IMG/VR virus record: IMGVR_UViG_3300044630_001055 | Location: 16,687 to 80,686 of that record | DNA: 64,000 nt | Source of the DNA: a virus | Strand: one strand, 5' to 3' | In this document: positions 1 to 64,000 of the stretch, one piece after another | Layout of the letters: each line of letters opens with the position of its first letter | Position numbering within the stretch: position 1 is the stretch's first letter | Program-made: the position numbers and the translations under genes | The notes under the pieces: model-generated | The model's database searches: none | What the model saw: only the letters and a program-made list of their open reading frames with translations | Told to the model about the DNA's origin: nothing

Positions 1-257
1 AGTAACTCCGATATCGATGCTCCCGCGTTTCTACCAACCGGGTCACCATAACATGCAACTCCAACTAATTGTTCGTTTACACCACTAAAGAAATTATGTT
101 CATCTTCGGATATGTAAAACAAACCAATAGCATAGGATACCTTCGTCCATATCCCACTATAATGGTTATTTACAATGATATCCTTTGCTATGTTTTTGTT
201 TATCTCTCTAATTGAAAATTTAGAGATATCGCAATATTGTTTACCTTCTATTTTCAT
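1..257 (-). CDS. Mom-like DNA-modification / GNAT-type protein (partial, 3' end off window)
   Basis: This ORF starts with ATG at 257 and runs off the left edge, so only about 85 N-terminal residues are visible. They contain AKDIIVNNHYS, then YAIGLFY, then LVGVACYGDPVGRNAGASIS. This order (NHYS, a Gly-hydrophobic strand, then a GVxxYGxP strand followed by a Gly/Ala-rich loop) is what I associate with the Mom family of phage proteins, GNAT-fold enzymes that modify adenine in phage DNA against restriction. The start overlaps the stop of the preceding HTH gene as ATGA, which implies translational coupling. The catalytic C-terminal half is not visible, so it could instead be another GNAT-like protein. 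Confidence 0.5.
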   Translation of the reverse strand, partial: MKIEGKQYCDISKFSIREINKNIAKDIIVNNHYSGIWTKVSYAIGLFYISEDEHNFFSGVNEQLVGVACYGDPVGRNAGASISEL

Positions 258-457
258 AAACTACCAGACCAAAATTCGTTTAGATGAGTCCAAGTTTTAC
301 GTTGGATAATTTTTAACACATTTGATGGTGATACCTTATTGTTTCGGGCAATCACTTTAATATTCCTATGACCCATTTGCCATAGTCTTCTAATTTGTAA
401 CACCTGCTCATCCGTAAGTTTGGCAGATGGGTGCGTTTGACCCCTTAATATTCCCAT
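254..457 (-). CDS. small helix-turn-helix DNA-binding protein
   Basis: A 67-residue protein. Residues about 12-55 read AKLTDEQVLQIRRLW, a short turn, then IKVIARNNKVSPSNVLKII followed by RKTW. This is the HTH pattern common at the C-terminus of phage HNH endonucleases and in small free-standing phage regulators. There is no nuclease motif, so here the HTH stands alone. A host-type -7 box (TATATTTG on the coding strand, 462-469) ends only four bases before the ATG, so the transcript may be leaderless. The stop overlaps the next gene's start (ATGA). DNA binding is inferred from the motif; the target is unknown. Confidence 0.6.
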   Translation of the reverse strand: MGILRGQTHPSAKLTDEQVLQIRRLWQMGHRNIKVIARNNKVSPSNVLKIIQRKTWTHLNEFWSGSL

Positions 458-461
458 GTAA

Positions 462-493
462 CAAATATAACACTTTTATTTGGATTTTCCTAA
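462..493 (-). promoter_or_regulatory. Bacteroidota-type promoter for the HTH gene
   Basis: On the coding strand TATATTTG (462-469) matches TAnnTTTG. Twenty bases upstream is TTAG (490-493), one mismatch from the TTTG seen at the other promoters. The -7 box ends four bases before the ATG at 457. Confidence 0.5.
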
Positions 494-497
494 TTTT

Positions 498-761
498 TTA
501 TCCTAAATTTTCATTTATGGCAGTTTCATATACCATTTTAGATTGAGCTCCCACAATTCTTTTTACTTCCTTACCATCTTTAACTAATAATACAGTTGGT
601 ACTGAACGGATTCCAAATTGAGATGCAACATCTGAACTATCATCAATATCGTATTCGTTGAAGGATACTCCACTAAATGAATTTTTTACCTCATTAAATG
701 TTGGTGCCAATGTTTTGCATGGGCCGCACCAACTTGCCGAAAATTTCTTAACTTCTAACAT
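498..761 (-). CDS. thioredoxin
   Basis: An 87-residue thioredoxin-fold protein. It has the canonical redox motif WCGPCK (residues 11-16, cysteines 12 and 15) and the cis-proline loop SVPTVLLV (Pro55). It is shorter than the usual ~105-residue thioredoxin, with the N-terminal strand/helix trimmed, as in other phage thioredoxins and glutaredoxin-like proteins. It lies directly downstream of nrdB and nrdA, so its probable job is to re-reduce the C-terminal cysteines of the ribonucleotide reductase large subunit during phage dNTP synthesis. No promoter is seen between it and nrdA. Confidence 0.9.
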   Translation of the reverse strand: MLEVKKFSASWCGPCKTLAPTFNEVKNSFSGVSFNEYDIDDSSDVASQFGIRSVPTVLLVKDGKEVKRIVGAQSKMVYETAINENLG

Positions 762-781
762 ATTTTTATTTGTTTATTTGT

Positions 782-2563
782 TTATCCCTCACAACTTACA
801 CAGTCCGGGTCAGTTGCTCTTGCTGCAATATCACCTCTTAATACTGATTCGGTTCTCATATAATATAGGGTTTTTACTCCCTGCTTCCAAGCTTCCATAG
901 TTACTTGATTAATCCATTTCGGGTCAGCGATTGATGGAAATGCTAAGTTTAGAGATACCGCCTGGTCAATGTATTGTTGTCTTATACCTGCCTGCTTTAC
1001 CAAATCTAATTGGTTAATCTCTTTGAATGTACGGAATACATCCTTAACTGAATTACATTTATTCTGATGCTCTTCCGTAGTCACTTCGTTACATTGTACT
1101 AACTTACTATCCAAGAAACACCACTCATCTAAAAATGCTAAATCTTGCACCGAACCACCATCTTCTAATATTCTATCCCAAGTTTCTTTTGTATTTTTTC
1201 CAATCTTTTTCAAAACTCTTTCCAATTCAGGATTCTTACGGATAAACGTACCTTTAGAAGTTTGCTCCGTAAATACGTTAGCTGCCCAAGGTTCAATACC
1301 ACTACTCACGTTACCACTCAATTTAGAGTTTGATACCGTTGGTGCTACTGCTCTTAGGTGAGTATTTCTGAAACCTGTATCTCTACACCATAGGGGTTCT
1401 CCCAATTCAGCTGCCATATCTCTACTTGCTCTTTCCGATTCAATCTTAATTTGAGAGAATATTTTACGAGTTTCAAATTGTGCCTGCAATCCTTCAAATG
1501 GAACACCTTTTTGTTGTAGGTATGTATGCCATCCTAAAACTCCCAATCCCAATGCTCTTCCTTTTGCCGCTGAACGAACTGAATTCTCAAATCCAACCAA
1601 TCCCTTAGCTCTTTGAATAAACTCCTCTAAAACACCATCTAAAAACATCGTAGACGTGTACACTAAATCAGTATCTTTCCACTCATCGTATTTGGCTAAG
1701 TTTAGTGATGAAAGGCAACATACAAATGAGTGAGATTCATCAGTATGTAGAACAATCTCCGAACAAATGTTAGTCATAAACACTTTTAATCCGTTCTTCT
1801 TATATGCTTCTGGATTTTGTTTGTTCACATTACCTTTAAACATAATATAAGGTTCTCCAGTTGCTTTTCTCTTTTGTAATAGTTTACCCCACTTTCTTCT
1901 TGCTTCGGATTCCCCCTCCTGCAACTTTCTCATAAACTTATCACCCACTACCGCACATTGGTGCATATTAAGTGATTGGCGGTTTACATCACCCTTTGGT
2001 TCTCTAATCTCCAACCAATCTTCAAAATCTTTGTGTTCAATGTTCATATTCACCGAAGCGGCTCCTCTACGAACTGAACCCTGATTTGTTGCTAATATAG
2101 TTGAATCGTAAATCTTACAAAATGGAACTACACCATCGGATGTTCCATTACCAGTAATCTTTGCACCTGCTGGTCTGATTTGATTAATACCAATACCTAC
2201 ACCACCACCATGCTTTGCCAATAACATCAACTCCAAATTCTTATATCCAATCTCATAGATACTATCACCAACATCGATTCCAAAACAAGAGATTGGTAAT
2301 CCTCTATCAGTACCTGTATTTGATAATACCGGTGTTGCTAAACATAACCATCCTTTCCAAATGTAATCAAAGAACTTTGTAGCAAGTTGTGGTTTACCCA
2401 ATCTTCTAGCTACTGCCGTTGCAACTCTCCAATAGGCATCTTTTGGTTTTTCACCATCTAATAGATAACCTTTTGAGATTGTTTTAACGTATATTTCCGT
2501 ATTTCCCCACGATGGGTAATCAACATCGATTTCCCAACCGAATTCTTCTCCGTAATGCTTCAT
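782..2563 (-). CDS. nrdA: ribonucleoside-diphosphate reductase large (alpha) subunit, class I
   Basis: 593 residues. It reduces NDPs to dNDPs together with the beta subunit. Visible landmarks are the first redox cysteine in PISCFG (Cys93), the active-site NICSEI with Asn265, Cys267 and Glu269, the partner cysteine in VCCLSSLNL (Cys282), the radical-transfer tyrosine pair in TLYYMRTES near the C-terminus, and a terminal CVSCEG pair for reduction by thioredoxin. It is shorter than typical ~750-residue NrdA proteins. No N-terminal ATP-cone is evident, so overall allosteric activity control by dATP is probably absent. The gene follows nrdB by 10 bases and is followed by thioredoxin, forming a dNTP-supply unit. 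Confidence 0.95.
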   Translation of the reverse strand: MKHYGEEFGWEIDVDYPSWGNTEIYVKTISKGYLLDGEKPKDAYWRVATAVARRLGKPQLATKFFDYIWKGWLCLATPVLSNTGTDRGLPISCFGIDVGDSIYEIGYKNLELMLLAKHGGGVGIGINQIRPAGAKITGNGTSDGVVPFCKIYDSTILATNQGSVRRGAASVNMNIEHKDFEDWLEIREPKGDVNRQSLNMHQCAVVGDKFMRKLQEGESEARRKWGKLLQKRKATGEPYIMFKGNVNKQNPEAYKKNGLKVFMTNICSEIVLHTDESHSFVCCLSSLNLAKYDEWKDTDLVYTSTMFLDGVLEEFIQRAKGLVGFENSVRSAAKGRALGLGVLGWHTYLQQKGVPFEGLQAQFETRKIFSQIKIESERASRDMAAELGEPLWCRDTGFRNTHLRAVAPTVSNSKLSGNVSSGIEPWAANVFTEQTSKGTFIRKNPELERVLKKIGKNTKETWDRILEDGGSVQDLAFLDEWCFLDSKLVQCNEVTTEEHQNKCNSVKDVFRTFKEINQLDLVKQAGIRQQYIDQAVSLNLAFPSIADPKWINQVTMEAWKQGVKTLYYMRTESVLRGDIAARATDPDCVSCEG

Positions 2564-2573
2564 AAAATTTTAA

Positions 2574-3587
2574 TTAAAATATATCAGACCAATCTTCACC
2601 TTCGTTTGCTTTACTGTAATCAGTAGGTCTCATTGCAAAGAAGTCGGTATGGGTTACTCCACCAGTTAAGTGATAGAACCAATCTAATTGAGATGCTGAT
2701 TCTTCGTTGTATTCAAAGTAATCATCACCACCGGGTATTGGGTTATATCCCAACTCTCCTAATTTCTCATTAACTCTTTTTGTAATAAATTCTTTTAGGT
2801 CATCCGCTTTTAGATTTTCTAAATCACCTTTTTCAAATATTCTATCAATGAATTTGTGCTCCAAATCTCTAATGATTAATGCTGCTTCATATATAGATGA
2901 TTTTGCTTCTTCTAACAATTCAGGAAACTCATCACACATATGTCTGAATAATTGACAACCCATCTTTGAATGTAGGGATTCATCTCTAACACTCCACTTC
3001 ATTTGTTGTCCAATTCCTTTTAATAGGTTTCTCATTTGGAATGAATATAGAACTGCAAATGATGAGTATAGTGCTACACCTTCAGCAAATGCCGAAAAAA
3101 TAGCAAGTGAACGAGCAACCTCAACTCTAGCTTTGTGATTTGTTTGTAAATCAGTAGGAGTCCAATCTGCGGTTGTATTTGTTAATAATTCAAATCTCTC
3201 CTTCATAACATCATCGTGCATAAAACCTGCAAAATCATCCAATCCTAAAGTTTCATTCAAATACGAATATGCAACCGAATGTATTGTTTCTTGCGAACCA
3301 AACGCCATTGCCATTTGTTTAATTTCGTGTTTTGGAAACCATTTAGTTACCATCCCCGTCCAATAATCGGAAACCGCACATTCAGTTTGGGCAAAACCCA
3401 ATAGAATATTTCCTACTAAATGTTTTTCTTCTTTTGTTAAATTTTCATTCCAGTCTTTAACATCTCCTTGCATTGGGATTTCGGTATGTAACCAAAATGC
3501 CTGCATTTGCTTCAACCACCCTTCGGTGTAATAGTCTGGATATTCAAATGGTTTGTACGCTATTCTTTCTGTAAATAAATTGCTCAT
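2574..3587 (-). CDS. nrdB: ribonucleoside-diphosphate reductase small (beta) subunit, class I
   Basis: 337 residues, the radical-generating subunit. The di-metal ligand motif ETIHSVAY supplies Glu100 and His103, with Tyr107 at the radical-tyrosine position. Later ligands are in FAEGVALYSS and RDESLHSKMG. At the position of the first ligand, an aspartate in E. coli (Asp84), the aligned segment GFAQTECAV appears to offer a glutamate (Glu69); this alignment is by eye. It is separated from the helicase gene by about 110 A/T-rich bases holding an AATAAATA copy of the phage motif (3620-3627), so it may have its own promoter. Confidence 0.95.
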   Translation of the reverse strand: MSNLFTERIAYKPFEYPDYYTEGWLKQMQAFWLHTEIPMQGDVKDWNENLTKEEKHLVGNILLGFAQTECAVSDYWTGMVTKWFPKHEIKQMAMAFGSQETIHSVAYSYLNETLGLDDFAGFMHDDVMKERFELLTNTTADWTPTDLQTNHKARVEVARSLAIFSAFAEGVALYSSFAVLYSFQMRNLLKGIGQQMKWSVRDESLHSKMGCQLFRHMCDEFPELLEEAKSSIYEAALIIRDLEHKFIDRIFEKGDLENLKADDLKEFITKRVNEKLGELGYNPIPGGDDYFEYNEESASQLDWFYHLTGGVTHTDFFAMRPTDYSKANEGEDWSDIF

Positions 3588-3619
3588 ATGTAATTATCTT
3601 TTTGTATGCTTTAGGTTTT

Positions 3620-3627
3620 AATAAATA
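3620..3627 (-). promoter_or_regulatory. TATTTAT-type phage motif upstream of nrdB
   Basis: The coding strand reads TTGTATTTATTAAAACC, with the core shared by 12 other gene starts. It lies 33 bases before the nrdB ATG. The core match is good but the flanks are weaker than at virion genes. Confidence 0.35.
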
Positions 3628-3699
3628 CAACCAATCTTAACTTCTCATACAAAAAATTGCATGTTTTTTTAACTTTTTATTTTTATATTTTTATATATC

Positions 3700-5097
3700 T
3701 TATCCTAGTCCAGATACCGGCTTTACTGCCCCACCCAACGGCATAGTATCCATATATTTTTTGTGTAATAATTGCCTTTCTTCTTCAGCTCCACTATTAC
3801 TTTCTTTCCGTGCTAATATCCCATCTGCTGAATTTGCATCAAATACTTCAATTATTCCTTTATTAGTATCCATTTTAGTTGGGAATGTGATACCATCCAT
3901 ACCAAAACGATTTTTCATAACGTGAACCCTAGCAGTATTGTTTAGTTTATCCTTTGATTTTCTACTAACACTCATAATAAAATCTGCATTCATTACTTTA
4001 GCGTATGAATCTGCAATCTTATCAGCTTCAATAACCTCTGAATCTATACCACTTCTATTTGTTTGTGATGCTGTCCAAATTGGAATACCTAACTCACCAC
4101 CCATTCCTCTCAATTCAATATACACACCACCTTGCTCCCCATATGTACTATCATTCTTATTTGAGTGTGATAGTAGTAAATCGGCATAATCTACAATGAT
4201 TAAATCGGGTTTATTACCAGCTGCTGTCATCTTTTCAATGTGAGCTTCAATCTTTTTGGATGATACACCCTTTGGTGGGAAATACTTAATCAATAACTTA
4301 CCTGCTAATGATTTTATTTTTCTATGTACTAAATCTCTATTATCAACCAAATCCGCAGATGGGATACTAGTAAAGATTGTATCGTATCTCTCACCTACAT
4401 AGTTTTCGGATAGTTCCAATGAGTAGTGAACAACACTCTTACCTGCTTTAACTGCAGCCGCTCCGATTGCTGCAAGAACCCAAGTCTTACCAACCCCAGA
4501 AGGTGCCACTACAACCCCTAACTCACCCGGTCCTAAACCTCCGTTCATTAATTCGGTAATAACCTCCCACGGAGTAGCAATGGTATCTCTTTTCTCATCC
4601 TCAATACGAGCTATGTAATCCAATAGATAATCATGTCCCAAATCGGTTTCAATACCAACTTTCATTGCCTTATCTACTAAATCCTTAATCCTATCGTAAT
4701 TACCCGCTTTGAGTAAATCTACCGATTGTATAATTACCTCTTTTAGATTCTGATTGATACAAAATGATGAGAACTCCTTCTTTACATAATCCGTATCATC
4801 TTGTCCAACTTGGGTATAAACTACTTTAAGTTGCTCGATTATGGTTTTTTGTAAAGATGGATTATCTACTTTGGATATTTCTGATTTGAATACATCCAAT
4901 GTAGGTTCTTTCTTAAACTCATCAAAATAATCTTTAATTGTTTCAACTATCCATTTATTAGCTTCCGATTCAAAAAACTTCTTATGTATAATATCACTTA
5001 ACGAATCCAAAAGTTTAGCATCCGTCAATAATACAGATATTACTTTTGATTGAAACGATTGACCGTATTTAGATAATGTATCTAATGCTTCTGCCAT
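3700..5097 (-). CDS. DnaB-type replicative helicase (T4 gp41-like)
   Basis: 465 residues. The N-terminal ~150 residues are helical, like the DnaB/gp41 N-domain. A RecA-type motor follows, with Walker A APSGVGKT (residues 198-205), the H1a-type motif HYSLELSE, Walker B LIIVDYADLL (Asp303) and a later TASQTNRSG, which corresponds to the DnaB glutamine sensor motif. It unwinds the phage replication fork as a hexamer. No separate primase domain is visible in this protein. It lies in the replication operon 6 bases after the exonuclease gene. Its length is close to T4 gp41 (475 residues). Confidence 0.9.
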   Translation of the reverse strand: MAEALDTLSKYGQSFQSKVISVLLTDAKLLDSLSDIIHKKFFESEANKWIVETIKDYFDEFKKEPTLDVFKSEISKVDNPSLQKTIIEQLKVVYTQVGQDDTDYVKKEFSSFCINQNLKEVIIQSVDLLKAGNYDRIKDLVDKAMKVGIETDLGHDYLLDYIARIEDEKRDTIATPWEVITELMNGGLGPGELGVVVAPSGVGKTWVLAAIGAAAVKAGKSVVHYSLELSENYVGERYDTIFTSIPSADLVDNRDLVHRKIKSLAGKLLIKYFPPKGVSSKKIEAHIEKMTAAGNKPDLIIVDYADLLLSHSNKNDSTYGEQGGVYIELRGMGGELGIPIWTASQTNRSGIDSEVIEADKIADSYAKVMNADFIMSVSRKSKDKLNNTARVHVMKNRFGMDGITFPTKMDTNKGIIEVFDANSADGILARKESNSGAEEERQLLHKKYMDTMPLGGAVKPVSGLG

Positions 5098-5103
5098 TTA
5101 TTT

Positions 5104-6147
5104 TTATTTAACTATAATGTTTGAAAATGTTGATTTTAACCAATCGTTAATATCACTCCAATTTTGTAGGATTTTGTATTTAGCGCCTACCTTAAAGAAC
5201 TCCATCTTTTCAAACTTCTTATTTGGTTCTCTAAACCTATCTAAAATTTTCATCTTTTCGTTAGTGGAAATTATAGGTTCGGCTAATTGCATTAATTGTT
5301 GATTTCTTAAAATAACATCTTTATTAGCTACAATATCAGAATATAATTTAGATTCTTTGATTTTAGTTTCCGCAATATCAAAAAACTCATCAAATTCTAT
5401 CTTTCTATCTTCACTTAACTCTGGGAATCTTTTTAGTACTGTCTTTAATCCACACCCCTTTACACCCGGAATATTATCCGAATTATCCCCATCCAACGTT
5501 CTGAATAGAAGTAGATTTTGTGGATATAAGCCATACTCTTCAAATACCGCTTTCCTATCATATTTTTTCTTTTTAGTTGGAGAATAGATTGTGACCTTAT
5601 CATTTACCAATTGTAGGAAATCCTTATCAGTAGATACGATTACACACTCTTCATCCTCACCCAATAGTTGTGTAGTGATGTGTCCGATAACATCATCTGC
5701 TTCGATACCATCATACACCATTGTTGTAACAGGCAAACTATCTAATATATCCACTAACCAAACGAATTGGCGTTTCATAGATACCTGCTCATCTTCTTGG
5801 GTCATCATTTCGGGGTATTGTCTATTAACTCTGAAACGATTCTTACCTCTTTCAGATTTATACCCCTCATAAATCTTTTTTCTACCATTAGAACCACCCT
5901 TACCATCAAAAGTAAGGATAACTCTTGTAGGGTTAAATTGGCGAATGCCAAACCCTATTGATTTCAATGAACCAATAACTCCACCCGTATGGTCACCATC
6001 CTCATTCATTGTAGGATTGGTTGTCCAACTACGGATGAAGGTATTTAGTCCATCAATGATAAGAACTCTACTATTTCTCACTCTTTGAGAGTTTGAGTCG
6101 TGTTCCGTTTCTACTTCATTGAGTAATTTTTTGTAAAGTTCTTTCAT
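5104..6147 (-). CDS. 5'-3' exonuclease / RNase H (FEN-like, T4 Rnh family)
   Basis: 347 residues of the PIN/FEN nuclease family. Metal-binding acidic residues are visible in VLIIDGLN (Asp32), LTFDGKGG (Asp81), DGIEADDVIG (Glu149, Asp151, Asp152), STDKDFLQL (Asp174, Asp176) and LDGDNSDNIPG (Asp219, Asp221, Asp224). The last runs into the helix-hairpin-helix segment GVKGCGLKTVLKRF. Such enzymes remove RNA primers and 5' flaps during lagging-strand synthesis. It sits between recombinase and helicase genes, consistent with that role. Confidence 0.9.
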   Translation of the reverse strand: MKELYKKLLNEVETEHDSNSQRVRNSRVLIIDGLNTFIRSWTTNPTMNEDGDHTGGVIGSLKSIGFGIRQFNPTRVILTFDGKGGSNGRKKIYEGYKSERGKNRFRVNRQYPEMMTQEDEQVSMKRQFVWLVDILDSLPVTTMVYDGIEADDVIGHITTQLLGEDEECVIVSTDKDFLQLVNDKVTIYSPTKKKKYDRKAVFEEYGLYPQNLLLFRTLDGDNSDNIPGVKGCGLKTVLKRFPELSEDRKIEFDEFFDIAETKIKESKLYSDIVANKDVILRNQQLMQLAEPIISTNEKMKILDRFREPNKKFEKMEFFKVGAKYKILQNWSDINDWLKSTFSNIIVK

Positions 6148-6170
6148 TTTGTTTGTAACATATTAGTTAA

Positions 6171-7292
6171 TTAATCTCCAATAACTTCCGAATCTACAAA
6201 TAGTTCATCTGAATCGATTGTACTACCCTTTTTGTATTGTAAGATGGTTGCCTCACAAATACGTTTGTAGATTTGGTCTTTAACTGATTGATTAGTTTCC
6301 AATAATTCAGGAAAATCCTTTGATTGGAACTTAATTTCCTCACCGGTATCAGTGTCCACATAAGTGTACCAAGCACCAGATTGTTTAAGTAAGCTATTGT
6401 CTTTCATACTACCCAACCAAGCTCCGTAGTTATCAATACCTCTATCAAAGAAGATATCAAAATCCGCCGTTCGTAATGGTGGGCCCATACGATTCTTTAC
6501 AACCTGACAACGAACTTTAATTCCCACAATTTGGTCATTTCCATTCTTGTCTTTTGCTTTAATTGTACCCATACCCTTCAATCGTAAACGAACCGAAGCA
6601 TGAAAAGCGATTGCTTTACCACCAGAAGTTGTCCACGGGTCAGAGAATGGCATAGCGTTCATCTTCTGTCTTAATTGATTTGTGAAAACCAAAGTGATTT
6701 TCTGTCTACCAATTAAGTTAGTGATTTTACGCATTGCTTTTGAGATAATGATTGCCTTATCGGTAGCGTATCCGTCTTTATCGTAATCAGCATCCATCTC
6801 CTTTTTAGTTGATGCTGCTGCTACTGAATCCACTACGATAGTTACATACTTATCCTTTGATGCAACTCTCACTTTTTCGATAATCGTTTCGGTGTACTCA
6901 AAACACTCTTCCACAGTTTCAGCTGCTACATAAAGCATTTTAGATACATCTACTCCAATTGCGTTTAAGAACTCCGCACTTACTGCATTTTCAGTATCAA
7001 TTAATACTGCCAATCCACCTAACTTTTGCGTTTCGGCAAGAAGGTGGGCGGATAAGAGCGATTTACCACTCTGCTCCAACCCAGTAACTTCGGTAATTCT
7101 ACCAACAGGCAATCCACCATAAGGGCGATTTGAGATAGCCACATCCAACAATGATGCTCCAGTTGATACCCAACCTTCTACATTTGTAGGTGCTTCATCC
7201 GAATCCAAAAAGAATGCCACTTTCTGGTCTTTAGATTGTTTGTTTAGAGTTTCAGCAAGTATATCTGCTAACTCAATTTCCTTTTTTGCCAT
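6171..7292 (-). CDS. RecA/UvsX-type recombinase
   Basis: 373 residues. Walker A is GLEQSGKS (71-78), a UvsX-like variant of the RecA GPESSGKT. Walker B is TIVVDSVAA. The DNA-binding loop and neighbouring strand are recognisable in FTNQLRQKMNAMPFSDP and the following SGGKAIAFHASVRLRL, equivalent to the RecA GGNALKFYASVRLDI stretch. It should form ATP-dependent filaments on single-stranded DNA for recombination-dependent replication and repair. It follows SSB by 11 bases, so the filament-forming and ssDNA-coating proteins are co-transcribed. Confidence 0.93.
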   Translation of the reverse strand: MAKKEIELADILAETLNKQSKDQKVAFFLDSDEAPTNVEGWVSTGASLLDVAISNRPYGGLPVGRITEVTGLEQSGKSLLSAHLLAETQKLGGLAVLIDTENAVSAEFLNAIGVDVSKMLYVAAETVEECFEYTETIIEKVRVASKDKYVTIVVDSVAAASTKKEMDADYDKDGYATDKAIIISKAMRKITNLIGRQKITLVFTNQLRQKMNAMPFSDPWTTSGGKAIAFHASVRLRLKGMGTIKAKDKNGNDQIVGIKVRCQVVKNRMGPPLRTADFDIFFDRGIDNYGAWLGSMKDNSLLKQSGAWYTYVDTDTGEEIKFQSKDFPELLETNQSVKDQIYKRICEATILQYKKGSTIDSDELFVDSEVIGD

Positions 7293-7303
7293 AATAACTT
7301 ATT

Positions 7304-8140
7304 TTAGTTGTTGAAAAGGTCATCAAATGCAGATGTTACATCATCTAATTTCTTAGTTGGTGCTGGTGCTTCCGTTACTGCCTCCACTTTCGGTGTTGGT
7401 GTTGGAATTACCGATTCCGCAGGTGATGCCGTTGAAGATAATGTTTGAGCCGATACTGATGTTTCTAATTCATCATCACCGGTTGCAGATGGGTTTAACC
7501 ATCCCTCTAACACACTTTTCAACTCTGAATAAGTTAATTCTTGATAAAGGTCTGTGATTTCCATTTGGCTTGTAAGGAATTTCTTAGTTTCCTCCGCTGA
7601 TTCTACCAATGGTGTTTCTTTTGGTTTTACTCTGATTGTTGTAACAGGGTATGATGTACCACTATCTTCAGCCGATACAATCTCAACAGTGATATCTCTA
7701 CCAGTTGTTGGGTCAGTAATATCGCCGTAATCTGGGTCAGCCATATATCCTAAGATTTCTTGGTAAACAGTCTTACCAAATCCCCAAAAACGAACACCTT
7801 CTCCTTCTTCACCTCTTACCAATACAGGTACGAATGTACGAAGTTTTGGCTCCATCTTTTTCGCTGCTTTCCAATCTTCCTTATCACCCATACGCTTTAA
7901 TTTGTCAGCGAACTCAACAATTGGGTCAGGTCTGCCAAATGACATTGGAGATAAATAAGATTTGTTGTTAATGTTGTAATGAAAATAAAGTTCGATAAAA
8001 GGATTTTCTTCGTTGAACTTATATGGGACTAATCGGATTTGATGTTTGCCCGGTGCTGGTTTCCACAATTCTACTTTCTTCGATGTGGTTGATTGCAGTT
8101 TGTTCAGTCTGCCTCTGATAGCATCTAAATTAATAGCCAT
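7304..8140 (-). CDS. single-stranded DNA-binding protein (T4 gp32-like)
   Basis: 278 residues. The N-terminus IRGRLNKLQ followed by ELWKPAPGKHQIRLVPYKF matches the start of gp32-like proteins in T4-like phages, where a basic N-terminal arm precedes the OB-fold core. The core contains RTFVPVLVRGEEGEGVRFW. The C-terminal third is a Pro/Thr/Ala-rich linker ending in an acidic tip, DDVTSAFDDLFNN, typical of SSBs that recruit replication proteins. It is the first gene of the replication operon. Two tandem host-type promoters lie 87-198 bases upstream. Confidence 0.88.
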   Translation of the reverse strand: MAINLDAIRGRLNKLQSTTSKKVELWKPAPGKHQIRLVPYKFNEENPFIELYFHYNINNKSYLSPMSFGRPDPIVEFADKLKRMGDKEDWKAAKKMEPKLRTFVPVLVRGEEGEGVRFWGFGKTVYQEILGYMADPDYGDITDPTTGRDITVEIVSAEDSGTSYPVTTIRVKPKETPLVESAEETKKFLTSQMEITDLYQELTYSELKSVLEGWLNPSATGDDELETSVSAQTLSSTASPAESVIPTPTPKVEAVTEAPAPTKKLDDVTSAFDDLFNN

Positions 8141-8207
8141 TTTTTTGAGTTTTAAGAGTTTATGATTTATGGTTTTATTTTGGTGTCTGTCCTACACCGA
8201 CGTCCTA

Positions 8208-8215
8208 TATAAATA
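8208..8215 (-). promoter_or_regulatory. TATTTAT-type phage motif upstream of SSB
   Basis: The coding strand reads TTATATTTATATAGG. It lies 68 bases before the SSB start and just downstream of the second host-type promoter, so this operon carries both signal classes. Confidence 0.35.
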
Positions 8216-8226
8216 TAACGTTCTTA

Positions 8227-8258
8227 CAAAGATACGAAGAATATTTGATAATACCAAA
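8227..8258 (-). promoter_or_regulatory. Bacteroidota-type promoter P2 for the replication operon
   Basis: Coding strand: TTTG (8255-8258), 20-base spacer, TATCTTTG (8227-8234). This is a full match to -33 TTTG / -7 TAnnTTTG. Confidence 0.8.
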
Positions 8259-8306
8259 TGTTTTTTTAAACTTTTTTTTATGCAGATATTTTTCATATAA
8301 TTGTAA

Positions 8307-8338
8307 CAAAGATACTAATAATTTGTTACAAATCCAAA
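8307..8338 (-). promoter_or_regulatory. Bacteroidota-type promoter P1 for the replication operon
   Basis: Coding strand: TTTG (8335-8338), 20-base spacer, TATCTTTG (8307-8314). The boxes and spacing are identical to P2, 80 bases away. It starts just after the terminator of the preceding gene. Confidence 0.8.
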
Positions 8339-8341
8339 CAA

Positions 8342-8369
8342 AAAAGGGAAAACTTTCGTTCTCCCTTTT
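8342..8369 (-). terminator. intrinsic terminator after the 373-residue protein gene
   Basis: A 12-base-pair stem (342-353 with 358-369, one G-U pair) is closed by a GAAA tetraloop on the transcript and followed by a T-rich run. It begins two bases after the upstream gene's stop and insulates the replication operon. Confidence 0.85.
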
Positions 8370-8371
8370 GT

Positions 8372-9493
8372 TTATCGTATGATTGATTCTTTTACTAATT
8401 GTTGGAGTTGATTAACTGCCAACCTAGCTTCGTTTTGTGTTATAGTATCACCTTTCTTTTCTGCATTATATTCTTCAACTGCTTTTGCTATTATTTCATT
8501 GGGTATATCCATTTTTTCTATATTATCGGCTATTACTGAAAGAAATTGCTCCATTGCCTTTTCTTCATCACTATCAGTATCACCAGCAAATAATGCTGCC
8601 TTACCAACCCCAGCTATAATAGTTTCTTCAACAACATGCGGAATGAATCCACTAACACACTTTGCGGCAAATGCACCAGCACCAGCTCCCAATCCACCTG
8701 TCACAACACCAAGTACAACCCCTAATGCAAACTTTTTAGCAACACTTTTTACTGCTTTCTTTTGTGGTTCGGTCATATCAATACCATCTTTCCACATTGC
8801 AATTCCTGTTGCAGCATCTTTAAATGTATGAACTTCGTGTTTAAACCCTTTTTTAAGAGCATGGTAAGCACCGACTGCTTTATCTTTTAATGCCTTACCC
8901 CAACTTCTTCTTTCTGGTGTATCACCTTTATGTACTTTTTCTTTAAAAAATGCTTTTTCTTCTTCCGCCCAATCTTTGATACCATCTTTAATTGCTCTAA
9001 CATACACTTTTGGTTTTGTTACTGCGGTTTTTACATTTTTTCTTAAACCAGCTTCATCATCACTACCTGATGAATGAGCTGCTATTTTAGCTTGTGTTTC
9101 TTTTTCTGTATCCATTCTAGCTGCCATAGCAGGGTCTGCTGTAAATAATTGAGCTTTTACTTGTGGTGATGGTTCGTTTGAGGATGGTTTTTCAGATTGC
9201 GGTGTTTTTTCATCACCACCTTTTTTAGTATTATTAATTGATGGTACTGATTTTCCATCTTTTTCACTACCCAATGATTTGTTTATTGCTTTTCTTTCTG
9301 GTGTCCCATCCTTTGGAAGTGTTTTTTCAGCAGCAATTCTACCTGCACTATCTTTGGGTAATCTTAACAAATTACCAACAATACCTTCGGTATCTTCACC
9401 TTTGGAGTTTTTGTATTTTATCTTTTTATTTAACGCAGGATTACTAAAATTTTTATCATCTGCCTCCGTTACTAACTTTGATAATCTAATCAT
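8372..9493 (-). CDS. unknown protein with possible capsid-targeting N-terminus
   Basis: 373 residues, no recognised family. The N-terminus MIRLSKLVTEADD resembles the T4 capsid-targeting leader, a short basic/hydrophobic stretch ending in hydrophobic-x-x-Glu before Ala, where the T4 prohead protease cuts. Residues ~60-200 are Lys/Ser/Glu-rich and probably disordered, with DGTPERKAINKS and GDTPERRSWGKA as a short internal repeat. Residues ~245-300 form a Gly/Ala/Val-rich hydrophobic stretch (FALGVVLGVVTGGLGAGAGA) that could be membrane-active. A charged helical tail follows. It sits alone between two terminators, downstream of the endolysin. An internal head protein is one guess; a holin-like role cannot be excluded. 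Confidence 0.6.
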   Translation of the reverse strand: MIRLSKLVTEADDKNFSNPALNKKIKYKNSKGEDTEGIVGNLLRLPKDSAGRIAAEKTLPKDGTPERKAINKSLGSEKDGKSVPSINNTKKGGDEKTPQSEKPSSNEPSPQVKAQLFTADPAMAARMDTEKETQAKIAAHSSGSDDEAGLRKNVKTAVTKPKVYVRAIKDGIKDWAEEEKAFFKEKVHKGDTPERRSWGKALKDKAVGAYHALKKGFKHEVHTFKDAATGIAMWKDGIDMTEPQKKAVKSVAKKFALGVVLGVVTGGLGAGAGAFAAKCVSGFIPHVVEETIIAGVGKAALFAGDTDSDEEKAMEQFLSVIADNIEKMDIPNEIIAKAVEEYNAEKKGDTITQNEARLAVNQLQQLVKESIIR

Positions 9494-9515
9494 TGAAAAT
9501 ATATTTATTATATAC

Positions 9516-9523
9516 TATAAATA
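9516..9523 (-). promoter_or_regulatory. TATTTATA phage motif upstream of the 373-residue protein gene
   Basis: The coding strand reads AATATTTATAGTATATA, 23 bases before the ATG. Nearly the same string occurs upstream of the secreted nuclease (14563-14570). It follows directly on a terminator, so this gene needs a promoter here. Confidence 0.5.
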
Positions 9524-9530
9524 TTGTGAA

Positions 9531-9563
9531 ATAAAAAAGGAGGAATAAATCCTCCCTTTTTTT
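9531..9563 (-). terminator. intrinsic terminator after endolysin
   Basis: On the transcript, GGAGGA (555-550) pairs with TCCTCC (544-539) around a short A/T loop, flanked by A-rich and T-rich runs. It overlaps the endolysin stop codon. Confidence 0.75.
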
Positions 9564-10434
9564 ATGCTAATAAGTGATAGTATTCTTTGAAGTGTTTGAT
9601 TCTGTCTGCCAAACCAATTGTACCTCCGTTTACTCTTTTAGTAATCTTTGTTACAACTGCATCCGAACTTCCTTCATCTGCCATCTTATGTAATCCATTT
9701 TTAGAAAAAAACCAAGCTGCTGATAATAATGCATATGGACCAGCTACTTTATCCTGATTAACTGTCATATCTTCACCAATTGATTTACCAAATGCAGTAT
9801 AATTTTCTTTTCCAGTCAATTGGATATATCCTCTTCCTCTGAATTTGTATCCCTCTCCACTACTTTCAGGTCCGTTACCCATTCTACCACCATATACTCT
9901 ATTTGCAATCTTTTCCGGCTTTCTTTCGTAAGCTGCTGCTAATGCTGAAGTTGGGAAGTACTTTTTGAATATACCCATCAAACCTTTTGCAGAATAGTTT
10001 AGGTTTTCTTGCGTTGCACGGAATCCTCCACTTTCGTGTCCACATTGTGCTAAGAAGTGTGCTAATCTTAACGGTGTATTGATACCGAACTTTGCAGCAG
10101 TATCAGGAATCATTGCAATTACATTATCAGGAATATGACCTTTTAATTTTGCCAAATTCAATCCAGCTACACTTACCACCGGTGTAGATGAAACAGGTTG
10201 TGGTGCAGGTACAGTAGCGGTTGGTTGTGCTACTGGTTTTGGAATTTGGGTAACTCCCATAATTTTGTTCCAAGTATTAGGTCCAACAATACCATCGGCA
10301 GTTAAACCATTCTTTGCTTGCCATGCTTTTACAGCATCTTCCGTTTTAGGACCGAAGTTACCAATTGGTTCTAAACCCAATTTGGCTTGTAACTTCTTAA
10401 CATCTTCGTTATTATCGCCTCTTTTTAATAACAT
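9562..10434 (-). CDS. endolysin: peptidoglycan-binding domain plus GH19 chitinase-like lysozyme
   Basis: 290 residues, two domains. Residues 1-60 are a PG_binding_1 module (LKRGDNNEDVKKLQAKLG, then FGPKTEDAVKAWQAKNGL and DGIVGPNTW). A Pro/Thr/Ala/Val-rich linker spans ~63-90. Residues ~100-290 are a glycoside hydrolase family 19 domain: HFLAQCGHESGGF carries the catalytic Glu134, followed by ENLNYSAKGL, FRGRGYIQLTGKENY and a C-terminal KRVNGGTIGLADR. GH19 phage endolysins cut the glycan backbone of peptidoglycan at lysis. There is no signal peptide, so release would need a holin, which I could not identify in the window. Confidence 0.93.
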   Translation of the reverse strand: MLLKRGDNNEDVKKLQAKLGLEPIGNFGPKTEDAVKAWQAKNGLTADGIVGPNTWNKIMGVTQIPKPVAQPTATVPAPQPVSSTPVVSVAGLNLAKLKGHIPDNVIAMIPDTAAKFGINTPLRLAHFLAQCGHESGGFRATQENLNYSAKGLMGIFKKYFPTSALAAAYERKPEKIANRVYGGRMGNGPESSGEGYKFRGRGYIQLTGKENYTAFGKSIGEDMTVNQDKVAGPYALLSAAWFFSKNGLHKMADEGSSDAVVTKITKRVNGGTIGLADRIKHFKEYYHLLA

Positions 10435-10448
10435 TTCTTAAATATTGT

Positions 10449-10874
10449 TTAATTAGTGGTTGTAACTTCTTCTTTTTCCTCACCAAATGATATTACCTCA
10501 AAAACACGAGTTTGTATCTTTTTAGTTCCGGTTGCGTTTGTTAATATGATTGAATTCTTAAACTTAGGCCAATCAATTACAAAATTGGAGTTCAATACCC
10601 CACCATTCTCCTCTTTAACTAATTCGTTAAGAGCATTAATTGTGTATAAGGTATTAGATTCCTTTTTTCTATGTATTAATATAGTGTTTTCTAACGGAGT
10701 TGCCGGTTGAAAAGCTGTATCTATGTTGTATGTAATAAACAATTCCTCTAAATTGGATTTGTTTTGTAGAATATAAATATAGTTGTAAACTATATGATAT
10801 ATTTCTCTAATTTGTTGTAGAGTGTTTTGTAACTCTTCTTTTGTTGTAAACGTGCAAAGTAACTGTGTCTTCAT
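10449..10874 (-). CDS. conserved phage protein of unknown function
   Basis: 141 residues. No domain is recognised. The N-terminal half is a charged helix (TTKEELQNTLQQIREIYHIVYNYIYILQN). The middle contains NTILIHRKKESNTLYTINALNELV and the end contains NSNFVIDWPKFKNSIILTN and KIQTRVFEVISFGEE, a strand-rich pattern that I believe recurs in T4-like phages of marine bacteria. It lies 14 bases upstream of the endolysin gene and is preceded by copies of the phage motif, so it probably heads a late unit with endolysin. Confidence 0.65.
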   Translation of the reverse strand: MKTQLLCTFTTKEELQNTLQQIREIYHIVYNYIYILQNKSNLEELFITYNIDTAFQPATPLENTILIHRKKESNTLYTINALNELVKEENGGVLNSNFVIDWPKFKNSIILTNATGTKKIQTRVFEVISFGEEKEEVTTTN

Positions 10875-10902
10875 CTATCCTTCTTTGTAATTCTTATTCA
10901 TA

Positions 10903-10910
10903 AATAAATA
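10903..10910 (-). promoter_or_regulatory. TATTTAT-type phage motif upstream of the 141-residue gene
   Basis: The coding strand reads TTAATATTTATTTATGAA, containing two overlapping copies of the core, 25-29 bases before the ATG. Confidence 0.4.
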
Positions 10911-10940
10911 TTAAATTACAAATGAAACATAGTTTTGGAG

Positions 10941-13172
10941 TTATTTTTTAGCTTTACTCTGCAAACAATCTCTGATATCTTTACCAAAATAACTTGCTAC
11001 TTTTTGAGTAGTACCTGCGGTTCTCCACTGGTCATTAAATAATTCAACCTCCTTACCCTCATTCATTACACTTACCTTTTCACCACCAGGTGTTACTCTT
11101 GATTTTTTCAAAAGATGTTCTTTAAGTCCATTTTTACCTTCAGATGTACTTAAATCACCATTGTATCCACTTTGTTCAGCTATACAATTTCTAATCATAG
11201 ATGGTTTTACGCCATTAAAACCCATTTGTATTAACATTGCATCATCATCCGCATCATCTAAATCTATGTAAGTTCCCAAATGCATTGCATCCATTACACC
11301 AGAAATATAAGCTTGGGTATGCTTCCCATTATCTGCATTTGGCTTTGTATCAGGATGATACCCATCAGGCTCATCATCTTTAAACAATTGATTAGTTACT
11401 TCGGTATGAACGGCGGTTACAATATCTTTTTCAGTTTGCTTTATAGCTTTAGTTTCATCATTTACACCAAATTCTCCTAATTTAATTGCTATTTTTCCAA
11501 ATGGTTCATATGGTAATCCTATTTGACCTAATGATTTAATAGGACCAACTTCGTTTCCATTATCATCTTTATAAAAAGTTCCCTCATCTTTTTCTACAAT
11601 ACGTGAATTTCCTTGCTCATCATATAATCTACTATTAGAATATTCGTTCATTAATTCTAATTTTTTGGAAGTGGGTAAATTTTTCCAATCTTTTACTTTA
11701 GATTGGATGTATTTTGAAAATCTATGTTTACCATCGGTGGCAATGCCATCCAATACATTCATATAGTTTTTCATTTTTGGAGATTCACACGCACTAACTA
11801 CCAAATCATCAATTTTAATTTTAGCTTGACTTTTTACAGTAGCTGCTGCAGCATTTGATACTTTTTGAATTCCCTCTTCAATTGTATTAGAAACCCCAAC
11901 TGATACATCATCCCCAAATTTAATTTGCATTAATCTTAATCTTTGTGCTGGAGTTGTGTTGTTTTGTGGGTCTTTAACTTCTGAATCTTTTTTATTTGAA
12001 ATACTAACTATTGCGGTTCTTCCATTTTTATCCTTTCCTATTGCAAATGTATCGTGATAACTTTTAAATTTTTTAAATAATTTTAATTGATGTGCATAAT
12101 ATTGCTTATCATCACCTTCGGATTTTACAACCATATCTTCTAAGTGAGCTTGAACTGCATCATTTAATTCTGTCGTTGATTGTACAACTTTATGTGGTTG
12201 TGAAGTATCTAATTTAGATTCATTTAATCTGTTAATGGTTGATAACCCACCGGCATATGCAGCTCGCATCCATTCCATATACGCTTTTTCATTATTATCA
12301 AAACCTGTTTTTCCTGGTTTACTAAATACACTATCCGAATCCGATTGTGCTTTTTGTAAATTAACTTCCGCAAATACTTCTCTTTCGGCTAATATTGTTA
12401 AAAATTCATCACTATCTGATTTTAATCCCAATGATATAGCAAATTTTTTCTCTTCAACATTTAATTTTTTTCCTATTAATTCTTTTGTTTTTGTTTGTAT
12501 TTTTTCTGAATTTTCTTTTTTAAATTCATCTAAATTATTAATTGAATTGCAGTATTTAGATTCACCCTCACTAGCCACAGGACCACCAGCCCCAGCTATA
12601 CCTTTTTCTCTATTTAATTCAACCTCATTTTGGTATTTAGTTATTGTATCAAAATTACCTTCATTTAAGTCATTAACAATTTCTTGTTGAGTAGGTCCAT
12701 TAGGTGCATCTTTATAATTTTTATTTTTGGTATCAAATCCACTTCTATCAACATTTGTAGCTTCTTCTTTTGATTTGGGTTGCTCTTTTGATTGAGGTTC
12801 TGCTTTTGGTTTTGGTGTTTGCTCCTCACCACCTCTTTGTGATTGGTAATCACCACCAAACAAATCCGAACCTGCTACTTTTTTAGGTTTATCTTCATCA
12901 TCGGCTTTCATTGTGTGAGTTCCATCTTTTACAGCCGCATCTCTTGCTTCCTTTGATTTAAATACGGAAGTTTTACCTGTATCTTTTTTGGTTGCGGTAA
13001 ATGTATCATCCGCTTCCATTAAATTTTTTAATAGTTCGTGTTTTATTTCACCCAACCCCATTTCGGTTAATACTAAAGATAGTTCGGTTAAATGTTTTGA
13101 GTTCTTTGGATTTGGCATACCATTATCCACTCTATAAGCCCACTCTTCTAATATATTGTTAATTAAAGACAT
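10941..13172 (-). CDS. large unknown protein, possible internal head protein
   Basis: 743 residues, no assigned family. It begins MSLINNILEEWAYRV. At residues ~51-60 it has LMEADDTFTATKKDTG then SVFKSKEARDAAVK, a block I recall from long hypothetical proteins of T4-like marine phages. LMEADD resembles a T4 prohead-protease cut site, as does LVTEADD in the 373-residue protein nearby. Residues ~75-160 are Lys/Glu/Gln/Pro-rich and probably disordered. The rest (~180-743) looks globular, with GRTAIVSISNKKDSE and PDGYHPDTKPNADNGKHTQAYI. There is no signal peptide or membrane segment. Co-packaging in the head is inferred only from the leader-like site; nothing shows a biochemical activity. Confidence 0.6.
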   Translation of the reverse strand: MSLINNILEEWAYRVDNGMPNPKNSKHLTELSLVLTEMGLGEIKHELLKNLMEADDTFTATKKDTGKTSVFKSKEARDAAVKDGTHTMKADDEDKPKKVAGSDLFGGDYQSQRGGEEQTPKPKAEPQSKEQPKSKEEATNVDRSGFDTKNKNYKDAPNGPTQQEIVNDLNEGNFDTITKYQNEVELNREKGIAGAGGPVASEGESKYCNSINNLDEFKKENSEKIQTKTKELIGKKLNVEEKKFAISLGLKSDSDEFLTILAEREVFAEVNLQKAQSDSDSVFSKPGKTGFDNNEKAYMEWMRAAYAGGLSTINRLNESKLDTSQPHKVVQSTTELNDAVQAHLEDMVVKSEGDDKQYYAHQLKLFKKFKSYHDTFAIGKDKNGRTAIVSISNKKDSEVKDPQNNTTPAQRLRLMQIKFGDDVSVGVSNTIEEGIQKVSNAAAATVKSQAKIKIDDLVVSACESPKMKNYMNVLDGIATDGKHRFSKYIQSKVKDWKNLPTSKKLELMNEYSNSRLYDEQGNSRIVEKDEGTFYKDDNGNEVGPIKSLGQIGLPYEPFGKIAIKLGEFGVNDETKAIKQTEKDIVTAVHTEVTNQLFKDDEPDGYHPDTKPNADNGKHTQAYISGVMDAMHLGTYIDLDDADDDAMLIQMGFNGVKPSMIRNCIAEQSGYNGDLSTSEGKNGLKEHLLKKSRVTPGGEKVSVMNEGKEVELFNDQWRTAGTTQKVASYFGKDIRDCLQSKAKK

Positions 13173-13179
13173 TATTTTT

Positions 13180-13824
13180 CTATTTTATTAGGTTATGCTT
13201 AACCAATTGTTTGAATAAGTATTCTGATATCTTCCTATCCGATGGAAAATGTACACCACTTAATTCTCTTACTCTTTTTATTTTGTGATAAAATTTATCT
13301 ATTTCTTCTGCCGCTTCGGGTTTTATTTTTCCAAAGTGATATAATGTTACTAAAAAATCTAATGAATGTCCTGATGGGTATGATGCCGAATTTGCATCGG
13401 TTGTTACTATTGCATACAATTCCAATCCCAATTCTCTTGCCAATTGATATGGTCTTGGGCGGTTGAATTTATCTTTAAGATAAAACAATACCGGGTCTAT
13501 ATCAAAACACCAATTCTTTACCTGTTCGGTAGTGACATTTAATCCCAATTTTCTACCAGCTAATGCTAAAAAATCGTGATGATTATGCTCTAATAATTTA
13601 CAAAATTTAAAGTCATCAGCATCAGCTTTTTTTGTAATTTCAACCAAATATTCTAATTCCTTTTTGGTTTCATCTGATGAATTGGTTGGAAATGGATGAT
13701 TTTCTAATATATCCTTTACTATACCCTTATTAATACAATCCTGTAAGATACCAGCTCTATCAGCTTTTACCTTATCATCTTGCTCTTTGGGTGGATTACC
13801 AAATTTTATATCATCCAAATTCAT
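13180..13824 (-). CDS. soluble PAP2-superfamily phosphatase
   Basis: 214 residues with all three signature motifs of the PAP2 / vanadium-haloperoxidase superfamily: KX6RP (Lys117 to Arg124-Pro125), PSGH (150-153) and RX5HX3D (Arg186, His192, Asp196). The histidines and arginines form the phosphate-binding and phospho-histidine active site. Unlike membrane lipid phosphatases of this group it has no transmembrane helices or signal peptide, so it should be cytoplasmic or virion-borne. The substrate is unknown; nucleotides, polyphosphate or a phospholipid head group are possibilities. It lies 7 bases upstream of the 743-residue protein gene and is probably co-transcribed with it. Confidence 0.85.
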   Translation of the reverse strand: MNLDDIKFGNPPKEQDDKVKADRAGILQDCINKGIVKDILENHPFPTNSSDETKKELEYLVEITKKADADDFKFCKLLEHNHHDFLALAGRKLGLNVTTEQVKNWCFDIDPVLFYLKDKFNRPRPYQLARELGLELYAIVTTDANSASYPSGHSLDFLVTLYHFGKIKPEAAEEIDKFYHKIKRVRELSGVHFPSDRKISEYLFKQLVKHNLIK

Positions 13825-13906
13825 ATATATAAGTATTAATTGAAAAGAAACTCATTTCTAATCAAACATTTTGTTGTTGGTATGCTGCGGTTTAAATAAC
13901 CTATAT

Positions 13907-14536
13907 TTATTTAAATTTAAATCCGGTCAATTTTTCTATTTGTGTAATCGGTACTTCGTTATTTTGGAATCCATCGGCCGGTGATAAATCATTGTTGAAT
14001 AGATATGCGTGCCATTTTCCTGCTACCTGAACTACTTTCCAGCATTGTGTAGGAACTGATACTAACCCTATTTTCTTTGCTTCACCAACTGAACCACTCC
14101 ATACTCTTACTTTTGAACTAATCATTGCCCAATTTCGGGTTGCAGTTTCTAATGATTTCCAATCCCCTGCATTTAATCTATGAGTTTGTGCTACCATATT
14201 ACTAAAATAGAAACATTCATCCTGCACCGCTTGAGTTTGACAAAGGTTGTCCGCCGCCGGCATTACATGTCCTCTATCGTATCCACTTTTTAGGTAATAA
14301 AATGCAATATTAGTTTCATCTACCAATTGTGGGTCAGGTTTAAAGTTATCTTTTCTTTTTAGGGGTGTTGGACAACCTACCATTGCTTTTGTTGTTTCCC
14401 ATTCCACTAATACTGGGTATCTTTTTGATTTACTGAAGTGTGTTGTGTAGTTTGTGTGTTTGATTACTACGATGTCTTGTGCTCTTACAACAATTAATGT
14501 AAAAAAGAACAATAGAGATAAACCTAATTTTTTCAT
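13907..14536 (-). CDS. secreted DNA/RNA non-specific endonuclease (NUC1/EndA family)
   Basis: 209 residues. The N-terminus is a signal peptide: two lysines, a hydrophobic core LGLSLLFFFTLIVV and a probable cut after RA at residue ~19. The family motif DRGHVMPAADN (residues 87-97) supplies catalytic His90. The metal-binding asparagine is probably Asn113 in FYFSNM or Asn122 in NAGDW, with Glu130 a few residues on. Such enzymes degrade DNA and RNA without sequence preference. The signal peptide implies export to periplasm or medium, so likely roles are digesting DNA at or after lysis, or attacking incoming competitor DNA. It has its own TATTTATA motif upstream. Confidence 0.9.
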   Translation of the reverse strand: MKKLGLSLLFFFTLIVVRAQDIVVIKHTNYTTHFSKSKRYPVLVEWETTKAMVGCPTPLKRKDNFKPDPQLVDETNIAFYYLKSGYDRGHVMPAADNLCQTQAVQDECFYFSNMVAQTHRLNAGDWKSLETATRNWAMISSKVRVWSGSVGEAKKIGLVSVPTQCWKVVQVAGKWHAYLFNNDLSPADGFQNNEVPITQIEKLTGFKFK

Positions 14537-14562
14537 ATGTTATAGTATTGTTTTGTATATAC

Positions 14563-14570
14563 TATAAATA
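14563..14570 (-). promoter_or_regulatory. TATTTATA phage motif upstream of the secreted nuclease
   Basis: The coding strand reads CATATTTATAGTATATAC, 27 bases before the ATG. Confidence 0.5.
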
Positions 14571-14577
14571 TGGTTTT

Positions 14578-15864
14578 CTACACTTTTCCATAATCCAAAC
14601 CCCAACTTGCTTTGATTGGAAACCCACCCTCTTCAATGATTTCTTTCAAATCCTTAATCTTATTCTTATCCACATTCGTAGGAACATCAAATAGAAACGA
14701 GTCATAAGTATATAAACTAAATCCGATTCCACTATTTCTAATGTAATCTAATATCTTTTTCATCTTATCAATGTTCATTTCAGTCTCTAAGGCTTGTAGA
14801 AGATAGTTAAACACCTTTTGTGGATTTGAACCCTCTATCCAACTTAGGGGTATTCTACGATATTTGGTTTGTAGGTATCCGTTTTGTTGTGTTTCAATCC
14901 ATAATCCATCTATGTAATCAGCTACTGCGTTTAGATATGGAATTTGACGGAATGTATCATCGATTCCCCCATATAGTAATTGGAATGTAATACCCTTACC
15001 CTCATTTACATCACATCCATATTGTTCGGCTAACCACTCATGCACATTACCATCCGGCATATCAAACTTAATCAACTTACCAATAAGACGGGGGTGGTAT
15101 GCATTATAATCCATTTGTAGGAATATCCCATCGGAAACGAAACACTCCCTACTACCATCCGATTTATTGAGAGCGGCATAGTTCACACCACCATGTCGAT
15201 TTGAAGGTCTACCCGTTACCGTAAATGGATTGTATTCCGTAAACACTTTACTATCATCTGTCAAATGTCTAATAGCTTGATTCCATCTATCAGTAAATTT
15301 TTTCCTATCGACCCGAATCCCATATCCCTCCATTTCTGAAAGTGTGGGTATGAATGTTTGGTTATACCATCGATATGTGTTAGAATCTGAATTATTGGAA
15401 TAGTATTTAATGAATTGTGGTTCTATTACTTCCACAATCTTCATTAAAGGAATGGATTGAATTAAGTCATCTCTATACCCTTTATGAGTTAGCGTTGATA
15501 ATAAAGGATTTAAAGGTGCCTCATAATCAATAACCTCACCTGTCCTTACAAAGTATTCCGAATCTACATCATATAGATTTACCGAAACATAAAGAGAGTG
15601 TAATATTTTTTTCTTTTGGAATACCCACTTCTTACCATTGGTATTTAGTATCGATTTAACGTCCGATACTTTGATTGTAAGAGCATCTGCGTGTTGAATT
15701 GGTAAAACATACAACTCATCCAAACATCGTACCAGTATGAGAGAAAGATTAGTATGAAGAGGATGCTTTGAGTTATCAACCCATAGTGGATACCATATAG
15801 ATACTTCGGTTTCCAGCTTATCTTTCAACCAATTTACTTCCTCTATGGATTCTATAACTTTCAT
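14578..15864 (-). CDS. small divergent family-A DNA polymerase
   Basis: 428 residues from the ATG at 15864. That start is chosen because the upstream in-frame candidate (GTG at 15891) lies inside the tmRNA terminator, whereas this ATG follows a perfect promoter by four bases. Family-A landmarks are TGRPSNRHGGVNYAAL (217 on), motif A MDYNAYHPRL (Asp252), motif B KGITFQLLYGG (Lys290, Phe294, Tyr298, Gly299) and motif C LYTYDSFLF (Asp388). Deviations: the O-helix arginine position (286) is valine, and the usual HDE of motif C reads YDS. Residues 1-130 occupy the place of a 3'-5' exonuclease domain, but no DxE motif is visible. It is far shorter than T7 polymerase (704). Likely a DNA polymerase lacking proofreading. 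Confidence 0.75.
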   Translation of the reverse strand: MKVIESIEEVNWLKDKLETEVSIWYPLWVDNSKHPLHTNLSLILVRCLDELYVLPIQHADALTIKVSDVKSILNTNGKKWVFQKKKILHSLYVSVNLYDVDSEYFVRTGEVIDYEAPLNPLLSTLTHKGYRDDLIQSIPLMKIVEVIEPQFIKYYSNNSDSNTYRWYNQTFIPTLSEMEGYGIRVDRKKFTDRWNQAIRHLTDDSKVFTEYNPFTVTGRPSNRHGGVNYAALNKSDGSRECFVSDGIFLQMDYNAYHPRLIGKLIKFDMPDGNVHEWLAEQYGCDVNEGKGITFQLLYGGIDDTFRQIPYLNAVADYIDGLWIETQQNGYLQTKYRRIPLSWIEGSNPQKVFNYLLQALETEMNIDKMKKILDYIRNSGIGFSLYTYDSFLFDVPTNVDKNKIKDLKEIIEEGGFPIKASWGLDYGKV

Positions 15865-15868
15865 TTTA

Positions 15869-15900
15869 CAAAGATACAAAAAAAATCCCACAATTCCAAA
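15869..15900 (-). promoter_or_regulatory. Bacteroidota-type promoter for the family-A polymerase
   Basis: Coding strand: TTTG (15897-15900), 20-base spacer, TATCTTTG (15869-15876), four bases before the ATG. The -33 box and spacer overlap the tmRNA terminator. Confidence 0.75.
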
Positions 15901-15913
15901 TGGAAAAGTGGGA
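15878..15913 (-). terminator. intrinsic terminator of the tmRNA
   Basis: On the transcript, CCCAC (912-908) pairs with GTGGG (891-887) and inner TTCC with GGAA around an ATTT loop, separated by a 2x2 internal loop. Eight T residues follow (885-878). It starts two bases after the tmRNA CCA end. Confidence 0.8.
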
Positions 15914-15914
15914 G

Positions 15915-16294
15915 TGGTGGAGATGGCGGGATTCGAACCCGCGTCCAGATAAGTTTCTAATGTAAATCGTTCACAAGTTTAGGATAGTGTTTTATCTTAC
16001 TAACACTCCAAAAGAATTGGGGCCGAATGGTTAATTCAGCAGATTCCACCAATCCATTTTAAGTTTGGATAAACTTAAATGTTCACTTCTTTTTAAATCC
16101 CATGAGTGATACGGGAACGATTAGGCAGCTACTGCGTAATCGAAAGACTCCATCCATGCCATAGCATCTCCGAAAGTCATTGTAGATAATTCTACGTCTG
16201 CACTTATTGTTTGATAGGTCTTCAAAGGTTTCCATCTAACCTTACTTGCATCAATACAACCAGTCTTCATACCTGTCAAAAGCCGGTCATCCCC
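15915..16294 (-). ncRNA. ssrA: transfer-messenger RNA (tmRNA)
   Basis: About 380 nt. The 5' end GGGGATGACCGGC and 3' end CATCTCC-ACCA form a 7-bp acceptor stem (16294-16288 with 15925-15919). The third pair is G-U, the alanine identity element of tmRNAs. The 3' part contains the T-arm GCGGGTTCGAATCCCGC, and CCA is encoded. A tag reading frame ends GATTACGCAGTAGCTGCCTAA, encoding DYAVAA-stop with the stop at 16123-16121. The frame is open upstream to a GCA at 16201-16199 preceded by AATAAGT, the likely resume codon, which gives a 26-residue tag. tmRNA with SmpB rescues stalled ribosomes and marks the product for proteolysis. A perfect host-type promoter precedes it and a hairpin terminator follows. 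Confidence 0.93.
16121..16201 (-). other. tmRNA tag-peptide reading frame
   Basis: The inferred resume codon is GCA (Ala) at 16201-16199, then 25 more sense codons and TAA. The tag begins ADVELSTM and ends ESFDYAVAA. The hydrophobic VAA end fits ClpXP/Lon-type recognition. The end is certain; the start is inferred from the conserved position of the resume codon after an A-rich, AAGT-type context. Confidence 0.65.
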
Positions 16295-16313
16295 ATATTT
16301 TAAAGAACTCTTA

Positions 16314-16345
16314 CAAATATACGATAAATATTTGTAATTTCCAAA
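16314..16345 (-). promoter_or_regulatory. Bacteroidota-type promoter for tmRNA
   Basis: Coding strand: TTTG (16342-16345), 20-base spacer, TATATTTG (16314-16321). It starts immediately after the stop codon of the 117-residue protein gene, and the -7 box lies about 20 bases before the mature tmRNA 5' end. Confidence 0.8.
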
Positions 16346-16699
16346 TTAATACTTATAAAATTGTAAATAGTTTAAAAGATATATTAATATTCCCTTCATT
16401 TTGTGTGAGGCTAGTTTAACTGATTTAAAATTTGATTCTTTTATTTGTTCAATAGTTCCATTTAATCTCCAATCTAATGTAATAGTTGTGTAGAAGGAAT
16501 TATTGTTTAAATTAGAATATGTATTTAAATTAATTTCATATATGACAGAATTTGTATCATTTGTTTTTTGAGCAAAATATCTAGTTATGTACCCTCTCTT
16601 ATAATCAGTTTCCGAAATTATAGGAATGTGTGTATTAATTTTTTTTAAATTATAATCATCTGGTAATTGTACTATTTTTTTATATCTAGTTATATCCAT
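16346..16699 (-). CDS. conserved phage protein of unknown function (baseplate operon)
   Basis: 117 residues with no named domain. Visible patterns are YKKIVQLPDDYN, ETDYKRGYITRYFAQKTNDTNSVIYEI and FYTTITLDWRLNG. Proteins with the RGYITRYF-x-IYEI pattern recur, as I recall, in structural regions of T4-like phages. It is the last gene of the tail/baseplate operon, 14 bases after the hub gene, so a baseplate or virion role is likely by position only. Confidence 0.6.
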   Translation of the reverse strand: MDITRYKKIVQLPDDYNLKKINTHIPIISETDYKRGYITRYFAQKTNDTNSVIYEINLNTYSNLNNNSFYTTITLDWRLNGTIEQIKESNFKSVKLASHKMKGILIYLLNYLQFYKY

Positions 16700-16713
16700 T
16701 TTATTTAGGTTTT

Positions 16714-18993
16714 TTATGCTGAAGGTAACTGTCTAAAACCACCACTTATTTCAGTTTTCCAAGTCATATCCGTAATTGTATGTTTTACAGATAATACTTG
16801 AAAAAACCCACCAGTTTCATATTGTTCAGGTATTCCTTTAATTCTAAATTTATCTCCCCGCTTTATTCCACTAATACCATGTATTGTAAATGTGAAATTT
16901 ATTGGAAATAGTATTGATACACTTGTTTTATTTAATTTTTCATCCGAACCAACTTTTATTGATTCAAATAAAGCTAAATCATCCAATGATGCTATGTATG
17001 ATTGGTCTGAAATATTATCCGAAACCGTATCTTTTGTTATCATAACTTTGGGAAATATACCAACTTTACTTAAAAATAATTGTAAGTTTTTTTCTTTTAA
17101 TTTTTCCTCATCTTCATCACCTGCAACCGTTGATGGTGTTTTTTTTGGAAATGGTGATGCTTCAGCTCTTTTTATTTCAGTTAGTATTTTATCTTTTAAA
17201 TTTTTTGCAAAAAGCTTACCAGTAACAGGTGGTTGTGATGAATTTACATTATTTGATAATCGTTGACCTATAATTTGATTCATTTTAGCTCCTGATATAT
17301 TTAAATCCAAAGATGCATCCATAAATATTGATTTATTACCATATACATCAAATGCAATTGGTAATTCGGGAACTGCATTATTTTTTAAATTTAAATCTAC
17401 TACAACTAATTCTGTTACTTCTGGATTTTTGGGGTCTGTTGTCTCTATTATTTGATAATCCCAAATTCCACCGGCCGCAGATGCCATTCCATTTAAGATT
17501 TGATATAAAGCATCTTTAACATAAAAATTTTTTGTTTCTAATATACCTTTTACAAAATCAAAATTAACATACAAATCATCTAAAAATCCCCAATGTTCAC
17601 CAGGAACATTAAGTGATTCAATTGTAGAATCTTTATATGATAGAATACCTTTATATGTTTGATTATCAGTTATAGCACCTTTTGATGGGAAATGTATATC
17701 CAATGCCTTTCCACCACTTGTCCCAATAACACTATTATTTAAAATTTCTTTATATTTTTTTTGTGGCGTTTTGGATTTTATAGCTGCCAATAAATCAAAT
17801 TTTGGTGTTTTTGGATTTGGAATGAATAATTTTGATTTATTACAACTAAATATTTTAGGAAATGCACTTACAACAGTTCGTTCGGTATTCACTTGCATTT
17901 TTACTTTCTTTCCTCCAATAACATAGTGGTCTATACCTATTGCATTTATTATTTTCATTAATGTACCAAATCTAATAAATTTATCAGGTCCAATTATTTC
18001 AGTACCAGATGGAAAACTTACAGATTCACTACCAACTGTTGCCGAATTTTCAAATATTCCCCATGCCCAACCATCCGTTTGATTGTTCATTTCTTCTCTA
18101 ACCGATTCATCAAAATTTATAAAATTGACTACATGTGCAACTTCCTTCGTATCTTTTATTAAACCATATACAGCATCCGTTCTTCTATTTGATGGTAGTT
18201 GATTATACATCATCATAAAACGTTTTAAACCTAAATCTGTTTGAGCTGATATTTCAGCAGGGTCAAACTCATTTGCTGCTTCTTCTAACTCTTCTGGTGT
18301 TTGGTCTGGTTTTGTATTATCTGCGGCTAAAAAGTATGCAGGTAATTCCGTAAATCCAGTACATTCTACACTTATTTCCCAAAATTGTCCACTTATAGCT
18401 ATACTACCGCCTGTTATAAATCCCAAATAATTATCATATAAACCACCAGTTTCCTCTCTTCGTTGATTTACATTTTTAAAAGATTGATTTTTTGCAACAT
18501 AAGGAACACTTATTGCCTCAAACCCATTCATTGCTCTTCTTTCATTCCACCCCCATTCTAAAAATATAGTAAATCCAGGCTCTAAAAAAAATTTACATAA
18601 TTCATTTAATTGACCCGGTGTGTATGCAGTTATTGTAAATTTTGCTTTTCTAGAAAGATTACCAGCTCCCTCATCTATTTCTATTGAGGTTACATTTGGC
18701 TTTGGTCTAAATGCTAAATCATTATAATCTATATAAGGTCTACCATCCCATGTTACTCCAATAGTTCCACTTGATGATTGATTACCATATATAGTACCAA
18801 TAGACCTATCTCCAGCAGCTTCAAATATTGTAAAATTAGGATTTGAATATAGTATTAATCCAGAATCAACACCAGAAGCAATTCTAACCCAAGCGTTTAA
18901 ACCACTAATAGTTTCAATTGGGTTTGCAATTCTTCTATCCAATTCCGCTCTAGCGTATGGAGCAACATTTGAAAAATTAGGAAATCCTGACAT
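16714..18993 (-). CDS. baseplate hub protein (gp27/gpD-like)
   Basis: 759 residues. The N-terminal ~200 residues include VTSIEIDEGAGNLSRKAKFTITAYTPGQL and FFLEPGFTIFLEWGW, a hub-domain pattern in which strands precede a position-defining helix. The C-terminal ~80 residues have FTIHGISGIKRGDKFRIKGIP then GGFFQVLSVKHTITDMTWKTEISGGF. This matches the end of gp27/gpD-type hub proteins, where a small barrel is followed by the G-x-F-x-V-x-x-V-x-H strand. Gene order supports it: TMP, tube-fold baseplate protein and LysM-like protein lie just upstream. The size is larger than T4 gp27 (391), so extra domains are present in the middle. Confidence 0.65.
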   Translation of the reverse strand: MSGFPNFSNVAPYARAELDRRIANPIETISGLNAWVRIASGVDSGLILYSNPNFTIFEAAGDRSIGTIYGNQSSSGTIGVTWDGRPYIDYNDLAFRPKPNVTSIEIDEGAGNLSRKAKFTITAYTPGQLNELCKFFLEPGFTIFLEWGWNERRAMNGFEAISVPYVAKNQSFKNVNQRREETGGLYDNYLGFITGGSIAISGQFWEISVECTGFTELPAYFLAADNTKPDQTPEELEEAANEFDPAEISAQTDLGLKRFMMMYNQLPSNRRTDAVYGLIKDTKEVAHVVNFINFDESVREEMNNQTDGWAWGIFENSATVGSESVSFPSGTEIIGPDKFIRFGTLMKIINAIGIDHYVIGGKKVKMQVNTERTVVSAFPKIFSCNKSKLFIPNPKTPKFDLLAAIKSKTPQKKYKEILNNSVIGTSGGKALDIHFPSKGAITDNQTYKGILSYKDSTIESLNVPGEHWGFLDDLYVNFDFVKGILETKNFYVKDALYQILNGMASAAGGIWDYQIIETTDPKNPEVTELVVVDLNLKNNAVPELPIAFDVYGNKSIFMDASLDLNISGAKMNQIIGQRLSNNVNSSQPPVTGKLFAKNLKDKILTEIKRAEASPFPKKTPSTVAGDEDEEKLKEKNLQLFLSKVGIFPKVMITKDTVSDNISDQSYIASLDDLALFESIKVGSDEKLNKTSVSILFPINFTFTIHGISGIKRGDKFRIKGIPEQYETGGFFQVLSVKHTITDMTWKTEISGGFRQLPSA

Positions 18994-18999
18994 AACTTT

Positions 19000-19296
19000 T
19001 TAATTTATTTTAGTTTGATTTGATACTATTTCTATATAATTTAATGGTATCCTTAATATTGTACCATCTTCAAATCCAAATACCGCATTATGTATGTTAT
19101 TAGCCGATGCTATTATCCAACCTAATGTAGAATCTCTATAATAATCGTATGCTAATGTATCCAACCTATCACCGGTTTCAGTAGCAACATACAAATCATC
19201 ATCTCTCAATGGTATGTTTGGATATATTTTTGGTTTATATACAGTTCTCCCATCAACAGTCTTTTTAGTTTCGTTATTTGAATATCTACTTATCAT
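19000..19296 (-). CDS. LysM-like baseplate/tail protein (gp53/gpX-type)
   Basis: 98 residues. The central stretch TGDRLDTLAYDYYRDSTLGWIIASANNI followed by FEDGTILRIPL is a LysM-type fold signature (start-up helix, W-x-I-x-x-x-N, then a G-x-x-L-x-I-P strand). Small LysM proteins of this sort (T4 gp53, P2 gpX) join tube, hub and wedges in contractile tails. It lies 6 bases upstream of the hub gene and 13 downstream of the tube-fold protein gene. Confidence 0.75.
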   Translation of the reverse strand: MISRYSNNETKKTVDGRTVYKPKIYPNIPLRDDDLYVATETGDRLDTLAYDYYRDSTLGWIIASANNIHNAVFGFEDGTILRIPLNYIEIVSNQTKIN

Positions 19297-19309
19297 TTTA
19301 ATTATTTAT

Positions 19310-21952
19310 TTAGAGACCCGCTCCACCAAGTAATGAACCACGTCCTTTATTTAAAAATTTATTAAATGGATTATCTTTATCTATTTTTTGTTGTATTTCT
19401 GTTTGACGTTTATTAAAATTTTCGTTACTTAATATCGCTGATGGTGTTTTGCTTGTTACGGATGCTGCCTTTTTTTGTGGATTTACCTCTTGGAGTTTTT
19501 TAGCAATATCATTTTGAGGAAGTGTACTATTCCATCCATAAAAATTATTTACAGTATTATTTCTACTTTCTATAAATTTAAGACTTATATTTACACTAAC
19601 TACCATTGGAAGTTTATATCCGTTTAATGGTTTTGTTACTTCGGCAGTATTACCATCAGTTTCAATATTTACTTTACCACCATTACCACCATATGATTTA
19701 TTATCACCAATTTCCCAACCAGCAGTATCATCTACCGTATACGATAGACTATCTATAATACATTCTTTATCTTTATATAAATTACCAATTGTTACTTTTG
19801 TAAATGGTGAAATTATATAAGTTTCATTATGATATCCAGCAGGATATGCTAATGATGTTAAGAAGTTTATTCGTTCCCACATTGCTACGTGCTCTTGTGA
19901 ATTTGTAGAATATAATGTAAGTGTAAAACTAACACTTCGTTCTATACCCGAATATGTATAATAATTAAAAGGAGAACCTAAAAATTTAGCAGAATCCCAA
20001 CTAGGTGATACATTTTCACTAATACCAGTAATTGTAGCTGTAAAATTAACTGATTTTTTGTTTGGTACGGATGTAAACTTCACAGTTATAAAATCCAAAT
20101 CCCCAAATACATCATTTCCAGTATCAGTATAATGATTTTTTGTATTTAAAAAATTTACAGCATTTCCTAATGATTTTTTAGATTCAATACTACGAGCAAA
20201 TTCTTCTGAACTATACTTTAACTTATCGGTTTTTTGTGGTATTCCATTATTACCAATTCCGGTTATATTTAATTCATTACCAGTAGATTTTGTTTCAGCT
20301 ACAGTTTGAATTTTAGTTAATAAAGTAGATAAATCATTTCTACTTTTTTCATCATCATTTGTTTCATCAACCGTATTTGAATAAGCAGTTGCAGATAATC
20401 TAGGGTCATATTTTAATAAATCGTTTCCTTTTGATTCTTGAACTTTTCTACCTAATTCTTGCTGTCCTTCTTTTCTAGCAGTTAATAAATCTTCTGCTTT
20501 TGCGGGTGGGGGTATTATTATACCGTTTGGTAATGATAACCCATTTTCACCAGCCAACGCTTTAAATAAACTTTTTTCTTGTTGAGTTTTTTTATTTAAA
20601 CCAGCAAATTGAGAACCTATTGATGTTGTACTTTGTTTATCCTTTGTAGTTGCATTTATTAATGCAAGACTTGCAGGGTCTACACCTCCAATTTGTTGTA
20701 ATCTTGTAGATAAATCGTTTCGTTGTTCAATTACCAGTGATTCTTCATCAACTGTATTTGAGTATTTTGTTATTGTATTATCAGCATTGTATTTTAATAT
20801 ACCTTCACCAGTTCCTACTTTTAATAATTCCTTACCTATTACTTGCTGTCCTTCCTTTCTACCCGTAATTAAATTATTTGCATTTGCTTTTGGAATTGTA
20901 AATACGTTTGATTGATTTGCTCCCTTAACTGGTATATTAAATACGTTTGAAGTTCCCGATTTACTAGGTAAACTAAATACGTTTGATACACCGCCTCCGC
21001 CTATACTAAATGGATTTGATACACCACCACCACCTATACTAAATGGATTTGATACACCACCACCTACAATTGAACTAAATAAATTATTTGGTTTATTTTC
21101 TTTTGATAATCGTAAATATTCACCACTTAAATTAGCAGGTCCATCTTTTTTTATTGTTGATAATTCATTTTTTATTGTTGATAAATCATTTCTTAATTTT
21201 AAATCTGTACCTGTATAATCTACGGTATCTTTATATGGCATTGCGCTTGAATACAAACGTGATGTAGGGTCATTTTTTGCCAATAATTGTTGTCCACTTT
21301 TTCTTGCACCAAATAGATAAGTTTGAACTTTATCTTTTGCTAATTGAATACCAGAACCCAACACTGCGTTTCCAATTTGTCTAGGAGTTCCTGTTACGTT
21401 TTGTGCTAAAAACTTACCAACCAATGTCCCACCTGCATCTTTTTTAATTTTAGCAAGTGTTTGCATTGTATTTGGTTCAAGTCCATTTTTAAAATCATTT
21501 TTTAATATTACTCTAGATGGAATTATCTCTTCTGGAAATGCTACACCTATTTTTGATGCTAATTCTAATCCTTTTCCTTTTACTTTGTTTAATAAGTTTC
21601 CAATTATACCATTATTACCCGCATTTCCATTTACACCAGCTTTCATATCATCCAACATATTGGTGGATAATCTATTTAAGCGGATAATATCCGTACCATA
21701 TATGATTGGCTGTGATAAAAAACGTAATTGTCTTAATCCTAATAATTCTTCTTCGATGACAGTTTCTCTCGTTCTATCACTTATTCTACTTCTACGCAAT
21801 TTATTTACTAACGGAAATGAAGTTGCGTTTAGAGCACCATTTGGAGTTGATATTGATATATCTTTACTATTACGGGTTTCGTATTTTTGTTCAGCAGTTT
21901 GTGTGTTGCTTAATTTTTTAGTTTGAAAAAGTTCTAATATAGTTTTTCCCAT
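19310..21952 (-). CDS. baseplate/tail structural protein with tube-like C-terminal domain
   Basis: 880 residues. The last ~250 contain DLDFITVKFTSVPNKKSVNFTATITGI, SPSWDSAKFLGSPFNYYTYSGIERSVSFTLTLY and LAYPAGYHNETYIISPFTKVTIGNLYKDKECIIDSLSYT, separated by short gaps. This resembles tube-fold proteins that nucleate the tail tube on the baseplate (role of T4 gp48/gp54). The N-terminal ~600 residues are unusual. They hold three copies of a unit starting R-K-x-G-Q-Q, passing Y-x-x-TVD and ending RNDLST (residues ~217-262, ~360-418, ~487-545), plus a GGGGVSNPFSI tandem repeat near 295-325. The start overlaps the tape-measure stop by one base (TAATG). Confidence 0.6.
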   Translation of the reverse strand: MGKTILELFQTKKLSNTQTAEQKYETRNSKDISISTPNGALNATSFPLVNKLRRSRISDRTRETVIEEELLGLRQLRFLSQPIIYGTDIIRLNRLSTNMLDDMKAGVNGNAGNNGIIGNLLNKVKGKGLELASKIGVAFPEEIIPSRVILKNDFKNGLEPNTMQTLAKIKKDAGGTLVGKFLAQNVTGTPRQIGNAVLGSGIQLAKDKVQTYLFGARKSGQQLLAKNDPTSRLYSSAMPYKDTVDYTGTDLKLRNDLSTIKNELSTIKKDGPANLSGEYLRLSKENKPNNLFSSIVGGGVSNPFSIGGGGVSNPFSIGGGGVSNVFSLPSKSGTSNVFNIPVKGANQSNVFTIPKANANNLITGRKEGQQVIGKELLKVGTGEGILKYNADNTITKYSNTVDEESLVIEQRNDLSTRLQQIGGVDPASLALINATTKDKQSTTSIGSQFAGLNKKTQQEKSLFKALAGENGLSLPNGIIIPPPAKAEDLLTARKEGQQELGRKVQESKGNDLLKYDPRLSATAYSNTVDETNDDEKSRNDLSTLLTKIQTVAETKSTGNELNITGIGNNGIPQKTDKLKYSSEEFARSIESKKSLGNAVNFLNTKNHYTDTGNDVFGDLDFITVKFTSVPNKKSVNFTATITGISENVSPSWDSAKFLGSPFNYYTYSGIERSVSFTLTLYSTNSQEHVAMWERINFLTSLAYPAGYHNETYIISPFTKVTIGNLYKDKECIIDSLSYTVDDTAGWEIGDNKSYGGNGGKVNIETDGNTAEVTKPLNGYKLPMVVSVNISLKFIESRNNTVNNFYGWNSTLPQNDIAKKLQEVNPQKKAASVTSKTPSAILSNENFNKRQTEIQQKIDKDNPFNKFLNKGRGSLLGGAGL

Positions 21953-24804
21953 TATTTAAGTGCGTATGAATTTGAAGTTACAGTAGATACTACTTTTGAA
22001 ACGCCAGATGTTACTTTTTTACCATCCATATGTACTGATATTTTACCAGAATTTAAATCTGTTCGTAATGCTTTTATTTCGTTTATTAATTCATCCATTT
22101 TAGCATTTTTATCTTCAGCTTCTTTACCACCACCTTCTCCACCACCACTTAGTGCCTCTATAACAGAACCACCACCTATTTCTAAAAATGTACCAACTGC
22201 TAACATTGCAGGTATTGCTAATAATCCAGCTACTGCAAACGATGCCATTGCAGCAGATAATGCAATAAATCCACCTGCCATAGAAAATAAAGCGGCTGCT
22301 GCATCCATAGATAACAATGGTAATATTTTAACCATTAAATCACCTATACTACCCACCACCGATGCAATTCCCTTTCCAATTGATTCTACTACACTACCAA
22401 TTGATTTACCAATGGATTCAATTAATGGTGCTAACAAACTCAATGCATATGTTAATGGTATTAATGATGCACCAAATAATGCCAATAATCCAATTCCAAT
22501 TAATGCAGCCGGTGCACTAACACCAAATGCGGACAATCCTCCAGCTAATGCAACTAATCCAATTGCTGCGGCTTCTCCACCCAATGCAATTGCAGCTAAA
22601 CCTAATGAACCTACTGTCATAATTGCAAATGCCAAACCAGCTACTACTAATACACCAGCACCAGCTAATACTTTACCATCACCAAATGCGGATAATCCTT
22701 TAGCTAATGATTTTAATCCAGTACCAACCGTACTTATATCAATTTTTGATAAAACAAATAATGTTGGTAAACCTACCGACATTAATGCAAAACCAATTCC
22801 AGTTGGTATTAAATTAAAAGCACCAAATAATACTTTTGGATTTCCCATTGCTTTTAATCCTGAAGCTAAATCTTTAAGTTTATCACCCATTGATTTATCT
22901 TTATTCATAGATTCGGTTGCTTGTTCTACACCTTCAGGTGATGTTACGGAATCTATTTTATTATCTACTAAATCTTCTACTTTACCACTTGCTTTATCTT
23001 GTATAGTTTCTTTTGCTTTATCCGCTAAACTACCTCCAGCTACATCTGCTATTGATTGAGTTGCCGTTGATACCGCTCCACCACCCATAAATTTTTGCAG
23101 TACATTAGATGCCATATTTTTTATAAATTCAGCTGATGTTTTTACCCAACCACCCATAGTACTACCAATTGATTTTGCGTACTCACCCAATTTTGTAAAT
23201 TTAACACCCATTTGACCTAATGCACCTCCAAATTGAACTCCTGTCATTATTCCACCACCTAACAATTGTATAAATGAACCCAATCCTGTATTCATACCAG
23301 CTTGTATAGTTTCATTTATCATACTAAATTGTGAATTCATTTGTCCAGTTAATGTAGTTGCATTCTCCTGATTAGCAGCCATTTTACCAAGTTCAGCTAC
23401 GGATATACCTAATAAATCTGCAGTTGCTTTCTTTTGGAAATAATCCATTTTATTAAAAGCATCCACACCACCTAATGCATTTAAAGTTTCTTGTGTAGCT
23501 TCTTCAATTTTACCTTCAAATGCTAATGCTCTAGCTCTATCTAAATTGATATTCTTACCCATTAAAGCACCCAATTCCAATTCTTTAGTTATTGATGTTT
23601 CAAAATCTAAAAGGTTATCAGCAATACCGGTCATAGTTTTTAAACTAACACCCATTTTGGCTGCTGCTGCTGCTGCTTTTATTATATTCTCACCGCCATC
23701 TTTACCAAATAAAGCAAATTCTTCAGCAGAACCGGCTAAATCTGCCATTAAAGCTGCAGGTATTATTCCATTTTGTTTTGCAAACTCTTGTGTTGATTTT
23801 GTTAAATTTAGGGCAGCTTCTTCACTATTTCCGTTTAATCTACTAAAAGAACCCAATAATCCGGCTGCTTCAGTTCCACTAATACCCATATTTTTGGATA
23901 TTAATGATGTTGATGCTTGTAATTCCCCACTAACATTATTCATACCTCCGAATTCGGAAGCTAATGCTTTAGCGTTTTCAACTGCATTATCATCAAAGAA
24001 AGCCAAACCAGTTGTTGCAAATTCTGTTAATCCTCCCAATTGAGAACGAACTTCACCTAATTTATTAACAAATGTACCAACTCCCATAACCATCAAACCA
24101 ATTGCTACTTGTGGTTTTTTTAATGCAGTTGTTATTTGGTTAGCAACTGCATTAAACCTAGCTTGCATTCTATTTGCCTCTTCGGTAAGTTCTTTATAAG
24201 CATCTAACTCATCTTCAGTAAGACCTATCGTTGCCTGCATTGCTTTATTTACTTTACTTTGTGCCGCACCAAAATCCTGAACTGCTCTTGCTATATCTTT
24301 ATTATTACTAAAAACAGAATCGCTAGATTTTATTAAATCTACATACATTTTTTTTGCAATATCTAAATTTTCAGTAGCCGCTTTCATTGCATCGGAATCA
24401 CCACTAGCAGATGCATGCATTAACTCATTTTGGGCTTGTGTTAGCATATCAGCACCTGCCATAAAATCTTTTACAAAATTAGCAGCATCAACATCACCAA
24501 CATCAATACTTATACTACCTATTTTATTAACTTGCTTAGCCATAAGAGTAAGTTCTTTACCCATATCGGATGTAACATTACCAGCTAATGACATTTGAGT
24601 TGTTAAGTCTTTAAAATTAGAAATCGATTCTCTAATTCCTTTTGTTCTACCAATAAAATCATTTATTTTTTTAATTTTTTTATCTAAAGCACTTATTTGA
24701 GCAGAATCTTGCGCAGCAGTTGCTTCTGCAAGTTTTTCTTGCAAATTGGCTAAATTTTGTATAGCTTTAGCTTCGGCATCAATTAATTTTGATTTATCTG
24801 CCAT
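21952..24804 (-). CDS. tail tape-measure protein
   Basis: 950 residues. Residues ~1-240 are Ala/Lys/Asp-rich and strongly helical/coiled-coil (IDAEAKAIQNLANLQEKLAEA). From ~655 to ~880 there are several long hydrophobic Gly/Ala/Leu segments (IPTGIGFALMSVGLPTLFVL; AIALGGEAAAIGLVALAGGL; LLAIPAMLAVGTF), typical of tape measures that insert in the host membrane during ejection. A short coiled coil and KISVHMDGKKVTSGVS end the protein. Position between tail chaperones and baseplate genes is diagnostic. It sets tail length; at ~0.15 nm per residue the full length would correspond to roughly 140 nm. Confidence 0.85.
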   Translation of the reverse strand: MADKSKLIDAEAKAIQNLANLQEKLAEATAAQDSAQISALDKKIKKINDFIGRTKGIRESISNFKDLTTQMSLAGNVTSDMGKELTLMAKQVNKIGSISIDVGDVDAANFVKDFMAGADMLTQAQNELMHASASGDSDAMKAATENLDIAKKMYVDLIKSSDSVFSNNKDIARAVQDFGAAQSKVNKAMQATIGLTEDELDAYKELTEEANRMQARFNAVANQITTALKKPQVAIGLMVMGVGTFVNKLGEVRSQLGGLTEFATTGLAFFDDNAVENAKALASEFGGMNNVSGELQASTSLISKNMGISGTEAAGLLGSFSRLNGNSEEAALNLTKSTQEFAKQNGIIPAALMADLAGSAEEFALFGKDGGENIIKAAAAAAKMGVSLKTMTGIADNLLDFETSITKELELGALMGKNINLDRARALAFEGKIEEATQETLNALGGVDAFNKMDYFQKKATADLLGISVAELGKMAANQENATTLTGQMNSQFSMINETIQAGMNTGLGSFIQLLGGGIMTGVQFGGALGQMGVKFTKLGEYAKSIGSTMGGWVKTSAEFIKNMASNVLQKFMGGGAVSTATQSIADVAGGSLADKAKETIQDKASGKVEDLVDNKIDSVTSPEGVEQATESMNKDKSMGDKLKDLASGLKAMGNPKVLFGAFNLIPTGIGFALMSVGLPTLFVLSKIDISTVGTGLKSLAKGLSAFGDGKVLAGAGVLVVAGLAFAIMTVGSLGLAAIALGGEAAAIGLVALAGGLSAFGVSAPAALIGIGLLALFGASLIPLTYALSLLAPLIESIGKSIGSVVESIGKGIASVVGSIGDLMVKILPLLSMDAAAALFSMAGGFIALSAAMASFAVAGLLAIPAMLAVGTFLEIGGGSVIEALSGGGEGGGKEAEDKNAKMDELINEIKALRTDLNSGKISVHMDGKKVTSGVSKVVSTVTSNSYALK

Positions 24805-24807
24805 TTA

Positions 24808-24999
24808 TTATTTTGCGTATTTATCTAAATATTTTACTAAATCATCCAAATCATTTGTTATATTTGCTAATTTTTTAGATACTTCTGGATGCTTTTCTGC
24901 CGATTTATTTATAAAAGTTTGGTCCAATCCTTTTTTATAAGAATCAAAAAAAGCATCTACAAATTTATTGAGAATTCCTTCGTTTAATTTTTTTGCCAT
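24808..24999 (-). CDS. small conserved phage protein upstream of tape measure
   Basis: 63 residues: AKKLNEGILNKFVDAFFDSYKKGLDQTF, then KHPEVSKKLANITNDLDDLVKYLDKY. It looks entirely helical, without membrane segment. Similar short MAKKLNEGIL-type proteins sit in the same place in other T4-like phages as I recall them; function unknown. It follows a terminator and has its own AATAAATA motif, and its stop is 3 bases before the tape-measure ATG, so it probably heads that operon. Confidence 0.65.
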   Translation of the reverse strand: MAKKLNEGILNKFVDAFFDSYKKGLDQTFINKSAEKHPEVSKKLANITNDLDDLVKYLDKYAK

Positions 25000-25019
25000 T
25001 TGTACAGTTGGTTATATAT

Positions 25020-25027
25020 AATAAATA
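25020..25027 (-). promoter_or_regulatory. TATTTAT phage motif heading the tape-measure/baseplate operon
   Basis: The coding strand reads TCAATATTTATTATATATA, 21 bases before the 63-residue gene's ATG and directly downstream of a terminator. Confidence 0.5.
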
Positions 25028-25038
25028 TTGAATAAAAA

Positions 25039-25068
25039 AAAAGTGAGGATTATCTCATCCTCACTTTT
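25039..25068 (-). terminator. intrinsic terminator after the tail-chaperone genes
   Basis: A 12-bp stem AAAAGTGAGGAT / ATCCTCACTTTT (25068-25057 with 25050-25039) with a 6-base loop, followed by a T run. The stop codon of the second chaperone frame lies in its loop. Confidence 0.85.
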
Positions 25069-25280
25069 CCTGCTTTTGATTTACTTTGTGCAGCTTTCAT
25101 TTCATCTGCTTCTTTCTTTTTGATATCAACTAATTTTTTAAAATAAAATTTTCTAAGATGTATTGGCATCGTATAAACTTCTGTCCAATTGAATCCATTA
25201 CCAAAATGAACCATTTCCCAAATTTGATTATGAAGTGTTGTTTTATAATCAATTGGCAGGGTAAAAAAAGCTAACCCCAA
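25050..25280 (-). CDS. tail assembly chaperone, second frame (probable frameshift product)
   Basis: 76 codons if read from the TTG at 25280, with no plausible ATG at that point. The frame overlaps the last 32 bases of the gp26-like gene and lies +1 relative to it. The visible protein is FFTLPIDYKTTLHNQIWEMVHF, then TEVYTMPIHLRKFYFKKLV and a Lys-rich end ending VRMR. A T7 run in the overlap (25263-25269) would let ribosomes pass from the first frame into this one, giving a ~329-330 residue fusion. This is the arrangement of G/GT-type tail chaperones just before the tape measure. A GGAGG 15 bases before the TTG is too far away to be a convincing ribosome site. Confidence 0.65.
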   Translation of the reverse strand: MGLAFFTLPIDYKTTLHNQIWEMVHFGNGFNWTEVYTMPIHLRKFYFKKLVDIKKKEADEMKAAQSKSKAGKVRMR

Positions 25281-26040
25281 ATGGGATATCTAACGCCTCC
25301 GTTTCGCCTGTTATATCTGATGTAAATTCGAATTTTAAGTCTAAATCTGGACTAATTTCTCTAACATATTTTCTAAATGCTTTTGTATCTAATGCTAAAA
25401 ATCCATTTTGAATCCATTTGTTAATAAATCCACCATCCTTATTACCATCTACTGATAAAATCATATATCTAAACCGAGTAGTTACATCAAAAGATGTTGT
25501 GTTTTTTGTTTTATTTACTCTTTCCAATGCTTGATTATCTTTATTAATATCCTGCTCATCACCATGCGTTAATAACTTAAATTCAATTACCTTTTTACTT
25601 TGTGGTAATGTAAATTTGTACACATTTTCGGCGTTTAATACAGATTCATCAACATCTTTTGTTTGTACTTTTGATAAATCAATTGTAACTTCTTGCTTTT
25701 CGGATGTAAATGGGTCAGTAATTTCAACCGTATAATCAGCCCCATATCCTAAAATACGAGTAGCCAATAGAATTGCGTTTTTATCACCAATGAAAATATC
25801 ATTTATATTTACACCAGGTTCAACAACAACCGATTCAAATAACTTATCTAACACAATACCTTTTTTAATTAAATTTTGAGATGCTAAGATATCTTCTTCT
25901 CTTGCTGTCATATATTTTATTTCAACCGTTCCTTTACTCAAAGGGTTATCTTTTGAATATACCAATCCTCTTGATGGTAATTCTATAATTTCGGTTGGAA
26001 ATTCAAATTTACTTGTAGTTGCATTTGCACTTTCTGCCAT
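25249..26040 (-). CDS. gp26-like baseplate hub / tail assembly chaperone
   Basis: 263 residues. It contains PTEIIELPSRGLVY, then VEIKYMTAREEDILASQNLIKKG and FIGDKNAILLATRILGYGADY. This is the conserved core of the T4 baseplate-hub family that includes gp26 of T4-like cyanophages. In the T4 order it follows the tube gene, as here. It probably chaperones tape measure/hub assembly. The last codons overlap a second frame at a T7 run, suggesting that a fraction of ribosomes shift to make a longer protein. A terminator and a TATTTATA motif separate it from the tube gene. Confidence 0.8.
   Translation of the reverse strand: MAESANATTSKFEFPTEIIELPSRGLVYSKDNPLSKGTVEIKYMTAREEDILASQNLIKKGIVLDKLFESVVVEPGVNINDIFIGDKNAILLATRILGYGADYTVEITDPFTSEKQEVTIDLSKVQTKDVDESVLNAENVYKFTLPQSKKVIEFKLLTHGDEQDINKDNQALERVNKTKNTTSFDVTTRFRYMILSVDGNKDGGFINKWIQNGFLALDTKAFRKYVREISPDLDLKFEFTSDITGETEALDIPFGVSFFYPAN
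25263..25269 (-). other. candidate programmed ribosomal frameshift site (T7 run)
   Basis: On the transcript the gp26-like frame reads AGC TTT TTT TAC CCT; the second frame reads TTT TTT ACC CTG. A +1 or a -2 slip on the seven uridines joins the frames. The first frame stops 14 bases after the run. Confidence 0.55.
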
Positions 26041-26067
26041 AACTTTAATAATTTAGTTTTATATATA

Positions 26068-26075
26068 TATAAATA
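26068..26075 (-). promoter_or_regulatory. TATTTATA phage motif upstream of the gp26-like gene
   Basis: The coding strand reads TGTATTTATATATATATA, 28 bases before the ATG and just after a terminator. Confidence 0.5.
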
Positions 26076-26100
26076 CATCAAAATAAAAAAATTAGAAATA

Positions 26101-26132
26101 AAAAAGGGATAACCTTTCGGAAATCCCTTTTT
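26101..26132 (-). terminator. intrinsic terminator after the tail-tube gene
   Basis: AAAAAGGGAT (132-123) pairs with ATCCCTTTTT (110-101). An inner 2-bp stem carries a GAAA loop after an internal mismatch. It ends in a T run. Confidence 0.8.
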
Positions 26133-26151
26133 AATATTGTAGTAGATATTA

Positions 26152-26643
26152 TTAATATTCCAAAATAGCGTAATCGTAAGCTATTTCTAATGTAATATCG
26201 GCAGGGTCAGTAGCGTTTGACCAATCCAAGTCTCCAAAATTTGCATTTACTATAAATGCTCCTTTAAGAGTCCATTGTTCAATTACATCACCAACAGGTC
26301 CTAACATTTTACAAGTTATATCTTTTTTGTAAAAATCAGCATAACCTCTTCTACCAGTGATTGATTCGTGTCCTAAACGTACCCACTCCATTACAGCTTG
26401 AGCCGCAGATGGAACAATAGGGTCAATAAGTGTAAATGTTACGTTAGACCACTCACCCTTTCCTTGCAACTTTCTTTTTATATTAATATGGTCTAATGTT
26501 ACCGTTTCAAATGCAATAGTCGGTCTTTGCGCCACTTTAATAGTATATGCTTGAAGCCCGTCTACATCAATTGTAAAACGATGCTTCATTTTAGGTTCGA
26601 AGTTCGTATAGAACATCTTGTCAAACTCTAGTATCTCTGCCAT
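26152..26643 (-). CDS. tail tube protein (gp19-like)
   Basis: 163 residues, the same length as T4 gp19. Characteristic segments are FEPKMKHRFTIDVDGL, VAQRPTIAFETVTLDHINIKRKLQGKGEW, LIDPIVPSAAQAVMEWVRLG, GYADFYKKDITCKMLGPVGDVIEQW and DITLEIAYDYAILEY. It polymerises into the inner tube under the sheath. The gene lies directly after the sheath gene and is followed by a terminator. An AATAAATA motif 27 bases before the start suggests its own late transcript, which fits the high copy number needed. Confidence 0.93.
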   Translation of the reverse strand: MAEILEFDKMFYTNFEPKMKHRFTIDVDGLQAYTIKVAQRPTIAFETVTLDHINIKRKLQGKGEWSNVTFTLIDPIVPSAAQAVMEWVRLGHESITGRRGYADFYKKDITCKMLGPVGDVIEQWTLKGAFIVNANFGDLDWSNATDPADITLEIAYDYAILEY

Positions 26644-26669
26644 TTTTTTTTAATTTCTATTTTGTTATT

Positions 26670-26677
26670 AATAAATA
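26670..26677 (-). promoter_or_regulatory. TATTTAT phage motif upstream of the tail tube gene
   Basis: The coding strand reads CCAATATTTATTAATAAC, 27 bases before the ATG. Confidence 0.45.
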
Positions 26678-26700
26678 TTGGTTTTTCGTTTTTTTCTTAA

Positions 26701-29019
26701 TTAAGCGTTAAACGATGCTCCAGTTGGTAAGATGTTGAAATCAATTACGATGAATTCAGCTGTCTTAGCCGGTTGTAAAAATATTTGTCCTGCTAATACA
26801 TTTCTATCTATTACATCAGGAGTATTGTTAGTTTCATCCATCACTACTTTGAATGCGTATAAACCTTGTCTTTGTTGAATTGCTTCGAAATAAGGGTTTA
26901 CAGTGTTTAAGAATCTATTTCTAGTCGTTGTAGTGTTTTGTTCAAACAATAGGTAACGAGACGTAGATGCGATGAATTTCTTAACAGTGATTAATAATCT
27001 TCTTACGTTGATTCTATCCAATGCTGATGCTTTATCTTGCAATGTCTTCTGTCCGAATGCTACAATACCTTGTCCAGGGAATGAAGCGATTGGATTAACT
27101 TTGTTTTCGTATAAAGTATCTCTTTCAGAATGTGTTAATCTATTCAATACACTAATTGCTCCAGTGATACCACCTCTATTTAAACCAGCAGGTGCGAACC
27201 ATTCTGCTGCCAATCTATCATTAGCTGCAAACACTCCAGGTAATAATACTGAAGGTGGAACACTCATTATTTTATTATTATTATTGTCAATTGTCTTAAC
27301 CCAAGGGTAGTAAGTTGCTACATAGTTTGAATCTACTGAATTAGATTGTAAAGTAGTATCTGCTATATCGGAATCAGCTTCACTAAAGTCAGCTATGTAG
27401 AATGTATCTTGTCTATCTTCAACCATATCAATAACCTTAGTAGTTACCGATGGGTGTAGAGAACGAATGATACCAGGAGTTACAACTAAGTTAATATCAT
27501 ACTCATCCGGATTAGATACAGCGTTTATTGCTTTGAAATATGCAGTTGTACCAGATGATGCTCCATTTGAACAATCAAATCCTTGCGTATTTTGTTGAGT
27601 GATATCAGTTCCAAGTGCTTTAGCTACCGTTGGGTTCATACCATCGTATCCACCTTGCAATGCTAATACAAACTGTCTTTTAACCATATCTGCCGAATTT
27701 GAGCCCGTCATTTGATAATTTAATTGAGAATCAAACGCAAATGTTACGTTAGAACCAGTTTGTGCATTTGCAGGAAGTGGTTTTAAATATTGTTTGTTAT
27801 CAATTGCCACACCAACAGTTTCAAAATCAAATCCAGAATAATATAATGGAGATGATGATGTATTTCCAGTTGAGCTTGTTTGTAATGTTATAGCAGGTAC
27901 TAATAACGATTCTGCAGCATTTGTTGCTGTAATTGGGTTTGTATATGCCCCATGTCCAAAAGGTGCTGCTGATATAGGGAATGAACCCTGAGCTGCTACT
28001 TCAACTCTAATATATTTTGAACGATTTTGGTAATCACCATTTTCAGTAATTTTACCATCTTGATTTAATGTAATAAATCTATCACCAATTCTTCTTGCAA
28101 TATAATTTGTAGAAGCAGGGTCTAAGTTTACATTATTAAATGTTTCAAAAACTACTTTTCTTTTATCAGTATCAGAGTATGAACGAACAGTTACAGTAAA
28201 TGTTGAATAATCCGTTGCTCCATCTTCGCCAGCTGCCTTAACATTAGAGATACCAATTTTAAATTTAGTATTATAAACATTACCATGTCCTAATGTGTGG
28301 AAACTGAATAGAGGATATCTAACACCACTAATATCTTGAGATACTACAAATGGTGTTGATGCTACACTTGCCTCATATGCATAATCTTGAGTTGGTAATA
28401 CAACTCTAGTTATTACAATGTTATTTCCAGCAGAACCTGTGTAGAATGATGCCAAATTCTCAAAATAAGAATGTACATATGCTGCTTTACTTCCAAATGG
28501 TGATTCACCAAATACATCAGCTAAATCGTTTGTTGCGGTTGGTAATATTGATGCGGATACGTTTGTACCAGCAACCAATGCATTGATTACAAAAGAACCA
28601 TCTAATGCATCATTACTAACTATACTTGCTCCAGTAAATCCAACACCCTCATCACCAGCTGCAGTTGAGTGTAATACACCAATTAGTTTAGTTCCTACTG
28701 ATTGTGCCGATGAACCAGAAGCAAATATTGCTAAAGGTGCTACTTGAGAATATCCAGCAGTACCAGCTACCCTTACAATAGTTGCTGAACCAGCTTCTCT
28801 AAGGTAGTTTTGTACTGCATATTCAGTATAATATGTCCCATCAGGTGTACCGAAGATATCTTCAAATTCTGATTGAGTTCTTACAATCGTTGGTACGAAT
28901 GCCGGTCCTTGCTTAAAAGGTCCTATAAATGCTGCTCCGATTTCACCGATTCCTTGCGCTAAGAAGGATAAATCGTTTTCTCTTGTGAATACACCGGGTG
29001 ATACAATTCTTTCTGCCAT
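26701..29019 (-). CDS. contractile tail sheath protein (gp18-like)
   Basis: 772 residues. The N-terminus RIVSPGVFTRENDLSFL followed by IGEIGAAFIGPFKQGPAF is the standard gp18 start. The C-terminal third has FAPAGLNRGGITGAI, LYENKVNPIASFPGQGIVAFGQKTL, SALDRINVRRLLITVKKFI and a terminal GQIFLQPAKTAEFIVIDFNILP. These form the conserved sheath core and the exchanged C-terminal strand. The middle (~90-500) is the variable surface domain. It is longer than T4 gp18 (659). Sheath contraction drives the tube through the host envelope. A TATTTATA motif 59 bases upstream starts the sheath transcript. Confidence 0.95.
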   Translation of the reverse strand: MAERIVSPGVFTRENDLSFLAQGIGEIGAAFIGPFKQGPAFVPTIVRTQSEFEDIFGTPDGTYYTEYAVQNYLREAGSATIVRVAGTAGYSQVAPLAIFASGSSAQSVGTKLIGVLHSTAAGDEGVGFTGASIVSNDALDGSFVINALVAGTNVSASILPTATNDLADVFGESPFGSKAAYVHSYFENLASFYTGSAGNNIVITRVVLPTQDYAYEASVASTPFVVSQDISGVRYPLFSFHTLGHGNVYNTKFKIGISNVKAAGEDGATDYSTFTVTVRSYSDTDKRKVVFETFNNVNLDPASTNYIARRIGDRFITLNQDGKITENGDYQNRSKYIRVEVAAQGSFPISAAPFGHGAYTNPITATNAAESLLVPAITLQTSSTGNTSSSPLYYSGFDFETVGVAIDNKQYLKPLPANAQTGSNVTFAFDSQLNYQMTGSNSADMVKRQFVLALQGGYDGMNPTVAKALGTDITQQNTQGFDCSNGASSGTTAYFKAINAVSNPDEYDINLVVTPGIIRSLHPSVTTKVIDMVEDRQDTFYIADFSEADSDIADTTLQSNSVDSNYVATYYPWVKTIDNNNNKIMSVPPSVLLPGVFAANDRLAAEWFAPAGLNRGGITGAISVLNRLTHSERDTLYENKVNPIASFPGQGIVAFGQKTLQDKASALDRINVRRLLITVKKFIASTSRYLLFEQNTTTTRNRFLNTVNPYFEAIQQRQGLYAFKVVMDETNNTPDVIDRNVLAGQIFLQPAKTAEFIVIDFNILPTGASFNA

Positions 29020-29077
29020 TTTTTTATCTCTAAAATTCTATGTTTGTTATTTTGTAAAAAGTATTCCAATTTACACA

Positions 29078-29085
29078 TATAAATA
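29078..29085 (-). promoter_or_regulatory. TATTTATA phage motif upstream of the sheath gene
   Basis: The coding strand reads TTTATATTTATATGTG, 59 bases before the ATG. The extended sequence is the same as upstream of the gp13-like and 3322-residue fibre genes. Confidence 0.5.
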
Positions 29086-29172
29086 TAAACAAAATACCCA
29101 AAACATAAATTTTATATTAAAAATATATTTTGGGATGTTTTACTATTGTTTTATTGTTTTAAATGATACCTA

Positions 29173-29604
29173 TTATGGATTAGATATACTTACAAACTCC
29201 CATCTATCACAAAATATTTCGGAAGATATACTTGCTCTCCCTGGCCAACCACCATTGCTAGGACTCTGAAACCAAAGGTCGGCTTGTCTAAATGATGTAC
29301 TCCAACCCCTATCTATATTTGCACCACTTGTCCAACTTCCAGCATTGAAACCATAAGTGTTTCCACCAGTATCAACCCATAACGCATTCCATATTGTCAA
29401 TGCTGAATTAAAATCAGAAGAACCATTTGTTTGAACAAATGACATATAAGTTTTAACAATAATGTGTAGATGCGGATTTCCTCCAGAAATATTAAATCGA
29501 AGGTAAGGACCAACATTATTTTTACCGCGTGAATATACTCTCATATAAGAGTTATTATTCGATTGATTCATAATTAATCCCTGATTCCCTGTTATTCTTG
29601 CCAT
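29173..29604 (-). CDS. small beta-rich virion protein, paralogue 3
   Basis: 143 residues, family unknown. The sequence is strand-rich, with MRVYSRGKNNVGPYLRFNIS then GGNPHLHIIVK, a Trp/Gly-rich middle (TIWNALWVDTGGNTYGFNAGSW) and an end at SSEIFCDRWEFVSIS. The LRFNISGGNPHLHI block resembles LRLEVSGGNPEFYF in the protein two genes upstream, so these are probably paralogues. The position between fibre and sheath genes suggests an exposed tail or fibre-tip component. There is no signal peptide or helix-rich segment. Confidence 0.6.
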   Translation of the reverse strand: MARITGNQGLIMNQSNNNSYMRVYSRGKNNVGPYLRFNISGGNPHLHIIVKTYMSFVQTNGSSDFNSALTIWNALWVDTGGNTYGFNAGSWTSGANIDRGWSTSFRQADLWFQSPSNGGWPGRASISSEIFCDRWEFVSISNP

Positions 29605-29610
29605 AATTAT

Positions 29611-30072
29611 TTAATCACTAAAAACGTTTACTACTAAATTTGAAAATGACATAGTACATATATTTATCCAAACCGAACCAATTACTCCCGTAGCCATACC
29701 ACTATTTGCCCCTATAAATATAGATGCACCACCTTTTCCTACATATGGGAATAATATCCCATTACCTCCCCAACTATGCCAATCTAATCCAGAACGCATT
29801 TCAACTTCACCATATGTTTGCATAGAAAATCTTGCAGATGCGTAAAGAATAGGTAATTCTGTTTTTGAACCTTCCGTTCTTATTGCTGCCCATCTTAATT
29901 GTACTGATACTTCTTCTCTTGTGCCTGTTCCACCACTTTGATACATTTGTATCATATTAATATTAGACTGATACGGTGCCCAAGTTCTAGTTGAGGTATA
30001 TACTCTAGACCCCCATTGGTTGTTGTTACTACTATCTATTCTTATACCTTCGAGTGAACGTAAAACTGCCAT
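29611..30072 (-). CDS. small beta-rich virion protein, paralogue 2
   Basis: 153 residues, family unknown. It opens MAVLRSLEGIRIDSSNNNQW, close in layout to the next gene's MARITGNQGLIMNQSNNNSY. It has strand-like segments (EEVSVQLRWAAIRT; ILYASARFSMQTYG; SVWINICTMSFSNLVVNVF). It is the middle of three tandem genes separated by 1-6 bases. Probably a virion surface protein by context; no enzymatic motif is visible. Confidence 0.6.
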   Translation of the reverse strand: MAVLRSLEGIRIDSSNNNQWGSRVYTSTRTWAPYQSNINMIQMYQSGGTGTREEVSVQLRWAAIRTEGSKTELPILYASARFSMQTYGEVEMRSGLDWHSWGGNGILFPYVGKGGASIFIGANSGMATGVIGSVWINICTMSFSNLVVNVFSD

Positions 30073-30073
30073 A

Positions 30074-30535
30074 TTATACGCAATATAATGTTATTAAATC
30101 TATCCTTTCACTATATACCATCACACGATGTATAGTAGTTGATACTCCAGCTGCACTTGACGCTCTCCACGTTATTGTTCTATTTCCTACATCCCAATAA
30201 GACCAATCTGTACTACCAGCATTAAATTCTAGTTGATATGCAACAAAATTTGCAGCACCATTACCTGTTGGGTTATCAATATTACCATTTGATTGAACTC
30301 TCCATCCATGCGCAAAAGCTATCCATCGTATATCAGCCCCATTATTATGGGTAACAGTTTCCTCTTGTAGTGTTGAAAAATAAAATTCAGGATTTCCACC
30401 GGATACTTCTAATCTTAAACTACCAACAGTTTGATATGAACCTCCATTACTTTTTCCACAAACACATTCTTTCCATCCGCGTGTTGCAGATTGGGTACGT
30501 GTAATACCGTGTAATTGTCTGTTTAATAATCTCAT
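30074..30535 (-). CDS. small beta-rich virion protein, paralogue 1
   Basis: 153 residues, family unknown. It includes SLRLEVSGGNPEFYFSTLQ, ADIRWIAFAHGWRVQSNGN, YQLEFNAGSTDWSYWDVG and RTITWRASS. The pattern of a SGGNP turn after an amphipathic strand and a strand-rich C-terminus is shared with the two downstream genes. Trp- and Gly-rich loops would suit a carbohydrate or receptor-binding surface, but that is inference from composition and position. Confidence 0.6.
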   Translation of the reverse strand: MRLLNRQLHGITRTQSATRGWKECVCGKSNGGSYQTVGSLRLEVSGGNPEFYFSTLQEETVTHNNGADIRWIAFAHGWRVQSNGNIDNPTGNGAANFVAYQLEFNAGSTDWSYWDVGNRTITWRASSAAGVSTTIHRVMVYSERIDLITLYCV

Positions 30536-30538
30536 AGT

Positions 30539-30895
30539 TTATGGTATAATTGGGTCTTGCGTTTCCATTAAGGTAGGCAAACCATTCCATGCTACATATT
30601 CTCTATTAGTAAATTGTTCATTAATAGCTCTTCTTAAACTAGCCTTTACATTAGCCATAGGTTCGCAGTTTTCTACCCAACTTATAATTTCTTCTTCGGT
30701 TAGTTCATCGTAGGGTTTAAAGTTTTCAACATTTGGTGTATCAACCGGCACATCTGCTAATGCCCAATCAAACTTTGGTAATCCTGCAATTTCCGCACTA
30801 ACAATAAAATCAGCACTTACTACAATATCCTCCAATCCATCAAATGATTTTACTTTCTTGATTCCAACAAGTGTGTATGAATAATTTATTTGCAT
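30539..30895 (-). CDS. small conserved phage protein (VTGIKK-type), copy 2
   Basis: 118 residues. It opens INYSYTLVGIKKVKSFDGLEDIVVSADFIV and has LTEEEIISWVENC in the middle. The same arrangement (strand, GIKK, then LTExxxxxWI) is found in the neighbouring 132-residue protein (YTYEWSVTGIKKA; LTETQVLGWIKH), so the two are paralogues. Such proteins occur beside fibre genes in marine T4-like phages as I recall them. Function unknown; likely fibre-associated. Confidence 0.6.
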   Translation of the reverse strand: MQINYSYTLVGIKKVKSFDGLEDIVVSADFIVSAEIAGLPKFDWALADVPVDTPNVENFKPYDELTEEEIISWVENCEPMANVKASLRRAINEQFTNREYVAWNGLPTLMETQDPIIP

Positions 30896-30901
30896 ATTTT
30901 A

Positions 30902-31300
30902 TTAATTAGTTGGTGTTAGTGGTTGTGGTGTTACACTAGAACCGCTTGTTGGTGACCATGGTAAATTAACATCACTAACTTCCGCAATAGACAATTTACT
31001 TCTATTGATTTGTTTATCCATTTGTCCTTGAATATGGTCCCAATAATTTGTTACAGCCGAACTACTTACCGTATGTTTAATCCACCCTAATACTTGAGTT
31101 TCAGTTAAATTAGCATATTCAATGAAACTACCCGTATCAATTGTTTTTAAATCAAATGGAGTTGCTCCACTAAATTCACCAGTATTTCCATCCATATCGG
31201 TACAAATCACTTTCCATCTAGTTCCAATAACAGCATCATTGATACTATCGGAAGTTGCTTTTTTAATACCTGTTACAGACCATTCGTAGGTATATCCCAT
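30902..31300 (-). CDS. small conserved phage protein (VTGIKK-type), copy 1
   Basis: 132 residues. GYTYEWSVTGIKKATS, VIGTRWKVICTDMDGNTGEFSGATPFDL and NLTETQVLGWIKHTV are the recognisable blocks, followed by a Pro/Thr-rich tail. It is paralogous to the next gene. It heads a run of five small genes, with a TATTTATA motif 24 bases before its ATG, so the run is probably a late unit separate from the fibre gene upstream. Confidence 0.62.
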   Translation of the reverse strand: MGYTYEWSVTGIKKATSDSINDAVIGTRWKVICTDMDGNTGEFSGATPFDLKTIDTGSFIEYANLTETQVLGWIKHTVSSSAVTNYWDHIQGQMDKQINRSKLSIAEVSDVNLPWSPTSGSSVTPQPLTPTN

Positions 31301-31323
31301 AATTTTATTCGTTTATTATATAT

Positions 31324-31331
31324 TATAAATA
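31324..31331 (-). promoter_or_regulatory. TATTTATA phage motif heading the small-protein run
   Basis: The coding strand reads CTATATTTATAATATATA, 24 bases before the 132-residue gene's ATG. Confidence 0.5.
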
Positions 31332-31359
31332 TAGTTATTTTTTATTTTTATTGTAAACA

Positions 31360-34300
31360 TTACTTACCCAATAATGCCTTTAATTCATTTATTTGTTGTT
31401 GTTGTTCTTTTATTGCCTCAATTAGTAATGCCGTTATTCTTCCATAAGATACCGAATCTGCTTCTCCAGATTTTGTAAAGTTAATAATTTCAGGAACAAT
31501 ATCTGCAACTTCTTCCGCAATTACACCAATTTCAGTATCATCCGAACCTTTTCTATTGTAAGTTACACCTCTTAATAATAATACTTTATCCAATGATTTA
31601 TTTAAACTAACTACATTTTCTTTATATCTAATAGATGATGTTTCTGTCAATGATATACAATTCAGTACATTTAAGTTTGTTGTACCATCCGGGTCACAAT
31701 AATACCCACTATTATTTGAATCATAAATTATAGTTGACCAGAATACACCTGAACTTTCGTTCAAGCCATACATTGCTATTTTATACCAAGCACGTTTTGT
31801 ATTCCAATAAGATGTATGCCATAAACCTTGAATAGGTCCACCAACTATTTGGATACCATATCCGTTATTATACCCAGCTACATAGTGATGGGCCTGAACA
31901 CCTACATAGTGAGATGTATCACCAGGAGAGTTTGGAATACCACCCCAAGTATCAATAAATCCAGACCCCCAACCAAATGCAGAAATAAAATCGGTTGTAC
32001 CCCAACCCATTGTACCTACCCAATAGTTAGAATCTCCAGTATAATCGTTTCTTCTAAAGTTACCTTTGGCTGTCAAACCAATTCTCATTTTAGAGTAATC
32101 ATCAGTTCCTTGCCATCTAGTAGTACCATTTCCATCAAAATAGAATCCGGTATCACTTCTGTCATAAAATATAGCTGAGCGAATATCTCCCGTATTAATG
32201 TATGAACCATCGTTTACGGTTAATGGTACGTTAAAGTAAAAATTAGGTCTATCAGTGTACATGTGTGCATGTCCACTATTCGCAGGTCCAAACCAAATAT
32301 ATCCATCATTTGTTCTAAATCTAACTCCCCATGTACTTTCCCCATCAAATCTACCAGTATTAGTTGATGTACCAAATCTTAGTTGATTAAATATAGATGT
32401 AGATAACGGGTCTGCGTAATATCCAGTATTATCTCTATCATAAAATATTGGTGCTCTCATCGAATCTCTAGCAAACATATTACCAGAAGTATCTATACCA
32501 CCAACCGTTTGACCTGCAGCTTCCGAATAAAAATGGAAAGATTCAGTTCCCACTAATTGCGATGTTACTCTTTTACCAACATACCAACCACTACCACTAC
32601 CACCATTATAACGAACCATAGCTTCGTATCCATTTCCTGGATTGATATAAAGGTATTTGTTTGATGCACCGGTAATAGTTAAATCCCAAAGAACAGATGT
32701 TGAACGAGGGTCTGTATAATAACCGGTATCGTTACTATCGTAGAATATTGGTGCTCTTAATGAGTTACCACCCGTTGCGTAATTGTTAAATAATACAGTA
32801 TTGTTTGGATACAACTCCATATTAGTAACTCTAGTACCAGATGTGTTAGTATTGTAGAAATATATATCCCCAGATGAAGCGAATCTCATATAACCTTGTC
32901 CAAACGAAGTATTTAGTCTACCAAATCCAGAAGGAGAACCACCATCGTTTGTTACGTTATATCCAAATCCAGCTCCTTCCCAACTTACATTAGGTTCAGA
33001 ACACCACATTTGCAGTTGTACAATACCAGTACCATTTCCATTATTTGCAGCAGGTAATCTATTAATTATTTGAGAAGTAGCATGTGCTCCACTATTTCTT
33101 ATACCACCAAATAATTCGGTAAATGTTGCAGGGTCTACATAATAAGCAGTATTTGCCGAATCATAAAACGCAGTTGCATATAATCCAGTAGCGTTCCAAT
33201 ATCCTAATTCAGCTCTATTATAACGATAGAAATGTAATGCTCCTCCAGCTGCACCAGCTTCAGTTTTTCTGCCACCAATACCAGCATATTCTCTAATTGT
33301 TCCACCACTATCTTTTAGTTGGAAATGTAAATTAGAACCTACTGATGTTGCTGAGTTATTGTGATTTGTTCTTGTTAAATGTAATGTACCATATGTACCA
33401 TCATCACTAAATGAAGTTCCACCTTTTCTCATATCAAACGCAACAGGTGTCGAATTTGATGTGTGCTCTAATATTACTTCATTTGCATTACTAAAGTTTA
33501 TTGCATTACCAGCGTTTGTTAAATTTAATGTAGCAAATGTTGGAGAATCGGTTGTTTGAATATTTTGATTCATTAAATGAACTTCAGTTGCACCAGGACC
33601 TGTGTTAATATTACCAGCTATTGTTAGTGTAGTACCATCAAATGTAAGATTACTTTCAACTGTTGCGTTTGGTGCAGTTCCGTTTAATGTAATTACACCA
33701 TTATCGGTTGTACCGGTTAAAGCAAGTACTCCAGACGTACCAGATGTACCAGCGCCAGATGTTCCAGACGTACCAGATGTACCAGCACCAGATGTACCAC
33801 TACTTCCAGATGAACCAGATGCGCCGGATGAACCAGATGCGCCGGATGCACCAGAAGTACCACTACTTCCACTACTTCCAGAAGAACCAGATGCGCCGGA
33901 TGCACCACTACTACCACTTGTACCACGTGTACCAGACGTACCTGATGTGCCTGAAGTACCACTTGTACCAGAAGTTCCGGATGAACCAGAAGTTCCGGAT
34001 GAACCAGAAGTACCACCAGAACCAGAAGTACCAGCTGCGGCTAACCAAGCTGAACCATTATATCGATATATGTTTGTATCTGAAGTATTGTAATATATTT
34101 GTCCAGCTTTTGTACCAACAGGATTTGTTGCGAATGCTGGAATTCTCAATGAACCACTTATATCCACCGAACCAGTAAATTCTTGTGTATCATTTGTTGC
34201 ATCACCAAATTTATTTGAACCAGATGAGTAAATTAAAGATGATGAAATAAATTGTACTAATATTTGTTGTGCTCGGATTGTACCACCAACAGTTAAGTTA

Positions 34301-37300
34301 CCACTAAGGGTTTCGTTTCCAGTAATAGTAGAATTACCCACTAAAGTTTGAGTTCCAATAACATTTAAGTTTTGAACTCTAGTACTACCACTTACATCTA
34401 ATGCAAATGTTGTTGATGGGTTTTGATTTATACCTAAACTACCAGTAATTATTGTATGTGCGGTTGATATTACAGTATTTCTACCACCAATAATATCAAC
34501 TTTCTTTAAATTAGTATTATTTAATAAAGATGTTGGTTGGGTTGCTTGTGCAGTTAGTGTTGTAACTGAACTACCTCTTGTCAAATATACATTAAAAGTT
34601 CCGGCAGCACTAGTACAAGCCTGCACAAACACCCATATTTCAGGATTAGTTGCACTTGCAGTATCACCTACTATAAAACTATTTATAGTTGTATTATTTA
34701 ATCTACTATATGGATGTACAATTATATCAGTTCCCTGATTATATGCCCCCACTATAAAAGTCACTTCACCACCATATCCATTATTATCCCAACTACTTTC
34801 AATATAAGTTGATAATGTTTGTTGACCATAAGTTGTGTATGAATTATGTATTCTTATATAAGCAGCGGGGTCTCCGGGATTTCTAACTAATGTTAATTTT
34901 GTATTATAAACATTACCACCTCTAATGTACTCACCAGTTATACCTCTGATTATTGTTACATCATTTCGTAATCTAGTAGAACCACTAACATCTAATGTAA
35001 ATCCACCATTTACAGTTGAACCAACGGTTAAGTTACCACTAATGGTTTCGTTTCCAGTTACCGCAAGAGTTGTACCATTAAATGTTAAGTTTGCCTCAAC
35101 ACTTGCGTTTGGAGCAGTTCCGTTTAATGTAATTACACCATTATCAGTTGTACCTGTCAATGAAAGTAAACCAGAAGAACCAGAAGAACCAGATGTACCG
35201 CTTGTACCGCTTGTTCCAGATGAACCACTACTTCCAGAAGAACCACTACTACCGCTTGTTCCGGAAGTACCTCGTGTCCCAGATGTTCCGGATGTTCCAG
35301 AAGTACCGCTTGTTCCAGAAGTTCCAGAAGTACCGCTTGTTCCACTAGCACCAGTTGCTCCAGAAGAACCACTACTTCCAGAAGAACCACTACTTCCAGA
35401 TGAACCACTACTACCGCTTGTTCCAGAAGTACCTCGTGTCCCAGATGTTCCAGAAGTTCCAGATGTACCGCTTGTACCACCAGTACCAGCAGTTCCCATT
35501 GTACCACTTGAACCAGATGTTCCAGAAGTACCAGATGTTCCACTTGTGCCGGAAGTACCACTACTACCGCTTGTTCCAGAAGTACCACTTGTACCCCCAC
35601 TACCAGATGTTCCGGCTGCTGCTAACCAAGTTGTACCATTGTATCGATATATGTTTGTATCAGCTGTGTTATAATATATTTGTCCAGCTTTTGTTCCCGT
35701 TGGGTTTGATGGATATGCTGGAATTCTTAATGAACCACTAATATCTACCGAACCAGTGAATTCTTGTGTATCATTTGTTGCATCACCAAATTTGTTACTC
35801 CCACTTGCGTATATTAATGATGATGAAATATATTGTACTAATATTTGTTGTGCTCTGATTGTACCACCAACCGTTAAGTTGCCACTAAGGGTTTCATTTC
35901 CAGTTACCGTTAAAGTAGTACCATCGAATCTAAGATTAGCCTCCGCAGTTACGTTTGGAGATGCACCATTAAGAGTAATTACACCATTATCGGTTGTACC
36001 ACTTATAGATAATGCTCCAGAAGTACCAGATGTTCCGCTTGTACCGCTAGTACCAGATGTACCACTTGTACCCGAAGAACCTCCACTACCAGCAGTTCCG
36101 TTTGTTCCACTTGAACCCGATGAACCACTACTTCCGCTTGAACCACTACTACCAGATGTTCCGCTTGAACCAGATGTTCCAGATGAACCTCCACTTCCTG
36201 CAGTTCCGTTTGTTCCAGAAGAACCAGAAGAACCAGATGAACCAGATGTTCCGCTTGTTCCACTTGTTCCGCGTGTACCAGATGTACCACTTGTTCCAGA
36301 TGTTCCAGAAGAACCCCCACTACCAGCAGTTCCACTACCACCACCAGCTCCAGTTACACCACTACTACCACTCGTTCCAGATGTTCCAGATGTTCCACTT
36401 GAACCAGTAGTTCCAGAAGAACCACTACTACCTGATGAACCCGAAGTACCTACAGTTCCAGAAGAACCAGAAGTACCTGATGTACCCGAAGTACCAGCAG
36501 TTCCCGAAGAACCACTACTACCAGATGAACCACTACTACCAGATGAACCACCAGCTCCAGTTATACCACTTGTACCGGAAGTACCAGATGTTCCACTTGT
36601 ACCAGATGTTCCAGAAGTTGCGGATGTACCACTCGTTCCAGAAGAGCCAGTTGTACCAGATGAACCAGTTGTTCCACCACTACCAGATGTACCAGATGAA
36701 CCAGTAGTACCACTACTACCACTTGAACCAGAAGTTCCAGAAGTACCTCCACTACCAGATGTACCAGAAGAACCAGATGAACCAGATGAACCAGATGAAC
36801 CAGATGTACCACCACTACCAGCAGTTCCTCTTGTACCACTACTACCGCTTGTTCCAGAAGTACCAGAAGTACCAGAAGTTCCGCTTGTTCCAGAAGAACC
36901 CCCACTACCAGATGTACCACCACTACCAGACGAACCATCCGTACCAGATGAACCAGATGAACCAGATGAACCACCACTACCGCTTGTACCACCACTACCG
37001 CTTGTACCAGATGAACCACCACTACCGCTTGTTCCAGATGTTCCAGAAGTACCAGAAGTACCAGATGATGCAGCTGCAGTTCTTCTACCAACCACACCAG
37101 TAGTTGTATTAAGTACTAAGAATTCTTGCGTTGTATTATCGGTAGTTACATTGGTATTATCAAATCTAACACTACCAGAAACTGCTAAACTACCACTTAT
37201 ACCTAACGAACCTGTTATTTCTTGTTTATCGTTACTTGCATCACCAAATTTGTTTGAACCAGATGAAAAAATAATTGATGATGATATATAAGTTACTTTT

Positions 37301-38088
37301 AATTCAGTTGCGTTTATTGTACCACCAACACTTAAATTTCCAGTTATTGTTTCATTACCAGTGATGGTTTGATTTCCAATCACACTTGAATTACCCACTA
37401 AAGTTTGAGAACCAGTTATTCTTAGTGCACCAGATATAAAAGTTGAACCACTTATATCAAATTGAGTTGTTGGTGTTTTTCTTATACCAACATTTCCACC
37501 ACCATTTGCTAAAATTACATTAGATGTTGATGCCCTATTAAGATATAAATCTACATTTGTTGAATCTATTCTACCATTAGATGGTGTAATTGCAATTGTT
37601 CTACCATTAGTAGTTGCGGTTATTGAAATTGAAGTATCGGGTGCGTTTACATTAATACCACCACTAACTATGTTTAAATTTCCACCATTTATGTTTTCAC
37701 TACCACTAATATTTAATGAACCACTTATCGTTGTATTTGTATTTACAACTAATCCTAAATTTGGTGAAATTACTGCTTGTGCTGAACCTGATTTAATTCT
37801 ATCCAAATCACCAATTGAAGATGCATTGATATTCGTTAAACCACTACCATTTCCTGTAAATAATGATGCCGATACTGAACCACTAAATTGTGAATTTGCA
37901 TTTATTTGTAATGTTGCTCCGTTTGGAGTCCCAATTTGATAAGTTTGTACGGCCGAACCACTTAGTTTACCAACAACACTTACCGATTCTGAAGTAGCAG
38001 TTAAAATAGATGAACCACTTACAAAAAGTGATACACTATTTACACTATTTTGATTTAACCCATTGGGACTTTTACCGTTGAACTCCAT
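31360..38088 (-). CDS. giant tail fibre with collagen-like arrays and S74 autoproteolytic chaperone
   Basis: 2242 residues. Residues ~1-340 are strand-rich SGSLxxSG modules. Three Gly-x-Ser/Thr arrays occupy ~341-694, ~826-974 and ~1353-1456, separated by beta modules ([36 protein letters not shown]). From ~1500 five units of the form YDxxxTGYYxDPxxT occur, typical of the shaft before a chaperone. The C-terminus (2151-2242) is a Peptidase_S74 domain: SSIRYKENV gives Ser2151 and Lys2156, then [14 protein letters not shown] and an [17 protein letters not shown] coiled coil. S74 domains trimerise fibres and then cut themselves off. Probably a receptor-binding fibre. Confidence 0.9.
33720..34030 (-). 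repeat. Gly-Thr-Ser collagen-like array 3 of the S74 fibre
   Basis: About 100 residues of GTSG/GSSG/GASG units (~residues 1353-1456) with nine-base periodicity at DNA level. Confidence 0.9.
35165..35610 (-). repeat. Gly-Thr-Ser collagen-like array 2 of the S74 fibre
   Basis: About 148 residues of GTSG/GSSG units (~826-974), with occasional GTRG, GTMG and GATG variants. Confidence 0.9.
36005..37065 (-). repeat. Gly-Thr-Ser collagen-like array 1 of the S74 fibre
   Basis: About 353 residues of Gly-x-y triplets where x/y are almost only Ser, Thr, Gly or Ala; no prolines are seen. Rare variants are GTRG, GITG, GVTG and GTNG. Confidence 0.9.
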
Positions 38089-38107
38089 TCAATTATGTTT
38101 TTTTATT

Positions 38108-38440
38108 TTATGTCAATTCTAATATTGAAACAATCACATCTGCTGAATTAGCTAATGAGGATGTTACCGAAAGTAAATCATTTGCTTCCATTACCACTTT
38201 TTGTTCTCCACCAACTAATACCGTTGAACCACCCTGTACAATTAAAGCATCTTTTACTAAAAATACTGCTTTATTTGCCGAAGTATCTCTCAACATTACA
38301 CTAACCGATATGTTTTGTGAAGCTACATTAGCCACATTTACACCAATTACCGTTGTTGTAGTTGCAGATGGTACAGTGTACACCCCAACTCCCGTTGAAC
38401 CAATTGAACCAGTTATACTATTTTTAAATATATTTGCCAT
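38108..38440 (-). CDS. small strand-rich virion protein
   Basis: 110 residues: VYTVPSATTTTVIGVNVANVASQNISVSVMLRD, then AVFLVKDALIVQGGSTVLVGGEQKVVMEANDLLSV and DVIVSILEL. This alternating beta pattern, with a P-x-x-T-T-x-x-x-x-x-x-VANV opening, is common in small phage proteins that attach to fibres or capsid. The opening resembles IYATPAGVSSIVLSCQITN in the 290-residue protein upstream, so the two may share a fold. It is co-transcribed with the S74 fibre (19 bases apart). Confidence 0.6.
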   Translation of the reverse strand: MANIFKNSITGSIGSTGVGVYTVPSATTTTVIGVNVANVASQNISVSVMLRDTSANKAVFLVKDALIVQGGSTVLVGGEQKVVMEANDLLSVTSSLANSADVIVSILELT

Positions 38441-38446
38441 CTTTTT

Positions 38447-38776
38447 TTATCCTAATGCAATAGCAAAAGCTAATGCGGTATCTAATACGTTTACACCATC
38501 TACTTGAAATTGTCCTCCATCAATTACATTTATACTACCTTGAACTTGCTCCGAACCACTTATAAACACAGAACCAGTAATTCTTTGTCTATCCGTTGAT
38601 AATGTACCAACAGTTATTGTTCTTGTAACTGTTAAGTTTTCAAAAGTAGCAGTATTTACTTCAATTTGACCTTTAAATGAACCAGTAAAAGACCCAGTGA
38701 ATGAACCACTTAAATTTGCATAGGCATTTGCCGATTGAATTATCGAACCCGAAAATATGGGACTTTGTATTTTCAT
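38447..38776 (-). CDS. small fibre-module protein
   Basis: 109 residues built of the same SGSFTGSFxGxIxV and ITGSVFISGSxxVxGSI strands used in the giant fibres. It looks like a single fibre module expressed on its own, for instance a short fibre or adaptor. Residues ~95-109 (VLDTALAFAIALG) are hydrophobic. A TATTTATA motif 24 bases upstream makes it the probable first gene of the unit that includes the S74 fibre. Confidence 0.6.
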   Translation of the reverse strand: MKIQSPIFSGSIIQSANAYANLSGSFTGSFTGSFKGQIEVNTATFENLTVTRTITVGTLSTDRQRITGSVFISGSEQVQGSINVIDGGQFQVDGVNVLDTALAFAIALG

Positions 38777-38799
38777 TTAATAGTTTGTAATGTTATAGA

Positions 38800-38807
38800 T
38801 ATAAATA
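38800..38807 (-). promoter_or_regulatory. TATTTATA phage motif heading the S74 fibre unit
   Basis: The coding strand reads CTTATATTTATATCTATA, 24 bases before the 109-residue gene's ATG. Confidence 0.5.
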
Positions 38808-38822
38808 TAAGTTATCTATCTT

Positions 38823-39266
38823 TTATGGTTTCTCCGGCCAAACTATACTGAAAGGGTCTGATTGATTTGTAATATCTCTCAAATCTTGTCTATATGATTG
38901 GTAGGAAGTTTTAATACTTTCAGAAACATCCGATAATTGTGTCCAATCACACTCTGATAATAACTGATTTCTTAATTCTCTAATTTCACTCCATTTTATT
39001 GCTAATCTTAATTCTTTTTCAGAATTAGAAGCATCTATTTGTACCCAATTTTGATAATATATACCATCCGTTAAAGTTGGAGTACCTTCGGATATGTTTT
39101 TAGTATAATCGTTTGGTTTTTGGGTTTGAGTTACTTCAAATACACCAAAATCACTTAATATTTCAGTTGGTATGTTTAACGGAAATGTATAAGTTTTATT
39201 ATCCACTCTAAATTGTTTTAAAGAGTATGGGTATGTTATTTCATTATCTATTATTCTTAAATACAT
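38823..39266 (-). CDS. probable tail-fibre assembly chaperone
   Basis: 147 residues from the ATG at 39266, which follows the upstream gene's stop by one base; an ATG at 39296 inside that gene is less likely. The C-terminal half reads IKWSEIRELRNQLLSECDWTQ, LSDVSESIKTSYQSYRQDLRDI and PFSIVWPEKP. This is the pattern of phage tail-fibre assembly proteins (R-x-x-LL-x-x-x-DWTQ, W/Y-x-x-YRQ-x-LRD, WP-x-x-P). Such proteins help fold or attach distal fibres. It lies among fibre genes, as expected. Confidence 0.8.
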   Translation of the reverse strand: MYLRIIDNEITYPYSLKQFRVDNKTYTFPLNIPTEILSDFGVFEVTQTQKPNDYTKNISEGTPTLTDGIYYQNWVQIDASNSEKELRLAIKWSEIRELRNQLLSECDWTQLSDVSESIKTSYQSYRQDLRDITNQSDPFSIVWPEKP

Positions 39267-39267
39267 A

Positions 39268-40170
39268 TTATTTGAAAGTTGATGGTATTGATGCAAAGTT
39301 AGTTAATCCAGTACAATTTCTAAATGCACCAGTTCCAAAAGGTGTTGGCGTTCTTAACCAAATTGTAGGAGCAGTTCCACTAATACTATTTGTTGTAGAT
39401 GTCATATAATACACATTTTGAAAAGTTGAAACCGCTGTATTAAAGGTAAATTGAATTACACCAGATGTTATTGCTGCACATTGTCTAAATGTTTGTGAAA
39501 AGTTTACTACATCAGGACATAAATCAAATAAAGTCAAAGGTACGGTTGTTAATGATACACATCCGTAAAATGTAGATGTAAAATCAGTTGCTAAAGGTAC
39601 ATTATTAAACAATCCAGAAGGAACTGAAGTTATTTGGGTAAATGAAAATGCACTACTAAATATTTGTGCATTAGGTGAAAAATTAAACATATCAGATGGA
39701 ATTGATGTTAATCCAGTTCTTGACATAAATCCCGTCCAATCAATCATTTCATCTAAACCATCATATCCACCAACTGCAGATAAAGATGCGGAGGATGGAA
39801 TTGATGTTAAAAGATTACATCCTTGAAAGTTTAATCTTCTTAATCCATTTATACCAAATTGTACAATGGAAGTGTATAAACCACGATTAGATACACTATT
39901 ATTCACAGTAAATGCGGGCATAAACCCACTTATACTTATTGTATATGAACCTATGGATACATAATTATGTGTTAATGCTATATCCGATGATGATGTTATT
40001 ACATCACTACTACCATCTCCCCAATCGACAACAAAATTTGGAGTCAATCCCTCATAATCAAAAATAGGTAATCTAAATGCTCTGTTGGCAGTTGTAGTTG
40101 TTATTGTAACCTTAAATGGAAACAATTCACTACCTTCACCCGATGATGTTAATCTTCTAAATATTCCCAT
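39268..40170 (-). CDS. PKD-like plus BspA-type leucine-rich repeat protein
   Basis: 300 residues. Residues ~25-90 contain FVVDWGDGSSDVI and THNYVSIGSYTISISG, the PKD-domain signature (WGDG and Y-x-x-x-G-x-Y-x-V). The remainder is a run of repeats such as RLNFQGCNLLTSIPSS, GLTSIPSDMFNFSPNAQIFSSAF, LATDFTSTFYGCVSLTTVPLTLF. These match BspA/DUF285-type leucine-rich repeats, common on Bacteroidota cell surfaces. It lies directly after the 3322-residue fibre gene (5 bases) and before a fibre chaperone, so it is probably a tip or adhesin protein. It may have been acquired from a host-surface protein; that is inference. Confidence 0.7.
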   Translation of the reverse strand: MGIFRRLTSSGEGSELFPFKVTITTTTANRAFRLPIFDYEGLTPNFVVDWGDGSSDVITSSSDIALTHNYVSIGSYTISISGFMPAFTVNNSVSNRGLYTSIVQFGINGLRRLNFQGCNLLTSIPSSASLSAVGGYDGLDEMIDWTGFMSRTGLTSIPSDMFNFSPNAQIFSSAFSFTQITSVPSGLFNNVPLATDFTSTFYGCVSLTTVPLTLFDLCPDVVNFSQTFRQCAAITSGVIQFTFNTAVSTFQNVYYMTSTTNSISGTAPTIWLRTPTPFGTGAFRNCTGLTNFASIPSTFK

Positions 40171-40175
40171 AACTT

Positions 40176-43100
40176 TTAATTCATGTTTAATCCGGTCACA
40201 AATCCATAATAAGATGAGCCCCCATCAAATGTGTAAAATACTAATATATCCTCACCAGATGAAGTTAAAATTGGAGGTGTACCACCTACCCAATTTACAC
40301 CACTCCAAGCTAATGAATGTGCTCCTGCGTTTACTGCTAATAATGTAAATCCAAATGCTTTTCCAGCAGGTGCATTTGAGAATGATATTGAACCATTTCC
40401 AGTAAAAGTTCTCTTAAAGTTGTTAGCAGTTGATAAATCAATTGATGCACCACTACCACTTCCTAAATCAGAGAAAGTTTCTCTGAAAGTTGTTGATGTT
40501 GTAAATCCAGTTGTAGATAAACTAGTTGATAGATTTACACCATTTGTTGCAATTATGTTTAAAGATGTGGGTGAAGTCAAATTAGGAGTTCCACCGGTAT
40601 AAATGTTAAATGCTGATGCGGATACGGGTCCAGTTGCTTGAATTGTACCAGTTACAGTTAATGTACTACCATCAAAAGTTAAATTACTTTCAACCCGTCC
40701 ATTTGGTGCAGTACCATCTAATGTGATAACACCATTATCAGTAGTTCCTGTCAATGCTAAGAAACCACTTAAACCAGACGAACCAGATGTTCCAGCTCCA
40801 GATGTACCCGATGTTCCAGAAGTTCCAGATGAACCAAAATTTGTTCCATCTAATCCAGATGAACCAGAAGTTCCAGATGTACCATTTGTACCTTCACCAG
40901 ATGTTCCAGACGTTCCAGACGTTCCTGATGTACCACTACTACCAAATAAAGTTCCATCTAAACCAGATGTACCAGACGTTCCCGATGTACCATCTGTTCC
41001 AGTTGAACCAGATGTACCAGACGTTCCTGATGTACCACTTGTACCAGACGAACCAAAGAATGTTCCATCTAAACCAGAAGTCCCAGAAGTTCCAGAAGTT
41101 CCAGATGTGCCATCTGTCCCAGATGTACCCGAAGTACCACTTGTTCCAGATGTTCCAGACGAACCAAAATATGTACCATCTAAACCAGATGTGCCAGAAG
41201 TTCCAGATGTGCCAGAAGTTCCATCAGTAGCATCAATTCCAGATGTTCCAGATGTACCACTTGTTCCAGAAGTTCCAAAGAAAGTTCCGTCTTGTCCACT
41301 TGTACCAGATGTACCCGATGTACCAGAAGTTCCATTGGTAGCATCTAAACCAGATGTTCCAGATGTACCAGATGTACCATTTGTTCCAAAAAAAGTTCCA
41401 TCTTGTCCACTTGTACCAGATGTACCACTCGTTCCGCTTGTACCATCGGTCCCAACACCAGATGAACCAGAAGTTCCGCTTGTACCAGATGAACCAAAGA
41501 ATGTACCATCTACACCACTTGTACCAGATGTACCACTTTCGCCACTTGTACCAGATGAACCGCTTTCTCCACTTGTACCAGATGAACCGCTTTCTCCACT
41601 TGTACCAGATGAGCCAAAGAATGTTCCATTTAAACCAGAAGTACCGCTTGTACCAGATATACCATCAGTACCACTAACACCAGATGAACCAGAAGTACCG
41701 CTTTCTCCACTTGTACCAGATGAACCAAAGAATGTTCCATCTAAACCAGAAGTACCGCTTGTACCCGATGTACCAGAAGTTCCATCAGTCCCAGAAATAC
41801 CGTTTGTACCACTTTCTCCACTTGTCCCACTTGTTCCAGATGAGCCAAACAATGTTCCATCTAAACCAGAAGTACCAGAAGTCCCAGAAGTTCCAGATGT
41901 ACCATCGGTCCCAGATGTACCAGAAGTTCCATCAGTACCAGAAGTTCCATCAGTACCGCTAGTACCAGATGTACCACTTTCACCACTTGTTCCGCTTGTT
42001 CCAGATGTACCACTTGTGCCTGAAGTACCAGATGTACCACTTGTGCCTGAAGTACCAGATGAACCAAATAAAGTTCCATCTAATCCACTTGTTCCAGATG
42101 TACCAGATGTTCCATCGGTACCCGAAGTACCAGAAGTTCCATCAATACCGCTTGTACCAGATGTACCTGATATACCTGAAGTACCGCTTGTACCCGAAGT
42201 ACCAGATGTTCCATCAGTTCCAGAAGTTCCGCTTGTTCCAGAACTACCATCACTACCACTTGTACCAGATGTTCCGCTTGTACCAGATGAACCTTCAGCC
42301 GATGTACCACTACTACCACTTGTACCAGATGTTCCATCACTACCACTTGTACCATTTGTACCACTTGTCCCACTTGTACCATCACTTCCAGAAGTTCCGC
42401 TTGTTCCGCTTGTTCCAGAAGTACCACTTGTACCTGATGTACCATCAGTTCCGCTTGTACCCGATGTACCATCAGTTCCGCTTGTACCCGATGTACCATC
42501 GATTCCCGAAGTTCCAGAAGTTCCGCTTGTACCAGATGAACCGCTTGTACCAGATGTACCATCAGTTCCGCTTGTACCAGATGTACCATCCGTACCGCTT
42601 GTACCAGATGTACCGCTTGTACCAGATGTACCATCAGTCCCAACACCAGAAGTTCCAGATGAACCGGAAGTACCATCAGTTCCAGAAGTTCCACTTGTCC
42701 CATCTGTTCCAGAAGTACCGCTTGTACCAGATGTACCATCCGAACCAGTTGTACCACTACTTCCGCTTGTACCAGATGTACCATCAGTTCCGCTTGTACC
42801 AGAAGTACCGCTTGTACCAGATGTACCGCTTGTACCAGATGTACCATCCGAACCAGTTGTACCACTACTACCAGAAGTACCGCTTGTTCCATCGGTTCCT
42901 GAAGTACCAGAAGTACCGCTTGTACCGCTTGTACCAGATGTACCGCTTGTACCAGATGTACCGCTTGTACCAGAAGTACCGCTTGTACCAGAAGTACCAT
43001 TTAACCCAGAAGTTCCCGATGTACCACTTGTTCCGCTTGTTCCACTTATACCACTTGTTCCAGAAGTACCAGAAGTTCCAGAAGTACCATTTGTACCAGA

Positions 43101-46100
43101 AGTACCAGAAGTACCAGAAGTACCAGATAAACCACCGGAACCAGATGTGCCCGATGTACCAGATGTGCCAGAAGTTCCATCAGAACCATCAGCTCCATCA
43201 CTACCAGATGTTCCACTTGTACCAGAAGTACCCCCACTACCTGCACTACCATCTATTCCATCCGAACCTTTTGCTCCAGATGTTCCGCTTGTTCCTGATG
43301 AACCAGACGTACCAGATGTTCCCGATGTACCATTTAATCCGTTTACACCAGAAGTACCCGAAGTACCAGAAGAACCAGATGTTCCACCACTACCAGCAGT
43401 ACCAGCAGTTCCATTTGTACCACTTGTACCGCTTGTTCCACTTGTACCACGTGTGCCACTACTTCCACTTGTTCCAGATGTTGCGGATGTACCTGATGTT
43501 CCACTAGTACCAGATGTTCCGCTTGTACCAGCAGTTCCAGATGTTCCAGATGTTCCCCCACTTCCAGATGTACCAGAAGTTCCAGAAGTTCCAGATGTTC
43601 CAGATGTTCCATCCGAACCAGTTGTACCACTACTACCGCTTGTTCCAGAAGTACCGTCCGAACCAGTTGTACCACTACTACCGCTTGTTCCAGAAGTTCC
43701 AGAAGTTCCGCTTGTACCAGATGAACCACTTGAACCGCTACTACCAGATGAACCTGATGAACCACTTGTTCCAGATGTTCCAGATGTTCCAGATGTTCCC
43801 GAAGTACCATCAATTCCACTTGTTCCCGAAGTACCGCTTGTACCAGATGTTCCGCTTGTTCCAGAAGTACCATCCGTACCATTTGTACCAGAAGTACCAG
43901 AAGTACCAGAAGTACCAGAAGTACCGGCTGCCTGCTGAACATCTCTTGTTTCTAATTTTTTAGTAGTAGGGTCCCAAGTTACAACCAATTGAGAGGCTGA
44001 TGATGTATAAAATTGTTGTATATATACACTACCAGTAATATCTAAACTACCAGTTATTACCAAACTACCACTAAATCTTTGATTACCTGAATTTAGTAAG
44101 AATGATGATGTATCTATACTTTGTGCATTTAATGCAAATTGTGCAATACTTGCAAATGATGAACTAAATACTGTCATCGATGCAGTTTGTGCATTTGTAA
44201 TAAATCCTTCCGCAGATAATACCCCACCTAATACATGAGATGCGGTTAGTGCGTAAGATGCGGAAACTGCTAATGAAGCAGTACCAACCAACATTGATGC
44301 GGTTTGTGCATTTTGTACAAAGTTAGCAGTATCAACATTTGATGCGTTTTGTGCAAATAATGCGTAAGAAGCAGTTCTAGCAAACGATGCACTTAATACT
44401 GTCATCGATGCGGTTTGTGAATTTAACACAAATTCACCAGCATTTACCGATGCTGATATTAATGCTTCTAAAGATGCCGTATTTAATCCTATTACACTGC
44501 CAGCTATGGTTGCAAAATTAGCGTTTACCGCATGTGATGAGGAAAGTACCGTTCCAATTACTCTATCCGCCTGAATTGTACCATTTATTAACGAACCACC
44601 ACTACCAATTACGATATGTCCACTTGTCAATCCACTAAATGTTACTTGAACAGTGTTATTATCGATTGCTAAAATAGATGCAGGAAGAATCATTTCATCT
44701 TGCGAACCAGTTCCATACACCTGTACCATTGGGTATCTAATATCCAAATTATGTACAATCGTTACCGAACTTGCGTTACTAAATGGTACAGTCTCCGTTA
44801 ATGAAGTTTCGGGTTGAGGAATATAGTATCCCCTATTCTCATCATATCTTAAAGTATTGTATTCCGCAGATGCTTCGATACCAGCTCCATTAAATGTATA
44901 TGTACCATTAAATGAACCACTAAAGAATGGAGAATATGCAAAACTTGCGGTTAATTCAGGCGTTGTTATAAAATCAGAATAAGTTCTACCATAGATACTT
45001 GCCGATGTATTAACAACAAAACCATTATCAGGTGAAATCGATGCCGTAAATGAGCCCGATTTCATTATAAATGTTTCAAATGATAGATTTGCAATGTTGA
45101 TATTATTCAAACCACTACCATCTCCAACAAATCTACTACCACTTTGAACAATAATTGAACCACTTTGAACAATAATTGAACCAGTTACATGCAACGAACC
45201 ACTTTCAATTGAAGTATCGGTATTTATTTCCAATCCTCTGTTTGGAGATATGACAGCTTCAACAGAACCCGATTGAATTCTATCTAATTGAAGGTCTTGT
45301 AATGATTCAGCAGGAATGTTAAATAACCCACCACCATCTCCAGCAAAAAATGATGCAGTTACCGTTACGTTTACATTTAATTTTTGTGGGTCTAATATAG
45401 CTAAAGCAGAGCCGGAAACTAGTCTATCCAATTCTAGATTTGTCAATGCTTCAGCTGGAATGTTAAATAGTCCACCACCATCTCCTCTATAAAATGATGC
45501 CGATATCGAACCACTTAATAATGTACTACCACTAACAACTAAACTAGAACTAAAGTTTGCATTTCTTTGAATTGTTAAAGGTACATTTGATATCAGTCCA
45601 TTATTTGGTGATATTGATGCGGTTGCACTACCACTAGCAATACGAGGTGCATCTCCGGAAATTTCAGCAATTACACCGGTCAATTGAGAACCATCTCCAA
45701 AATAAGTTGTTGCTCTTACTGAACCACTTACTACAACACTTCCACTAAATGTAGAACCACTTGCTACTGAAGTTACTAAAAATCCAGTATTAGGTGAAAC
45801 CGAAGCAGTTACCGAACCACTTTGAATTCTTGGTGATGCCGCTGCTACTACATTTTGTAATTGAGAACCATCTCCAATAAATGTAAATGCAGCTACCGAA
45901 CCACTTACAACAGTACTTCCACTAAGAATTATACCATAACCACTAACTTCCGAACCACTATAATCATTTGATATTACTTTGAATCCATATGCAGGGTCTA
46001 CTGAAGCAGTTACCGAACCTGATGCTATTAATGTTGCTACCAATGCATCAGGTGTTAAAGCTGAACGAGGGATATCAAATAAACCAGCACCACTACCACT

Positions 46101-49100
46101 AAATACCGATGCAGTTACTACACCAACAACTTTAGTATCACCAACTAATTTTATTTCCGATGGGATATAGATGGCATCTACTACATTAATAGTACCAGCC
46201 ATTGCAACATTATTCTCATTATTGTAATAAAGAGTATCAGGTGCACTACTTGAAACTAAGAACGATATAGTTCCGTTATCTTCACCATTATTAGTTACCC
46301 AACTATCATATCCGTTTTGATTACCAATTGCACTAGCACTATTAATCCAAAATGAATATCCTACCGCATCTACGTTAAAAATATAAGAATTACCTCTTAC
46401 TAATGTTAAATTTACATTTGAACCACTAGCTGCTCCACTAAACCAATATGCAGAACTTCCATCGTTTACTACATCAAATGTATTTGGTAATTCATCCAAT
46501 GGAGTAGGTCTAGCCGATGATGAAACTACAAAACTACCACTAATGGTAGTAAATGTGTTTACAACCAATCCTTTATTTGGTGAAATCGATGCCGTAGCTG
46601 AACCACTTGTTATTTTATTAGAAATTAGTGCATCAATAGTTAAAGCAGAACGAGGAATATCTGATAATCCGGCCCCACTACCACTAAAAAATCCACTACC
46701 GCTTGGTATTGTTATCGAACCACTTACCGAAATACTACCACTAAAAATTGAACCACTTACTATTGAAGTTACTAATAAACCAGTATTGGGTGCTACTGAA
46801 GCAGTTACACTACCACTAGCAATACGGAATACTTCACTTGCTAATGCTGATTGAGGTATATCAAATAATCCTCTACCACTACCACTAAACATTGATGCGG
46901 AAACAGGAAATTCGAATGTTGAAAATGTATTAACTACAAATCCATCAACAGGTGAAATAGATGCAGTTGCCGTACCACTAAATATCTTTGTTGAATCAAT
47001 TGCTAAGTTGGCAAGAGTAATATTAGAAAGATATCTACCATCTCCAATAAAATATGAAGAACTAGGTACATATAAATTACCACTTACAATAGTATCCCCT
47101 ATAAATTTAATAGTAGGGTCAATTTGATATTTTTCTTTTATAATAATTGTACCTGCCATTGAACTATGGAATTGACAATTATAATATAAAATATTAGGAG
47201 AACCAGTTGGTGGTGTAAATGTTATTGTGGCATTTGAAGCTCCATTATTTACTACACCAATATCATATGTATCTAAAGTTCCAGTTGTTTTAGTGGTCTT
47301 TATCCAAAAAGGGTGACCTGTTGCTGCAATATTAAATGTATATGGTACATTTTGATATAAAACTAAAGTAGGATTTGAACCACTAGCCGCTCCACTAAAT
47401 ACATATTCTCCACTACCAGCATTTACCACATTAAATGTAGTATCTAATGAAGATGTTGATAATTCCCAACCAGATGATGATACTATTAAACTACCACTAA
47501 TTGTTGTAATTGCGTTTATACCAAATCCAGTCAATGGGTCAGCTGATGCAGTTACACTACCACTTGCTACTCTATATGCTTCGGTTGCTAATGCAGATTG
47601 TGGAATATCAAATAATCCTTTACCACTTCCACTAAAAATGGATGCAGATACAGTATTTGTAAAGAATGCAGGTACATTTACATTAAATCCTTCCGATGGT
47701 GAGATTGATGCCGTAGCACTTCCACTAAATATCTTTGTTGAATCAATTGCTAAGTTAGCAAGTGTTATGTTTGAAAGGAATCTACCATCTCCAATGAAAA
47801 ATGAACTACTATTAATAGTTACACTACCACTTACATCAACGCTTCCACTTATTTTAGTTCCGTTTTCAACCGATTCTACAACAAATCCTCTATCAGGTAT
47901 TGCGGATGCGGTTACTGAACCAGATGCTATTCTAAATACTTCTTGTGATAATGCCGATAATGGTAAATCAAATAAACCAGCACCACTACCAGTAAACATA
48001 GATGCCGATACCGTATATTCAAAATTAGCAGGTACATTTACTATAAATCCGTCAACAGGAGATATAGATGCGGTTGCTGAACCACTTGCTATTTTATTAA
48101 TTTCAAATGCTAAAGCTGATTGTGGTATTTCAAACAATCCTTTACCACTACCACTAAAGAATGAACCAGTTGTTATTTGAATACCACCACTTACAAATAA
48201 ACTTCCACTAAATGTTGAACCACTTACTACCGAAGTTACTACAAAACCAGTATTTGGTGCTACCGAAGCAGTTACCGAACCTGATTTAATTTCAGTTGAT
48301 ACTAAAGCATCTACCGATAATGCCGAACGAGGTATGTCTTTTAAACCAGCACCACTACCACTAAAGAATGAACCAGTTTCAACCTGTATATTACCACTAA
48401 CAATTAAACTTCCACTAAATGTACTACCACTTGCTACTGAAGTTACTACAAATCCTTTATTTGGACTAACGGAAGCAATCACACTACCACTTTCTATTAA
48501 AGTTGCGGTTAATGCCGGTATATTAAACAATTGAGAACCATCTCCAATAAAAAATGATGATGATACACTACCACTAACAACCACATTCCCAATAAATGTA
48601 GAACCACTTTCTAAAGATGTTACAACAAATCCACCATCAGGTGACACCGATGCTGTCACAGAACCAGATTTAATTTCAGTTGTTAGTAAAGCATCAAATG
48701 TTAATGCTGAACGAGGTATATCGGTTAAACCAGCACCACTACCACTAAAAAATCCACTACCGGTGGGTATTACTATATTTCCACTAACAATTAAGCTTCC
48801 GCTAAATGTAGAACCACTATCTATTGAAGTTACTAAAAATCCGGTATCAGGTGAAACCGAAGCAGTTACTGAACCTGATTTTATTTCGGTTGATATTAAT
48901 GCATCCTGTGTTAATGCTGAACGAGGTATATCAAACAATCTAGCTCCACTACCACTAAATGATGAACCAGAACTTAATTCAATTCCACCACTTACAAATA
49001 ATGAACCAGTAAATTGAGAACCACTTTCTAATGATTGAACCACAAATCCCGTATCAGGACTTACCGATGCAGTTACACTACCACTTGCAATTCTACTAGC

Positions 49101-50144
49101 ATCACCAGATAGATTTGAAATAGGAATATCAAATAATCCTCTACCACTACCACTAAACATTGATGCTGATACTGAATATTCAAAGAATGCGGGTACATTT
49201 ACCAACAATCCAGTACTATCTTGAATTGATGCAGTTGCCGAACCACTAGCAATTCTATTCGAAGTTAATGCATCCGGTGTTAAAGCAGAACGAGGTATGT
49301 CAAATAAACCAGCACCACTACCAGTAAACATTGATGCAGATACCGAATATTCAAAATTAGCAAATGTGTTTACTACCAAACCAGTATTTGGTGCAATTGA
49401 AGCAGTTGTAGAACCACTTGCTATTAAAGTTGCGGTTAATGCTGGTATATTTGTTAGTCCACTACCATCTCCAAAAAATGAACCACTAAATGAACCAGTA
49501 AATGAACCAGTTGCAATTACACTTCCTATAAATGAACCACTAAATGAACCAGTTGCACTATTTACCGTTAAAATATCTCTAATTCCAACCGAACCTGTTA
49601 GTTGTTGGTTATCAAACCCACTATCTCCAAATATGTTAGAACCTGATGAATAAATTATTGATGATGATATATACGTTACTATAAGAGATTCCGCATATAT
49701 TGATTTTGATACATATAAATTACCTTCAATTGATGTATTACCTTGAATTATTGCATTAGTATTTACAACTAATGAAGTACCATCAAATGATGCAGTTTGC
49801 GAACCACTTGCAATAAATGGTGCAACTACGGATGGTACGTTTACTAAACCACTACCATCTCCTACAAAATTTCCTAAAAATGAACCACTAAATGAACCAG
49901 AAAGGTCAGCAATACCTTTAAATGAAGATGTTATTTCATTTAATACAATTTTTTGTGCAAATCCTCTATTACCCTCACTATCCGTAATTAAAATAGCCGG
50001 ATTGGATTCTAAAGATGCCGAAAATGAAGGAACACCAAAGTTTGGTTCAACTTGGGATAAATCTACAAATTCGTATCTATCTGATGTTACATTTTTAGGT
50101 CCTTTTAATCGAACTCTACCACTTAATAGGTTGCTTATTGCCAT
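40176..50144 (-). CDS. giant tail fibre with long Gly-Thr-Ser array and cupredoxin-like domains
   Basis: 3322 residues. Residues ~1-1700 are tandem modules of about 60-70 residues, typified by [20 protein letters not shown], then [20 protein letters not shown] and [13 protein letters not shown]. Two cupredoxin-like domains are inserted at ~900-1005 and ~1220-1325. The first keeps GHPFW and [12 protein letters not shown] (Cys, His and Met ligand positions); the second does not. Residues ~2073-3126 are one ~1050-residue Gly-Thr-Ser array with [11 protein letters not shown]-type interruptions. The C-terminal ~200 end in a small strand-rich domain with no S74 chaperone. It is probably a tail fibre or other long virion appendage. 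Confidence 0.85.
40765..43925 (-). repeat. ~1050-residue Gly-Thr-Ser array of the 3322-residue fibre
   Basis: Nine-base periodic DNA encoding GTSG units. It is broken at intervals by [11 protein letters not shown] / [11 protein letters not shown]-type segments in its C-terminal half. The same DNA read on the plus strand gives a long Pro-Val-Pro frame that is an artefact. Confidence 0.9.
46170..46480 (-). other. degenerate cupredoxin-like domain in the 3322-residue fibre
   Basis: It has [22 protein letters not shown] and later [12 protein letters not shown]. The fold pattern matches the neighbouring intact copy, but His, Cys and His ligand positions read Tyr, Asn and Asn; only Met remains. 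Confidence 0.55.
47130..47440 (-). other. cupredoxin-like domain with full ligand set in the 3322-residue fibre
   Basis: [22 protein letters not shown] is followed ~50 residues later by [12 protein letters not shown]. His, then Cys-x2-His-x2-Met, is the ligand order of a type-1 copper site. Copper binding is inferred. Confidence 0.55.
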
Positions 50145-50163
50145 TAGTACTTTCTAGCTTTGA

Positions 50164-50189
50164 TATAAATATTCAATTACATATAAATA
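50164..50189 (-). promoter_or_regulatory. double TATTTATA phage motif upstream of the 3322-residue fibre
   Basis: Two copies on the coding strand, at 50182-50189 (TTATATTTATATGTAATT) and 50164-50171 (GAATATTTATATC), 38 and 20 bases before the ATG. This is the only start with two full copies. Confidence 0.5.
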
Positions 50190-50208
50190 TAATTGAAAAA
50201 TATAATCG

Positions 50209-51081
50209 TTATTCGTTTGCACTCTCTAATAAAGAAAGAATTACACTTAATTGAGTTGAGCCAGAAACTATAAAACCATATGTTTCTTCCAATACCAACT
50301 TACCAGAAACTACCGGTGATAGTGAATCAGCAGGAGGTATTAAAACATTAGTAACTAATTGTATTGGGGGTTGTGCAACTAATGTAGGATTTTCAATTGT
50401 ATTTATAACAACATCGGTAAACCTTTCTAATAAATAAGATGAACCACTAAGTTCTAAATCAGTTGGTGTAATTGATGTGTTAAACGATTGAGTAACTGTA
50501 TTTTGATATATTGTATCAACTAATGTTGAACCAGTTATTGATTGATTTTTAATAACTTGTTGAGCCAATATATTTGCATATTCTATTGTAAGTAAAGATG
50601 CGCTATATTCGGTAGAATCAATTACACTAACACCATTTTTTGTAAAGAATGATTTTGCGTATTTATCTGTTCTAATTGTTGTATTATTTTTTATATCATA
50701 TGCAAATGCATCAACTTGGTCCAAAGCATATCCTTCAAATAAAGATGATACAAATGTAAATGGAGTTTCGGATAAACCATTTTGATTTTGAATATATGCA
50801 GCTGTTTCTTTTCTTATAAATTGTCTGTTAAGTGTTAATAAAGCAGATGCTGATACATAACTTCCAGTTGCTTCAATTCCAGCAAAATTTGGTGCAGGTA
50901 ATTCTTTATTTGATGTTACAAAAATAGTTACAGGTTGATTTGAAACACTATTGTTTGTAATTTGACAAGATAGTACAATTGATGAAACTCCAGCGGGAGT
51001 TGCATATATTTCATCTTGCTCACCAGTCAGAGTTGCTACTACGGACTGGAATCTATTTAAGGGTACAAAAACTTCTGCCAT
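50209..51081 (-). CDS. virion structural protein of unknown role
   Basis: 290 residues. The N-terminal ~110 residues form a beta domain: VVATLTGEQDEIYATPAGVSS, then IVLSCQITNNSVSNQPVTIFVTSN, later SALLTLNRQFI. This resembles small virion proteins that decorate capsid or attach fibres. The C-terminal half alternates helix and strand (LLTIEYANILAQQVIKNQSITG; GKLVLEETYGFIVSGS). It lies between two giant fibre genes, so a connector or base component of a fibre is plausible. No catalytic motif is seen. Confidence 0.6.
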   Translation of the reverse strand: MAEVFVPLNRFQSVVATLTGEQDEIYATPAGVSSIVLSCQITNNSVSNQPVTIFVTSNKELPAPNFAGIEATGSYVSASALLTLNRQFIRKETAAYIQNQNGLSETPFTFVSSLFEGYALDQVDAFAYDIKNNTTIRTDKYAKSFFTKNGVSVIDSTEYSASLLTIEYANILAQQVIKNQSITGSTLVDTIYQNTVTQSFNTSITPTDLELSGSSYLLERFTDVVINTIENPTLVAQPPIQLVTNVLIPPADSLSPVVSGKLVLEETYGFIVSGSTQLSVILSLLESANE

Positions 51082-51106
51082 TTCTTTTTATTTTTATTTC
51101 TTTTTT

Positions 51107-54100
51107 TTAAATTTGTAGTGCCAATGAGAACGGAGTTACTAATGAGAACAATGATTTACTAAATGTTCTACCAACCAAAGTTCCAGTAGCTTGATTGATA
51201 CTTAAACCAGTACCAATTCTAAAGTCACCATCCTGATTTCCAGAGGTAAAGAATATTCTACCACCACCTAATTCAGTAATTTCAAATATTGGATTTGGAA
51301 CACCACTACCACCCTGATTTGGGGGAAGTGCTTTAAATGTAACACCACTACCATTGTAAGAGTAGTCAATACCAGTTGCCACAATTAGTGAACCAAATGA
51401 TTCCAAAGGTGCACCTGCTGCTATAAACTCTGCTCTAGTTCTTAAATATCTATTTGTTTCCAAAGTTTCCAATAATTGGTCTCTAGTCACAGCTATTGCA
51501 CTTCCATATTGACCATCATAGTATGATGATGCTGCTCTGATTCCTCTTTCGTTTCCACCATATAATAAATCAGTTACAGCCGCATCTACAATAAATCCAG
51601 TATCACGCGAACAACTTGCCTCATTATATACTAAATATGGAAAAGCTCCATTTGTGTATCCAATTGCTCTTTGTTTTAATTCTTCTTTACCACCTTTTAA
51701 TCTTTCAGCTGCTTGTCTTCTTAATGTAGTTGGTGCTAAGTAAGTTAATAGCGTATTTGCTACTATTTTTTCAGAAAGTCCTCTTGCGAAGTTTATACCA
51801 TCTACCGTTTGTTTTTTCTGTCCGTTATTATCACCATAACTTTCCAAAATTGCTACTGATGGGAATTTATAGTAGTAAGAACCTGCCTCAATACTTCTTT
51901 CATTACCACCATAAACTAAATCCGTTCTAATTGCATCTATAATAAATCCTAAATCTCTAGAACAACTCACTTCATTGTATTTTAAACCACTCCAAGATGC
52001 AGATAAGAACGTTATAGTTTCTTTTTGTATTAATTGTTTGTTATCTGTCAATAATTTTGCGGTTGTCAATAATGATGCCGATGGTACTAAATATGTTGGG
52101 TTAGTTATTACCTTTTTAGATACCCTTCCGGCATATCTGATACCAGTAAGTGTTGGGTCTGATTGATTTTGTGTAGATGGAACTCCCTTATTAGTTGCAT
52201 TCGATGGATATAAGTAATAATACTGCCCAGCTATCACACTTCTTTCAGTTCCACCATATAATACATCCGTTGCTGCCGCATCTATTAAGTATCCAACATC
52301 TCTTTTACAAGTTGCTTCGTTATAATATACACTACTCCAAGAAGAAGATACATATGCGATAGTTTCTTCTGCTATAAATGCTTTATTCTTTCTTAATAAA
52401 TCAAATGATGCAGATGCCTCTAATGAAGCTGTTACAAATGTAGTACCACTTACAATTTTTTGTGCTATTCTACTTGCGTAATTTATACCATCAATTGTTT
52501 GTCCTAATTGTCCTACACCATCACCATCTCCCAATAAGATTGCTTTTGATGGATATTTGTAATAGAAATCACCAGCTACTACACTTCTTTCGTTTCCTCC
52601 GTATAATAAATCAGTAGTTGCTGCATCTAATATGTATCCTAAATCTCTAGCACATTTTATCTTATCATATTCAAAATTACTCCAACTTGCAGTTAAGTAA
52701 GCCATACTTTCACTTACAATAAATGTTCTATTGTTTCTTAATAATGCTACGGATGATGAAACAACCAATGAAGCAGTATTGAATGAAAGATTTTGAACTA
52801 ATTTAGTTGCTAAACCTTTTGCGTAATCAATTGCGGTTACAGTTGGGTCTAATTGAGAACCAGTTACTTTTGATGGAGCCTCCCAATATGCAATTCCAGC
52901 TAAAGAACTACTATGATTTCCACCATAAAGAATATCACCAGCTACTGCCTCAACAATATATCTAATATCTCTAGAACAAGTTGTTGAATTGTACTCAAAT
53001 CCACTCCAAGAAGATGATAAGAATGATATACTCTCACTTTGGATAAATCCTATGTTTTGAGTTAATAAATCGTATGCAGCAATCTTTGATAAATCGTTTG
53101 ATGGAGTTAAACCAGTAGATTGAGATACAGGTGTAGGTATCAACCAATTGTTTATAGAAGCAGATACTAATCTAGCTGCGTATTTGATTCCATCTATTGT
53201 TTCAGTTAATTGAGTATCAGTAGCCTCCGATGGATATAAGTAATAGAACTCACCAGCTTTAGAACTTCTCTCATTTCCACCATATAATAAATCAGTTGAA
53301 ACTGCATCTAAGATATATCCAACATCTCTCTTACAAGTTTCTTCATTGTAATAGAAATCAGGGTATTTAGCGTTTATATATGCAACACTTTCACTTTGGA
53401 TAAACTTCTTATTACTTCTGATTGAATCATATGCAATTGATGAAGTTACATAGAATTGTGCATTCTTAATTACATTCAATGCCAATCCTTTTGCATATCT
53501 AACACCAGTTAAAGTTGGTTCTAATTGAGAATCGGTAGCTTGAGATGGGAAATCATAATAATATTTTCCAGCTATAATACTTCTTTCATTTCCACCATAT
53601 AATAAATCAGTTCTTACCGCATCTACTATGTATCCAATATCTCTAGCACACTTAATTTCATCATATCCAAACTCACTCCAAGAAGAACTTACATAAGCTA
53701 TACTTTCACTTTGAATAAATCCTTTATTTTTAGTTAGTGCTACATAAGATGCCGAAATAGTTGCTGATGCTGATATGTGAGTTAATACAATATTTTGTAC
53801 AACCTTCTCAGCCACACCACTTGCGTATTTGATTGCGGTAATTGTTTGGTCTAATTGTGAACCGGTAGCCTGTGATGGGAAATCAAAATAGAACTTACCA
53901 TTAAACAACGATGCCGAATTACCACCATATAAAAGGTCAAATGCAGAACCACTAAGGATTCCTGTCAAATCTCTCTCACACTTACTTTGAGTATATGCAA
54001 ATCCACTCCAAGATGAACTCATATAAGCAATAGTTTCATCAACTATGAATTTAGAGTTACTTACTAATAGATTATATGCCGAATTTATTTTTGTATTTGT

Positions 54101-57100
54101 ATTTGCTATTGGGAATGTTGATGGTCTAAATCCAATTGAGCTTGTACCATTGTTCAATAACACATCAATTACTAAAGATAAGGATGCTGATATTAATTTA
54201 CCTTGCAATCTTGCTCCACCACTTCCACTTATAATTTGTGGTGTGTTGGTTATCTTAATACTTGCCGATGTATTTGATACAATTGTTGGAAGTAACGATG
54301 TTCCATTTTCTACAATATCCAAAACAATTCCAAAACCAGATGATACTTTATTTATTTCAAATTGCCCAGCAGTTTGTGTATTTGCAGTTGGTAGTAATCC
54401 CGTCTTTGTAATTGAACCACTGGCATTTGTTACCAATGTAGGAATTGAACCAGTACCATTTGCAATTATATTAACTACAGTTCCAAATGAAGAACTTACA
54501 ACATTTGTTTCGGTTGGATATGTTCCAATTCCAATTATTTGAGAATCTGAACTAATATTCCATAAGTTTGGATTATTTAGATTAAATCCATATAACGATG
54601 GAAAATTAGAAACTAATGAATCAGGTAAAGATGATGAACCATTCTCAATAATATCAGTAATCAAATTAAATGAAGCAGTAATTAAACCAATTTCACTACC
54701 ACTAGCTGAATTAGATGCTGTGATTGGAAAAATGTTATTTACTTTTATTCTACTTTCAACATTTGATACAATTGATGGTTTTACTTCAACACCACCCTCA
54801 ATAATTTTAGTTACAATACTAAATGATGAAGAAACATTTGTTACTTCAGTAGAACTTCCACTATTGGCAGATGTTAATTGAATTACATCAGATACTTTTA
54901 TGTTACCATCCGTATTTTTACCAAAATTAATTGTATCTAATGTAATATTTGATACTAATTTGTTCACTAAACTATTTGCATAATCTATTGAATCTATTGT
55001 TTGTCCTTTTTGCTCTACCGAAGTTGCTTTTGATGGGAATTTGTAATAATATACACCAGATTCCACACTACGTTCGTTTCCACCATAAACAATATCAGTT
55101 GCTACACTATCTACAATAAATCCAACATCTCTACTACAAGAAGCTTGGTTATATACCAAATTAGGATAAAATGCGTTAGTGTATTGAATAGTTTCTGTTT
55201 GGATAAACTCTCTATTTGCTTGTACTAAATTTCTTACATTTAATTTTTCGTTTGAAGCAGTTACAAATGTATTACCTAATACAATTTTTTGAGCCAAACC
55301 ACTACCATACTTAATACCAGTAATTGTTGGGTCTAATTGATTTGTTACAGAAGGAACACCACCAACAGTTGCTGCCGATGGATATAAGTAATAGAATCTA
55401 CCGGCAGTTATTGTTCTTTCGTTACCACCATATACCAAATCGGTTCTTACTGCATCAATAATATATTTTACATCTCTCTTACATTTAATCTCATCATATT
55501 GAACACCTCTCCAAGAAGAACTTACATAAGCAACCACTTCTTCAGAAATTAAATTTTTATTTAACGATAATAAATTACTAGCATTTGTTTTGTTTTGTGA
55601 AGCAGTTACAAAAGTAGTACCAACAACAACTTTTTGTGTTATTCTACTTGCGTAATCGATACCATCAATTGTTTGTATTAATTGAGAACCAGTTGCTTGG
55701 GATGGGTATAAATAATAAAATGCACCAGCCGTTACACTTCTCTCATTTCCACCATATACTAAATCCGTTCTTACTGCATCAATTACGTGTCCAATATCTC
55801 TCTTACACTTAACATCATTATAATCAAAATTACCCCACGAAGATGATAAGTAAGCAATAGTTTCACTTTGAATAAATTCTCTATTGTTTTTTAATTGTAA
55901 TGATGCATTTTGTACTTCGGTATTTGCAAAAGAATAAACTATATTTTGTAAAGTTTTTTGTGCTAATTTACTAGCATACTTTATACCATCTACAGTTTGA
56001 TTTAATTGAGAACCAGTTGCTGCTGATGGATATTCTAAATAGTATTTTCCATTTACTAATGATGCTGAATATGAATTATATAATAAATCTTCCGCTGCTC
56101 CATTTACAATTAAACCAATATCTCTACTACAACTTACATCATTAAATACAAACCCATTCCAAGAAGAAGATAGATAAGCAATAGTTTCTGCCTGAATAAA
56201 TGGAATGTTTTGTTTTAATAAATTATATGCATAATATACAACTATATTATTAGATGCGGATACATATGATGATGTTGGTAATAATAATGATGATGTTACT
56301 CCACTATTTCCACTTAAAATATCAACTACCAATGATATTGATGCTGATATTAAAGTTGCTTCAGCAGATGTACCACTAAATGATGATGAAATGTATTGTG
56401 GTGTATTCGTTACTTTAATACTTTGTGATGTATTTAGGGTAATTGTAGGAACTACACCTAACCCATTTTTAATAATATTTTTAATTGTTTCAACCGATGA
56501 ACTAATTGCAGTTGCTTGTGTTTGAGTTGCATTACTACCAGTCCATTGAGTTACATTTGTAACTTTAATACTTTGTGATGTATTTGATTGAAATGTAGGT
56601 ATTGAACCTGTTCCATTTTGTACAATGTTTATAATTGTACCAATAGAAGAACTAATTAAATTAGCTTCTGCTTGAGTTGCGGATGAGGCGGTTGTTAAAG
56701 TTAAACCACTTACAATAATCAAATCAGATTGAGATGAAGTTATAGCAGGTGATGTTGAACTTCCACTTTGAATAATTGAAGTAATTATATCAAATTTAGT
56801 ATTAATTGAAGATGTTAAATTAGCAGAAGATGTTGTTGATGTTATTTGAACACCATTTGTAATATTTAATGGATTTGTATTACTCCAATTTTGTCCATTA
56901 TTTTGTGCTAAAATTGAAGGTATTACCGAAATACCTCTTTTTACAATTGATTCTATTATAGTAAACGAACTACTAACATAATTTTGTTGAGTCACACTTC
57001 CACTAAAAGATGATGTTTGATTTGTTAAAGATGATAATCTAAAATTCTTCTCATCATTAAAAACAATACGTGGGGTATCTAATATTTGATTTTGAACAAT

Positions 57101-60100
57101 AGTATCTCCAATAATTTTTGCATATCTAATACCAGCAATAGTTGATGTTCTTTGAGTTGTAGTTGCTAAAGATGGATAATCGTAATAATATCTACCAGCA
57201 GTTACACCTCTTTCAATTCCACCATATAATAAATCGGTTGCTATATTATCAACAATATACCCAACATCTCTTTTACAAGTTGCTTGATTATATTTTAAGT
57301 TTGGAAATGAAACATTAATAAATTGAATTGTTTCGTTTTGAATTAATTCTTTATTGTTTATTAAATTGTTGTATGCAGATAATGTTGTTGCATCGGGAGC
57401 TGTAAATGGTTTTTGTTTTAATAAATTATTAATCAATCCACCAGCATATCTAATACCATCCGCAGTTTGTCCTAATTGTCCAACACCATCACCATCACCT
57501 CGTACGATTGCCAATGATGGAAATTGATAATAGTACTCACCAGCAATTATACTTCTTTCATTTCCACCATATTTTGCATCAGTTGCTACTGCATCTAAAA
57601 TGTACCCAACATCACGTCTACATTTTTCCTCATTATAATAAAAATTAGACCAAGATGATGATAAATAAGTTATTACTTCATTTTGTACAAATGTTTTGTT
57701 ATCTCTAATAGTATCCCAAACATCATCTGCTTCCGTTGATGGTTCTGTATAAACTTTACCTCTAATTAAATTTAGTGACACTCCGGCTGCATGTTTCATA
57801 GCAGTTAATGTTGGTCCTAATTGTGTAGTTATTGCTTCGGATGGAAATTGATAATAAAATAAACCATTTCTAATACTTTCTTCGTTACCTCCAAAAAGTA
57901 GGTCTTTTGCTACACCATCTACAATATATCCAACATCTCTTTTACAGGTTTCTTCCAAATATGAAAACCCACTCCAAGACGATGATACGAATTGTATTAC
58001 CTCATCTTTGATAAATTCTTTGTTATTTACTAATATTTCATATGCTGTTACAACATCAATGTTTGTTTTAGCTATTGAACTACTTTGTATTGTAGCTGGA
58101 TATGTTAATGTATTCTTAATTAAGTCAAATGGTGTTGTGGATGAATTTATTATATCAATCGTACCCCCCATTGAACTTCTATTCTGCGATACATAATATA
58201 ATCTATTTGGTGCGTTATAAGGTACTGTAAATGTTATTGTACCTCTACTATCACCATTATTTACCATACCAATATTATAATCATATTTTTCAGTAATACC
58301 TTCTAATTGTTCTGTTCTAATCCAAAAAGGATATTCAATTCCACCAAAATCTTCTATCGCATCTACGTTAAATTTGTAGGTTTCTCCTCTAAATAAAGTT
58401 AATGTAGGATTATTGCCAATTCCTTCAAAATTAAATGAAGAACTATTATTATTTGTTATTACAAAAGATTTTTGGTGATTAGCCGGTATTGGTAAAATAT
58501 TACTACCAGTACCATTTGCTAAAATATTATAAACAATGCTAAAACTTGCACTTACGGAATTTATTGTTGCTAAAGATGATGTTACACCAAGCATGGTTTG
58601 GTCGGTAGTTCCCCCCTTTATACTACCACTTGCATTTGCTACATAAGTTGGTTTAACAGAAACACCCTTTGTAATAATATTAAGTACTGTACCAAATGAT
58701 GAACTTACACTTGACGTAAGTGGAGATTCATTTGCTATTGGTTGAATCGTATCGTTACCAATTTTTCTACTAGCACTAGTGTTAGATTTAAAGTTAAATG
58801 AACCAGTACCATTTGCTAATATACTTAACAAAGCTGCATATGATGCACTTGTAGTATTTAAATCATGTTGAGTAGCTGATATTGATGATGTTATTTGTTG
58901 TGCTCCTAAAATATTATATGGAGAATCAAATCCATATCCTTTTATAGAACTTTTTGCTAATAAAGTTGGGAAATTAGATACACCTTTATCAACAATTTCA
59001 CTTATTAATTTATAATCCGAAGATATTTCATCTGCGGCAGCAGTTGATAATGTTGTTGTTGCCGGTACTCTACTTTGTGTGTATAATACAGGTGAAGTTA
59101 AACGAATACCCTCATCAGTATTTAATTTTGTTATGGTTGGTAATCCGTTTTCCAATCCTTTGTTAAGAACATCAACAACACAACTCCAAGTTCCTCTTAC
59201 ACTATCTCTAGCTGCAATGTTACCACCACTGCCAGAAATAAAACGAGAACCAGATGCATACATACCATACAAACCAAATGAAATATTTGAGTTGTTTAGT
59301 GTAGCATGTCCACCATTGTTTACTCTAATAGAATAGTATGAAAAGTTATTAAAGAAAGATACCAACTGAATAAAACCTCTACCATTAACCAAACACCCAA
59401 CTCCGTTTGGAGAAATTTGAGTGTAGGCATCTAATACCATTGAAGCCAATGGTGAATCTGGGTCTACCACATCACCATTAACATAAAGACCACCACCACC
59501 CGGTGGAATATCCTCATAGAGTTCCGTAAATGAGTTCTCCTGATTCGAAATCTGCGAGCAGTTCTGAATGTATGGGGAAGTTGTTATGAACGCTCCTGGT
59601 TGAAATGCCACAGCAAATCCTCTTTCAGGATTTATTTGGTCTGGGAATAATCTCAAACCACCCATAGTTACCTCTGCAATATAACATCCAGAGTTTACAT
59701 GAAATAGGTCTTCTGTTGGACTTTTAGCGTTAATTTTAGTAATACGCAAACCAGCACCCCAAATACTTGTGTTTTTTGGAAGTATTACAGGATTATCTTC
59801 CAAATATGTTCCTGCTTGTACTTTAATTACATATCCATTAAATACAGAACCAGTATCAAAACCATATCTACCATCATAACCAGGTGTTGCTAATGATGCT
59901 GCTTTTTTAATTGTACGAAGTGGGTATTGAATACTTCTACCATCATTTGAATCATCTCCATCGGTTGAAGATACATAAAGTGTAGGTAAATTTGCACCAA
60001 AATCTCTAGAACGAATCCCATCGTACAATATAGTATCTTCTGCTAATAATGCGTTAGATGCAGTTGCAGATAATAACGTTAAGTTAGCAAGATTTAATTC

Positions 60101-60310
60101 ACCATCAATAATTAAAGAACCTGTAAGAAAAACCGAACCAGTAATTTCACCCCTATCAGTTAATTCATTTCCTAAAAAGAAATCATTATCAACCTGTAAA
60201 GAACTACTAAATAGGGCACTTCCAGTAACAATTAAATCTCCACCAATTCGTAATGAACCGGATAGGTCTTGTTGTTCTTCAATTTGTTTACGAGGTATTA
60301 ATCTTGCCAT
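51107..60310 (-). CDS. giant repeat virion protein: beta-helix N-terminus plus 15 RD-x-G modules
   Basis: 3067 residues. Residues ~1-90 are fibre-type strands (GSLRIGGDLIVTGSALF). Residues ~105-370 resemble a right-handed beta-helix: LYVSSTDGDDSNDGRSIQYPLRTI, VIKVQAGTYLEDNPVILPKNTSIWGAG. After that a module recurs 15 times: FxxNETITxxSSSWxxFxY, C-x-RD-xGYIVDAV-x-TDLLYGG, NERS-x-x-AGxYYYxYPS, then QTIDGIxYA. These are mixed with spacers of the form SSSxxTVxNIxxNGTGSxPT. A degenerate cupredoxin-like domain is at ~620-720. The module is known to me from structural proteins of T4-like marine phages. Probably a very long fibre or whisker. Confidence 0.82.
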   Translation of the reverse strand: MARLIPRKQIEEQQDLSGSLRIGGDLIVTGSALFSSSLQVDNDFFLGNELTDRGEITGSVFLTGSLIIDGELNLANLTLLSATASNALLAEDTILYDGIRSRDFGANLPTLYVSSTDGDDSNDGRSIQYPLRTIKKAASLATPGYDGRYGFDTGSVFNGYVIKVQAGTYLEDNPVILPKNTSIWGAGLRITKINAKSPTEDLFHVNSGCYIAEVTMGGLRLFPDQINPERGFAVAFQPGAFITTSPYIQNCSQISNQENSFTELYEDIPPGGGGLYVNGDVVDPDSPLASMVLDAYTQISPNGVGCLVNGRGFIQLVSFFNNFSYYSIRVNNGGHATLNNSNISFGLYGMYASGSRFISGSGGNIAARDSVRGTWSCVVDVLNKGLENGLPTITKLNTDEGIRLTSPVLYTQSRVPATTTLSTAAADEISSDYKLISEIVDKGVSNFPTLLAKSSIKGYGFDSPYNILGAQQITSSISATQHDLNTTSASYAALLSILANGTGSFNFKSNTSASRKIGNDTIQPIANESPLTSSVSSSFGTVLNIITKGVSVKPTYVANASGSIKGGTTDQTMLGVTSSLATINSVSASFSIVYNILANGTGSNILPIPANHQKSFVITNNNSSSFNFEGIGNNPTLTLFRGETYKFNVDAIEDFGGIEYPFWIRTEQLEGITEKYDYNIGMVNNGDSRGTITFTVPYNAPNRLYYVSQNRSSMGGTIDIINSSTTPFDLIKNTLTYPATIQSSSIAKTNIDVVTAYEILVNNKEFIKDEVIQFVSSSWSGFSYLEETCKRDVGYIVDGVAKDLLFGGNEESIRNGLFYYQFPSEAITTQLGPTLTAMKHAAGVSLNLIRGKVYTEPSTEADDVWDTIRDNKTFVQNEVITYLSSSWSNFYYNEEKCRRDVGYILDAVATDAKYGGNERSIIAGEYYYQFPSLAIVRGDGDGVGQLGQTADGIRYAGGLINNLLKQKPFTAPDATTLSAYNNLINNKELIQNETIQFINVSFPNLKYNQATCKRDVGYIVDNIATDLLYGGIERGVTAGRYYYDYPSLATTTQRTSTIAGIRYAKIIGDTIVQNQILDTPRIVFNDEKNFRLSSLTNQTSSFSGSVTQQNYVSSSFTIIESIVKRGISVIPSILAQNNGQNWSNTNPLNITNGVQITSTTSSANLTSSINTKFDIITSIIQSGSSTSPAITSSQSDLIIVSGLTLTTASSATQAEANLISSSIGTIINIVQNGTGSIPTFQSNTSQSIKVTNVTQWTGSNATQTQATAISSSVETIKNIIKNGLGVVPTITLNTSQSIKVTNTPQYISSSFSGTSAEATLISASISLVVDILSGNSGVTSSLLLPTSSYVSASNNIVVYYAYNLLKQNIPFIQAETIAYLSSSWNGFVFNDVSCSRDIGLIVNGAAEDLLYNSYSASLVNGKYYLEYPSAATGSQLNQTVDGIKYASKLAQKTLQNIVYSFANTEVQNASLQLKNNREFIQSETIAYLSSSWGNFDYNDVKCKRDIGHVIDAVRTDLVYGGNERSVTAGAFYYLYPSQATGSQLIQTIDGIDYASRITQKVVVGTTFVTASQNKTNASNLLSLNKNLISEEVVAYVSSSWRGVQYDEIKCKRDVKYIIDAVRTDLVYGGNERTITAGRFYYLYPSAATVGGVPSVTNQLDPTITGIKYGSGLAQKIVLGNTFVTASNEKLNVRNLVQANREFIQTETIQYTNAFYPNLVYNQASCSRDVGFIVDSVATDIVYGGNERSVESGVYYYKFPSKATSVEQKGQTIDSIDYANSLVNKLVSNITLDTINFGKNTDGNIKVSDVIQLTSANSGSSTEVTNVSSSFSIVTKIIEGGVEVKPSIVSNVESRIKVNNIFPITASNSASGSEIGLITASFNLITDIIENGSSSLPDSLVSNFPSLYGFNLNNPNLWNISSDSQIIGIGTYPTETNVVSSSFGTVVNIIANGTGSIPTLVTNASGSITKTGLLPTANTQTAGQFEINKVSSGFGIVLDIVENGTSLLPTIVSNTSASIKITNTPQIISGSGGARLQGKLISASLSLVIDVLLNNGTSSIGFRPSTFPIANTNTKINSAYNLLVSNSKFIVDETIAYMSSSWSGFAYTQSKCERDLTGILSGSAFDLLYGGNSASLFNGKFYFDFPSQATGSQLDQTITAIKYASGVAEKVVQNIVLTHISASATISASYVALTKNKGFIQSESIAYVSSSWSEFGYDEIKCARDIGYIVDAVRTDLLYGGNERSIIAGKYYYDFPSQATDSQLEPTLTGVRYAKGLALNVIKNAQFYVTSSIAYDSIRSNKKFIQSESVAYINAKYPDFYYNEETCKRDVGYILDAVSTDLLYGGNERSSKAGEFYYLYPSEATDTQLTETIDGIKYAARLVSASINNWLIPTPVSQSTGLTPSNDLSKIAAYDLLTQNIGFIQSESISFLSSSWSGFEYNSTTCSRDIRYIVEAVAGDILYGGNHSSSLAGIAYWEAPSKVTGSQLDPTVTAIDYAKGLATKLVQNLSFNTASLVVSSSVALLRNNRTFIVSESMAYLTASWSNFEYDKIKCARDLGYILDAATTDLLYGGNERSVVAGDFYYKYPSKAILLGDGDGVGQLGQTIDGINYASRIAQKIVSGTTFVTASLEASASFDLLRKNKAFIAEETIAYVSSSWSSVYYNEATCKRDVGYLIDAAATDVLYGGTERSVIAGQYYYLYPSNATNKGVPSTQNQSDPTLTGIRYAGRVSKKVITNPTYLVPSASLLTTAKLLTDNKQLIQKETITFLSASWSGLKYNEVSCSRDLGFIIDAIRTDLVYGGNERSIEAGSYYYKFPSVAILESYGDNNGQKKQTVDGINFARGLSEKIVANTLLTYLAPTTLRRQAAERLKGGKEELKQRAIGYTNGAFPYLVYNEASCSRDTGFIVDAAVTDLLYGGNERGIRAASSYYDGQYGSAIAVTRDQLLETLETNRYLRTRAEFIAAGAPLESFGSLIVATGIDYSYNGSGVTFKALPPNQGGSGVPNPIFEITELGGGRIFFTSGNQDGDFRIGTGLSINQATGTLVGRTFSKSLFSLVTPFSLALQI
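58150..58450 (-). other. degenerate cupredoxin-like domain in the 3067-residue protein
   Basis: NPTLTLFRGETYKFNVDAI, then YPFWIRT, and later YYVSQNRSSMGG. Ligand positions His, Cys and His read Tyr, Ser and Arg; Met is kept. Confidence 0.5.
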
Positions 60311-60693
60311 TATACTATTTCTGCTATTTTTCCTTTAACTTCAAAATCTATTGCTCTAACATCAGCTGGTACTCTTGTTATATCAGCTATAAATGTTATT
60401 ATTATGTCATTATTATTTGCAATTATATTATATCTATCTTGTGGTTGTTTTACTCCATATAAATACACATCAACATAATCTTTTACATTATCAACTTCCA
60501 AAATATCAAAAATAAATCTTTTACTTCTCAAACTTAGTGTAAAATAAATGCCATCCGTTAATACTATATCGGTTGGAAAATAACTATATGTAAATGTGTC
60601 TGTATTAACTTTTAATACAAAATCTTTAAATCCTAACCTATCTCTCCTTTTAAGAGTTGTTCCTAAATCAATATTTGGTACTTTTCTGCTCAT
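60310..60693 (-). CDS. small virion protein with shared C-terminal beta domain
   Basis: 127 residues, unknown family. The C-terminal half DVYLYGVKQPQDRYNIIANNNDIIITF ends in a DFEVKGKI strand. This is the same layout as the ends of the next two proteins upstream (IYINGDFISPSAYTYSYNG ... DEVAITGKF; VFINGLFIRDTDYIFGMIGND ... DEVKINGDV). The domain resembles the NG-x-x-x-x-x-x-Y strand-turn unit common in phage appendage proteins. The gene overlaps both neighbours by 1-4 bases and probably builds part of the neck or fibre base. Confidence 0.62.
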   Translation of the reverse strand: MSRKVPNIDLGTTLKRRDRLGFKDFVLKVNTDTFTYSYFPTDIVLTDGIYFTLSLRSKRFIFDILEVDNVKDYVDVYLYGVKQPQDRYNIIANNNDIIITFIADITRVPADVRAIDFEVKGKIAEIV

Positions 60694-61046
60694 TTGAATT
60701 TTTCTACGTCTCCGTTTATTTTAACTTCATCAGTTTCATCGATAGTATATGGGTCACCAAACCTATCTAATTCTGGAAATTGAGTTCTTATAAATTTTAT
60801 ATAAAAATCGTTTCCAATCATTCCAAAAATATAATCAGTATCTCTTATAAATAATCCATTTATAAAAACATCAAATCTTGCGGATGGCTTTCTTAAATTT
60901 TCTAATTTTGAAAATAAAGTTTTTACTCTAACGCCATCTACTTTAAAAATCCAATAAAAGGGATGTTCTAAATCATAAGCAAATAATTCAAACTCATTTG
61001 GAGCATTGACTTCTTTCATTATGTTTTTTAATTGTGTTATGTTCAT
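60690..61046 (-). CDS. small virion protein with shared C-terminal beta domain
   Basis: 118 residues, unknown family. Residues ~1-55 read as a mixed helix/strand domain (EFELFAYDLEHPFYWIFKVDGVRV). Residues ~57-118 carry FDVFINGLFIRDTDYIFGMIGNDFYIKF and DEVKINGDV, the beta unit shared with its two neighbours. It has ATGA overlaps on both sides (61043-61046 and 60690-60693), so translation of the three genes is coupled. Neck- or fibre-associated by position. Confidence 0.62.
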   Translation of the reverse strand: MNITQLKNIMKEVNAPNEFELFAYDLEHPFYWIFKVDGVRVKTLFSKLENLRKPSARFDVFINGLFIRDTDYIFGMIGNDFYIKFIRTQFPELDRFGDPYTIDETDEVKINGDVEKFK

Positions 61047-62107
61047 AGTTCTTGGAATTTACCAGTTATAGCAACTTCGTCTTGAGAATCTAATGTAAAT
61101 GATAATGCAGTAAACGTAAATATTATTTCTTTAGTTGCCCCATTATATGAATATGTATAAGCAGATGGGGAAATAAAATCACCATTTATATAAATTCTAA
61201 ACCAATTTACAATATCAAACACACCAATTAATTCGGATGGAAGTATTGGTTTTCTAACATTAGTCAATTTAACGGTAGTACCATTTACAAATTCTGCCAT
61301 TTGTGAACCTCTAACTGCTACAAAATCAATTACCTGTGCATATTCATTATAAAGAGATGGTTGACTTCCTAATATACCACCGGTTAAATCTGTCTCAATC
61401 CCAAATACCACTTTTTTAGCAGTAAATGATTTTTTAACAGTTGGTTTATTGGAATGTTCGGCAGGTAATAGATATGCATTTACTACCATAGTAAATACAG
61501 TACGAATTATTCTTTCAGTACCATCCCCAACTTCTTGTTGATTATCAAATGAATCTATTCGGGTTCTAAATTTATATCCATCTTTACTTCCCCAATATCT
61601 ATCAGTTGCATATTGAAATTGTTCTACTATTTGATTCATATGTTCCGTAAATGATGTCCAAATCATTACTTCATATGTCACAGTAACATAAGATGGCATT
61701 GCAACATCATATTGTTCATACGATGGATTTGCATTATTTTGTAAACTAAATCTTTCGTATCTATTTCTTTTTGAATATTTTTGTATAGATGGCATCGATA
61801 CACCATCTTTAAAATTAGTAATAGATGAATCTCTTTCAATTGAGTTTCTTTTAAACATTACTAATGGTATTTGTATTCTACCTCTAACATCTCTTAAATA
61901 CCCGTCCTTTCTAGCATTATTCCATCTTTCCGAATTACCATATATTAATGGAACTTTTATAGGAGAACCATTTTCTTCCAATTCAGGTATAATTGTATTA
62001 ACCATATAATCGGCAATAGTAGTATCAATATCAATTAAGTTTACACTTCTTTGAACTTCTTTTTCTATTGGAATTTGATTTGCTCTATTTGTTTCTCGTA
62101 TGTCCAT
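61043..62107 (-). CDS. tail completion / proximal sheath stabiliser (gp15-like)
   Basis: 354 residues (T4 gp15 has 272). Matching features in order are IKVPLIYGNSERW (T4: IRVPITYASKEHF), then a basic IQIPLVMFKRNS block, YEVMIWTSFTEHMNQIVEQFQ (T4: YELSIFTRYEDDMFQIVEQI), and TVFTMVVNAYLLP (T4: LTFEVNGWMYP). gp15 forms the ring that caps the sheath and tube and joins tail to head. The C-terminal ~80 residues here are an extra beta domain shared with the next two genes. Gene order gp13-, gp14-, gp15-like supports the call. Confidence 0.75.
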   Translation of the reverse strand: MDIRETNRANQIPIEKEVQRSVNLIDIDTTIADYMVNTIIPELEENGSPIKVPLIYGNSERWNNARKDGYLRDVRGRIQIPLVMFKRNSIERDSSITNFKDGVSMPSIQKYSKRNRYERFSLQNNANPSYEQYDVAMPSYVTVTYEVMIWTSFTEHMNQIVEQFQYATDRYWGSKDGYKFRTRIDSFDNQQEVGDGTERIIRTVFTMVVNAYLLPAEHSNKPTVKKSFTAKKVVFGIETDLTGGILGSQPSLYNEYAQVIDFVAVRGSQMAEFVNGTTVKLTNVRKPILPSELIGVFDIVNWFRIYINGDFISPSAYTYSYNGATKEIIFTFTALSFTLDSQDEVAITGKFQEL

Positions 62108-62568
62108 TATACTACCCTCATTTCGGTTTGAATTGAACTTTTTCTACTCATAAATGTTGAACAAATAATTGAGAAATGTTCCTGGTCACCAGTTCTACCA
62201 CCTATCAATTGGTCTTCTCTCACATTATCAATTTCAAAGTAAGCATCATTATGAAAAATAATATCTCCAATTTCAGGATAAAATCCAGTATCTTTCAATG
62301 TAAATCTATTAAAACGAAAATCTACAGTTTGCCCCTGGTCAGAACCAAATCCTTCATAAGTTGCAGTTGTATCCTGTCTTTCAATCATAGCGTTACATTC
62401 AACACCCGAATAATAGGTTTTGGAAAGTGATTCTCCATAAAGATTTGTTTTTGAATTTTCTATGACAAGTTTATATAGTACAACAGCCGTAGTTACAACT
62501 GCATCTACTAATTCTCTTGATATTCCCTCGAAAAAATTTATATCACGTTGAAGTGTAAAGCGAGCCAT
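62107..62568 (-). CDS. neck protein (gp14-like)
   Basis: 153 residues (T4 gp14 has 256). It shares a SGVECNAMIER stretch with the T4 RGVECYYVPRE, and YPEIGDIIFHNDAYFEIDNVRED with the T4 [21 protein letters not shown]. In between is FRFNRFTLKDTGF. gp14 with gp13 forms the neck through which head and tail join. It overlaps the gp15-like start by one base and follows the gp13-like gene by 3 bases. Confidence 0.68.
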   Translation of the reverse strand: MARFTLQRDINFFEGISRELVDAVVTTAVVLYKLVIENSKTNLYGESLSKTYYSGVECNAMIERQDTTATYEGFGSDQGQTVDFRFNRFTLKDTGFYPEIGDIIFHNDAYFEIDNVREDQLIGGRTGDQEHFSIICSTFMSRKSSIQTEMRVV

Positions 62569-62571
62569 ATT

Positions 62572-63726
62572 TTATCCGATATAAATTGCTAATGGTACTT
62601 TTCTCAACATTTCTTGATGTTGATTTGCCTCATTATTTCTATTTTCAAATTGAACTTTTCTGCTCAACTCTTCTAAATTTTCTCTTAATTGAGTCATTAG
62701 AGCTTCTTTCTCCGTTTGGGCTTCTGCTCTCAATGCCGCACCATCCAATGATACTTCGGAACCGGGTATGGGTATAGTAGAATACTTTTCTCTAACTGCT
62801 CCCAACAATTCTTTAACTAATGAAAGAGTATATTTTCTAATCCATTGTTTACCTACATCATTGATATCAGAATATTGAATAAAATCATATCCTACATTTG
62901 AATAATCTGCAACTACATCCGATTGTACACCAACTGAATTTTCTATAAAATCTTTTCTCACATAATAGTCTATCCAAAGTTCTTTTATAGTTGATGCTGC
63001 TGGTCTTGGGAATATTGTCAATTTATTATCCACAATATTGAATGTATGTGCGGATTTTCTTATCAGGTCATTGAATTCTATTTGTTGAATACGAAGTAAA
63101 TCCTCAAATATTGGCATTAACACAAATTGTGCAGCCGGAGAGAATGAACCAAAACCAAATTCATCAATTAAGTTCAATGTACCTTGTCCACTTACTGAAT
63201 AAGGGTCAAAGAAACGAGAGATTGCTGGTGTTACTTCAAAATATACTTTTGCTATATCAATTGGTTCTCCATTTTCATCAGGAACTGCAATCAATTGATG
63301 TAAATCGTAGACTTGCTGTGAACCAGTCAACATTATTTTTACCTTTTTGTATTCTGTCTTACCACCTGCCCCAACTAATGTACCATAGGCATCAGAAATA
63401 GTTACTAATTGTCCTAAATTACTACCATTTACTAATTTTTGAGAATAGTTTGTTCCAGCCGCCTTACCTTTTAAGGTCTCCAGATTATTTCGTATATTAA
63501 ATTGATTAACTTGTGCTCCATATTCAGATGTTGCCTCTTCAAAACATGCGTAGAAGTTTTCATCTACCAATTCCACATTTTGGATTGGATAACCTAATCT
63601 TCTAGCACACCATAAAGCAACCTTTGGAGCATCCGATTGAAATGTATAATCATTATCATATATTTCAAAAGGTGTTTGACCGGGAAAGAATGATGATGAA
63701 CCGGGATATATTAATTCTTGTGCCAT
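62572..63726 (-). CDS. neck protein (gp13-like head-to-tail connector)
   Basis: 384 residues. The N-terminal half has FEIYDNDYTFQSDAPKVALW, CARRLGYPIQNVELVDENFYACFEEATSEY and VNQFNIRNNLETLKG. This is a helical adaptor-like pattern that I recall from gp13-type neck proteins of T4-like marine phages. The middle contains KKVKIMLTGSQQVYDLHQLI. The C-terminal ~90 residues are helical and charged (AEAQTEKEALMTQLRENLEELSRKV). It heads the neck operon, with a TATTTATA motif 28 bases before its ATG. Confidence 0.65.
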   Translation of the reverse strand: MAQELIYPGSSSFFPGQTPFEIYDNDYTFQSDAPKVALWCARRLGYPIQNVELVDENFYACFEEATSEYGAQVNQFNIRNNLETLKGKAAGTNYSQKLVNGSNLGQLVTISDAYGTLVGAGGKTEYKKVKIMLTGSQQVYDLHQLIAVPDENGEPIDIAKVYFEVTPAISRFFDPYSVSGQGTLNLIDEFGFGSFSPAAQFVLMPIFEDLLRIQQIEFNDLIRKSAHTFNIVDNKLTIFPRPAASTIKELWIDYYVRKDFIENSVGVQSDVVADYSNVGYDFIQYSDINDVGKQWIRKYTLSLVKELLGAVREKYSTIPIPGSEVSLDGAALRAEAQTEKEALMTQLRENLEELSRKVQFENRNNEANQHQEMLRKVPLAIYIG

Positions 63727-63753
63727 TTATATGTCTTCGTAATTGATGTTACA

Positions 63754-63761
63754 TATAAATA
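63754..63761 (-). promoter_or_regulatory. TATTTATA phage motif heading the neck operon
   Basis: The coding strand reads TTTATATTTATATGTAAC, 28 bases before the gp13-like ATG. Confidence 0.5.
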
Positions 63762-63794
63762 TAAAGAATAAAAAGAATAGTATTTGGAATGGGA

Positions 63795-64000
63795 TTATAA
63801 TCCATAACGAGTTTTAGTTGCGTTATAATTTTGTAGTACTTCCGTAGCACTTAATCCTTTTGTATAGAAATAAGCTGCTCCTATTTTACCATTCAAATAA
63901 GGAGAACTAACACCAGCACCTATAAATCCTAAATATAATGGGTTTGTTTCACTAATAGTATCCGAACCATGAGCAGTAGATGAAACTTCCGTTCCATTTA
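63795..64000 (-). CDS. LamG/concanavalin-like virion protein (partial, 5' end off window)
   Basis: Only the last ~67 codons are visible, ending TAA at 63797-63795. They read PLYLGFIGAGVSSPYLNGKI, then GAAYFYTKGLSATEVLQNYNATKTRYGL. A strand with NGKIGAAYFY followed by LSATEVLQNYNATKTRYG is the usual end of LamG-type jelly-roll domains in phage and bacterial surface proteins (G-x-I-x-x-x-x-x-Y-x-x-x-LS-x-x-E-I-x-x-N). It is probably a fibre or capsid-surface carbohydrate-binding protein encoded upstream of the neck genes. The rest is outside the window. Confidence 0.7.
   Translation of the reverse strand, partial: NGTEVSSTAHGSDTISETNPLYLGFIGAGVSSPYLNGKIGAAYFYTKGLSATEVLQNYNATKTRYGL

Follow-up and report, generated by a model that had tools for sequence, protein, structure and literature searches.

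The tmRNA gene and its surroundings

The window analysed here, a 64,000-nucleotide stretch that extends from base 16687 to base 80686 of a virus record 80,686 bases long, carries on its minus strand a tmRNA gene bordered by promoter and terminator motifs and followed by a DNA polymerase-like gene (Table 1). This gene is the sole tmRNA called by ARAGORN in the window. These 380 bases also align to positions 1-374 of the Rfam model RF00023 at a score of 99.6 bits (E 1e-37; gathering score, 47). A first-pass annotation, made from the sequence alone, had described a complete tmRNA with a 7-bp acceptor stem, the alanine G-U pair and an encoded CCA, and both programs and inspection bear this out: the acceptor stem reads GGGGAUG/CAUCUCC and includes the alanine G3-U70 pair, CCA is encoded immediately after it, and the tRNA-like domain has a T arm, in agreement with the Rfam alignment.

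Table 1. Features of the tmRNA locus (positions are those of the window).
Feature	Position	Strand	Description	Basis
DNA polymerase-like gene	14578..15864	-	428 aa, downstream of the tmRNA gene; phrog_17 DNA polymerase, E 4e-13	PHROG
Second promoter-like match	15869..15900	-	overlaps the terminator, precedes the next gene	pattern search
Terminator	15878..15913	-	hairpin and T run	folding and sequence
tmRNA gene	15915..16294	-	380 nt; full-length RF00023 match	ARAGORN, Rfam
H5-like hairpin	16118..16142	-	last tag codons and stop; -9.7 kcal/mol, z -3.7	
Tag reading frame	16121..16201	-	26 residues, ADVELSTMTFGDAMAWMESFDYAVAA	ARAGORN, Rfam, sequence
Conserved inserted peptide	16142..16180	-	MTFGDAMAWMESF; family core [MWF]T[FYW][ED]DxM[AS][FW]	
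N-terminal hairpin	16182..16195	-	GUAGA-AUUA-UCUAC, just 3' of the resume codon	
Pseudoknot PK1	16213..16243	-	AAGGUU/AACCUU with GAUGG/CUAUC, upstream of the resume codon	
Bacteroidota-type promoter	16314..16345	-	TTTG-N20-TATATTTG	pattern search

The resume codon, GCA, occupies positions 16201-16199 and the stop codon, TAA, positions 16123-16121, leaving 26 tag codons between them. The Rfam alignment sets the model segment 'AAUAAuUGCaAA' on AAUAAGUGCAGA with high posterior, far from the stop, and treats 38 tag bases as an insertion relative to the model; the 26-codon frame proposed in the first-pass annotation thus stands. Of 55 distinct upstream regions, the window's included, 51 form a pseudoknot resembling PK1, compared to 105 of 275 shuffled sequences. 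The PK2-PK4 region is aligned by Rfam with a posterior that is low across much of its length. Altogether, these data confirm that the locus is a complete phage-encoded tmRNA gene with a genuinely long tag.

The gene also has its own transcription signals, as had been suggested initially. The promoter conforms to what we take to be the Bacteroidota consensus, and a pattern search yielded 11 matches to the motif in the window where 3.7 are expected. Of 81 distinct regions upstream of tmRNAs, 52 contain the pattern TTTG, 18-23 nt, TAnnTTT[GA], against a mean of 0.73 after shuffling. The terminator hairpin, spanning 15913-15886, has a folding energy of -16 kcal/mol (z -5.0); a simple terminator scan of the window did not report it, probably because of an inner loop. 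The second promoter-like match may serve the polymerase-like gene. Next to the latter lie a gene for a DNA/RNA non-specific endonuclease (13907-14536, minus strand) and one whose product gives a PAP2 match under the curated cut-off (13180-13824, minus strand). Three very large genes on the same strand (31360-38088, 40176-50144 and 51107-60310) encode proteins of 2242, 3322 and 3067 aa. The first two products contain collagen repeats and the 2242-aa one has a Peptidase_S74 end, and they look like tail fibres.

Long-tag tmRNAs in other viral contigs

Relatives were collected using the polymerase-like gene as query. Scanning viral contigs for this downstream gene yielded 75 loci selected blind to the tag, 67 of which have the long-tag frame. 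Two of the remaining eight are on contigs that start inside the tmRNA and five on contigs that begin within the polymerase gene; the last (L047) has the polymerase but no tmRNA. A scan of viral contigs for the tag end produced at least 119 further loci, and a third scan, based on the tag core, brought the tag type to at least 242 loci with at least 160 distinct tag flanks. Several viral contigs count as two loci each, so locus counts exceed contig counts. Of the 195 loci collected before the core scan, ARAGORN called a tmRNA in 148. Among six tag-blind loci with room upstream but no ARAGORN call, five were recovered by Rfam.

A long frame of 23-26 codons is present in 88 of 89 distinct tmRNA sequences from the fetched viral loci, the 89th being an ordinary short-tag tmRNA picked up through a chance pattern match. 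This count, along with the Rfam alignment, argues against a mis-set resume codon, and that reading was rejected. ARAGORN itself reports tags of 23-26 residues in 77 of the 88; the short tags that it gives for the other 11 (e.g., VNKPEHYLSAP) are mis-calls, as the long frame sits at the usual place. We also considered that part of the frame might be a separate small ORF starting from an inner ATG, and discarded the idea since 17 of 31 distinct tag peptides have Trp or Phe in place of the corresponding Met (24 of 57 distinct tags once loci from the core scan are included).

A single tag pattern, [FY][DE]DxM[AST]F.GAD, matched once in 84,980 species genomes, within a permease-like gene, and a cellular origin was rejected on this ground. 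A tblastn search of 50,697 phage records with a family-type tag gave no match, nor did the tmRNA of one relative (L137) when compared with the phage-record collection; the window tmRNA matched short stretches only (13% covered at most in the best 40 of 129 records). In IMG/VR, a host-type short-tag pattern hit 13 contigs, and ARAGORN identified ordinary tmRNAs in 11. Within the window and one relative (G002), the tag core occurs in the tmRNAs themselves and in two chance frames only.

The window's polymerase gene is found downstream in only 22 of 112 pattern-found loci with sufficient room; the long-tag tmRNA therefore occupies several genomic contexts. The commonest neighbour gene family accounts for 50 of 175 loci and, with no family exceeding this number, a shared neighbour gene was dismissed as the tag receptor. 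One family consists of small proteins of about 105 aa that end in ...EEYELCAEIKKIL...; in 17 of the 175 loci (L103, L129, L143, L301 and 13 others) such a protein ends where the tmRNA starts, some 40 to 140 bases ahead of the tag. Related copies occur elsewhere in some loci, and a Pfam search of two members gave no match.

Comparison with host tmRNAs and with other phages

As host group we used the phylum of the metagenome-assembled genome G001, whose contig is titled 'Bacteroidetes bacterium'. A tmRNA match was obtained in 277 of the 296 genomes of this group, and none at E 1e-20 in the other 19. From the 277, we sampled 100 loci in 99 genomes: G001, the 30 best matches, 40 hand-picked among the matches listed, and a further 28 genomes with low scores, contributing 29 loci. 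ARAGORN called 96 of these 100 loci, missing L234, L246, L412 and L413. The tag has 8-12 residues in 95 of the 96 and 18 residues in one, as against 26 in the window; the tags of the phage relatives exceed those of the likely hosts two- to threefold in length. Hence, the initial description of the phage tag as unusually long holds with respect to Bacteroidota hosts but less so to bacteria at large: the available text of PMC8012679 records tags of 8-35 residues across species, so that 26 is long yet has precedents. Likewise, Bacteroidota tags are short, as the first-pass annotation stated, but only 31 of the 96 begin with Gly-Glu; DNNY, ANDY and ADDY starts are also common. The 18-residue tag (GKNNILPLFGGAGVKAAA) belongs to one of two tmRNA matches in its genome (L414 in G302) and may represent contamination.

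The window tmRNA resembles Bacteroidota ssrA in being a one-piece molecule, and many of the sampled genomes have a tag ending in YAxAA (GENNYALAA, GEYNYALAA). In contrast to the host tags, the phage tags hold about 15 extra residues and a conserved core between start and end. For phylogenetic comparison, trees were built from tmRNA sequences lacking the tag, with 30 of the 88 phage tmRNAs (one per distinct core). All 30 came out as a single clade when compared with 35 of the 69 hosts called at that stage (support 1.0), and did so again against 62 hosts and the phage LR756508.1 (support 0.98), both trees being confined to phages and this host phylum. The sampled phage tmRNAs thus do not group within those of the hosts.

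We infer that long-tag phages infect Bacteroidota because the promoter motif precedes 52 of 81 distinct tmRNAs and because a gene for ribosomal protein bS21 is present in 6 of 12 phage records searched. A search of the window's own record for bS21 gave no match. Freshwater phages encoding bS21, with genomes of up to 331 kb and inferred Bacteroidetes hosts, are described in PMC9723584; they share this gene with the six records above but not with the window's, and the word tmRNA is absent from the available text. The polymerase-like protein adds weakly to the host assignment, being 26% identical to proteins of Flavobacterium phages; identity is 30.5% with LR756508.1 and 28% with a Microcystis phage.

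LR756508.1, a 484-kb uncultured phage, has a tmRNA at 92434-92880 (72 bits) whose in-frame tag reads as about 36 residues (GVNNADYESAGFTAEDFAQMDGESLYHGSERKPAAV); ARAGORN gives a different tag. This tmRNA (L367) is placed among host tmRNAs in the tree and, therefore, its long tag may have arisen independently. A search for relatives of this tag with one 11-residue pattern returned none. The same genome specifies a second RNA of 112 nt (L369; 414804-414915, 58 bits) whose appearance is that of an isolated tRNA-like domain of tmRNA.

This short RNA bears on one way in which a phage tmRNA might act, namely as a decoy: by titrating host SmpB, it would block trans-translation by the host. According to the portion of PMC4131195 available, the tRNA-like domain alone inhibits tmRNA, perhaps by SmpB titration, and LR756508.1, though distant, has such an RNA besides its full tmRNA. 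However, the long-tag genes keep the tag frame, the stop codon and PK1, needless in a decoy, and one relative supplies SmpB of its own; we give the decoy explanation very little credence. The SmpB gene turned up in none of nine records and then in one of twelve, eight records being common to both sets. It encodes a 147-aa protein (L415) in a 294-kb record (G305), about 5 kb from the long-tag tmRNA (L340). The latter scores 68 bits with Rfam and is not called by ARAGORN; its tag has an unusual end, VGAGEVLMAA.

Searches for Lon_C and for SspB were negative in 12 phage records each. ClpP was found in one of eight tag-bearing records searched; no full tmRNA was seen in the other ClpP-bearing record (G005). 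In the 171-kb record G008, a distance of about 4 kb separates a ClpP-like gene from the long-tag tmRNA (L281).

Phage tmRNAs as such are a known kind. They are described in mycobacteriophages, Bacillus phage G, Streptomyces phages and pelagiphages including Melnitz (PMC4131195 and PMC9004378, in the text available), and the accessible part of PMC7162821 reports huge phages with both tmRNA and SmpB. The annotated tags of other phage tmRNAs, among the matches listed, measure 11-13 aa, compared to 26 here; the Melnitz tmRNA is two-piece according to the available text of PMC9004378, unlike the one-piece RNA of the window. No report of a phage tmRNA clade with a conserved long tag insert was found in the open-licence literature, and this variant appears to be new.

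Constraints on the inserted sequence and its possible role

In its layout, the phage tag resembles a tag of host type into which some 15 residues, including a conserved core, have been placed. When 31 distinct tag peptides were aligned on the anchor S[TS] alone, position 5 was aromatic in all, position 7 was D in 28 and S in 3, position 9 was M in 30 and L in one, and position 11 was F in 28 and W in 3. The same preferences at positions 5, 7, 9 and 11 are seen in the 16 distinct peptides of the tag-blind set, which is free of pattern bias but made up of closely related members. The same core recurs in larger sets (57 distinct tags, and 177 loci obtained independently of the core pattern), in which positions 5, 9 and 11 are partly fixed by the patterns used. 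More generally, the tag-end and core scans demanded the tag end or the core and some counting patterns fixed residues, so that conservation is inflated in those sets. The tag peptide has no match in Pfam. A likeness to the starts of DUF2829/Tad2 proteins finds no backing in the analysis and was set aside.

Variation within the insert follows the reading frame. Mean entropies at codon positions 1, 2 and 3 are 0.33, 0.22 and 0.76 among 44 distinct 60-base tag ends, and 0.47, 0.48 and 0.82 among 15 distinct 30-base cores from tag-blind loci. In frame, the 11 codons of the core give a pN/pS ratio of 0.39 (44 distinct sequences) or 0.43 (16 tag-blind sequences), the former value being one of moderate constraint; in the two other frames it is 2.07 and 1.33, from only 6 and 26 stop-free sequences, respectively. 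Amino acid change lags behind synonymous change in the tag frame only, so that the inserted peptide appears to be under selection.

As for the end of the tag, loci found regardless of it have YAVAA (59), YAYAA (23), YALAA (23), LAVAA (16), EATFA (4) or YAVSA (2), and five further ends are seen once each. Alanine is the final residue in 31 of 31 distinct tag peptides, a count for which the row filter had asked for A[VIYL]AA. The last codons and the stop form the H5-like hairpin of Table 1. Two Ala codons within this helix are never alike in 88 of 88 sequences: GCT is combined with GCA in 55 and GCA with GCT in 33, and the two pair as GCU/GCA or GCA/GCU throughout.

At the other end of the tag, a hairpin is folded by 31 of 31 distinct N-terminal 21-mers. 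Its stems among relatives are GUAGA/UCUAC, GAAGA/UCUUC, GUUGA/UCAAC, GACAA/UUGUC and UGAC/GUCA. Eight of 13 distinct 15-base hairpin cores share a register in which five pairs form the stem, and the three stem sequences seen among them amount to a compensatory pattern; the other five lack such a stem and form the hairpin in a shifted register. By itself, the window's hairpin is weak (-4.2 kcal/mol, z -1.2). Synonymous codings of equal stability make up 0.5-7% of the total for peptides of the DEMST, DEKST, GEEKSS and DNELST types, whereas they are not rare (11-32%) for the VELST and EELSS types. Owing to this difference between peptide types, the evidence that the RNA hairpin is selected is mixed.

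These findings raise the question of whether the insert is kept mainly as RNA, its hairpins shaping the tmRNA ring or shielding the frame from host toxins that cut mRNA. The constant presence of a hairpin after the resume codon, the compensatory stems and the rarity of equally stable codings in four peptide types would fit such a role. Yet it would account for the first 5-7 codons only, and in the core the third codon positions are more variable than the first and second. We consider this explanation improbable.

Our working interpretation, which we hold to be somewhat better than an even bet, is that of a functional phage tmRNA whose selected insert docks tagged proteins on a particular receptor. 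The phage tmRNA would rely on host SmpB and host alanyl-tRNA synthetase and load on stalled ribosomes in infected cells, the unfinished protein receiving an alanine plus the 26-residue tag. Tag ends of tmRNAs are degrons of the ClpXP type, and the C-terminal DYAVAA would provide this usual hydrophobic signal. The RNA hairpin in the first codons might serve to compact the enlarged frame, which lies between PK1 and the stop-codon helix. The inserted core (TFEDAMAF-like) would then act as a selected peptide signal by which the tagged protein docks on the receptor; a protease of the host, or an adaptor of such a protease, is the most likely candidate. As a result, stalled products in infected cells would be handled differently from those tagged by the host, which suggests that the virus may steer tagged proteins its own way. 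Weighing against this interpretation are the negative searches for Lon_C and SspB, the finding of ClpP in just one of eight tag-bearing records, the lack of a neighbour gene family common to more than 50 of 175 loci, the moderate pN/pS and the ease with which VELST and EELSS types reach the stability of the N-terminal hairpin.

The gene could instead be an ordinary tmRNA that stands in, or is kept in reserve, for host tmRNA damaged in the course of infection; its long tag would be no more than a historical extension, with a sequence irrelevant to the fate of the product. This alternative, which we deem unlikely, agrees with the retention of a degron-like end, inasmuch as the filtered set of 31 tags tells of it, and with the long tags recorded elsewhere (8-35 aa, in the text of PMC8012679 available). 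However, frame-specific constraint and a near-invariant core are unexpected of a neutral extension. Of the two roles put forward in the first-pass annotation, the frame-specific conservation of the insert, as judged from the sequence comparisons, favours redirection of tagged products over simple replacement of host tmRNA, although both could be true.

A tag that was lengthened and then held at the amino acid level suggests that its content matters to the phage. A bolder version of the docking interpretation, which we consider less likely than not, is that trans-translation has been rebuilt in a large clade of Bacteroidota jumbo phages as phage-run protein sorting, with the insert as a phage-specific address read by a dedicated receptor; if so, every protein rescued by the phage tmRNA would go to a fate chosen by the phage. 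In practical terms, the tag core is a short, portable peptide with which a receptor can be searched for and, in our judgement, it may yield a new degradation tag for Bacteroidota.

A longer tag can accompany a change of protease, as Gur and Sauer reportedly found in 2008. The tag of Mesoplasma florum (AANKNEENTNEVPTFMLNAGQANYAFA), 27 residues with the charged alanine, is targeted by the Lon protease of this organism according to the accessible part of PMC9097571. It is as long as the window tag and has a hydrophobic stretch before the usual end; organism and tmRNA are different, and the two tags are likened by length and hydrophobic stretch alone. By analogy with Mesoplasma, the longer phage tag might go along with a change of protease.
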